Part shown: piece after piece, positions 1-33,680 of the stretch | How positions within the stretch are numbered: the stretch's first letter is position 1 | Layout: each line of letters begins with the position of its first letter | Origin: Phycisphaerae bacterium | GTDB taxonomy: Bacteria; Planctomycetota; Phycisphaerae; JAAYCJ01 | Length of the DNA stretch: 33,680 nt | Assembly: GCA_012729815.1 (NCBI GenBank) | Contig: JAAYCJ010000349.1 | Span: 1 to 33,680 of the forward strand | Direction: 5' to 3' | Program-made: the position numbers and the translations under genes | Notes under the pieces: model-generated | Database searches by the model: none | Seen by the model: only the letters and a program-made list of their open reading frames with translations | What the model was told of the DNA's origin: nothing

Positions 1-115
1 GAACGCGGCTTGCAGCCCCGATTTCCCGCACTAAGCACGGGGCCTGCGTGATCTCCAGCGGCCCCTCGGTCTTCGCCATGTCTTGGACCATCGTCCTGTA
101 CTGCCACGGCTGCAT
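1..115 (-). CDS. Partial small ORF at the left edge, possible excisionase/HTH protein
   Basis: An open frame begins at an ATG at 115, preceded by a GGAG nine bases upstream, and runs off the left edge of the window without a stop. The visible 38 residues contain a stretch (KTEGPLEIT followed by CLVREIGAAS) that loosely resembles the start of small helix-turn-helix excisionase-like proteins. This resemblance is weak and only the N-terminus is visible. The frame follows the integrase-tail stop at 158 on the same strand, 42 bases away, which would fit a mobile-element end. ATGs at 91 and 79 are alternative starts. No function is assigned with confidence. Confidence 0.28.
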   Translation of the reverse strand, partial: MQPWQYRTMVQDMAKTEGPLEITQAPCLVREIGAASRV

Positions 116-157
116 GTCCTGTACTCCAACCCGTCGCTCTGGTCGCCCCACCGTTGG

Positions 158-430
158 CTACGTCTTGACCGACTGGACCATCGCCAGGATCGCCGCTTTG
201 ATCGGGGCAGGGAGATTCCCCCAGGCCTGAACAACCTGGACCAAGTCCCCTTCTATGGGCGGACCTTCAGGGCTGTTGTTGTCACAGTTGTTGTCACTCG
301 TGCTGGTCTTGTTGTAAGTCCCTGCGGTATCGCCCTCTACGGAATTGCCGTCCTGACTTCTAATCAGCAGATCGCAGGTTCGAGTCCTGCCAGGCGCGGT
401 TTTTCCTGTCGCGTTTTTTGCCTGGTTTGT
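158..430 (-). pseudogene. Recombinase C-terminal tail reading antisense through a tRNA fragment
   Basis: The frame is open for 90 residues between stops and has no ATG, GTG or TTG start. Its first part is the antisense of the tRNA-Arg fragment and gives the peptide GRTRTCDLLIRSQ, a well-known tRNA-antisense signature. Its last part, after an acidic Asn-rich linker, reads VVQAWGNLPAPIKAAILAMV before the TAG at 158-160. That hydrophobic ending with W, P and alternating I/A resembles the C-terminal tails of planctomycete tyrosine recombinases whose genes run into a tRNA. The catalytic body is absent: to the right lies an unrelated plus-strand gene. I infer a tail separated from its integrase by integration at the tRNA. 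It may be untranslated, and the family match is from memory, not from a search. Confidence 0.42.
353..398 (+). tRNA. 3' fragment of tRNA-Arg(UCU), likely attachment site
   Basis: The segment has a four-pair anticodon stem (CTGA/TCAG), loop CTTCTAA with anticodon TCT at 359-361, variable loop AGATC, a perfect T arm GCAGG-TTCGAGT-CCTGC and the acceptor 3' strand CAGGCGC with discriminator G at 398. No CCA is encoded. The 5' half is missing: no GCGCCTG acceptor strand or D arm lies upstream, and the outermost anticodon pair (352/368) is C-C. Similarity to a tRNA therefore stops at about 353. A 3'-only fragment starting in the anticodon arm is the usual product of integration into a tRNA gene. 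It predicts an intact tRNA-Arg(UCU) left of the window and element DNA between the two. A T-run follows at 400-404. Confidence 0.75.
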
Positions 431-473
431 CTATTCTTGGGCCGTTTCGGGTTTGAAGGAGACGGCGTTCATT

Positions 474-2054
474 ATGACATCCGACGGTACGCACAGGCAG
501 ATCGGCGACTGGTGCCGCAGCGAGTTGGCGGAGTATCACGGGTTCTCGGCGCGGGTCGATGTTGGCGATGCGTTTCTTAACTCGCTGTTGTACGGGACGC
601 TCAAGTCGTTCGCGGACCGCACGGACCCGTCCGGTTTCTGCCAGACCAGCTACGGCGAGGTCGGCAACGTCAAGCTCTACGGCCAGACGCATTATCCTCG
701 CGACACAGCTGAGGCGGCGCGGGCGCTGGCGGATGTGGGCCTGGTCGAGACGGCCATTCGCATCCTCGGCTTTACGCTCGACCACGTTCCGAAGGGCCAG
801 TACTACATTCCGCACGTTTACAGCCGCGACGGGTCGATCAAGGCGAACACGATCCAGATCGATACGCCCGCCCACGTGGCGATCGCGCTGCAGCGGTGCG
901 TGGAGATCGCGGGCACGACACAGCGGTTGGGCGAGCTGTTCGCCGGCCTGTGCGCCATGTTCGACGGCGCCTGGACGCGGCATTATCACGAGGACTGGCG
1001 GCTCCTGGACGCGGGCAACTTTAACGAGCAGGGTTTTGGCGGCAGTTCGGAGCCGATCTGCGACCTTTTTACCAATGCGTCGATGGCGGCTGGTCACGCC
1101 GCCATGGCGGTTCTGGCCGATCGGTTCGGACGTCGCGACCTGGCTGCGATATTCGCCGATCGCGGCAACGCACTGGTCGAAGGCATCGAGACGACGCTGT
1201 ATGACGGCGACAGGCGGATCTACCGGGTCGCCCGGCACCGGCTCGACGGCCGGTATACCGACGAGGTGGACTGGATTTCGCTTTACTCAGCACGATGGCA
1301 CCGCGGCCAGGCCGGCGCGTGGGACCGGGTGTTTGACATCCTCAAGGAGACATCGGTCATTGCGTGGGACGACATGGAGGTGATTTCGTGCGAGCCCGAT
1401 CGGTACCGGGTGCTCGGCAAGGTGTTCGGGCATCTGCTCGGCTATCTGGGTCGGACCGGGCGATTCGCTTTGCTGGACTCGCACCTTGAGTTTGTGCGGC
1501 GGACGGTGGTCAAGCCGTCGAACATCTGGCCCGAGTGGTGGTACCACAAAGACCCCGATAGCCCGGATGACTATTTCAGGAATTACTGGTCGCCGCGTTT
1601 TCGCGGCATGTGGCTGCCGTACGCGCAGGATCCGCAGGCCGACTACACGGTCGACAGCGGCAACTGCGAGCAGGCGGCGGTCTTCCTGGTTCACTCCTTC
1701 GAGGACCTGATCGGGATCCGGATTGGTGGGGCGGGCGTGTCCGTCCGGCCGAGTCTGCCGTTTGGCCTGAGGGACGTGACGGTCAGCGATCTGCCGGCCG
1801 GCCCGCGGAGCACCATCAGCTATCGGCAGAGGCGTTCGGGGCGGTCGCTGGAATTCGGCTTTGATGTCCACGGCGATCAGCCGGTGGAGGTCGCACTGGC
1901 CGTCCCCGCGGAGGCCCGGAACGTGAGCCTCCTGATCGACGGCCGTCAGTCGCCGCTGCCCGCGCCGGTGCGAGAACACGACGTTCAGCGGATAACCCTG
2001 CCGATCGGCCCGCAGCAGCGAAGCGCGCAAGTGGCGATCCGCTGGGACGGCTAG
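474..2054 (+). CDS. Putative (alpha/alpha)6-barrel glycosidase-like protein
   Basis: This 526-aa protein has no signal peptide, so it is probably cytoplasmic. The ATG at 474 is preferred because GAAGGAGA lies about 11 bases before it; a TTG at 453 would add seven residues. The central part has helical-barrel style motifs such as DAGNFNEQGFGGSSEPICDL, paired Trp-rich segments (IWPEWWYH, YWSPRFRGMW) and the motif VDSGNCEQAA. The last 110 residues look like a beta-sandwich. This arrangement is typical of glycosidases of the GH15/GH63/GH65/GH78 type of barrel, but I cannot name the family or the catalytic acids. It opens a five-gene plus-strand cluster with a sugar isomerase, a ceramidase-like hydrolase and a DegT enzyme, which supports a role in oligosaccharide or glycoconjugate breakdown. 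Confidence 0.6.
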   Translation: MTSDGTHRQIGDWCRSELAEYHGFSARVDVGDAFLNSLLYGTLKSFADRTDPSGFCQTSYGEVGNVKLYGQTHYPRDTAEAARALADVGLVETAIRILGFTLDHVPKGQYYIPHVYSRDGSIKANTIQIDTPAHVAIALQRCVEIAGTTQRLGELFAGLCAMFDGAWTRHYHEDWRLLDAGNFNEQGFGGSSEPICDLFTNASMAAGHAAMAVLADRFGRRDLAAIFADRGNALVEGIETTLYDGDRRIYRVARHRLDGRYTDEVDWISLYSARWHRGQAGAWDRVFDILKETSVIAWDDMEVISCEPDRYRVLGKVFGHLLGYLGRTGRFALLDSHLEFVRRTVVKPSNIWPEWWYHKDPDSPDDYFRNYWSPRFRGMWLPYAQDPQADYTVDSGNCEQAAVFLVHSFEDLIGIRIGGAGVSVRPSLPFGLRDVTVSDLPAGPRSTISYRQRRSGRSLEFGFDVHGDQPVEVALAVPAEARNVSLLIDGRQSPLPAPVREHDVQRITLPIGPQQRSAQVAIRWDG

Positions 2055-2176
2055 ACGGCGTTTGCGGCTCGGGCGTTGCCGCTGCCAACGGTTCTGCGGA
2101 CGTCGTGGCAACGGAGTACACCTGTTCGCAAGATTCTCACCTTTACGCGAATCGGCGTTCGCCTTCTAATGGAGAC

Positions 2177-3280
2177 ATGGACACGATCCAAGGCGATCAG
2201 AGGTGTGCGTGCAAACCGGATTGGCCGGCGGCCAAGGCGCGATGGCGGGCGTTCTGGGACATGGCGGCGACCGACCGGCCGTGCCTGGACCTGCGGGCGT
2301 TTCTGCCGGATAAAGGCGAGCCGCCGCCGATACCGCCGACGCTGGAGGGTCGCTGGCTGGACCCGGATTACCTGACCGCGTTTGCCGTTCACAACGTGGC
2401 CAGCATGTACTTCGGCGGCGAGGCGGTGCCGACCAATCCCGTCATTCTGGCCGGCTGGACGCTGGGCTGCGGACCGGACGTGCGGTTCGCCGAGACGACG
2501 ATCTATCATCCGGTGACGACGTCGAGCCTGGACGAGCCGGTGCGGTGGTGGCCGGGACCGGCGGACCCGTGGCGGGCGAAGCTGGAACGGGTGTACGACC
2601 GGCTGCTGGAGGCGGCCAAGGGGAGATTCCTGGTGGGCTATCCGTTCCAGGTGCCGGTCAACGACCTGCTGATGCTGTTTCGAGGGAACGCGGATTTTCT
2701 GACGGACCTGGCGGAACGGCCGGAGTTGTGCACTCAGCGGCTGAGAGAGATGCTGCCGGCGTGGTTCGCCGATCAGGAGCATTTCTTTGCGATGATCGAC
2801 GCGCAGCAGGACGGCTGCGTGTGGGCATGGCCCGGGCTGTGGTCGGACGAGTTTGTGATGGAAACCCAGTCGGACATGTCGTGCATGATCTCGTCGGATC
2901 TGTTCGAGCGGTACGTGATGGTCGAGTTGGACGCGGTCGGCGAGCGATACGAGCGGGTGTGGTATCACCTGGATGGTCCACAGGCAGTGCGTCACCTGCC
3001 GACGCTGCTCTCGCGGCCGTACGTTAAGGTCATCCAGTACGTACCGGGCAGCGGCGCGGCGGAGAACGGGCCGGCGTGGCTCGATCTGTACCGGCAGGTG
3101 CAGGCGGCGGGCCGCGGCTTGGATTTGTACGTATCGCTTGGGACGATGGAGTTCCTGATCCGGCATCTGCGGCCGGAGGGTCTGGTGCTGCGGTGCGGCG
3201 TGCATTCACCCGAAGAGGCCCAAGACTGGATCGACAAGGCCCCGCGCCTGGCCGGGCGAGACATCGGCAAGGGCAAATGA
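2177..3280 (+). CDS. URO-D superfamily protein
   Basis: The 367-aa protein resembles the uroporphyrinogen-decarboxylase/corrinoid-methyltransferase superfamily, a TIM barrel. The C-terminal half carries the family-like strand WYHLDGPQAVRHLP, then VKVIQYVPG and finally VLRCGVHSPEEAQDWI. The HxC zinc motif of the methyltransferase branch is absent and is replaced by HLD, so zinc-dependent methyl transfer is doubtful. True heme synthesis is unlikely in this context. GGAG sits just upstream of the ATG at 2177. A GTG at 2105 would add 24 residues with no typical composition and no clear ribosome site. The gene follows the glycosidase-like gene after a 122-base gap and precedes the isomerase by nine bases. 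It is a distant counterpart of the URO-D gene at 18876-20084. Confidence 0.6.
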   Translation: MDTIQGDQRCACKPDWPAAKARWRAFWDMAATDRPCLDLRAFLPDKGEPPPIPPTLEGRWLDPDYLTAFAVHNVASMYFGGEAVPTNPVILAGWTLGCGPDVRFAETTIYHPVTTSSLDEPVRWWPGPADPWRAKLERVYDRLLEAAKGRFLVGYPFQVPVNDLLMLFRGNADFLTDLAERPELCTQRLREMLPAWFADQEHFFAMIDAQQDGCVWAWPGLWSDEFVMETQSDMSCMISSDLFERYVMVELDAVGERYERVWYHLDGPQAVRHLPTLLSRPYVKVIQYVPGSGAAENGPAWLDLYRQVQAAGRGLDLYVSLGTMEFLIRHLRPEGLVLRCGVHSPEEAQDWIDKAPRLAGRDIGKGK

Positions 3281-3289
3281 GGAGAAGCG

Positions 3290-4123
3290 ATGAAGTATTC
3301 GATGATGACGTACACGATCGCGCGGCAGCAGCCCGACGGCAAGGCGGACATGCCGGCGGTCTGCCGGCTGACGCGCGAGTTGGGGCTGGAGGGGATCGAC
3401 CAGGTGCACCTGTATGGCTACGAGCCGGCGGATCTGCGTCGCATGGCGGATGATGAAGGGCTGCGCTTTGTCTGCTATACGTTCTCAGCCGATCTGATCT
3501 GTTCGGATGAGGCAGCGCGGCGGAAGGCGGTGGATACCGTACTGGAAGGCTTGGACGCGGCACAGGTGCTCGGCGCGCCGATGGTGATGATCCCGATCGG
3601 CCGCAAGCCGGAGCTTTCTCGCGAGGAATGCCGCCGGCTGGCGATTGCGACGCTCGAGCGGATCTTCGAGGCGGCCCGCGGCTGTCCGATCACCATCAGC
3701 ACCGAGCACTTCGTTTGCGCGGCGCCGTTCATCACGTCGCAGGACATGAACGCGCTGACTTCGGCGCTACCGGAGATGCGCGTGACTTTCGACGCCGGTT
3801 GCGTGCTGACTGGCGGCGAGGAGCCGTCGGCGGCGTTCCTGAACAACCGCGAGAAGGTGGTCCACGCCCACTTCAAGGACTACGTCGAGGCTCGGGCCGG
3901 CGAGTCGGGCATGCCCGGCCTGGACGGCAGGACGTACCGCGGCGCGCTGATCGGCGAAGGACTCGTGGACTACCGCAAGCTCGTCGCGACGATGCGGCGC
4001 AGCGGCTATGGCGGGTACGTCAACATCGAATACGAAGGAGACAAGTACCCAGCGGATGCGGCGATCCGCAAGGCGCTGGAGTATCTCAGGAACCTGGAGC
4101 AGGAACTGGCTCAGGAAGTGTAA
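3290..4123 (+). CDS. Sugar phosphate isomerase/epimerase-like TIM barrel protein
   Basis: This 277-aa protein has the size and pattern of the xylose-isomerase-like/AP-endonuclease-2 superfamily. It shows an early LGLEGIDQVHLYG strand, a central ISTEH motif (Glu as a potential metal ligand), the VTFDAG motif (Asp), HAHFKDY (His) and a late NIEYEG (Glu). Together these make the usual Glu/Asp/His/Glu divalent-metal site at the barrel mouth. GAGGAG lies six bases before the ATG. It starts nine bases after the URO-D-like gene and is followed ten bases later by the ceramidase-like gene, so it is almost certainly co-transcribed. The exact substrate is unknown; a ketose or inosose epimerase or isomerase is plausible in a sugar-catabolic cluster. 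Confidence 0.8.
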   Translation: MKYSMMTYTIARQQPDGKADMPAVCRLTRELGLEGIDQVHLYGYEPADLRRMADDEGLRFVCYTFSADLICSDEAARRKAVDTVLEGLDAAQVLGAPMVMIPIGRKPELSREECRRLAIATLERIFEAARGCPITISTEHFVCAAPFITSQDMNALTSALPEMRVTFDAGCVLTGGEEPSAAFLNNREKVVHAHFKDYVEARAGESGMPGLDGRTYRGALIGEGLVDYRKLVATMRRSGYGGYVNIEYEGDKYPADAAIRKALEYLRNLEQELAQEV

Positions 4124-4133
4124 AGGGCTGGAT

Positions 4134-5525
4134 ATGAGCAAGACATCGAAGTTGCGGGCCGGCGCGGCGCAGGTGGATATTACGCCGGAAAAGGGCATTC
4201 AGATCGCCGGCGACGTGAGCCGCCCGAGACCGGTCGAGACGGTGGAGGACCAGATATTCGCCAGGGCACTGGTCCTGGAGTCGGACGGCCGGAAGGTATG
4301 TTTGGTGACGCTGGACCTGTGCTTCGCCAAGGATCCCTGCGTCGCGCAGATCCGCCAGGATGCGGCGAAGGCAACAGGGATCGCGCCGGAGGCGATCATG
4401 CTGCATAGCACGCACACGCACGGCGCTCCGGCTTTGGGCAGCGCGGTGGCGGAGAAGGACTTTCCATGCATCACCGACGACCTGTGGTGGCTCTGCGGCG
4501 ACGAGCGGTACAACCGGTGGGCGGTTCCGCAAATCGTCGAAGCGATCCGTCAGGCGAACGCCAACCTTCAGCCGGCGTCGATCGGCTGGGGCAGCGGCAT
4601 GGAGGGGCGGGTGGCGTTCAACCGGCGCTTCGTGATGCGGGACGGGACGGTACGGACGCATCCCCGGACGTGCGATCCGCAGATTCTGCACGTTGAAGGG
4701 CCGATCGATCCGGAGGTGGGAGTCATCGCGGTCAAGGGCGGCGACGGCAGGATGATCGCGACGCTGCTGCATTTCAGTTGCCATCCGACGCACGAGTATC
4801 CGCAGCGGTACATCACCGCCGGGTGGCCGGGAGCGTGGGCCAAGGGCGTGCGGGAACTCTGCGGCGAGGCGTGCGTGCCGCTGGTGCTTAACGGCTGCTC
4901 GGGCAACGTGCACCATCACCACCACCTGGACCCGACGCACGATGCGGACCACCGGGTGATCGGCAAGCGGCTGACCGAAGACGTGGAGAAGATTCTGGCG
5001 GAGATCACATTTGTCGATGCGGCGGACCTGGATCGGCGCGACGTGCGGCTGAGCATTCCGATGCGGCGGATGAGCCCGGAGCGCCTGGCCGAGACGCGGC
5101 AGTACCTCCGCGACCACCCGGAACCGCCGTGGAACCGAGATTACAACATGATCGAGTGGGAGTGGGCGTACGCGGTCTCGCGGCTGGGCCTGCACGAGCG
5201 GGCGGAGAAGTCGCCGAACGTCGATTGCGAGATCCAGGCGTTCCGGATCGGCGGCGCGGCGGTGGTCGGACTGCCCGGCGAGCTCTTCGTCGAAGGGCAG
5301 TTGGCGATCAAGCTGGGTTCGCCGTTCTACCCGATCTACGCGGGCGGCAACAGCAACTCGCACGTGGGATACGTACCGACCCGTCGGGCGTTCGAAGGGG
5401 GCGGCTACGAGACGGACCTGGGCAACTGGTCGAAGCTGGTTCCCGAGGCGCTGGAGATGATGTCGGACGCCGCGATTGCGATGCTCAAGGAAATGAAGGA
5501 AGGAGTTCCGAATAATGACAAGTAA
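4134..5525 (+). CDS. Neutral/alkaline ceramidase-like hydrolase, cytoplasmic
   Basis: This 463-aa protein has the N-terminal domain features of neutral/alkaline non-lysosomal ceramidases: GAAQVDITP near residue 10, the zinc-binding segment HSTHTHGAP at 91-99, HFSCHPT in the middle and NGCSGNVHHHHH after it. It lacks a signal peptide and is shorter than classical secreted ceramidases (about 650 residues), ending soon after the GGNSNSHVGYVPT segment. This short, unsecreted form is widespread in planctomycete sugar clusters. I infer amide hydrolysis of an N-acylated compound, not necessarily ceramide. The ATG at 4134 is chosen because the longer frame would overlap the isomerase gene. The last 11 bases overlap the DegT gene, indicating translational coupling. 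Confidence 0.8.
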   Translation: MSKTSKLRAGAAQVDITPEKGIQIAGDVSRPRPVETVEDQIFARALVLESDGRKVCLVTLDLCFAKDPCVAQIRQDAAKATGIAPEAIMLHSTHTHGAPALGSAVAEKDFPCITDDLWWLCGDERYNRWAVPQIVEAIRQANANLQPASIGWGSGMEGRVAFNRRFVMRDGTVRTHPRTCDPQILHVEGPIDPEVGVIAVKGGDGRMIATLLHFSCHPTHEYPQRYITAGWPGAWAKGVRELCGEACVPLVLNGCSGNVHHHHHLDPTHDADHRVIGKRLTEDVEKILAEITFVDAADLDRRDVRLSIPMRRMSPERLAETRQYLRDHPEPPWNRDYNMIEWEWAYAVSRLGLHERAEKSPNVDCEIQAFRIGGAAVVGLPGELFVEGQLAIKLGSPFYPIYAGGNSNSHVGYVPTRRAFEGGGYETDLGNWSKLVPEALEMMSDAAIAMLKEMKEGVPNNDK

Positions 5526-6789
5526 GCTGGCGATTCTGGGCGGCAGACCGGCGGTGGCCAAGGGCGTGAAGTTCAAGGTCTGGCCGAAGGCGGACAAGCA
5601 GGATGAGGTGTTCGTGCTCAGGTCACTGCGAGGAGAATCCCATGCGTGGGGCCCCAACGTGGTCGCGTTGCAGGAGGAGTTCGCCCGCTGGAACGGGAAC
5701 CGGTTCGCCGCGGCGTGCAACAGCGGCACGGCGGCGCTGCACATGGGGCTGGCGGCGGGCGAGGTTGGAGCGGGCGACGAGGTGATCACCACAACGCTCT
5801 CGTGGACCTCGAGCGCCACGTGCATTCTGCACCACAACGCGATCCCGATCTTCGTGGACATTGACGAGGCGACGCAACTGATCGATCCGGCGAAGATCGA
5901 AGCGGCCATCACGCCCAAGACCAAGGCGATCCTGCCCGTGCACTACTGGGGCTTGGCGTGTGATATGGACGCGATCATGACAATCGCCCGAAAGCACAAG
6001 CTGTTCGTGATCGAGGACTGCTGCCAGGCCCACGGCGCGACGTGGAAAGGGAAGAAGGTCGGCACGTTCGGGCACTGCGGGGCGTTCAGCCTGAACCAGA
6101 ACAAGAACTTCTCAGCCGGTGAGGGCGGGCTGTTCGTAACCGACGATGAGCCGCGGTACGTCAAGGCTCGGGCGCTGATGAGCTTTGGCGAGATGCGGGC
6201 GCCCGAAGGCAGCCGCGATTTCCACAGCTACGCGATGGGCTGGATGTACCGAATGAACGACCTGACCGCGGCGTACGCCCGCAGCGGCCTGCAGCGGCTT
6301 GACCAGACGAACAAACAGGCCCGGGCCAACTGGGTGCGTCTGCGCAAGGCCCTGGAGGACACGCCGGGCTTGATCGTGCCGTACGATTCAAAGGACCGGC
6401 CGAACAACGGGTACGCATTCGTCATCCGGGTCGATCCGTCGGCCATCGGATACAAAGGGGCGGTGCGCGAGCTGACCGACGGCGTGGTCGAGGCCCTCAA
6501 GGCCGAAGGCGTGCCGATGGGACCGGCGCGGATGTCGCTGCCCGCCCACACGGTCTTCCAGGCCAAGGAAGGCTACGGTCACGGCTGTCCGTGGTCGTGC
6601 CGGTTCGCCCGCAAGGGCATCCGCTACGACATGAGACAGTTCCCGGTCACGCAGAAGGTGGTGGACAGCTCGATCCAGATCGCGATCAACGGCCACCGCC
6701 CGCCCAACGGCCCGCGCGAGATCGACGCCATCGCCGCGGGCGTGCGGAAGGTATTCGAACACCTCGCCGACGTGCCGGTGGGCAAGTGA
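5515..6789 (+). CDS. DegT/DnrJ/EryC1/StrS family PLP aminotransferase
   Basis: The 424-aa protein is a full-length member of the sugar aminotransferase family. It has the cofactor-phosphate motif CNSGTAALH at residues 68-76, the PLP ring-contact Asp in VIEDCCQAHGA (D168) and the Schiff-base lysine K197 in FSLNQNKNFSAGEGG, so it should be a catalytically competent PLP enzyme. Family members convert keto-sugars to amino-sugars, and some act as dehydratases or in inositol-like metabolism. Its start codon overlaps the ceramidase-like gene by 11 bases, and it closes the plus-strand cluster. It converges with the GH2 gene, whose end is only 21 bases away. No clear hairpin terminator lies between them. 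Beside an amide hydrolase and an isomerase, amino-sugar conversion is a reasonable inference. Confidence 0.88.
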   Translation: MTSKLAILGGRPAVAKGVKFKVWPKADKQDEVFVLRSLRGESHAWGPNVVALQEEFARWNGNRFAAACNSGTAALHMGLAAGEVGAGDEVITTTLSWTSSATCILHHNAIPIFVDIDEATQLIDPAKIEAAITPKTKAILPVHYWGLACDMDAIMTIARKHKLFVIEDCCQAHGATWKGKKVGTFGHCGAFSLNQNKNFSAGEGGLFVTDDEPRYVKARALMSFGEMRAPEGSRDFHSYAMGWMYRMNDLTAAYARSGLQRLDQTNKQARANWVRLRKALEDTPGLIVPYDSKDRPNNGYAFVIRVDPSAIGYKGAVRELTDGVVEALKAEGVPMGPARMSLPAHTVFQAKEGYGHGCPWSCRFARKGIRYDMRQFPVTQKVVDSSIQIAINGHRPPNGPREIDAIAAGVRKVFEHLADVPVGK

Positions 6790-6810
6790 CGCGGCGCGCA
6801 TCGCGGCTCG

Positions 6811-9800
6811 TTATCGTTCCAGGCCTGGAATCCATTCGGAGCTCGTCTTCTGGGCCTCGGAGAGCCGATCCTGGACGGTAACGGCCAGGAGGACGGCGAA
6901 GCCGAGATCGTGAGCCGCTGAGAGCGTGACGCGGGCGATGGTCTTTTCCGGCTGCGGATTGATCCAGGCGAAATCGTAGAGGCCGGGTCGCGGCCACTTC
7001 GGTCCGATCCAGGCGATGGCCGGGTGGTATTCCGTCGCAGCGGGATCGACGGGGCACCAGTCCATCACGTCGCGCCCATAGCAGACCTCAGTCCGGGCGT
7101 GAGTACCATCTGAATATTCGATATCGACGTCGAGGATCTTCGTCGTGGCGGGCAAGGTACAGGTCCACATGCTGGTGATCAGCATCCGCATCGCAGCAGC
7201 CTTGGCCTCGACGGAAAGGGTAACACTCGCGGCGCCGCCCTTGTTCTGTGCCTCGGAACGGAATCCGATGCAGCTTTTCCCCGCGTTTGCCGACGGATCG
7301 ATGATCCGGTGCAGGATTCCCTTGAACTTCTGATCACCCAGCGGCAACTCGTGCAGCCCCTGGTTGGGGCCGTTCCATATTCCAGACACAAACCCTTCGT
7401 TGCAGTGTGCCGAGATATCGATCGGGTGAAATCCGAGATCGAGCTCCGGCTCGCTGATCGGCGCGGCGGCTTGGGCGCGAACCTGGAGTCCGAAGTTCGG
7501 CAATACGGCCCGGACGAACTGCATCGCGCGGGTCCGCTCGGAGAACTCGGTGTCCCAGGCGACCTCTTCGATGAACCACGCCCCTTTGCCCGATCGCACG
7601 ACGGCGGCGACGCAGGGTTCCGTCAGACCCTCGATATCGGAGTCGGGTGGACACTCGACCGTGTAGCTTGCCACCCGCGGCGAGACCGGCGGCAGGAATG
7701 CTCCGTCGGGCCAGAAGAGTTCATCGTTGCTGACGCCGGCAAGCGGACCGACGCCGAGAACGTTGATCGGCGACGTGAGCGTCAGGTCCTTCAGCGAGAT
7801 GGGCGCCGGCAACAGCGCGTTGACGCTCTCGACGTGTCCGGGCACGGGTCGATGCAGCCAGATGGTTCCTCCGGCATCGACGTACGCGGTGAGCATGTCC
7901 CTGTTTTTGGTGAGTTCATCCATCGTCCGGTCGTCGGAGTCGACGACGATCACGGCGTAGTCGGAAAGATCGCGGACCTCCTCCAGCCGGTCCGAGAGCA
8001 GGTAGGGCTCGACGCCGAGGGACTGCAGGAAAGACGGAACGGCGCTTCGCGGGTCGGCGAGGACGCCCACCGCCGACCGCGGCCTCTCGCCGCGATACGC
8101 ATCGGCGTACTCCAACAGGTTGGCGAGCAGGATCCCAGCTGCGGGCTGATCGTCGAAAGCCTCTAGAACGGGAAGCTGGACCGCGATGATCAATCCGCGG
8201 CCGTGCGGGATTTCCATGAGAGCGGCCTGCCGCAGTCCGCTCCCGCAGTCGATGATCGTCCGGGCTGAGAAGGCTTTGGGTTTCAGGTAGCTGTAGGCCG
8301 CGGTGATGTGGCTTTCCTGCCAGAATCGCAGCAGCTCATCGTCCAGCCCCGCCAGCAGCGGATGGTCGGGAATTCGCAGGTGAACGATCGTCATCGACGA
8401 ACCGGGGCACGGCGCCTCGAACTGGCTGCCGGGGTTCGCGTCGTCGGCGTACTTCAGAGGCGGCGAGCCCGGAGCGGGCTCAAGCCGTACGGGAAGGAAA
8501 TCCGGCACCTTCGAGCCGCCAAGGACGATCAGGCGTCCTCCGGAACGAAGGAATGCGTCCACCGCGTCGGCATGGCCGCCGAGTCCCTCCTGGTCGCCAC
8601 GGACAACCAGAACGTCAAGATCGGCGAACTCCGGCTGATCGGCGGATATCGCACGGATCGGAACATTCAGCCGACGGAACACCTCGTCGGGCAGGTCCAC
8701 GAGTCCGCACCGGGCCGTCACCTTCGCCTGGGACGACGCGCCGGGGAAGACGATGAAACGCCGTCCGTCGCGGTGCGTGGATTCGCCGTTGGCGAAGGTC
8801 TCCACGACAAAGGTGAATGTCTGCTTCTGATTCACATCGGGCAAGGCGACCTCGATCTGCGTCCGCCTGCTCTCCGCCGGTGAAAGGACCATCTCGAACT
8901 CGCCCTGCCGGACCGGCGATTCTCCTTCTTCCTGAAGCGACCACTTGACGGTAATCGGCTGCTCTTCGAGACTGTCGTTGAGGGTGGTGACGGTTCGCGC
9001 AACCGAGCGGCCGCCAAAGTAGACCGACCGGTACTGATGAATGAAGCTGGCGATCGGGGTGAACATCTCGCGAACCAGCTTGACCTTACCGTTGTTGTCA
9101 TTCAGTTCGTCCAGGACACCGTTGAAGGTCAGGATCGTCCACGGGACTCCAGCCGTCATCCCGTCGATCCGCTGGCCGGGGATGGTGTAACTCCAGATTG
9201 CCATGTGGGCTGGATACAGGTAGCCGGCGACGTAGGCGCGCTTGCCCAGCAGCGGGGCGAAGCCTGCCGGCTCGCCGAAGCAGGAGTCGTATTCGCCAAC
9301 GTAGAGCGGCTTCTTACGATCCCAGAGCCAGTTCTTTTCGCGGTAGCTGTCGATGGGAATCGACAATCGCCGCCCCGTGATGGGAAACAGGCTTTCGTTG
9401 CCGGGAATGCCGGGATAGTGAAGATTGTAGATGTCGGCTACTTCATAGAACACCGGTCCCGACCCTTCGTACATGATCGGACGCGACGGGTCGAGCCGCT
9501 TGACGAGACGGCCAAGCGATCTCATTTCTTTGACAATCGTTTCCACCGTTTCGGGTGTATATCCGAACGGCGAGCGTGGAGCGTCCGCAGCCGGCAGGTG
9601 GTAGCCCAGTTCGTTCTCCATGCTCCGGATGACGAGGCTGGCATGGTTGAATTCACGATGGACCCATCTCGGGTAGAACTCGCGGAAGTTGGTCCACGTC
9701 CGCTGATCGTCCAGCTTCATCTTTCCGGGCAGCGTGGCCATCCAGGCTTCGGAGGCGATCATCAGCCCGATCTCATCGGCCTGATCGAACATGAGGATCG

Positions 9801-11841
9801 GGTACGGCTCGGTGTGGTAGCGAACGAGCGTGACGTTGACGTTGAAGAAGGAACGAAGGAACTTCTTGGTGGCGTACCAGCGGTCGATCCGCGATTTCTC
9901 GTCGTAGTGTACGATGCCGGGATAGTCGTGGGGAATCCCCGCTGCGGCCCCGGGACGGATGGCGGTTTCGTTGATCCGGAACACCGGGCCGTCGGCCCGA
10001 AATTCGCGGAACCCGAAGCGGACGTCGTGGCAATCCGCGGCTGCGCCGTCGACCGTGATCTGCGTCCGCAATCGGTACAGATAGGGTTTCTTTGGCCACC
10101 AGAGGCGGATCTTGCCTAGATCCACGGGAATGACCGTTTCGGATTCGTTCATTCCCGGTTCGATCGCGACAGTCCGCGGAGGCGACGCGATGACGGTTTC
10201 GGTCCCGTCGATAACTTGGTGTCTGATGAGGACCGTCCGAGCGACCTTCGAATCGCTTCTGATGCTCGTCGCGACCTTCAGCTCCGAATTGCGGACCGAC
10301 GGAGTGACGCGACATGAGTCTACCGCCAGGTCCTGCGTGGCCACAACATAGATCGGATCACCGATCCCCGCCGCCCCGAGACTACACGTGCACGGACGGA
10401 TGAACGGCATGCCGGGAACCTCCCGGCCCTGGAGCCAGGCCCGCGACCAGACGGGCAGCAGACTTTCGAGGAGTTCCGGAGCGGCGCAGCTTACCCAGTC
10501 GGTGACCGCGATCAGGAGTTCGTTGGATTGGCCGGGCTTCGCCGCCGGGGTCAGATCGACGTGCAGCGGCATCTGGTCGGTGTGGGACGAAACAAGAAGC
10601 TCGCGGTTGAGAAACACGTCTGCCCGGAATCGCACGCCGCCGAGTTGCAGTTCGATTCGCTTGCCGCGCATCGGCTCGGGAATCGTGAACGTCTTGCGGA
10701 ACCAACGGGTGTGGACGCCCTGCCAGGTCTCCCAGCGATACGGCAACTCACATGGCGCCCACTCGCCCCCTTCGGGCGGAAGGATGTTCATTGGATCGCC
10801 GTCGGCCATCTCCCACTGGCCGTTGAGGCTCATTCGCAGCCGCGGACCGGTCAGGACGTCGACAAAGACGATTTGCTCGTCGTCGATGGCCAGCGGAGCC
10901 TGCTTGCCTTCGGCGGCGTCGACCCGCACCTTCACGTATGGCCCGGCGTTGTCGGTAACCACGTCGAGGGTCAGTTCCCTCTTCTGCGAAGCCGCGAGAA
11001 CGCTATCCACGCTCTCCTCAGCCAGGACGTTTTGGTAGTAGTCGATCACCGTCACCTTGCCCGACAGCATCTGGTCCAAGCCGCTGTCATTCGAGAAAGT
11101 CACCGTGACCGGCAGGACGGTCCGGCCGTCCTTTACGCCTGCCGGCCCGTGAGTAACGCCGTAAGCAATGGCGCGTTCCGCGGGCCCGAGCAGCGACGCC
11201 TTCGAAATGCGCAGCTCGTCGACGCACACGTCGCCGGCCTGCGGACACAGGATAAGCCGCTTGCCGGGATCGGCCACCGGTTCCCACTGGCCCGTCTTGG
11301 CGGTGACCCGCGCACCATCGATGAACAGCACGAGCCCCTGTCGGTGGTCCCACGCGCAGGCGACGTGATGCCAGTTCGTGTCGGTTGGGTACGGGAAGAT
11401 CAGGTAGGCGTCGTGGAGGTTGGCGAAATTGTGCAGGTCGAACCGCAGATGGCCGCGATCCTGCCAGCGCCAGTACCAGATGCGGACATTCCCCTTCTGG
11501 CCGTGGCCGACGTCGTTGGCCACCAGCGTGTGATCCTCGGAAAACCACTGTGGGTCATTGACCCTGACCCAGAATTCGACCGTGCCGGAATTCACATCGA
11601 ACCCAGCGTCGGAAGCCAGGCTCAGGCCATCCGGGCCAACCACGACCGCCTGGCCGAACCGTCCAGGTACGAAGGTCACGTCGCCCTGACACTCAGGCGG
11701 AAGCGAGTCCTCGAAGCCAGCCAGGAACGTCGTGTATTCATCCGACCGCTGAGCTGAGGACGAGTTGATCCTCTGCCCGCAGGCGATGCCAAAGGACGCT
11801 ACCACGGCCAGACACGTTAAGATGAGCACGCTGAATTTCAT
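6811..11841 (-). CDS. Large secreted multidomain GH2 glycoside hydrolase
   Basis: This 1676-aa protein starts with an export signal (hydrophobic 4-19, then FGIAC at 17-21, an imperfect lipobox). A LamG/concanavalin-like domain covers about 40-225 (VEFWVRV, WHHVACAWD, LFIDGARV). A GH2 beta-galactosidase core covers about 330-960. It has a jelly-roll with LNGQWEM and WFRKTF, a TIM barrel with the Asn-Glu acid/base pair N743-E744 in SMENELG, and a candidate nucleophile E850 in PLYVGEYDS. Residues 1030-1340 look like two beta-galactosidase-type or amidotransferase-fold domains (LDVLVVRGDQ, GGRLIVLGG, YAVIVVDSDD). The C-terminal 250 residues resemble carbohydrate-binding modules. It is the third gene of a unit with a regulator and a prepilin-like protein. 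The substrate is unknown; beta-linked galactosides or glucuronides are typical for GH2. Confidence 0.82.
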   Translation of the reverse strand: MKFSVLILTCLAVVASFGIACGQRINSSSAQRSDEYTTFLAGFEDSLPPECQGDVTFVPGRFGQAVVVGPDGLSLASDAGFDVNSGTVEFWVRVNDPQWFSEDHTLVANDVGHGQKGNVRIWYWRWQDRGHLRFDLHNFANLHDAYLIFPYPTDTNWHHVACAWDHRQGLVLFIDGARVTAKTGQWEPVADPGKRLILCPQAGDVCVDELRISKASLLGPAERAIAYGVTHGPAGVKDGRTVLPVTVTFSNDSGLDQMLSGKVTVIDYYQNVLAEESVDSVLAASQKRELTLDVVTDNAGPYVKVRVDAAEGKQAPLAIDDEQIVFVDVLTGPRLRMSLNGQWEMADGDPMNILPPEGGEWAPCELPYRWETWQGVHTRWFRKTFTIPEPMRGKRIELQLGGVRFRADVFLNRELLVSSHTDQMPLHVDLTPAAKPGQSNELLIAVTDWVSCAAPELLESLLPVWSRAWLQGREVPGMPFIRPCTCSLGAAGIGDPIYVVATQDLAVDSCRVTPSVRNSELKVATSIRSDSKVARTVLIRHQVIDGTETVIASPPRTVAIEPGMNESETVIPVDLGKIRLWWPKKPYLYRLRTQITVDGAAADCHDVRFGFREFRADGPVFRINETAIRPGAAAGIPHDYPGIVHYDEKSRIDRWYATKKFLRSFFNVNVTLVRYHTEPYPILMFDQADEIGLMIASEAWMATLPGKMKLDDQRTWTNFREFYPRWVHREFNHASLVIRSMENELGYHLPAADAPRSPFGYTPETVETIVKEMRSLGRLVKRLDPSRPIMYEGSGPVFYEVADIYNLHYPGIPGNESLFPITGRRLSIPIDSYREKNWLWDRKKPLYVGEYDSCFGEPAGFAPLLGKRAYVAGYLYPAHMAIWSYTIPGQRIDGMTAGVPWTILTFNGVLDELNDNNGKVKLVREMFTPIASFIHQYRSVYFGGRSVARTVTTLNDSLEEQPITVKWSLQEEGESPVRQGEFEMVLSPAESRRTQIEVALPDVNQKQTFTFVVETFANGESTHRDGRRFIVFPGASSQAKVTARCGLVDLPDEVFRRLNVPIRAISADQPEFADLDVLVVRGDQEGLGGHADAVDAFLRSGGRLIVLGGSKVPDFLPVRLEPAPGSPPLKYADDANPGSQFEAPCPGSSMTIVHLRIPDHPLLAGLDDELLRFWQESHITAAYSYLKPKAFSARTIIDCGSGLRQAALMEIPHGRGLIIAVQLPVLEAFDDQPAAGILLANLLEYADAYRGERPRSAVGVLADPRSAVPSFLQSLGVEPYLLSDRLEEVRDLSDYAVIVVDSDDRTMDELTKNRDMLTAYVDAGGTIWLHRPVPGHVESVNALLPAPISLKDLTLTSPINVLGVGPLAGVSNDELFWPDGAFLPPVSPRVASYTVECPPDSDIEGLTEPCVAAVVRSGKGAWFIEEVAWDTEFSERTRAMQFVRAVLPNFGLQVRAQAAAPISEPELDLGFHPIDISAHCNEGFVSGIWNGPNQGLHELPLGDQKFKGILHRIIDPSANAGKSCIGFRSEAQNKGGAASVTLSVEAKAAAMRMLITSMWTCTLPATTKILDVDIEYSDGTHARTEVCYGRDVMDWCPVDPAATEYHPAIAWIGPKWPRPGLYDFAWINPQPEKTIARVTLSAAHDLGFAVLLAVTVQDRLSEAQKTSSEWIPGLER

Positions 11842-11865
11842 GGACGCCTCTACATCAGATCGAAC

Positions 11866-12513
11866 TCAGTAGTACACGACCCAGTAGCGAAGAAAGATGG
11901 GGTAATCGTCCGGGTTGGGCAACGGTCCCCAGGGGGCGGACTCGCTGAACCCGGTATGGGCTTTCCACTCGGCATGGCCGTCGAAGAAGAGAAAGGTGCC
12001 CGACCCGCGATGCATGGGCGGATTGACGTCGGTCTGGCCGAATGAGCAGTCGGACAGTCCCGAACCGAAGACGTGGGCCCGCTCGGCCAGCGTAATGGCG
12101 AAGGCGGTCTCGGCGCGGATGCGACGGGTATCGCCGTTGAGGCAGCCGGGCGCGGATGAACCCCACATGAACCCGTTCGGGCCATACGAGGCGTTCAGAA
12201 CCTGGAGATTCGGACACGTGACGATCCTGTCCTTGATCGTATAGCCCAGATCCCGCAATACGTCTTCCCATCGCGGGCAGTCGGGCGGCAGGAAATCGTG
12301 GTAATCGTCGCGATAGGTGGTCAGGATGATAGACCACTGGCGGAGATTGCTCAGACACACGGCCTCTCTCGCCTGTTCGCGTGCGGCGCTCAGGGCTGGA
12401 AGCAGGATGGCGACCAGAACGGCGATGATGGCCACGACGACCAGAAGCTCGATGAGGGTAAAACCGCAAGCTCGCATTCGACGACTGCCGGCAATTCCGC
12501 CCGTCATTGACAT
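11866..12513 (-). CDS. Prepilin-like protein with H-X9-DG motif
   Basis: The 215-aa protein has a 17-residue leader ending RRMRACG, followed by [20 protein letters not shown]. This is a canonical type IV prepilin/type II pseudopilin N-terminus with Glu at position +5 of the mature chain. Near the C-terminus [12 protein letters not shown] fits the H-X9-DG signature of planctomycete prepilin-like proteins exactly. It should be processed by a prepilin peptidase and anchored in the membrane. The chosen ATG lies one base after the regulator stop (TGA-G-ATG) with AGGAGGA five bases upstream; an ATG at 12537 is also in frame. The gene sits between the regulator and the GH2 enzyme, 24 bases before the latter. 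A role in displaying or exporting surface hydrolases is inference. Confidence 0.88.
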
Positions 12514-12514
12514 C

Positions 12515-13699
12515 TCATTCCTCCTCAACCGCCTCATCGCGGTGTTCCTGGACGCGTTCGACGATTTCGTTCAGCCGGTCGCCCGCGCGATCCCTGGCTC
12601 CGCAGGACTCGCGAACGACCAGGACCTGTCTGGCCCGCCCCTCGGCTTGGGCCGAACCGCCCGCGGCCAGGGCCTCAGCATGCCTGAGCATGCCGTCAGC
12701 GACGTAGTCGTAATCGAACTGAATGGTCGTCAGGGGCGGGTCGGCTGCGTGGGCCATCGGGATGTTCTTAAAGCCCATCAGGGCGACGTCCTCGGGAATT
12801 CGCAGTCCGCGCTTGTGCACCGCGGTCATCAGCCGCAAGGCGTCCTCATCGCCAAGGCACACCACCGCCAGGTCGCTCGCCATGCCGGACCATCGATCCA
12901 CCACCGCATCCACTTCCTCGGCCCGATGGCCCGCCAGAGCAATGTGCGTGGCCAACCCATGCCGCGATGCGAATCGCGAATACGCCAGAATCCGTCGCTG
13001 AAGGTCCGCTTCCTGCGTGTCCCATCCGAAGAAGGCGATATTGCCGTACCCCAACGCCCGGAAGTAGCAGCAAGCCATCTCCACCGCTTCGAAGCTCGCC
13101 CGGCCGAAGATCTCCGGTTTCTCAAAGCAGTGTCTCTCGAGACCGGCCACGGGCCCCGGCAGAACGAGCGGGCCTCCGACCGCCTGAACGAACCGCCACA
13201 ACCGCTCCGAAGGCGTGATGCGGGGAACCCAGGGCAGTATCAGGGCGAAACACCCCCGGGCCATCAGCTCCCGGCCGGCCTCCTCGGCGCCCAAATCAAG
13301 ATCGCCGATCGTGCGGATCAGCAGCTTCATCTCCCGGCGCTCAGCCTGAACGTGAAGATGATGCAGCAGTTCGGTCTGGAAGTTGTCCGGACCCGACGGG
13401 CAGATCAAGCCAACGGGATGACCCGTGCGGACCTCCGTCGCCCGTTCGGCCCTCCCAGTGCTGCGAGGCCCCCCTGCCGTCTCCCGGACAAAAGTCCCTG
13501 AACCGATGCGCCGCTCAATCTGCCGTTCCTGTTCGAGAAGGAGCAGCCCCCGGCGAACGCTGTGGTGGCTGCAGCCCAGGCGGCTGACCAGTTCCCGCTC
13601 CGACGGCAGCCTGTCGCCAGGGACAAGTCCTTGCGCCGCAATGATTTCCGTCAACGCGGCCTTGACCTTCTCATAGATGAAGGGACCGGATCTCGCCAT
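12515..13699 (-). CDS. GntR-type wHTH fused to LacI-like sensor, transcriptional regulator
   Basis: This 394-aa regulator has a GntR winged helix at residues 5-72 ([15 protein letters not shown], then [12 protein letters not shown] and GSGTFV). From about 95 to 370 it has a periplasmic-binding-protein/LacI-like sensor ([63 protein letters not shown]). This AraR-like architecture usually binds a sugar effector. GGAGG abuts the ATG and a second GGAGG lies 12 bases upstream. A consensus-like promoter and a 26-bp palindrome lie directly in front, so it probably represses its own operon, including the GH2 gene, until sugar binds. Its stop is separated by one base from the prepilin start. Confidence 0.9.
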
Positions 13700-13740
13700 C
13701 CTCCGTCATACCTCCAGAAACGCCAGTGGATAATAGCATA

Positions 13741-13766
13741 ACACTACCATAGCGCTTTGCTAGTGT
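13741..13766. promoter_or_regulatory. 26-bp palindromic operator of the GntR/LacI-type regulator
   Basis: The palindrome has outer arms ACACTA and TAGTGT, inner CA/TG pairs and a central AGCGCT, all centred at 13753.5. Eleven of 13 half-site positions pair. It overlaps the -10 box and expected start site of the regulator promoter, the classical position for a repressor. The assignment to this regulator is inferred from proximity. Confidence 0.65.
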
Positions 13767-13790
13767 ACCGGCGCGATCCACCCCTGTCAA
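13762..13790 (-). promoter_or_regulatory. Sigma70-like promoter of the regulator-prepilin-GH2 unit
   Basis: On the minus strand TTGACA (13790-13785) is followed after exactly 17 bases by TACACT (13767-13762). The -35 is perfect and the -10 matches four of six positions. The start codon of the regulator is 62 bases downstream of the -10, leaving an untranslated leader of roughly 55 bases. Confidence 0.65.
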
Positions 13791-13828
13791 GCAGATTTCT
13801 GCGGATAGGCGGGTGGAACGGTATGCGG

Positions 13829-13853
13829 ACTGGCCGATCAGGGATCAGCCAGT
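13829..13853 (-). terminator. Hairpin at the end of the ten-gene operon, no T-run
   Basis: ACTGGC and GATC pair with GATC and GCCAGT around an AGG loop, with one C/A mismatch. The structure spans the stop codon of the ThDP enzyme. No T-tract follows on the minus strand, so intrinsic termination is uncertain. It could also stabilise the 3' end of the long transcript. Confidence 0.3.
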
Positions 13854-15454
13854 TCCACCGTCAGTTCAATCAGGCAGATCCCTTTGCCGCCGACGGTGGA
13901 GGTCAGTGCATTTTCGAAGGCCTCCAATTCATCGGCGCGGAGGTAGTCGATGCCGTAGGCGTCAGCGAGTTTGTGGAAATCCGGGTTGACCAGATCGACG
14001 CCGAACCGTCGGCCCGCGAAGTTGCGGTCCTGGTTGGCGCGAATCGCCCCGAACACCCGGTTGTTGCACAGGACGACGGTCAGCGGCGTATTCTCCTGGA
14101 CCGCGACGGCCAGTTCCGTGGCGGTGAACTGGAAGCCGCCGTCGCCGATGACGCAGACGACCGGCCGGTCGGGACAGGCGATCCTGGCCCCGATCGCCTG
14201 CGGCAGCGATCCGCCGAGGCCGCCGTAGCCCATCGGGAACAGGAAACTGCGCGGGCGGTTGACGGGCATACAGCGGTAGATCCAGTAGCCGAGGCTGCAG
14301 CGGTCGGCGGCGATCACCGCCTCATCCGGGACAACGGCTCGGAAGACATCGAGCACCTTCATCTCGGTCGGGCCCTGAGCCCGCCGCTTGGCCAGGCGCG
14401 CCGCCTCCGCCCGTTTCGCGCGAGCAGACCATTCGGAATTGGCGACCCCCCTATTCGGCAGCGACTCGAGGATGGCCTGCAAAGCGGCTTTGGCGTCGGC
14501 GACGATGGCGACGTCGGGCGGGTACGACCGGCCGATCTCTTGCGGGTCGATATCGACGTGGATCAGTTTCTCGCCGAACCGGGTTTCCCAGGCGGCGGTG
14601 TCCTCCTGCTTGAACATCGTGCCGACGGCCAGCACCACGTCGGCCTCGGCGACCAGGTCGTTGACCTCGGTCATCAACGCGCCGTCGGCGAGGATGACGT
14701 TGGCGGCGGCACAAGGCACGATGCCGCGAGCAAGGATGGTGGGAATCACGATCGCGCCGATACGTTCGGCAAGCTGAACAAGTTCGGCGCCGGCATCGCT
14801 GGCCACCGTCCCGGTACCGGCCCAGATGACCGGGCGTTTGGCCTCGGCGAGCAGCCTGACGGCCGCCTCGACGGCTGACGCATCAGGGGCCAAACGTTCA
14901 GCCGGTTTTGGGTCCGGGATCGCCACCTCGGCCTCAGCGGCGAGAAGATCGCACGGAATCTCACAGAAGGCTCCGCCCGGCCGACCGGTCCGCAGGGCGA
15001 GCATCAACTCCGCGATAATCCGCGGAATCTCCTGCACGCTGCCCGCGCGTCGGACGTGGCGGCACACCGGCCGCATGATCTGGATGGCCTCGCCGCAATC
15101 GTGCAGGCCGCCGCGATTCCGGCCGACCAGGTCCGACCGGACGGTCGAGGCGACGGCCAGGACGGCTGAGGTGTCGGTGGTGGCCTGGCCCATGCCGCAG
15201 GCGATGTTGGCCACCGCCGGGCCGCTGGTGGTGGTCAGGACGCCGACCTTGCCGGAGGCGCGGTAGTAGCCATCGGCCATGAACGCCAGCCCCTGTTCGT
15301 GTCGGCCGAGCACGTGGCGAATCCTCTTCTGCCGAGCGAGGGCGTCGTAGACGGGCAGGCTGTGCCCGCCGGGAATGCCGAAGATCACCTCAACGCCGTG
15401 CGCAGCCAGACTCGCCGCCACCGCGTCGCCACCGGTCATTCGTTGCATGGTCAC
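13838..15454 (-). CDS. ThDP-dependent enzyme, acetolactate-synthase-like
   Basis: This 538-aa protein has the three-domain layout of the acetolactate synthase/benzoylformate decarboxylase family. The PYR domain carries the cofactor-activating Glu (E53 in GRHEQG). The central domain has the WAGTGTVAS and LIHVDIDPQEIGR segments. The PP domain has the ThDP motif from GDG (437-439) to NN (464-465). No regulatory subunit gene is nearby, which argues against a biosynthetic IlvB role. In a catabolic operon, a 2-keto-acid decarboxylase, carboligase or ring-opening hydrolase function is more likely, but the substrate is unknown. It starts at GTG inside a GTGA overlap with the iron-sulfur gene, with AAGGAG seven bases upstream. 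It is the last gene of the operon. Confidence 0.82.
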   Translation of the reverse strand: MTMQRMTGGDAVAASLAAHGVEVIFGIPGGHSLPVYDALARQKRIRHVLGRHEQGLAFMADGYYRASGKVGVLTTTSGPAVANIACGMGQATTDTSAVLAVASTVRSDLVGRNRGGLHDCGEAIQIMRPVCRHVRRAGSVQEIPRIIAELMLALRTGRPGGAFCEIPCDLLAAEAEVAIPDPKPAERLAPDASAVEAAVRLLAEAKRPVIWAGTGTVASDAGAELVQLAERIGAIVIPTILARGIVPCAAANVILADGALMTEVNDLVAEADVVLAVGTMFKQEDTAAWETRFGEKLIHVDIDPQEIGRSYPPDVAIVADAKAALQAILESLPNRGVANSEWSARAKRAEAARLAKRRAQGPTEMKVLDVFRAVVPDEAVIAADRCSLGYWIYRCMPVNRPRSFLFPMGYGGLGGSLPQAIGARIACPDRPVVCVIGDGGFQFTATELAVAVQENTPLTVVLCNNRVFGAIRANQDRNFAGRRFGVDLVNPDFHKLADAYGIDYLRADELEAFENALTSTVGGKGICLIELTVELADP

Positions 15455-16332
15455 TGTTTTGCTCCTTCAGGAAAGTTGCCGCTGGGCTTTCTCAGCCGTC
15501 CAAGCGGGCAACTGGTCATGCACTCGCGGCCGCACTGTTCGCCCCACGCGCTGGCTTTGTAGTAGTTCCGGCAGGCGTCCTTGTTGAACGCAGCCAACTT
15601 GTGGTCCGTCGCGCCAACTCTTAACTCGTGGCTTTCGCCGAAGGCGTGGGCTGGACAGCTACGCAGGCACAACGAACACTTCTCTCCGAGGCAGACTGAC
15701 TTCGTCAGCATCGCGTCGACCACCAGCGGCGCAGCGGTGATGACCGAGACGAGCCGTTGGCGAGGACCGTACTGCGGCGTCAGAAACAGGTTGTTAAGGC
15801 CAAACGTTCCCAGCCCCGCGGTGACGGCGGCATGGCGATGCGAAAACGGGGCGAATGCCTTCGGAGGATAGGGGAAATCCCACTGCACGTTGCCGGGCCA
15901 CGAGAGGGTCTGGCCGTACGTGGTGGGAAGATAGGCTGAGACGTGGCCCGCGCGTTCGAGAAACATGGCTGCATGCATGCTGAGGGCCTGGAGCTCGTTG
16001 TTGATGACCTCATAGGAGCACCGCCGTTCGACGTGCTTGCGGATCACGGTGCGAGGGCGCCACGTCTGCTGTTGCCCCGATTCGTCGGTGTAGACGTCCT
16101 CCTCTTTGATGATCTGGGACTCGGCCATGAAGTTGTTCCATCGCATCAAGCCCGAGACGATCGGCAGCGCGACGACCACGACGGAGCGGGCCTCGGGCAC
16201 AAAGTCCTTCGGCTGGTGCCCGGGCGGCGCGTCCTCGAATCGATCCACCGAGGCGACGCCGACGAGGGCGGCTTGGCGGCTCAGGTCGCGAATGTGATTC
16301 TTCAGAGCATCCGTCAGTTTCTGATCGTTCAT
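15451..16332 (-). CDS. QueG/reductase-like double [4Fe-4S] protein
   Basis: The 293-aa protein resembles the ferredoxin-type half of epoxyqueuosine reductase and reductive dehalogenases. It has the segment AAVTAGLGTFGLNNLFLTPQ, then a cluster motif CLGEKCSLCLRSCP (C-x4-C-x2-C-x3-CP) and a second motif CGRECMTSCPLG near the C-terminus, so two [4Fe-4S] clusters are likely. It is shorter than QueG, and no HEAT-repeat tail is visible. Placement inside a catabolic operon suggests electron delivery or reductive activation, not tRNA modification. It also lies beside a URO-D protein, a superfamily that includes corrinoid methyltransferases; a link to cobalamin is only an inference. The ATG at 16332 lies 16 bases after the preceding stop and is preferred to the upstream start at 16374. 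Confidence 0.75.
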   Translation of the reverse strand: MNDQKLTDALKNHIRDLSRQAALVGVASVDRFEDAPPGHQPKDFVPEARSVVVVALPIVSGLMRWNNFMAESQIIKEEDVYTDESGQQQTWRPRTVIRKHVERRCSYEVINNELQALSMHAAMFLERAGHVSAYLPTTYGQTLSWPGNVQWDFPYPPKAFAPFSHRHAAVTAGLGTFGLNNLFLTPQYGPRQRLVSVITAAPLVVDAMLTKSVCLGEKCSLCLRSCPAHAFGESHELRVGATDHKLAAFNKDACRNYYKASAWGEQCGRECMTSCPLGRLRKPSGNFPEGAKQ

Positions 16333-16348
16333 CGCTTTAAGCCTGTTT

Positions 16349-17977
16349 CTATTGCGGCGGCCGCACGGGCTCAAGGCCGGCGCGGGTAACGCGGAAACGG
16401 TCCATCCGCATCAGGGACTCGAACGAATCGTAGTGGACGTAGAGGACAACGTCCGGCTCGACCTCGATCATCGCGCCCATCGCCCACAAAGCCGAGTCGA
16501 GCATGGTGCCCTGGTCCCAGGTGCGACCGTCGTCCCAACTGCAGTGGATGGTCAGACCCGGCAAACGGTGGGCGATCAGGATGGCGCCGGACGCGGTCCG
16601 CAGCATGTTCGGCGCGGCATAGCCCGCGAACGGACCGCGCAGGCACGGGCCCCAGGTGGTTCCGCCGTCAGCCGACCAGGTCTCCCACATCCACGGCGAA
16701 AAGACCGGCCGGATCAACGCCATAATCCGCCCGTCGGAAATCTGCACGCCGCAGATTTCGGTCAGATCGAGATTGCCTTCATACTTGTTGCCCTTCTCGT
16801 CGAAGCCGGGCGTATCGACGTTGACCAGCGGCGACCACGTGCGCCCGTCGTCGGTGGATCGGCAGGCGTAGCCCTGGCAGTGAAACGAACCCCACGTGTA
16901 AATGGTCATATCCTCAGCCATCGGCTTGAAGCCGCCGTAGAGGAACATGACCATCGACTCATCGGCGAGGTTCATGAAGATATGCGGTCCGGCATGCAGA
17001 CCGGTGGTCCGGACGGCGCTGGTATCCAGACCGAGCGGCTCGGGCGGCGACCACGTGCGGCCGTCGTCGGCCGACTCAGCAGTATAGAAGTCATCGCCTT
17101 TCTTGCTCAGATAGATCAGCCGGCCTCTGGGCGTCCGATGGAGACGAGGCATCTGCCATTCATCGTCTCCGACGCCGAACTTCAGTTCCTCCGGCTTCGA
17201 CCACGTCCAGCCGTTATCGTCTGAACGGGCGAGCAATGCGGTGCTCTTGCCCTGATACGGCTTCTCCTGGACCACGTAGTTGAGCAACAACTCGCCGCTT
17301 TCCAGCCGCAACAGGTCGTTGGGCTTCTGCCACAGGCCGTAGTCGCGATCGGGGCAAGGGTGGAACCAGTGTCGCGGCTGACGGACCGCGTTATTCCACG
17401 ACGGCGGGACCGGTTCGGCTTGGACCGTCACGTCGCGGATGCCGGAGTCGCCGAAGCTATAGACGCCGACGCAACCGGCGTCGGAATAGCTGTCGTCGCA
17501 GGCCTCGAAGTATCCGTTTTCGCCGACGCGAACGGCGATCCGATCGCCGCGCAGGGTCACCTCCGCGGGCAGCCAGAGGTTCTTGTTGCTCGGAACCCGG
17601 CGGACCATCTCCAGTTTGATGATCTGAAGATAGCCGGCCTCATCCATCTTCGAGAAAGCCACCCAGAAATGTTGGGCCCGGCTGGCTTGGCCGCAGTTAG
17701 GGAAGTGCAGCAGATAGAAATGCGAGGCGTCGGCCGCCCTCAGCACGACACCGGCATCGCTGTGGCCGGTCAGGCGAAACTCGAAGCGAACGCGGACGTC
17801 GCGGCAGGCCAGGTCGCGATTGAAGGCATAGTGCACGCCCTGCATGCCCTCAACGTCTTGGCGGCGGAGTTCCTCGGGCACCGCCAGCAGGCCGTTCTCA
17901 CCGTCGCGCCAACGGCCGTTGACAAAGTGCCAGTGTCCGCCGTCACCCATGTGCAAGCTTGTCGTCTCGACCGGCAT
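16349..17977 (-). CDS. LamG-like plus sialidase (BNR) protein, no signal peptide
   Basis: This 542-aa protein begins with a concanavalin/3-keto-disaccharide-hydrolase-like beta-sandwich (about 1-190; VRVRFEFRLTGHSDAGVVLR, GVYSFGDSGIRDV). A six-bladed sialidase-type propeller follows. Five Asp-boxes of the S-x-D-x-G-x-T-W type are visible: SDDNGWTW, SADDGRTW, STDDGRTW, SADGGTTW and SWDDGRTW. No secretion signal is present from the chosen ATG, which follows a GGAAAGGACA ribosome site; the longer frame would add 44 atypical residues. Cytoplasmic sialidase-fold proteins often act on transported sugars other than sialic acid. It is the eighth gene of the operon and the second of two sialidase-like genes in it. 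Confidence 0.8.
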   Translation of the reverse strand: MPVETTSLHMGDGGHWHFVNGRWRDGENGLLAVPEELRRQDVEGMQGVHYAFNRDLACRDVRVRFEFRLTGHSDAGVVLRAADASHFYLLHFPNCGQASRAQHFWVAFSKMDEAGYLQIIKLEMVRRVPSNKNLWLPAEVTLRGDRIAVRVGENGYFEACDDSYSDAGCVGVYSFGDSGIRDVTVQAEPVPPSWNNAVRQPRHWFHPCPDRDYGLWQKPNDLLRLESGELLLNYVVQEKPYQGKSTALLARSDDNGWTWSKPEELKFGVGDDEWQMPRLHRTPRGRLIYLSKKGDDFYTAESADDGRTWSPPEPLGLDTSAVRTTGLHAGPHIFMNLADESMVMFLYGGFKPMAEDMTIYTWGSFHCQGYACRSTDDGRTWSPLVNVDTPGFDEKGNKYEGNLDLTEICGVQISDGRIMALIRPVFSPWMWETWSADGGTTWGPCLRGPFAGYAAPNMLRTASGAILIAHRLPGLTIHCSWDDGRTWDQGTMLDSALWAMGAMIEVEPDVVLYVHYDSFESLMRMDRFRVTRAGLEPVRPPQ

Positions 17978-18015
17978 GGAGTGTCCTTTCCAGCAATGGG
18001 CCGGGCCTACAGAGG

Positions 18016-18828
18016 TCACATTCTCTCGTTTCCAACCCGTTCGATCCACTCGAAATAGCACCGGTTGGCGTCCCACGGCAGGTCCATCATGCACGTACCG
18101 CACATGCACATACCGGTGACCCGCTGCTCGCGGATGAGTTGCTCAGCCAGGTCCAGGTGGCGTTTCATCAGGTCGGCTGGGATGTGCTTGCCCGTCCCGA
18201 AATCGTAGACGTAGAGGCACAGCAGCACGGGCTTCCCGCCGCTCAGGTCGGCCAGGCGGTCGAGGGCGGCGGGCACGGTGTCGATCTGCTCGGCATGCCA
18301 GAGCGGCACCAACAGATGGGCGAAGAACGGCAGCAGACCCGGCAGTTCGGGCCGATCGAGGCTCATCGTGTAGATCGTCCCGCCCAAAGGCAGTTGCGGT
18401 TGCTCCACGGCATTGGCGAACTGGAGCCGGGTCAGATGCTCCGGCCGAACGCCCGCATCAATGCTGCCGGTGCTGAAGTCGTCGATGTGGAACGCCTCGA
18501 CCCGCGGATCGGCCAAAGCCAGTTGCTTGGTCGCCCGAAGCTTGGCCAGCGTGTCCTCCGGATCCAGTTCAAACGTCCCGCCGCTCCCCTTGTGAATGGA
18601 AGTCTTGCAGATAAACCGCTTGGCTGACGGGATCGAGTCGAGAGTGGCCCGGTCGATCGGCAGATGGCCGGCCACGATGACGTTGCGAATGCCCGTCCGC
18701 CGGACCGCCTCTTCGGTGGTCAGCGCGGACTTGCCAAACTGCAACTGTGCGTAGTCGCTGGCCTCCTGCAGTGCGTTGACCTTCATACCCCACAGCCAGA
18801 GCCGATCGAGCATCCTGTCCTGTGTCAT
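18016..18828 (-). CDS. Conserved-looking protein of unknown function, TIM-barrel-like
   Basis: I do not recognise the family of this 270-aa protein. It has alternating strands and helices compatible with a TIM barrel: IRNVIVAGHLP, VEAFHIDDFSTGS, a mid-protein IYTMSLDRPELPGLLPFFAHL and KPVLLCLYVYDFG. Its C-terminus has a Cys/Met-rich segment, MCMCGTCMMDLPW, that could bind a metal. There is no signal peptide or membrane segment. AAGGA lies nine bases before the ATG. It sits between the URO-D gene (47 bases away) and the LamG-sialidase gene (38 bases away) on the same strand. Planctomycete genomes often place such proteins beside sialidase-fold enzymes, which hints at sugar metabolism, but no reaction can be stated. 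Confidence 0.7.
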   Translation of the reverse strand: MTQDRMLDRLWLWGMKVNALQEASDYAQLQFGKSALTTEEAVRRTGIRNVIVAGHLPIDRATLDSIPSAKRFICKTSIHKGSGGTFELDPEDTLAKLRATKQLALADPRVEAFHIDDFSTGSIDAGVRPEHLTRLQFANAVEQPQLPLGGTIYTMSLDRPELPGLLPFFAHLLVPLWHAEQIDTVPAALDRLADLSGGKPVLLCLYVYDFGTGKHIPADLMKRHLDLAEQLIREQRVTGMCMCGTCMMDLPWDANRCYFEWIERVGNERM

Positions 18829-18875
18829 GGTTGTGATCCTTTTCGGAAAAGAAGACCGGCGGGTCCTGAACCGCC

Positions 18876-20084
18876 CTACATGGGACTCAGCATACGTCCG
18901 CTCTTGCGCATCTCCTCTACAACCGCCAGAAGGTTGTCTCTGGGATACGGTGGAAACGAGTCATTGGTGTCGCCGATCATGTGACGGTGGCCGCGAACCG
19001 CTCCAAGCACGTATCGGACCCGTTCGCGAATGCTCTGGAGATCGGAGTCGTAGAACAGGTTGACGTTGACGGCGCCGCGGGTCACGACCCTCTTTCCCAG
19101 CCGGGCCCGTGCCGCCGGCAGATCGTCAACGTCGCCGAGAGGACCGTGAGAGAGGCTTTCGAGCACGTCCACGTCCATGGCGTCATAGACGCCCATGTCG
19201 ATCAACCGGCCCATCCGCCCGCAGGTGTGAACCCACGTCCGCAGGCCCAGCTCGTGGGCCCGCTGGTGGTGCCGCTTGGCCTGAGGGATGAAGTATTTCC
19301 GATAGATCGCGGGCGAGTAGAGCTCCAAGCCGTTGATCGCGTGGAGCACAAAATCGGCCCCGGATTCCGCGGCCCAGCCGAGCACGGCGGCGTCCGCTTC
19401 GGCCTGAATCGCAAAGAGACGTTCGAACAACGAAACGTGATCCTCCAACAGGAAGAACGCTTCGGTCGAGGCCATGTAGAGGTTGCAGGTGAGCACGAAG
19501 GCGGGTACGCCGATGCTGACATACAACGGGACGTCCGGAGGCATCATGGCCGCCCGCTGGGCGAAGCGACGCTGGACCAGCGCCTTCGCCTCGGGATTCT
19601 CAAGAACGGTGCGGGCGGCGGATTCAATCAGACGGGCCATCGCCGGCAGATCGCGCTCGCCCTTGACCAGATGCTCCGACCAGAAGCCGGGCCGATCGGG
19701 CACGGTCAGAAAGGCGTCGGAAAGCTCGCCCTCCGGCGTCCTGACGGTGGTTCGCTTCCGGACCGACCCGTCGGCGTCGCTCTCCTCACGAACCTCGATC
19801 TCGATGTCCGGCATCAGGCCGGCCAGGTCCAGCGGCGTCAGGCCTCCCATCGCCCAGACAAAGTCAATCCCGGTCTCCGCGCGGCACCGCAGGATCATCT
19901 CCGGAGTGACCGGGGACTCGGAGGCCAACGAAAACGACGCCGACTGCCCGCGCCGCCGCACCTCAGTGCCGAAGTACGAAGCCGCGGTCGCACGCGGATC
20001 GAACAGCACCACCGGCGTCAGGTCCGGGTCGCCGTCGATCATCCATTCCAGTAGTGGTTTGCGTACGGTCACCGTTTTCCTCAC
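18876..20084 (-). CDS. URO-D superfamily methyltransferase-like protein
   Basis: This 402-aa protein belongs to the uroporphyrinogen-decarboxylase/corrinoid methyltransferase superfamily. Residues 286-288 form the H-T-C motif in WVHTCGRMG, the position of two zinc ligands in MtaA/MtbA-type enzymes. The third Cys expected near the C-terminus is not evident, and TRGAVNVNL stands there. FIPQAKRHHQRAHELG and VLHAINGLEL are also typical of the family. Its start overlaps the stop of the preceding unknown gene as ATGA. Because a QueG-like iron-sulfur protein lies in the same operon, methyl or small-group transfer chemistry is possible. No corrinoid-binding protein gene is present, however, so this remains inference. 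Confidence 0.72.
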   Translation of the reverse strand: MRKTVTVRKPLLEWMIDGDPDLTPVVLFDPRATAASYFGTEVRRRGQSASFSLASESPVTPEMILRCRAETGIDFVWAMGGLTPLDLAGLMPDIEIEVREESDADGSVRKRTTVRTPEGELSDAFLTVPDRPGFWSEHLVKGERDLPAMARLIESAARTVLENPEAKALVQRRFAQRAAMMPPDVPLYVSIGVPAFVLTCNLYMASTEAFFLLEDHVSLFERLFAIQAEADAAVLGWAAESGADFVLHAINGLELYSPAIYRKYFIPQAKRHHQRAHELGLRTWVHTCGRMGRLIDMGVYDAMDVDVLESLSHGPLGDVDDLPAARARLGKRVVTRGAVNVNLFYDSDLQSIRERVRYVLGAVRGHRHMIGDTNDSFPPYPRDNLLAVVEEMRKSGRMLSPM

Positions 20085-21118
20085 TCCGCTGTGATCGGCG
20101 CTTCGAGCAGCCGCCGGCGGAAACCGTCGTAGTCAGTACCTTTGGTCACGATGTAGAACGAGTCGTCATCAACATCCCGCCGAATGGCGTTCAGGATCGG
20201 CACTCTCAGCCGACTGCCGCTGATGAGGAGGCGCGGATCCTCGCCGATCCGGCACGGCCCGGCCACGTTGTGGATCTCGGCTGACAGACCGCGTAGGTCA
20301 ACCGTGGCATAGCACTGCGGATCTCTCAACCGGCACCAGGCACGGGCGTAAAGGGCGACCGACCGGCCATCGCCGCCTTCCCACAAGAACAGCCGCACGT
20401 CGTGATCGAGGGCCAGACGCTCTCTGAACGTCGCGCCGACAAGACACCGCGCCCCGCTGACCGACAGCTCGAAGACGTTCTCAGCCGGCCGACGCAGGCC
20501 CAGGTAAGGCACGGTCATGGCCTTCCAGGTCATCGCGCATTGCTCGAAACCCTCGCCGAAGGCCACCGCCTCGACGGTCGCGGGATCGTACCGCAGATCG
20601 GCGTCAACCATCGCGGCGGCGATGTCGCGGGCGAAGAGGCGACTGACGTAAAGAACCTTGAGAACCGAAGTCCTCCACGGTCCGCGCGTCCGGGACCGGG
20701 CCTGCCTGATCTCCTCGACCAGCTCGGCGTGAATCTCAGCGGGCACGCCGGCCAGCCACTCGGCTTTGCCTTCGAGTCGGTCGTCGTCCAGAAACCGGCC
20801 GATCGGATTGTCGAGATCGTCCCAGGCGGCGGGCGGGTTTCTGACCGCCACGTCGGAAACCACGACGCACCGCCGTCCGAGCACCCGCGCCGCGTGATCC
20901 TCAATATCGACCATCGCCGGAGAGCTGCCGATGGGAAACAAGATCAAAACTTCATCCGCGCCCATCGAGTCCATATACGCCTTCTGAGCCTGGTTGCAGC
21001 GCCGCTCCCGCCCCAGACACGCCAGCCAGAGGCCCTCATCCTCGCCCGCGGGAACCCGGTCGCCGTGCGCCGCCCAGCAGGCGGGATGGAACATCAGGTT
21101 GATCTTGTTGATTCGCAT
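20081..21118 (-). CDS. Protein of unknown function in the ten-gene operon
   Basis: The family of this 345-aa soluble protein is not recognised. It begins MRINKINLMFHPACWAAHG and has a segment DEVLILFPIGSSPAMVDIED that could form a Rossmann-like or hydrolase strand-turn-helix. The middle is rich in Arg/Glu helices, and the C-terminal half is probably beta-rich (VFELSVSGARCLVGA, YATVDLRGLSAEIHNVAGPC). It contains ten or so cysteines without a clear cluster motif. The ATG at 21118 follows the sialidase stop by seven bases; the longer frame from 21151 would overlap that gene. The 3' end overlaps the URO-D start by four bases, so the two proteins are probably made in fixed ratio. Confidence 0.7.
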   Translation of the reverse strand: MRINKINLMFHPACWAAHGDRVPAGEDEGLWLACLGRERRCNQAQKAYMDSMGADEVLILFPIGSSPAMVDIEDHAARVLGRRCVVVSDVAVRNPPAAWDDLDNPIGRFLDDDRLEGKAEWLAGVPAEIHAELVEEIRQARSRTRGPWRTSVLKVLYVSRLFARDIAAAMVDADLRYDPATVEAVAFGEGFEQCAMTWKAMTVPYLGLRRPAENVFELSVSGARCLVGATFRERLALDHDVRLFLWEGGDGRSVALYARAWCRLRDPQCYATVDLRGLSAEIHNVAGPCRIGEDPRLLISGSRLRVPILNAIRRDVDDDSFYIVTKGTDYDGFRRRLLEAPITAE

Positions 21119-21125
21119 GGGAGAC

Positions 21126-22331
21126 TCACGCCAGCTCGCGCGTATTGACAATCCCCACCTCGATGTCTTCCTTATTGACCGAGTAGGTCACCAGCAGCTT
21201 CTCGCCGTCGCAGAAGCAATTGGGGTAGTGATAGCCGTCTTCCTTGTGTCGGCCGTTGATCCGACGCGTGGTCGGACCCTCGACCAGCGTGTATTGGCGG
21301 GTGAACTTGCGGCCATCGTCACTCAGGGCGATCCAGAGGGCCATGCGGTCCAACAGCCGCTCGTGGTTGTTGCCGACGATGTAGAACCGCCCGTCCGACA
21401 GCCGTCCGGCGAACGCGCGGGAAAACGAGTTCGGGAAGTCCGTGCGGACCAGGTCGCTCCAGGTCTCGCCGCCGTCGTCACTCCACGTGATCGCCAAGTA
21501 CCCGGAAATGCTAGAGTCCCGCTGGTACATCCAGATCCGCCCGTCGTCGGTCTGGTACCAGGTGCCCTGCTCGGGCAAAACGCCCTCATCGGAAATGGCG
21601 ATATCCACCACGCGCGGCGGATCGAACGGTCGCGACGGGTCGTCCCAGATCAGGACCATGCCGTGATGGTCGTAGAGGTCGAAGCCGCAGCACATCAGCT
21701 TGCCGTCGCGGGTTGGCCGCGGCCCTTCAAAAAGGTAGACGTTGGGACAGATGTTCTCGTAGTGCGTCCACGTCTTCAGGTCCGCCGTCTCATAGACGTC
21801 CAGCCGGATGTGCTGATCCTTCAACGTGCTCATGCCCGGCGGAGCCGTCTCACGCTCAAAATCCTTGGCCACGCAGACGTAGTTGTAAAGTTTGTCACTG
21901 GACGCGTAAAGCCCGGCGTTGTTCCGCACGAGCCTGCTGGCCACCGGCGTCGGAACAACCACGCCGTGAGGCGACCAGGTCGTGCCGTCCGCCGACGAGG
22001 CAAAGTGTATCTCCTGGCCGACGTAGTCCTCATGCAGAAACCCATTGGACCAGGACGTAACGTACCGGTCGCCGAATTTCGTGACGGCCTGGTGATGGCT
22101 GTAGGCCCAGGTTTTCTCGTCGCCGCGGTAGACCATCGACCGCCGGAACGGCACGTGCGGAAACTCGCCCCAGCCGTCGGGAATCACCGGATGCCAGTCG
22201 GTCAAAACGGGATACCCGGAGGCGATCGCAGCCACCTTCATGCGGTAATTCTGCATCCGCTTGGCCAGATCGCCGTCGACCACCCGCGCCACACGAAACG
22301 TATCCATCGCCATCGGCTGATTTGGGCTCAT
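21126..22331 (-). CDS. Sialidase-like (BNR/Asp-box) propeller protein
   Basis: The 401-aa protein has the repeated pattern of exo-sialidase-like propellers. The Asp-box motifs are SDDGGETWSD and SDDGRKFT, plus a weaker SSADGTTWSP. Each lies after a strand such as YLAITW, ALWIAL or EIHFA. No signal peptide is seen, so it is probably cytoplasmic. AGGAG is present 11 bases before the ATG. It starts 37 bases after the M20 gene and ends seven bases before the next gene. Catalytic residues of true sialidases (Arg triad, Tyr, Asp) cannot be assigned by eye, so activity on sialic acid should not be assumed. A role as glycosidase or sugar-binding propeller is plausible. Confidence 0.72.
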   Translation of the reverse strand: MSPNQPMAMDTFRVARVVDGDLAKRMQNYRMKVAAIASGYPVLTDWHPVIPDGWGEFPHVPFRRSMVYRGDEKTWAYSHHQAVTKFGDRYVTSWSNGFLHEDYVGQEIHFASSADGTTWSPHGVVVPTPVASRLVRNNAGLYASSDKLYNYVCVAKDFERETAPPGMSTLKDQHIRLDVYETADLKTWTHYENICPNVYLFEGPRPTRDGKLMCCGFDLYDHHGMVLIWDDPSRPFDPPRVVDIAISDEGVLPEQGTWYQTDDGRIWMYQRDSSISGYLAITWSDDGGETWSDLVRTDFPNSFSRAFAGRLSDGRFYIVGNNHERLLDRMALWIALSDDGRKFTRQYTLVEGPTTRRINGRHKEDGYHYPNCFCDGEKLLVTYSVNKEDIEVGIVNTRELA

Positions 22332-22368
22332 CTCGTCTGTTGCTCCTGTGAAAGGTGAAGTCTTGAGG

Positions 22369-23649
22369 CTAAAGGTCCTTGATTAACGTGGCCAGTGTGG
22401 CGGTCAGGTCCAGCACGTCCCGAATGCTGACCCACTCGTCAACGCCGTGTAGGTTGCCGCCTCGCGGCCCGAAAAGCACGCTCGGCATCCGGCCGATCTC
22501 ACCGTAGACCCCCAAGTCGCAGGAAAAGGGCGCACCGGAAACGACGGCCGATCCGCGAACCGCCTCAGCCGCCCGAGCGACGGCGGCGATGGCCGGATCG
22601 TCGCGCGAGGTCTCCCACGGACGAACAGAGTGGTACGTCTTCTCCAGAGCCAGATCAAACGGCTCCAAAGCCGGTTCAGTCTTCCGCTTGCCTTCCCAAT
22701 ACGCTTGGAACTCGGGATAGAAATGCTCTTCGGTCATACCCGGGTGACACCAGACGATCCACGAAACGCTGACCTCGCGCGGCGTGCCCATCTGGACCGT
22801 CTGTCCGCCGGCCCCGTTCTCGATCCGCCAGGCAAGCACGTTGAGTTCCTTGCCCGGACCATCGAACAGTTCATGCCGGTTCCTTTGTCGCCAGTGCGTT
22901 TGAAACTCGTACAGAAGCTCCACCGCCCTCGCTGCGCCCACCAGCGGATTGGCAATGGCATCGCCGGTATACGGCATGCCGCCCTTTCCGGTCAGCCGCA
23001 GATCGCCCAGAAACGCCCCGAAACATGCTGGGCAAACCTCCATCCCCGTCGGCTCGGTCACCACCGCCAGGTCGGCGTTATACCCCTTCAAACGAGCCGC
23101 CAGAGTGCCATTACCGCTGGCATACTCCTCATCCACCACGCTCTCGAAAAGCACGTCGCCGCGAGGCGCGAAACCCAATTCGCGAAGCACCCGCACCGCC
23201 CAGAACGCCGCCGCCAAGCCGCCCTTCATGTCGGCGCTCCCGCGGCCGTAGAGCCGCCCGTCCCGGACCACCGGCTCGTACGGCGGACAGACCGTCCACT
23301 CCGCTGGGTCCGACGGGGCCACGTCGCTGTGCCCGCTCAGCAGGATCGAGCGGCCGCCGCCCACGCCCCTCCACCGCGCCGCCAGGTTTTTTCTTCCACG
23401 GCTGTAGTCACGCCCGGCCAGCCAGAACGGATGCTCAGCCGCGCCGGCCATCTCCTGCGGCGAAAACAGATCGACCTCCAAACCAAGCGCGCGGCACTGC
23501 TCGGCCAGGTGAAGCTGGACGTCAGCTTCATCGCCGTCGGGCGGACGATTCTCGCTGGCGAACCGCACCAGGGCTTTAGTCCACTCGACGATGGCGCCGG
23601 CACGGTCGTCGACCGCCTCCTTGATCCGCTCGGCCGTCAGCTCGCTCAC
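22369..23649 (-). CDS. M20 family metallohydrolase (ArgE/DapE type)
   Basis: This 426-aa protein contains the complete M20 active site: H107 and D109 in GHSDVAPSD, bridging D140 in GSADMKGG, general base E174 with E175 in VVDEEYASG, E199 in VVTEPTG and H401 in GGNLHGVDE. It should therefore be an active di-zinc aminoacylase, deacetylase or dipeptidase. The dimerisation domain sits between about 205 and 320. The start is GTG at 23649, inside a GTGA overlap with the M24 gene. A longer frame from 23814 adds 55 atypical Arg-rich residues and is rejected. Coupling to a creatinase-like M24 protein suggests sequential hydrolysis of one amide or N-carbamoyl substrate. Confidence 0.88.
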   Translation of the reverse strand: MSELTAERIKEAVDDRAGAIVEWTKALVRFASENRPPDGDEADVQLHLAEQCRALGLEVDLFSPQEMAGAAEHPFWLAGRDYSRGRKNLAARWRGVGGGRSILLSGHSDVAPSDPAEWTVCPPYEPVVRDGRLYGRGSADMKGGLAAAFWAVRVLRELGFAPRGDVLFESVVDEEYASGNGTLAARLKGYNADLAVVTEPTGMEVCPACFGAFLGDLRLTGKGGMPYTGDAIANPLVGAARAVELLYEFQTHWRQRNRHELFDGPGKELNVLAWRIENGAGGQTVQMGTPREVSVSWIVWCHPGMTEEHFYPEFQAYWEGKRKTEPALEPFDLALEKTYHSVRPWETSRDDPAIAAVARAAEAVRGSAVVSGAPFSCDLGVYGEIGRMPSVLFGPRGGNLHGVDEWVSIRDVLDLTATLATLIKDL

Positions 23650-24812
23650 AGGACGATCACCTCCCGCCGCCAACTTGTCAACTCGCGCACGCCGTCCTCG
23701 ATGACGAGCAAGCCGTCCTCGTAGCGCAAGCCCTGCTGCCCGTCGCTCAGCCAGATGTCCACGTTGAACAGCATGCCCGGCTGGATGGCGAAATCCGCCT
23801 GCCGGGCCAGCCACAACCCTTCGACCTCCGAACTGCCGGTGCCGTGAGCCGGACCGTAAAGGGTGAACTCCTCATAGCCGTAGCGGGCGAGAATATCGTG
23901 GTAGCCCTGGAACACGTCAGCCGCCCGTACGCCCGGACGGATCGTCGCAATCGCGTACTCCATCGCCTCCAGCCCGACTTCCATCAGCTTGCGCGCGGAC
24001 TTCGGCGGTTCGCCGATCGAGAACGGCCGGCACATGTTGCCGCAGTAGCCCATGTACTTGGCCCCGAATGTGAACTGAACGAGCTCGTTCTCCTGAATCC
24101 GGCGATTCGTGGACCGGGCCAGGCTCAGCCGCGTGTTCGGGCCCGAGCAGGCCCACGCCGGATAACTCGCCCCTTCCGCCCCGGAAAGAACCATCTTCGC
24201 CCGCGCCGCAGCCTCAAGTTCCCACTCCCGCCGGCCGGGCTTCGCCTCAGCCATCGCCGCCTTCATCGCCTCCTCGGTGATGCGGTATGCCTCGACGATG
24301 TAGGGCACTTCGGCCGCCGATTTGATCGACTGCACCCGCCACAGCAGTTTGTCCGCCTCGACGTACTCAGCCTGCGGAGCGCCGCTCTTGAGATCCTCCA
24401 GCAGAACCGCTGGGAAGATGTTCCAGTTGGCCACGCCAACACGTTTCGGCGTCCTGCCGCAAACCCTGGGCAGAATCGTCTTGAAGCTCTCGCCTTCGAC
24501 CTGCGGCACCCATTCGGGCGGCGAGCTCTCGACCAGCAGCGGGTTGACCACGATCCGCTCGACCTTCGAAAACGACTTGGCGAACTCCAGCGACTCCGGC
24601 CCGCCGGTAACCAGCGCCGCCTCGCCTTCAGCGGGAACGATCACCGCTGCGAAATCGAAAAAAGGCCAGAAACCCGCCAGATACCGACTCGTCGCCGATT
24701 CGCATTCGCTGCTGTAGCCAACCAGCACGTCGAGCCCTTCCGCCCGCAGTTCCTCCTGCACCCGCGCAATCCGCCGCTGATACTCTGCCCTGCCCAACTC
24801 ATCCAACCGCAT
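23646..24812 (-). CDS. M24 pita-bread fold hydrolase, creatinase-like, metal ligands altered
   Basis: The 388-aa protein has the two-domain aminopeptidase P/creatinase layout: an N-terminal domain of about 155 residues and a C-terminal pita-bread domain. At the metal site the usual two Asp are replaced, T248 in VQFTFGAKY and N259 in YCGNMCR, with the normal 11-residue spacing kept. The His is present (H323 in GPAHGTG), the first Glu is D352 (FNVDIW) and the last is E365 (RYEDGLLV). Loss of the Asp ligands points to a metal-independent creatinase-type C-N hydrolase, not a proline peptidase. AAGGAGG at the regulator stop gives an excellent ribosome site. It is the second gene of the operon, coupled by four bases to the M20 gene. 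Confidence 0.82.
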   Translation of the reverse strand: MRLDELGRAEYQRRIARVQEELRAEGLDVLVGYSSECESATSRYLAGFWPFFDFAAVIVPAEGEAALVTGGPESLEFAKSFSKVERIVVNPLLVESSPPEWVPQVEGESFKTILPRVCGRTPKRVGVANWNIFPAVLLEDLKSGAPQAEYVEADKLLWRVQSIKSAAEVPYIVEAYRITEEAMKAAMAEAKPGRREWELEAAARAKMVLSGAEGASYPAWACSGPNTRLSLARSTNRRIQENELVQFTFGAKYMGYCGNMCRPFSIGEPPKSARKLMEVGLEAMEYAIATIRPGVRAADVFQGYHDILARYGYEEFTLYGPAHGTGSSEVEGLWLARQADFAIQPGMLFNVDIWLSDGQQGLRYEDGLLVIEDGVRELTSWRREVIVL

Positions 24813-24824
24813 ACAGGAACCTCC

Positions 24825-25499
24825 TTACATGGAACTACGGATCGCACTCGTGATCTCGCGGACGTACTCGCGGGCGCAGCGTTCCGCCTCATCGGGCTGA
24901 TGGGCGGCGATGGCCTCGACCATGTCCACAATCCGCCGGTTGTGCTCCGGCTCGTTGGCGATGTGGCTGAGGATCTCACGCTCCAACTCGCAGGACCGCA
25001 CCGCCAAGGGCGAAAGATGGTGCGTCTCCCAGACCTCCCCGAGCAGCGGATTGCCGCAGTTGGCCAAGAGGTACCGCCTAAACTCGCGAGCCGCCTCAAG
25101 CCGGGCGTCACGGTCCGCCGAACCGAAAAGCCCGTACATCCGCTCGGCCAGACGCTTGAGCTCCTCAATCTGCCAGCCGGTCATGTTCCTGGCAGCCAGA
25201 CGCGCCGCCTGACCCTCGATCACCTCGCGCAGCTCGTACCGGCAAAGCACCTCCTCGGGCTTCTGATCCTCGATGTACTCGACGAACCGCCCGCCGTAGG
25301 GCCCGCGGCTCCGCAGCACGCCCTCCGCTTCCAGGCGAACCAACGCCTCGCGAACCGGAACCCGGCCAAGCCCCAACTCGCGACACACCTTCGCCTCGGT
25401 CAGCCGCTCGCCCGGAGCAAACCCACCTGCCCGAAGGTTCTCCCTCAACAGCTCGTACGCTTGATCAGATTTTGATTTTCTAATAGCCACTGCTATCAC
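24825..25499 (-). CDS. GntR family regulator, FadR/FCD subfamily
   Basis: This 224-aa regulator has a GntR winged helix at 12-75 (ERLTEAKVCRELGLGRVPVREALVRLE, here split by the turn at GLGR) and an all-helical FCD sensor domain at about 85-215 (YELREVIEGQAARLAAR, FRRYLLANCGNPLL, HHLSPL, HQPDEAERCAREYV). FCD proteins usually bind small organic acids, with or without metal, and repress neighbouring catabolic genes. It is the first gene of the ten-gene operon. A near-consensus promoter and two TGTATACA palindromes lie just upstream, so autorepression with control of the whole operon is very likely. The M24 gene follows after 12 bases. Confidence 0.9.
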   Translation of the reverse strand: MIAVAIRKSKSDQAYELLRENLRAGGFAPGERLTEAKVCRELGLGRVPVREALVRLEAEGVLRSRGPYGGRFVEYIEDQKPEEVLCRYELREVIEGQAARLAARNMTGWQIEELKRLAERMYGLFGSADRDARLEAAREFRRYLLANCGNPLLGEVWETHHLSPLAVRSCELEREILSHIANEPEHNRRIVDMVEAIAAHQPDEAERCAREYVREITSAIRSSM

Positions 25500-25504
25500 C
25501 GTTC

Positions 25505-25530
25505 TGTATACACTTTATGGTTTGTATACA
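25505..25530. promoter_or_regulatory. Paired TGTATACA operators of the FCD regulator
   Basis: Two perfect 8-bp palindromes TGTATACA occur at 25505-25512 and 25523-25530, 18 bases apart centre to centre, so they lie nearly on the same face of the helix. FadR/FCD regulators commonly bind short GT-N-AC palindromes of this kind. Both copies lie between the -10 box and the regulator start codon, where bound protein would block transcription. Confidence 0.78.
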
Positions 25531-25536
25531 TTCGCG

Positions 25537-25565
25537 ATTATGCGCAACCCGTTTTTTCCTGTCAA
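25537..25565 (-). promoter_or_regulatory. Strong sigma70-like promoter of the ten-gene operon
   Basis: On the minus strand TTGACA (25565-25560) is followed after 17 bases by CATAAT (25542-25537), a match of 11 of 12 to consensus with ideal spacing. The first TGTATACA begins six bases after the -10. The preceding TolB-like gene ends 23 bases before the -35, so this promoter separates the two. Confidence 0.78.
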
Positions 25566-25588
25566 GGCATTTTCAGGCGATCAGCAGG

Positions 25589-26704
25589 TCAGGCGGGTTG
25601 CCAATGCGCCCACATAGCGCCCCAGCCGGCTTGAACGTTCGTGATGACGTCGGTCCGGCCGGTCTCGATGCACAGCACGTGAAGCTGGCGCAGGCCGCTG
25701 CGGGTGGAACCGAATACGAGGCTTCGACCATCGGGTGAAAACCGCGGGTGATAGTTGGCCGCCCCCCTGTCGCAATGGGTCAACCGACGTACCTCGCCGT
25801 CGCAGGTGGCCCGGAATAGCTCAACCCGATCGTCAATCGCCGCGGCGAAGCAGATCGACCGGCCGTCGGGAAACCAGATTGGCGTATCGCTGCTGCCTCC
25901 GTGAAAGTCGTACACGTCGAGGAACTCCACCACGCCGCGATAGCCGTTCCGGTCGGCGATCTTCCGCGGCTCGGTTCCATCCGGACGAACGATCCACGGG
26001 TGGCAGTCGTAATGCTGCCCGCTGACGAAGAGGATCCACTGCCCGTCGGGCGACCATACGGGGCCGAAGTTAAAGGGATTCCCGGTCGCCACGTGCGTCT
26101 TACTCGATCCGTCGGCGCGGGCGATGTAGACCTGGTAGTCCTCGTGATACGCCACTCGCCCGCCGTCGGGCGAGGCGCTGTAGCCGTACGCGAAACCGTT
26201 GGCGGTCTGCGAAAGGTCGCGTTTGTTGCGGCCGTCGATGTCCATCACGAAGGGATGCGAGACGCCGTCGATCAGGGCCGTAAACCCCAGCCGTGATGCG
26301 TCGCCCGGCCAGAAAAACAGCCCGGCATTGTAGTCGCTGACCCGCTCGACCGCGGTCGGACTGGTCAGCCGCCCCGTCGCCAGTTCCAGCAGGTGCATGT
26401 CACAGCGCCACCCTTCGGTCATGCGGAACTCCCGGTGGGCTTCCTCCCACGCGGCGTTCTCCGGACTCTCCCACCCGCAGCCGATCGCCGCGAACCGCCC
26501 GTCCGGCGACCATCCGGCGAACTGCGTCCACGTGTCGCCGTCGCCGATCAGTCCCTCAGCCAACACCGCCCGCCCGGTCCCATTGGCTCGCACCAGGCAC
26601 GCCCGCATGGTCGCCACATTGGCGTGCCGACCGCCGGGAAGGTCGGTGCGGTACTCGGTGTAGCCGATCCACTCGCCCGATGCCGTCGTCCTGCAAGCGC
26701 CCAT
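25589..26704 (-). CDS. TolB-like/WD40-like (PD40) beta-propeller protein
   Basis: The 371-aa protein contains repeated PD40-type motifs with a W/F-S-P-D-G core: AGWSPDGRFAAI, SASPDGGRVAY, VWSPDGQWILF, IWFPDGRSICF and RFSPDGRSLVFGS. The blades are separated by strands that include HPFVMDIDG and PWIVRPDG, giving a six- or seven-bladed propeller similar to TolB and oligogalacturonate lyase. No signal peptide is visible, so it is not a periplasmic TolB. A cytosolic lyase or binding role like that of oligogalacturonate lyases is possible, but no catalytic residues were identified. The ATG at 26704 overlaps the stop of a 21-codon ORF (TGATG). It is transcribed in the same direction as the ten-gene operon but ends before that promoter. 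Confidence 0.72.
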   Translation of the reverse strand: MGACRTTASGEWIGYTEYRTDLPGGRHANVATMRACLVRANGTGRAVLAEGLIGDGDTWTQFAGWSPDGRFAAIGCGWESPENAAWEEAHREFRMTEGWRCDMHLLELATGRLTSPTAVERVSDYNAGLFFWPGDASRLGFTALIDGVSHPFVMDIDGRNKRDLSQTANGFAYGYSASPDGGRVAYHEDYQVYIARADGSSKTHVATGNPFNFGPVWSPDGQWILFVSGQHYDCHPWIVRPDGTEPRKIADRNGYRGVVEFLDVYDFHGGSSDTPIWFPDGRSICFAAAIDDRVELFRATCDGEVRRLTHCDRGAANYHPRFSPDGRSLVFGSTRSGLRQLHVLCIETGRTDVITNVQAGWGAMWAHWQPA

Positions 26705-26769
26705 CAATGGTCCTCGCTATGGAATTCAGAGAGTCTATCGTTGTCTGATTGTCCACTCGTCGTGCTCAT
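26704..26769 (-). CDS. Possible 21-aa leader ORF coupled to the propeller gene
   Basis: An ATG at 26769, with AGGGG ten bases upstream, opens a 21-residue frame (starting MSTTSGQSDN, ending SEDH). Its TGA overlaps the propeller start codon as TGATG. Such coupling could be chance, and the peptide is hydrophilic and without motifs. Further upstream, 26770-26931 shows no convincing gene or promoter. Confidence 0.22.
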   Translation of the reverse strand: MSTTSGQSDNDRLSEFHSEDH

Positions 26770-26931
26770 GAGGATATCGCCCCTTCACCGTCTCACCAGT
26801 CACTGATCTTCCAGTACTGAGGCGGGAATCTAACCGGACATCGTCGCACAGACAAACAAAAAGCATGGAGGACTGGAGCATATGACCAATCAAACGACCT
26901 CGCCATCCGGAAGGCTGCAGGCCACCGTGCC

Positions 26932-27843
26932 TCACCCGAGCAGAAGCGACAGCAGGTCCCAGTTCGAGCCTTTGCGTTTCGCGGCCAGCAGGGGCACCTT
27001 GGTGGTCCAGATAAGCTGTTCGGTGACGCTGCCGAGCAGGACGGTGGCGGCGCTGGTGCCGCGGGTGCCGACCACCACGAGGTCGGCCTTCTCCTCGTCG
27101 GCCGCGTCGAGAATGGCTTTGGCCTCTTCGGACTCGAGTCGCAGAAGGATTCGAAAATCGACCCCGCGCCCGCGGAAGGGCTCGATGAACTCGTCATACG
27201 CCCGCCCGGCGTACTGCCGGAACGCCTCAGCCAGTTCGGCCTCACCCTCGCCCATGACGTACGAGGACGGAATAGGCACGTTGTACGCGTGCAGACAGGT
27301 GATCTCGCGAATCTCCCTGGCCTTGGCAAAGGCCACCGCGACGTCTACCGCGTCGGCTGAGTGATCGGAGAAATCAACCGGCACCAGAATCCGGTCGATC
27401 CGCGGCCGCGACTGTTCCGGAACGATCAGGACCGAGCACGGCGCCTTGCGGGTAACCCGTTCGGGCAGATCGCCCACGCTGGCCTTCCCAGCTTTTCGCC
27501 CGACCACGATCAGGTCAATCTCCTCCTCCCTGGCCGCGCGAAGCACCTCCGTGATGGGCACGCCCTCACGAACGTCCTGGATCACCTCAATCCCATCGGG
27601 ACTTCTGAAACGAGCGGCGACGGCCTCGGCCATCTTCGCCTCAGCGGCCGGACGCGCCGAAGCGATCAGGTTCCGGTACACCTCAGCTTTGGCCAGCGTC
27701 TGATCCGTCCGGATCACGTGCAGGAAGTGCACGCAGCGCGAACCGGCCATCTGGGCCACCAGCGAGGCGTAATGGATCGTCGCCTCGTCCTGCTCGTTGA
27801 GATTCAGAGCCACAAGAAGCTTCTGATATCGATGCATGTTCAT
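26932..27843 (-). CDS. Tandem universal stress protein (two Usp domains)
   Basis: The 303-aa protein contains two Usp domains, about 1-145 and 147-300. Each starts with a strand KLLVALN or RILVPVD, followed by acidic residues. The second has an ATP-binding-like glycine motif, GTRGTSAATVLLGS, close to the G-x2-G-x9-G-S pattern but one residue short. The first has a degenerate version (GRKAGKASVGDLPERV). Nucleotide binding is therefore likely for the second half only. The ATG overlaps the stop of the PsiE-like gene as ATGA, with GAGAGGG upstream, so the two are co-translated. Usp proteins accumulate under starvation, oxidative or energy stress. Confidence 0.9.
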   Translation of the reverse strand: MNMHRYQKLLVALNLNEQDEATIHYASLVAQMAGSRCVHFLHVIRTDQTLAKAEVYRNLIASARPAAEAKMAEAVAARFRSPDGIEVIQDVREGVPITEVLRAAREEEIDLIVVGRKAGKASVGDLPERVTRKAPCSVLIVPEQSRPRIDRILVPVDFSDHSADAVDVAVAFAKAREIREITCLHAYNVPIPSSYVMGEGEAELAEAFRQYAGRAYDEFIEPFRGRGVDFRILLRLESEEAKAILDAADEEKADLVVVGTRGTSAATVLLGSVTEQLIWTTKVPLLAAKRKGSNWDLLSLLLG

Positions 27844-28250
27844 TCCCTCTCAGAACGGTCAGAACTCCCGTTCTCACGGACAATGAAGTAACCGACCGAT
27901 AGTGCGATCACGACCACGCCAATCCCCACCAGGGCCAGCGGGTCGTACTTCCCAGGGTCAAGGATGATTACCTTCCTCGCCAGGGCGATCAGAGCGACCA
28001 GAAAAACGACTTGCACCCGGATCGCACTGGTGAACATATACGTCCTCATCGTCTCCATGAGTTCCAAGCCGATGAGGATGAGCAGGAACAACCCGAATAT
28101 CTCCAAGAGTTCGCCGATCTCCAACAGCATGACCGGCGGTGTGACCATGTCCTTGGCGATCACGTAGGCCAACTCAATGGTGGCCAGCACGACGACCACC
28201 GTCATCATGACCATCAGCGACCAGATGATTGCTCGTTCGACTTTCTTCAT
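27840..28250 (-). CDS. PsiE-like small integral membrane protein
   Basis: This 136-aa protein is predicted to have four membrane helices (about IIWSLMVMMTVVVVLATIEL, LLEIFGLFLLILIGLELM, VQVVFLVALIALA and ALVGIGVVVIALSVGYFIV) and a charged C-terminus. The size and the motif LELMETMRTY are typical of the phosphate-starvation-inducible PsiE family, whose biochemical role is unknown. The ATG at 28250 has GAGGG seven bases upstream and is preferred to the start at 28268. It is the first gene of a two-gene unit with the universal stress protein, sharing an ATGA overlap, so the pair probably responds to the same stress. Confidence 0.78.
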   Translation of the reverse strand: MKKVERAIIWSLMVMMTVVVVLATIELAYVIAKDMVTPPVMLLEIGELLEIFGLFLLILIGLELMETMRTYMFTSAIRVQVVFLVALIALARKVIILDPGKYDPLALVGIGVVVIALSVGYFIVRENGSSDRSERE

Positions 28251-28282
28251 GCCAACCCTCGGTAGCACTCGCCAGTCATGAA

Positions 28283-28311
28283 ATTTTATCAGCGATCTTC
28301 ATGGGAGGCAA
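28283..28311 (-). promoter_or_regulatory. Sigma70-like promoter of the PsiE-Usp unit
   Basis: On the minus strand TTGCCT (28311-28306) is followed after 17 bases by TAAAAT (28288-28283), matching four of six and five of six consensus positions. The PsiE-like ATG lies 32 bases downstream of the -10. The remainder of 28312-28418 shows nothing recognisable. Confidence 0.55.
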
Positions 28312-28418
28312 GGGTTGTCCAACACCAGGAGGATCCTGATGTACGCTGTCCACCGGAGGCCGACGAACCATCCATCCCCGCTTCGACGAGGCTGAGGCGC
28401 TAACAACGACTGACAGAC

Positions 28419-29591
28419 TCAAGGCTTGAGCACCACCTTGATGCAGCCGTCCTCCTTTTCGCGAAACGTCTTGTAGTACCTGGGCGCCTCGTCGAGTGAT
28501 GGGCGGTGCGTGATGACAAACGACGGGTCGATCTGACCCGACTCGATCTTCTCCAGCAACGGCCCAAGATAATGCTGCACGTGCGTCTGCCCCATCCGGA
28601 ACGTCAGCCCCTTATTCATCGCCGCTCCGAACGGAATCTTGTCCAGCAACCCCACGTACACCCCGGGCACCGAGACCGTTCCTCCCTTGCGGCAGCACCA
28701 GATTGCCTCACGCAAGACATTCGGCCGGTCGGTCCCCATGTACAGAGCGGTCTTGACCCGATCGTAGATAGCCCCGATGCTGCCTCCGCCGTGCGCCTCC
28801 GTGCCGACCGCGTCGATGCAGCGGTCGGGCCCGCGGCCGTCGGTCATCTCCATCAGGCGGTCGTACACGTCGTTCTGCGAAAAATCGATGGTCTCCGCCT
28901 GGCCGGCCTCGCGGGCCATTCGCAGTCGTTCTTCGATCCGGTCGATCGCAATCACCCGACCCGCCCCGAGCATCCACGCGCTTTGGATGGCGAACTGCCC
29001 GACCGGGCCGCAGCCCCAGATCGCCACCGTGTCGCCCTCCTCGATCCCGCAATTCTCCGCCGCCATGTAGCCGGTCGGAAATATGTCGGACAGGAAAATC
29101 ACCTGGTCGTCGGTCAGGTCCGACTCGATCTTGATGGGCCCGACGTCGGCGTAGGGAACCCGCAGGTACTCCGCCTGCCCGCCCGCGTACCCGCCGAGCA
29201 TGTGCGAATACCCGTAGATGCCCGCCGGCGACTGGCCCATCATCTTGCGGGCGATTTCGGCGTTCGGATTGGAGTTGTCGCACAGCGAAAAGAGATTCCG
29301 CTGGCAGAAGAAACACCGGCCGCACGAGATGGTGAACGGCACCACCACCCGGTCGCCCTTCTTGAGTTTGGTGACCTCGCGGCCGACCTCGACCACCTCT
29401 CCCATCGCCTCATGCCCGAGTACGTCGCCCTCCTCCATCGTCGGAATGTACCCGTCATACAGATGCAGATCCGATCCGCAGATGGCGGTGGAGGTGACCT
29501 TGATAATCGCGTCGCCCGGGTCCACGATCTTGGGATCCGGAACGTTATCAACGCGCACATCCTCCTTACCGTGCCAAACGAGCGCTTTCAT
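28419..29591 (-). CDS. Zinc-dependent alcohol/formaldehyde dehydrogenase
   Basis: The 390-aa protein belongs to the medium-chain zinc ADH family, close to glutathione-independent formaldehyde dehydrogenase/dismutase. Catalytic-zinc residues are C38 (AICGSDLH), H60-E61 (LGHEAMG) and the Asp in [13 protein letters not shown]. Structural-zinc cysteines are C90, C93, C96 and C104 ([15 protein letters not shown]). The NAD-binding motif is [10 protein letters not shown]. It lacks a secretion signal. The ATG at 29591 follows AAAAGGGGGAA; the longer frame adds 35 atypical residues. It stands alone, with a possible promoter 50 bases upstream, and may detoxify aldehydes released by neighbouring demethylation or C-N bond cleavage, which is only an inference. 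Confidence 0.9.
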
Positions 29592-29639
29592 GGCATTCCC
29601 CCTTTTCCAGCAAAGCCCCCGAAGACTACCCCCTTCCAG

Positions 29640-29667
29640 ATTATCGGACCTGACTCCAGCGTGCAAA
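29640..29667 (-). promoter_or_regulatory. Possible promoter of the ADH gene
   Basis: On the minus strand TTTGCA (29667-29662) and GATAAT (29645-29640) are separated by 16 bases. They match four and five of six consensus positions. The ADH ATG is 48 bases downstream. This is moderate evidence only. Confidence 0.35.
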
Positions 29668-29736
29668 TGAATTCGGCAGAGGCGCACCATCAGCACATAA
29701 ACTTATAATAATCCAGTGCTGCACGCCATCGCCAGC

Positions 29737-31464
29737 CTATCCGCCCCAGAAGATCGGAAATCGCCCGTCCATGATGTCCTCGCCGAGACGATGGACGCGC
29801 AAACCGTGAGGATCAAGGAAACCCTGATCCAGCCGTCGCCGAAGCTCATCCGCCCGGCCCAGCCGAGCGATCGTCGGCCACTGATCGATGTTCCCGAAGT
29901 GCAGGGCGACGTCCCAGATGCTCAAGCCGTCGGCCCCGGCCTCCAGTGCCGGCAGCACGTCGCGGACGTGGGCCTCCATCGCCTCATAGACACTGATCAT
30001 GGGGAACACCTTCGCTCCGGCGCTGCGGCACGCGTCGTTGAAATAGTCCATGTCCCAGACCCGCTTCGACTCGCCAAACCCGTACTTGTACGGATAGACC
30101 TCATCGACCAGCCCTTCTCGCACCAGGCGGCGCAGATCGACGGCGTACCGAAGGTTGTCCTCCTCGATGCCCAGCGTGCAGACGCTCAGCTCAAGCCGCC
30201 TGCCGTCGCCGCGCCGGGCCTGCTCCTCGTCGAGCAGCACGCGCAGCTCGCGCATGAACGTGGCGACAATCTCGCGACGAAGATCCTGAATGCGGGAGTC
30301 GACTTCCTCGAGTCGCAGCGGATCCTCGCCATACCGCTGCCGGAAAAGCTCGCAGAACGCCGGTTCGTAAAGCACCATCGGAAAACCCCGATTGAACACG
30401 ATATGCGCCCCGTCGGCCCCAAACGCGATCGCCTCCCGAAGCACGTCCAGCAGATGCCTTCGCACCTCGGGCACCGCCCAGCTCATCCGCGCTACCGGCA
30501 ATCCGTCCTTGTCGCGCAACCGCCACTGCGGATTGTCGCGGTAAAACGGCGATTGAAACACATCCGTATGCGGAGCATAGTAACCCCACAACGCCGGCCG
30601 TATACCGACGTGGACCTTCATGCCGAGATCGTGCGCCCCGTCAATGATCGTCTTGGTCGGGTTGATGCCCTTCTCCGCCAGCGTGCGCACGGAGTGGGCG
30701 AAATGACGCTGTCCCGGCAGCGGAAACACATCGATGCCCTGGGCGAACCACGACCCAACGGCTGAAGGATACGTCACCTGGTCGGCCCCGCCCAGATGCA
30801 GCAGAAGCGTGCCAAAGTCGGTGTCGCGGAAAATCTCGACCTCAGCCAAGACCTCATCGATGGTGGTCGGCCCGCGCAAATCAATGAAGCTGTACCCGTC
30901 ACAACTGGCGGCCAGATTCCGATGTGACCGGTCCTCCCGATCGCGGCGCAGCGCAGCGGCCTCGCCGTCCGTCAGCGGAATGAGCTTGACGAACGCCACG
31001 CCGCAGTGCGGAACGATCCCGCCCGGCTGAGGACCGATTTCGAGAGTCTGTCCCTCCAGGTCCGCGACCCTGTAAAACACCTCGCGGATATTCCAGTACT
31101 GGCTGATCGCCGGCTGAGAGTCGCGCGGCAGTGCGCATCGGTCGCCGGACAAACGCAGCCACGCCCGGCACGCCCCATCGGGCTTGGAGCTGAACAGACC
31201 CACACTGATCGCATGCGGCCCGCGGACCGGCAACGGCACCCGCACCACCGGCGGCTTGGCCTCCGGAACGGCATAGATCATCGTTCCGCTCAATCCGCCC
31301 GCCTCGTAGCTGAACACCCGCCAACGACCGGCCTTGAAACGCTCGCTCCTGGACTCAGCGGGAACGAACGAAGCCATATCGCAAAGAACGACCGCCCGAT
31401 CCGCGTTGCTCCAGGTGTTCGGGTCGCCGGTGATCCAGGGGGCGAGGGTGGCTGGCGTATCCAT
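29737..31464 (-). CDS. Glycosyl-hydrolase-like TIM-barrel protein, family unclear
   Basis: This 575-aa protein has an N-terminal beta-rich region (about 1-190, YAVPEAKPPVVRVPLPV) that may bind sugar. A TIM barrel follows at about 190-560 with strands TLLLHLGGADQ, MKVHVGIRPALWGYYAPH, GADGAHIVFNRGFPM, LELSVCTLG, VDEVYPYKYG and GADGLSIWDVA. The pattern resembles the hypothetical glycosyl hydrolase (GHL) families found in planctomycetes. Candidate acids are present at strand ends (for example Glu in LYEPAF, Glu in VDEVYP and Asp in SIWD), but none can be assigned. There is no signal peptide. AAGGA lies six bases before the ATG. It is divergent from the M64 gene, with a promoter in the shared region. 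Confidence 0.62.
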   Translation of the reverse strand: MDTPATLAPWITGDPNTWSNADRAVVLCDMASFVPAESRSERFKAGRWRVFSYEAGGLSGTMIYAVPEAKPPVVRVPLPVRGPHAISVGLFSSKPDGACRAWLRLSGDRCALPRDSQPAISQYWNIREVFYRVADLEGQTLEIGPQPGGIVPHCGVAFVKLIPLTDGEAAALRRDREDRSHRNLAASCDGYSFIDLRGPTTIDEVLAEVEIFRDTDFGTLLLHLGGADQVTYPSAVGSWFAQGIDVFPLPGQRHFAHSVRTLAEKGINPTKTIIDGAHDLGMKVHVGIRPALWGYYAPHTDVFQSPFYRDNPQWRLRDKDGLPVARMSWAVPEVRRHLLDVLREAIAFGADGAHIVFNRGFPMVLYEPAFCELFRQRYGEDPLRLEEVDSRIQDLRREIVATFMRELRVLLDEEQARRGDGRRLELSVCTLGIEEDNLRYAVDLRRLVREGLVDEVYPYKYGFGESKRVWDMDYFNDACRSAGAKVFPMISVYEAMEAHVRDVLPALEAGADGLSIWDVALHFGNIDQWPTIARLGRADELRRRLDQGFLDPHGLRVHRLGEDIMDGRFPIFWGG

Positions 31465-31510
31465 CGCACGTCCTTCTTCAGAAGATCAGGTTCAGCCGCA
31501 GCGCCGACGG

Positions 31511-31539
31511 ATCATACCGCCACTATGGCGGGCGGTAAA
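31511..31539 (-). promoter_or_regulatory. Promoter with inverted repeat in the spacer, GHL gene
   Basis: On the minus strand TTTACC (31539-31534) and TATGAT (31516-31511) are 17 bases apart. The spacer contains the perfect inverted repeat CCGCC-ACTAT-GGCGG (plus-strand 31517-31531). A protein binding between -35 and -10 would regulate this promoter and perhaps the divergent M64 gene. Confidence 0.45.
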
Positions 31540-31623
31540 GGCCGATTCGCCCACAAAAGTCCACATTGGCCCGTTCAAGCCCCCCTCCCGACAGGTCGAT
31601 GAAGGCGGAAGGAGGGAAAGAAG

Positions 31624-32847
31624 ATGACGCACGATCGCGAAGCGTGGAATCTGCGCCTGGTTCTGACCGGCGCAATCGTCCTGGGTTTCTCCCTGGTCTG
31701 CTCAGCCGGCTATCAGCCCGCCTACACCACCATGGTCGAAAACGGACCCTCGTCCAACCGCATCGACATGGTCTTCATGGGCGACGGCTACCAAGCCAAT
31801 CAGCTCCAGACCTCCTACCCCAGCCACATCAACGCCATGCTCAACCACATGTTCGAGCAAGGCGAAGACCCGTTTCCGCGTTATCGGAACTTCTTCAACG
31901 TCCACCGGATCGACCTGGTCTCCCAGGACTCCGGCGCCGACGTTCCGCCTGAGGGAATCAACGTAACTACCGCCCTGAACGCAAGTTACTACTACGGTGG
32001 GTCGGCTGAGCGCCTGCTCTACATCGACAGCGGCAAAGCCCAAAACGCGATGAGCGCCGCCCTCGCCTCAGCCCCCTTCCAGTCGGAAATGTCGCTGGTC
32101 TCGGTCAACGACAGCCGCTACGGCGGAGGCGGCGGGTCGTTCGCCGTCTACGCCGGCGGCCACCCGCGAGGTCCGGAGATCGCCCTCCACGAGTTGGGCC
32201 ACTCCTTTGCCGGGCTGGCCGACGAATACGGCGGATTCCGCACCGAATACCAGGGCCCCGAACCCCAGCAGGCCAACATCACCCGCTCGGCCAACGGCGA
32301 CAAGTGGGCCCACTGGAAAGGCTACTACGAGCCGGAAATGGGCACGATCGGAGCCTACGAAGGGGCTGGATACTATGACGAGGGGCTCTATCGGCCGTCG
32401 AAGAACTCCAAGATGCGCTCCCTGGGCCGCCCATTCGACGCGGTCGGACGAGAACAAATAATACTCAGTATTTATGGCTTTGTTGACCCCCTCGATGCCT
32501 GGGCCGACAACCGCCAGTCGCTGGTCGATCCTGAGACGCTATGGGTGGATGTGATCGACTCGGAGGTCATCGACGTTGAGTGGATCATCGACGGCCGCTG
32601 CCAGCGGCAAATGGAAGGGGAAGAGGTACTCGACTTGGCCGCCCTCAACCTGGAGCCGGGGCTGCACACCATCACCGCCCACGCCTTCGACGACACGGAG
32701 TGGGTCCGGATCGACCGCGAAGACCTCGAGCAGTCCGTGAGCTGGACCGTGGAGATCTCGGGCCTGGCCAGGGTTCCTGAACCCTCGGTCGTGTCGCTAT
32801 TGCTCCTGGGACTTGTCCCACTGCTGCTTCGACGGCGAATGGCCTAG
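31624..32847 (+). CDS. M64 family metallopeptidase with PEP-CTERM anchor
   Basis: This 407-aa secreted protein has an N-terminal hydrophobic signal (about 10-28, ending VCSAG). The domain of IgA-peptidase-like M64 proteins follows: NRIDMVFMGDGY at 45-56 and the zinc motif HELGHSFAGLADEYGG, with H189, E190 and H193 and the acidic pair D200-E201 beyond. A central beta-sandwich region (DVEWIIDGR, LHTITAHAFDD) precedes the C-terminal sorting signal VPEPSVVSLLLLGL with RRR, a classical PEP-CTERM. It is thus exported, probably cut by an exosortase (not in this window) and fixed at the cell surface. AAGGAGGG lies about seven bases before the ATG. It is transcribed away from the GHL gene and followed by a terminator hairpin. 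Confidence 0.9.
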   Translation: MTHDREAWNLRLVLTGAIVLGFSLVCSAGYQPAYTTMVENGPSSNRIDMVFMGDGYQANQLQTSYPSHINAMLNHMFEQGEDPFPRYRNFFNVHRIDLVSQDSGADVPPEGINVTTALNASYYYGGSAERLLYIDSGKAQNAMSAALASAPFQSEMSLVSVNDSRYGGGGGSFAVYAGGHPRGPEIALHELGHSFAGLADEYGGFRTEYQGPEPQQANITRSANGDKWAHWKGYYEPEMGTIGAYEGAGYYDEGLYRPSKNSKMRSLGRPFDAVGREQIILSIYGFVDPLDAWADNRQSLVDPETLWVDVIDSEVIDVEWIIDGRCQRQMEGEEVLDLAALNLEPGLHTITAHAFDDTEWVRIDREDLEQSVSWTVEISGLARVPEPSVVSLLLLGLVPLLLRRRMA

Positions 32848-32875
32848 AACCACCCCACCACCATATCCTTCCCGA

Positions 32876-32900
32876 AAAACTGGGCTTATCGCCCCGTTTT
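32876..32900 (+). terminator. Hairpin terminator after the M64 gene
   Basis: AAAAC-T-GGGC pairs with GCCC-C-GTTTT around the loop TTATC, with one T/C mismatch. The 3' arm ends in a short T-run. It lies 28 bases after the M64 stop and before the lipoprotein gene. A second small hairpin, CGGGCG/CGCCCG, follows at 32920-32937. Confidence 0.55.
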
Positions 32901-32982
32901 CGCCGAATTCTAACATTATCGGGCGTTGCTCCGCCCGCATCCGACGGCACAGAGGCGCATTCGGCGAGAGGGCGTGATCCAG

Positions 32983-33680
32983 TTGAAGCGGACAATCCAC
33001 CTTATGGCAGTCGCAGCGGCGGTCGCAGCCGTCACCATCCTCGGCTGCGGAGGACCGGCACAGGAGCCGGGACCGGATCTCGTGCCCAATGACGTCATAC
33101 CGGGAACCCGGTTCTGCTCGCTGACCCTGGTGGTCGAGGGGCCGGGTGTCCTGGAAGATGTCAGTGGGCTCTATACGGAGGGGGCCGTGGTGACCCTCAC
33201 CGCCACACCCGATTCCGGATGCCGCCTCCATTCCTGGCAAGGGGCGGACGACGAGGCAACCACGGAGTTGACTAACACCGTCGCGATGACGGATGACCGG
33301 ATCGTAACGGCAACGTTCGAGACCATTCCCGGCAGCGGCTCGAACTCCGATCCGACGCCGACGCCCGATCCATCGCCCACACCGACCCCGTCGCCGCCGC
33401 CCACGCCTCCGGGCCAGACGTATGCCCTGACCGTCGAGGTGATCGGCAGCGGAACCCTCTCGCCCAACGGCGGAAGGTATGCCGCCGGAAAGGTGGTTCC
33501 GCTGACCGCCGTTCCAAACAGCGGCCACGCGGTGACGCGATGGACCGGCACCAACGACGACAACTCGACTTCAACCAACAACGCCGTGACCATGAACGCC
33601 GACCGCCTCGTGAAGGTCGAGTTCAAGCCGACAGGCGGACCCGCGCCAACCCCCTCGCCCACGCCCGGCCCAAGCCCGAC
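32983..33680 (+). CDS. Partial lipoprotein with beta-repeat domains and Pro/Thr linkers
   Basis: The frame is open to the right edge and has no stop. From TTG at 32983, with GAGAGG 11 bases upstream, the protein starts MKRTIHLMAV and reaches a lipobox TILGC with the lipidated Cys at 22. A GTG at 32974 or ATG at 33004 are alternatives. Two repeats of the bacterial InlB-like beta-repeat type follow (SLTLVVEGPGVL..., YALTVEVIGSGTLSPNGGRY). They share the pattern G-G/L-Y-x-x-G-x-V-V-x-L-T-A-x-P-x-S-G, then W-x-G, then T-M-x-x-D-R. They are joined by a Pro/Thr/Ser-rich linker (33341-33414), and a second such linker begins at the edge. It is likely a surface-exposed adhesive lipoprotein, truncated here by the window. 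Confidence 0.82.
   Translation, partial: MKRTIHLMAVAAAVAAVTILGCGGPAQEPGPDLVPNDVIPGTRFCSLTLVVEGPGVLEDVSGLYTEGAVVTLTATPDSGCRLHSWQGADDEATTELTNTVAMTDDRIVTATFETIPGSGSNSDPTPTPDPSPTPTPSPPPTPPGQTYALTVEVIGSGTLSPNGGRYAAGKVVPLTAVPNSGHAVTRWTGTNDDNSTSTNNAVTMNADRLVKVEFKPTGGPAPTPSPTPGPSP

Follow-up and report, generated by a model that had tools for sequence, protein, structure and literature searches.

In classical tRNA-targeting elements, the integrase gene lies beside the target tRNA gene and stops before the attachment core, with the 3′ half of the tRNA present as a direct repeat and the tRNA itself rebuilt. In some earlier phage cases, attP lies at the very end of int; these cases were not found in the present literature search. 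Whether a tyrosine integrase integrates or excises is usually put down to the action of a separate small protein. No bacterial integrase with a tail cut off by integration was found in this search, which was mostly confined to papers outside subscription. Self-disrupting (suicidal) integrases are described as exclusively archaeal in the sections of a 2021 review consulted here, with archaeal SSV-type integrases being cut between an N-terminal part and a catalytic C-terminal part (PMC8371274). In the integration-dependent immunity of mycobacteriophages, as outlined in the excerpts used, attP is located in the repressor gene, and integration removes an ssrA-like degradation tag (PMC9262239).

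The stretch of DNA analysed here (the window; 33,680 nt from a Phycisphaerae bacterium) is an entire contig, C349, of a 5.47-Mb assembly of 367 contigs, with base 1 being the contig end. Very probably, the beginning of the window is the far end of an element that has integrated into tRNA-Arg(UCU), with the integrase gene of this element having the order body–core–tail and being cut on integration. An earlier note, made from the letters alone, had taken a short segment of the window (353–398) for the 3′ half of tRNA-Arg(UCU) lacking its 5′ half, and this reading was borne out both directly, by an anticodon arm with the stem halves CTGA and TCAG around the loop CTTCTAA (Table 1), and by comparison of positions 340–402 with intact tRNA genes of relatives, the best match being tRNA-Arg(TCT) (90% over 42 nt, E = 2.8e-10). 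Because of this match, the tRNA-like stretch is not attributable to chance. No tRNA was called in the window by ARAGORN, and the Rfam tRNA model gave the remnant 23.3 bits, below the gathering score of 29, because the 5′ half misfits. Among the 29 retained loci of relatives (L046–L074), ARAGORN called 17 tRNA-Arg(TCT), five Arg(TCG), four Lys(CTT), and one Arg(CCT), with none called in two; one of the 17 Arg(TCT) loci (L053) is itself a tRNA remnant with a tail. The segment 353–398 would represent the duplicated attachment core at the far end of the element.

Table 1. Features assigned in the window and the basis of each assignment
Feature	Positions	Strand	Basis
tRNA-Arg(UCU) remnant (anticodon arm, T arm, 3′ acceptor)	353–398	+	direct reading; tRNA-Arg(TCT) of relatives; sub-threshold Rfam match
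Anticodon TCT	359–361	+	direct reading; in loop 357–363, stem 353–356/364–367
Putative detached integrase C-terminal segment (linker and conserved tail)	161–352	-	open frame 161–430; tail family; stop at 158–160
Conserved tail motif xxxPDLxxVVxAWxxLPxPIKAGILAMVxA, predicted helical hairpin	161–259	-	alignment A1; structure model
Putative end of integrated element	1–352		integrase and tail of relatives enclose the element; contig end at base 1
Putative beginning of chromosomal DNA past the core	399–452		inference

The open minus-strand frame of 90 codons runs antisense to the remnant, which it crosses as PGRTRTCDLLIRSQ (read from 430 towards 161), and then continues as VVQAWGNLPAPIKAAILAMVQSVKT to the stop, with its end reading ...AWGNLPAPIKAAILAMVQSVKT*. 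Both the antisense frame and the peptide named in the earlier note were thus found as described, with one small correction, namely that the true C-terminus is ...LAMVQSVKT* and not ...LAMV. Just past the core lies a long plus-strand gene (453–2054; 533 aa counted from TTG), no homologue of which was found in two same-family genomes in a search for an empty site.

The architecture is seen most clearly in relatives. In all 21 pairs with both ends located, a tRNA or tmRNA direct repeat joins the integrase body to the tail in frame and without a stop (12/12 in a first set, and 8/8 plus 1/1, at L226, in a second), the chance of an in-frame joint being about one in three per pair. The first 12 pairs were picked, in long-contig genomes, for a nearby same-strand integrase past the tail, a choice that biases the pairing but not the frame; three of the 21 pairs, all at tRNA-Ala, are closely related. 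Of sixteen genomes with fetched regions, twelve were joined first; of the other four, one (G263) was paired later and two (G365 and G396) were left unpaired. The second set comprised the 34 remaining tails with E ≤ 1e-6 whose genomes have no more than nine contigs; on the element side of each, about 19 kb was fetched (15 kb in one case). A partner was recognised for nine of these tails, all nine in frame; the other 25 had no recognised partner in the fetched stretch because the element is longer, it is decayed, or the integrase is too distant. The joined frames measure 486–771 aa, except in G257 (245 aa), where the 5′ part of the integrase is broken. All three frames are used at the T-loop (11, 7, and 3 of the 21), and the targets comprise tRNA-Ala, Lys, Arg(CCT), Arg(TCT), SeC, Gly(CCC), Gly(TCC), Val(GAC), Val(CAC), Ser, Glu, Leu(TAA), and Leu(CAA), as well as tmRNA; because three frames and many targets are used, a shared tRNA frame does not explain the joints.

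In the nearest case, G295, the element is 6.2 kb long, lies in tRNA-Arg(TCT), and has a repeat of 59 bp; its frame through the tRNA, PGRIRTYDLRIRSP, is the same as that of the window, PGRTRTCDLLIRSQ. The Phage_integrase domain is complete upstream of the core (residues 210–379 of 480 in G295), and a domain scan of two integrase bodies matched PF00589, with PF16795 not listed. Since the joints are in frame through the core repeat, the integrase gene of these relatives contains attP, at a point C-terminal to the catalytic domain, and integration exchanges the tail for non-conserved residues encoded by the host. At the integrase end, 18 of the 21 relatives have an intact tRNA and two more a tmRNA, so that 20/21 combine a duplicated tRNA 3′ part with an intact tRNA or tmRNA on the integrase side, as in tRNA-targeting elements, as against an intact tRNA at the tail end in 2/21. 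The exception at the integrase end, G071, is a tandem, in which the integrase lies directly against a second element's tail, that tail having another frame, and its own tail lies 28 kb away, in frame; the foreign tail being out of frame and its own tail in frame, this tandem serves as a natural control. The proposal in the earlier note that the integrase gene crosses the tRNA core, with a swap of its C-terminus, finds strong support in the family (21/21, including G295 at tRNA-Arg(TCT)) and is unconfirmed in the window's own genome.

Some further arrangements were observed among the relatives. The two elements of G071 (L132/L133; G071:C18:907000-940000) lie in tandem at a tRNA-Gly sequence. 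In L124 and L125 (from G014 and G005), a whole tRNA-Ala(TGC) is present at both element ends, the core at the tail end being a complete tRNA gene. In L232 (G543:C1:3626100-3646000), a tail lies near one of two copies of a tRNA-like 59-bp repeat (94.9%), which are separated by about 18.5 kb, and no recognised integrase was found at this locus.

The tail is a genuine module without an earlier name. With the window's tail as a query, a match was obtained in 136 of the 397 genomes of the class (E ≤ 0.01), and a model built from 25 tails (consensus PDLxxVVxAWxxLPxPIKAGILAMVxA) found one in 58 of 392 genomes across the phylum (E ≤ 1e-6), with several tails in one genome of the planctomycete family Gemmataceae; in another phylum, that of a Rubrobacter-labelled genome, the tail was found in 0/198 genomes, an empty answer that by itself shows little. 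The matches nearly always lie in short frames apart from any integrase, and among the phylum matches listed no frame exceeds 390 aa, the integrase plus the tail needing 500–600 aa. Searches with the tail gave no match at E ≤ 1 in Pfam and NCBIfam, none among PDB sequences, and one PHROG at E = 0.42, and neither a tail nor a close relative of the integrase was found in virus, plasmid, and phage collections. Viral matches to the window peptide turned out to be ordinary tRNA-Arg genes and not tails. A structure model based on three sequences (77 aa, mean pLDDT 57) predicts a helical hairpin of moderate confidence, with disorder elsewhere; the helices span residues 49–55 and 62–74, and the block means of pLDDT are 76 and 80 over residues 51–70. 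The conserved part, a 33-residue W..LP helical hairpin, is followed by variable residues, and the tail ends differ in alignment A1 and in other frames.

Among 84 distinct tails flanked on each side by 300 bp or more (leaving out the window's own, which has less than 300 bp beyond it), 48 have tRNA-like DNA in the 400 nt before the tail and one has it after the tail, the reference being 85 tRNA genes from loci L005–L093, some of which had been chosen because they resemble the window's core. The 48 matches are antisense in 37 cases and sense in 12, with one case being both; the antisense matches usually span from the 3′ end of the tRNA to about position 24–31, where the anticodon arm begins, and 34 of the 37 fall within the open frame of the tail. 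A tRNA in the sense direction before the tail is seen in L210 (G365:C1:3538700-3558600) and in 12 of the 84 tails, suggesting that some elements have a core of the opposite orientation, with an intact tRNA beside the tail.

Body and tail were also found in one uncut frame in five places (eight loci, some overlapping). The clearest of these, in G679 (L186), contains the catalytic motif, the tRNA-like GEGGIRTPGGLL, and the tail within 390 aa, with a decayed N-terminus; a complete uncut gene of 500–600 aa was found in none of the 234 loci scanned. In L141 (G012:C109:9500-14500), about 50 codons separate body and tail, which share a frame that contains one stop, and no tRNA core lies between them; this arrangement is probably an uncut relic, and G012 was left out of the 21 pairs. 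Across the 25 rows of aligned tails, codons vary at invariant positions, with five at Leu16, four at Pro17, and four at Ala26; because invariant residues are kept with varied codons, the tail is under selection as a protein, even though integration parts this segment from the rest of its gene. Among three related tails only, 20–26 nonsynonymous as against 8–12 synonymous codons were counted. The simplest explanation for the conservation of the tail would be that selection acts on the gene as it is fused in the circle.

In the window's own genome, the other end of the element was not found. The earlier note had expected an identical 46-nt core elsewhere, and the sole other match in the genome is a tRNA-Arg(CCT) on C70 at 79%; it had also placed an intact tRNA-Arg(UCU) and an integrase body upstream, neither of which is present in the assembly, the window beginning at a contig end. 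The 367 contigs yielded no second copy or homologue of the tail and no integrase of the tail family, the two Phage_integrase matches both lying at other loci (one, fully read, is XerC/D-like by inspection). Of the 39 tRNAs in the assembly, none is tRNA-Arg(UCU), which is weak evidence because other expected tRNAs are missing as well; this is consistent with, and does not prove, the loss of a contig carrying the other end. With the integrase and the intact tRNA-Arg(UCU) missing from the assembly, the reading of the window thus draws on the evidence from the family, and the rest of the element would lie on a contig missing from the assembly.

The same observations might be accounted for by a dead remnant, of which only the far end (tail and core) is left, with the rest deleted and nothing switched in its own genome. 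An assembly without an integrase of the tail family fits such a remnant, as do the many tails of relatives for which the fetched stretch yielded no recognised integrase (25/34). Nevertheless, this explanation is rather unlikely, in that the window's tail is open and keeps every invariant residue of alignment A1, and a contig ending inside the element is what one would expect if an intact element or tRNA gene interrupts the assembly.

The preferred reading, a body–core–tail integrase gene cut on integration, implies the following sequence of events. In the circular element, the integrase gene would have the order body, core (tRNA in antisense), and tail, and the crossover would fall inside this gene, past the catalytic domain. 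In the integrated state, the integrase body would point into the rebuilt tRNA gene and end in arbitrary, non-conserved residues encoded by the host, and the conserved tail would be stranded at the opposite end of the element, 161–352 in the window being the last part of the integrase gene. Excision would rejoin body and tail.

As far as the sections consulted describe the archaeal SSV-type integrases (PMC8371274), the present family resembles them in that a tyrosine recombinase carries the attachment site in its own gene, which is cut by integration (21/21 relatives), and differs in that the catalytic domain remains whole and only the C-terminal tail is lost. Further differences are the bacterial carriers (one being a Gemmataceae bacterium) and the match of two bodies to PF00589 rather than Phage_integr_3 (PF16795). 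From classical tRNA-targeting elements, which share the placement of the integrase, the repeat, and the rebuilt tRNA, the family differs in that the integrase gene runs through the attachment core. An architectural by-product, in which attP lies in the gene so as to move enzyme and site as a unit and the tail only stabilises the protein, is the view taken of the archaeal suicidal integrases in the parts of the review consulted (PMC8371274); the integrated form would be dead until another copy helps. For the present family this account appears doubtful, given that the integrated body retains the whole catalytic domain, unlike in the archaeal split.

The likeness to mycobacteriophage immunity, within the excerpts of the source used (PMC9262239), lies in an attP within a coding sequence, a tRNA attB (tRNA-Arg in the example), and a changed C-terminus, with the gene cut here being a tyrosine integrase instead of a repressor. 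Since the same logic of an att site in a coding region, a tRNA target, and a lost C-terminus operates in those repressors, the tail might mark the enzyme of the free form to be degraded or to bind a partner, and tail loss would then alter the amount of enzyme and not the direction of the reaction. Such a role is improbable: the conserved part is the W..LP helical hairpin and not an ssrA-like end, and by inspection the lost C-terminus is unlike the ssrA-like tag of the excerpts, the window ending in QSVKT and other ends varying. A spurious antisense frame in a degenerate tRNA without any link to an integrase is hardly credible, even with open antisense frames being common in tRNA genes, in view of the phylum-wide conservation of the tail, its 0/198 occurrence in another phylum, and the 21/21 in-frame joints.

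For the body–core–tail gene, a tail swap acting as a switch, already raised in the earlier note, is plausible. We infer that the full-length enzyme would be integration-proficient and the tailless enzyme inactive or biased, with tail loss directing the reaction. In its fullest form, given somewhat less than an even chance, the tailed enzyme from the circle would integrate, and the tailless one could not simply reverse the reaction or would only excise, placing the control of direction in the integrase itself across the phylum; the integrase would then, with the same reservation, sense by way of its coding sequence which state its own DNA is in. Contrary to a pure direction switch, an ordinary excision factor may exist: the element of G104 encodes an AlpA-like helix-turn-helix protein, along with an AAA_25 ATPase.

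Overall, in related elements of the phylum, integration strips a conserved tail from the enzyme that catalyzes it, as a possible built-in switch, and the choice of direction may be written into the gene, with the tail attached to the enzyme only in the free form. If true, this would extend self-cutting integrases to bacteria, provide a natural pair of tailed and tailless enzymes at many tRNA targets, and explain why short orphan frames occur close to the tRNA genes of planctomycetes. The joint between tail and body would also offer a simple means to pair element ends in fragmented assemblies.

Follow-up and report, generated by a model that had tools for sequence, protein, structure and literature searches.

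An operon of a Phycisphaerae bacterium pairs a creatinase-like M24 enzyme with an M20 deacylase, a candidate two-enzyme C-N hydrolase module

The closest described counterpart of the locus analysed here is the EutD-EutE (DoeA-DoeB) pair, whose genes, for an M24-family C-N hydrolase and a deacylase, lie side by side and serve catabolism together (PMC8739950, PMC5924519). Ectoine breakdown needs both enzymes, EutD for opening the ring and EutE for deacetylation, and ectoine users have been reported almost only from Proteobacteria (PMC5924519). A similar arrangement is found in the window, the 33,680-nucleotide contig JAAYCJ010000349.1 of the Phycisphaerae bacterium assembly GCA_012729815.1. Its M24 protein is similar to DoeA/EutD (TIGR02993, E 1.8e-19) but scores 70.2 bits against a cut-off of 613, whilst the deacylase is a Peptidase_M20 protein with no EutE model among its listed matches, and the operon has neither a MocR/GabR regulator nor an ectoine transporter; ectoine catabolism proper was rejected since the M24 protein lies below the DoeA cut-off and the EutE partner is missing. 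Creatinine degradation offers a further comparison, in that creatinase (1chm) is matched by the M24 profile and creatininase-family genes follow M24 in 23 of 71 related loci, but the operon lacks creatininase, sarcosine oxidase and N-methylhydantoinase, and creatinine catabolism proper was rejected on scores below the cut-offs and on these absent partners. Prolidases (Xaa-Pro peptidases, M24B) share the fold and supply the best PDB sequence match to the M24 protein (1wy2, E 5.5e-30), which unlike them has both metal-binding Asp residues replaced and the first Glu exchanged for Asp. The deacylase matches ArgE/DapE enzymes over its full length (PRK06837, 220.8 bits; 3pfo, 6.1e-34), but lies below the PRK06837 family cut-off of 376, and the substrate of that family is not transferable to it.

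The operon occupies positions 25499 to 13838 of the minus strand, which carries all ten of its genes, and every open reading frame lies where a sequence-only reading of the window had placed it. After refinement of the gene starts from ribosome sites and homologues, the intergenic gaps are 7-47 bases, in agreement with the maximum of 47 given by that reading, and overlapping genes are present as it had stated, but their number falls from four to three, each a 4-base GTGA (M24/M20, unk6/URO-D and Fe-S/ThDP). Pfam backs the FCD-GntR regulator, M24, M20, two BNR_2 propellers, URO-D and a complete ThDP enzyme. None of the ten genes encodes a transporter, again as proposed, and simple hydropathy detected no signal-peptide-like or transmembrane stretch in any of the ten products; an Rfam search of the window gave no match. 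The earlier view that the genes form one regulated operon is borne out by the small gaps, the overlaps, a single strong promoter and an operator of their own. The source genome is a 5.47 Mb draft, 97% complete and with 3.8% estimated contamination, and since relatives of the M24-M20 pair occur in another phylum it is possible that the contig was misbinned.

A sigma-70-type promoter (TTGACA-17-CATAAT, 11/12 match) was located at 25537-25565, exactly where the sequence-only reading had put it (25565), and between its -10 box and the start of the FCD gene lies a tandem operator of palindromes, TGTATACA-N10-TGTATACA (25505-25530). Positions 12500-26800 contain two sigma-70-like sites, this promoter and one at 13790 which is the own promoter of the next gene, GntR-LacI. 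This count is not evidence in itself, since shuffles yield a mean of 2.1 such sites; what raises the operon promoter above chance is the accompanying tandem operator, of which 0 are expected in shuffles of the window. An exact search showed that the two copies of the TGTATACA 8-mer at the operator are the only ones in the 5.47 Mb genome, and co-regulated transporter genes sought through this 8-mer were not found, there being no other copy. The first gene of the operon (24825-25499) encodes a GntR/FCD transcription regulator of 224 aa (Pfam FCD 1.7e-19, GntR 1e-14), and the features of an FCD-type local regulator are present, namely the FCD and GntR domains and, at the promoter of the gene itself, a palindromic operator. 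Because TGTATACA occurs nowhere else in the genome the regulator looks dedicated to this operon, and the tandem operator is the probable site at which it would bind. The operon thus gives an unusually clean predicted regulator-operator pair, with a genome-unique site, for inducer fishing.

The M24 gene (23646-24812) encodes a creatinase-like pita-bread hydrolase of 388 aa, with a creatinase-type N-terminal domain (Pfam M24 4.8e-40, Creatinase_N 6.3e-07). When compared with solved prolidases, the two Asp ligands of the metal site are replaced by T248 and N259 and a Glu ligand by D352, with H323 and E365 kept, and the protein therefore fails the M24 metallopeptidase ligand set of two Asp, one His and two Glu. 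The same was seen across a subfamily of 84 sequences from 14 phylum-level groups, in which 80 of 84 relatives lack the first Asp and all 84 the second, whilst the His and the last Glu are retained in 84/84; the presence of Asp in place of the first Glu ligand was partly fixed by the search pattern that gathered these relatives. Creatinase 1chm rose from E 6.7e-12 in a single-sequence search to E 9.6e-31 in a search with the M24 profile. Given the replaced ligands and this rise, the M24 protein of the window is, by its sequence, a creatinase-like enzyme and not an Xaa-Pro peptidase, probably metal-poor and probably with its two-metal site lost, and its subfamily is, as judged from the alignment, a widespread, uncharacterised group lacking two of the five ligands of the metal site.

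Overlapping M24 by 4 bases, the M20 gene (22369-23649) encodes an ArgE/DapE-type deacylase of 426 aa (Pfam 1.7e-33) for which alignment with 3pfo and DapE located GHSDV, GRGSADMKGG, DEE, EPTG and the C-terminal His, such that every motif of an active zinc deacylase appears to be retained. When the M24 profile was run against 84,980 species, each represented by a single genome, eight Verrucomicrobiota-like loci emerged that encode both proteins (71-73% identity for M24, 59-61% for M20), and in all eight the two genes are adjacent or at most one small gene apart. A Gfo/Idh dehydrogenase and a small protein, labelled VOC-like by eye and without a Pfam match, precede the pair in 8/8 of these loci, and none of the other eight operon genes lies within 10 kb of it. 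In the window's own genome the VOC-like protein has no match anywhere and the Gfo/Idh dehydrogenase only paralogues at 22-38%. In the tree the window M24 falls in a 10-row clade with the eight Verrucomicrobiota proteins and that of locus L063 (support 100/100), and is sister to the Verrucomicrobiota M24s (93/71). Since M20 was found near M24 in 0 of the 71 loci of the wider subfamily, the M24-M20 pairing is limited to this one clade. That the pair acts on C-N bonds, as the sequence-only reading had suggested, gains support from its conserved adjacency, from the two missing prolidase ligands of M24 and from the C-N hydrolases that partner M24 elsewhere.

Two genes encode BNR_2 (sialidase-like) propellers (Pfam E-values 2.6e-21 and 1.1e-15), one of 401 aa with one canonical Asp box (21126-22331) and one of 542 aa with five Asp boxes and an N-terminal domain without a Pfam match (16349-17977); Pfam gave no LamG match to the latter, which had been called a LamG-sialidase. 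They recall secreted sialidases, but simple hydropathy shows no signal peptide and no hydrophobic N-terminal stretch in either and, being without a secretion signal, they would have to work in the cytosol and not on the glycan side as had been supposed. The protein unk6 (20081-21118, 345 aa) has an N-terminal alpha/beta part, and its predicted model found no credible match in the PDB (best TM about 0.2); a homologue lies beside BNR, HpaI-type aldolase and URO-D genes in locus L008. For unk4 (18016-18828, 270 aa), which has a conserved DD and several Trp, the model (pLDDT 85) resembles glycoside hydrolase-like barrels with TM about 0.5, predicting a glycoside hydrolase-like TIM barrel and nothing finer, and it adjoins a 35-40% homologue of the LamG/BNR gene in L023 and is fused to one in L024. 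A PHROGs search of unk6 and unk4 gave no match.

The URO-D superfamily protein (18876-20084, 402 aa, Pfam 5.4e-9), whose gene overlaps unk6 by 4 bases, has MtaA/CmuA (TIGR01463) as its best NCBIfam match, with E 1.2e-6 and 28.1 bits against a cut-off of 235.4, and no close relatives in 246 genomes of the phylum. The double-[4Fe-4S] protein (15451-16332, 293 aa), recognised from its Cys positions and weak profile matches, had been described as QueG-like; its C-terminal half does show distant similarity to QueG and reductive dehalogenases (RdhA), at E about 1e-8, but the scores are far below the curated cut-offs (QueG, TIGR00276, 33.9 bits versus 200; reductive dehalogenase, 36.5 bits versus 160). 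Its relatives are only distant, partial matches in two phyla, and in all nine genomes of the M24-M20 clade the gene is absent except for weak QueG-level matches. Overlapping it by 4 bases, the last gene (13838-15454) encodes a ThDP enzyme of 538 aa from the acetolactate synthase/decarboxylase group, with one 50% orthologue in 199 genomes of the phylum; this lies in an unrelated cluster, next to genes for Fe-ADH, DAO and hydantoinase A/B, from which the nine remaining operon genes are missing.

Relatives were gathered by patterns and from evenly drawn samples, with no same-genus genome among those searched. Within the window's own class and phylum, homologues of unk6 were detected in 4 other genomes of 61, only one of them strong, those of unk4 in 7 others of 392, and M24 at 32-36% in 2 others of 294. 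No second copy of the operon was recovered with unk6 (61 genomes), unk4 (392), Fe-S (294 and 289), M24 (294), URO-D (246) or ThDP (199), nor in the scan of 84,980 species, and no relative holds more than two of the orthologues together. The proposal that the ten genes are a conserved set in several phyla hence fails, and the break-up of the set in relatives, which the same reading had named as counting against it, is largely what we find, with M24-M20, in Verrucomicrobiota, as the sole persisting pair. Similar enzyme classes do meet elsewhere. In L063, URO-D lies directly upstream of M24, in a locus with FCD-GntR, M20 and PfkB kinase genes; its M20 and URO-D proteins are not close orthologues of those in the window (22-23%), and its URO-D genes number two, with a partial MTTB gene also present. 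L046 combines FCD, BNR, an HpaI-type aldolase and M24, and L028 combines URO-D, M24, a polysaccharide deacetylase-like gene and unk4. Because the whole set recurs nowhere, the operon itself is the basis for a joint function of all ten genes; because the classes co-occur although the orthologues do not, a coherent glycan-derived pathway may nonetheless be encoded.

We read the locus, with a probability of roughly 0.55, as a locally assembled, inducible, FCD-controlled operon for cytosolic catabolism, built around an EutD/EutE-like two-enzyme C-N hydrolase module that acts on a probably sugar-derived, N-substituted compound. The FCD regulator would repress the operon at the tandem TGTATACA operator until a pathway intermediate releases the repression. 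The cytosolic propellers and the unk4 barrel may act on an imported glycoside and free the substrate, for which an N-substituted sugar-derived compound is our best guess; M24 would then hydrolyse a C-N bond (amide, amidino or cyclic) and M20, as a zinc deacylase, would remove an N-acyl or N-carbamoyl group, the two acting one after the other like EutD and EutE (PMC8739950). The URO-D, Fe-S and ThDP enzymes would process the remaining carbon skeleton and, together with the propellers and the barrel, could be recurrent glycan-locus parts of these phyla that were assembled here. It is distinctly less probable that the operon is a mosaic, in which several unrelated genes of glycan loci, an M24-M20 pair gained by transfer among them, stand behind one promoter and serve no single pathway. 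The scarcity of shared orthologues fits such a mosaic, as do the different neighbours that M24-M20, unk4 with its LamG/BNR gene, and ThDP each have elsewhere, the lack of the Fe-S gene from genomes with M24-M20, and the finding that M20, Fe-S, ThDP and unk6 are missing from all 71 loci of the wider M24 sample; what argues instead for selection as a unit is the tight packing of the genes, with small gaps and three overlaps of 4 bases, along with a regulator that looks dedicated to them and an operator unique in the genome, and similar classes recur together independently in L063, L046, L028 and L008.

The sequence-only reading had suggested an undescribed pathway and, as one possibility, the breakdown of an amino-sugar derivative carrying an N-acyl or N-carbamoyl group, which would here be ten steps conserved as a set among phyla. 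The enzyme classes are compatible with it and the sugar or glycan setting of the related loci is real (GH20-type domain, ASRT, PfkB, Gfo/Idh), which leaves that part standing, but with the set not conserved and seven whole-genome searches and the M24 scan without a second operon we regard it as very improbable. Demethylation is a somewhat better but still improbable account, in which URO-D, as an MtaA/CmuA-type methyltransferase, and the Fe-S protein, as a corrinoid-linked reductase, would demethylate an N- or O-methylated substrate that M24 and M20 finish. It draws on the best NCBIfam match of URO-D and on the resemblance of the Fe-S protein to RdhA and QueG, which are cobalamin proteins (PMC4646009), as well as on the partial MTTB and two URO-D genes of L063. 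The ten genes, however, include none for a corrinoid-binding protein, and the MtaA/CmuA score is far under its cut-off. By eye, an H-x-C motif is still present in URO-D (HTCG), but GDTND stands at what we take to be the position of the third zinc Cys of MtaA. Nor is URO-D enriched near the M24 subfamily, with 0.8 genes per 100 kb within 3 kb versus 0.6 at 3-10 kb; these near-equal densities rule it out as a habitual M24 partner, though it is adjacent in L063 and L028.

Other enzymes are habitual partners of M24. Of the 71 other loci, 31 have a gene for a CE4-like polysaccharide deacetylase no more than 3 kb from M24 and 23 have one for a creatininase there, always on the M24 strand and mostly directly downstream, at densities per 100 kb of 8.3 within 3 kb versus 0.0 at 3-10 kb for the former and 6.2 versus 0.2 for the latter. 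The two occur together in only 1/71 loci (Fisher p = 1.7e-6, with shared ancestry ignored). Each of these partner classes is spread over several phyla. An amidohydrolase takes the place downstream of M24 in L065 and L071, and in the window it is M20 that sits in the position held elsewhere by any of these three. CE4-like deacetylases, creatininases, amidohydrolases and M20 proteins all include enzymes that cut non-peptide C-N bonds, and for this reason we propose a C-N module of two steps whose second enzyme can be exchanged. Tentatively, and at slightly short of even odds, M24 would be the first half of such interchangeable modules for a common N-substituted sugar-derived substrate, with the window as one FCD-controlled version. 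If this is true, a family that sequence searches would label Xaa-Pro peptidase across many uncultured phyla consists of enzymes that are no peptidases and form one half of a modular C-N hydrolase pair, and the question of the M24 substrate can be put to the test, since the four kinds of partner enzyme all indicate one bond type. The subfamily is uncharacterised, and a literature search found no paper on its M24-M20 pairing or on an M24, CE4 and creatininase association, whilst the EutD-EutE bimodule is of a known kind. Many loci of the M24 subfamily share a sugar context, being accompanied by ASRT and a Glyco_hydro_20b-domain protein and also by Gfo/Idh genes, and ASRT has been argued to bind sugars (PMC2739507).

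Within the putative FCD-binding site, a tandem palindromic operator, the 8-mer TGTATACA was confined to window positions 25505-25530 across the whole 5.47 Mb genome. The same word read backwards, used as a control, occurred once in the 5.47 Mb, which shows that the genome contains few words of such composition.

The genes beside the uncharacterised M24 subfamily were examined at 71 other loci (L065-L135), where a CE4-like polysaccharide deacetylase was found at 31, a creatininase at 23 and both at one, mostly directly downstream of the M24 gene. The two partners are thus nearly mutually exclusive. Genes of the ASRT (Anabaena sensory rhodopsin transducer) family also adjoin M24 genes, as at L028 3477-3851, L044 6341-6703 and L086 1189-1560; they do so in 14/71 loci, and no rhodopsin gene was noticed near these ASRT genes.

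Elsewhere in the phylum (L024 9620-12130; L023 7905-12012), the operon protein unk4, a predicted TIM barrel, is fused to the LamG/BNR propeller or adjoins it, which suggests that the two form a single functional unit. A first look gave 48 URO-D candidates in the window's own genome, pointing to a strong expansion of this superfamily there. In another phylum member, an orthologue of the ThDP enzyme (50%) adjoins genes for Fe-ADH and DAO, and a hydantoinase A/B fusion gene lies close by (L168 1807-10780). Relatives of the Fe-S protein occupy three consecutive ORFs at L047 5850-9997, a tandem array of this family in which one ORF, of 744 aa, matches the window protein twice.

The ten-gene operon is followed by a neighbouring transcription unit (window 6811-13699) with a promoter of its own at 13790-13762. 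It encodes a hybrid GntR-LacI regulator, a pilin-like N-methylation protein and a GH2 protein of 1676 aa that carries a LamG domain.
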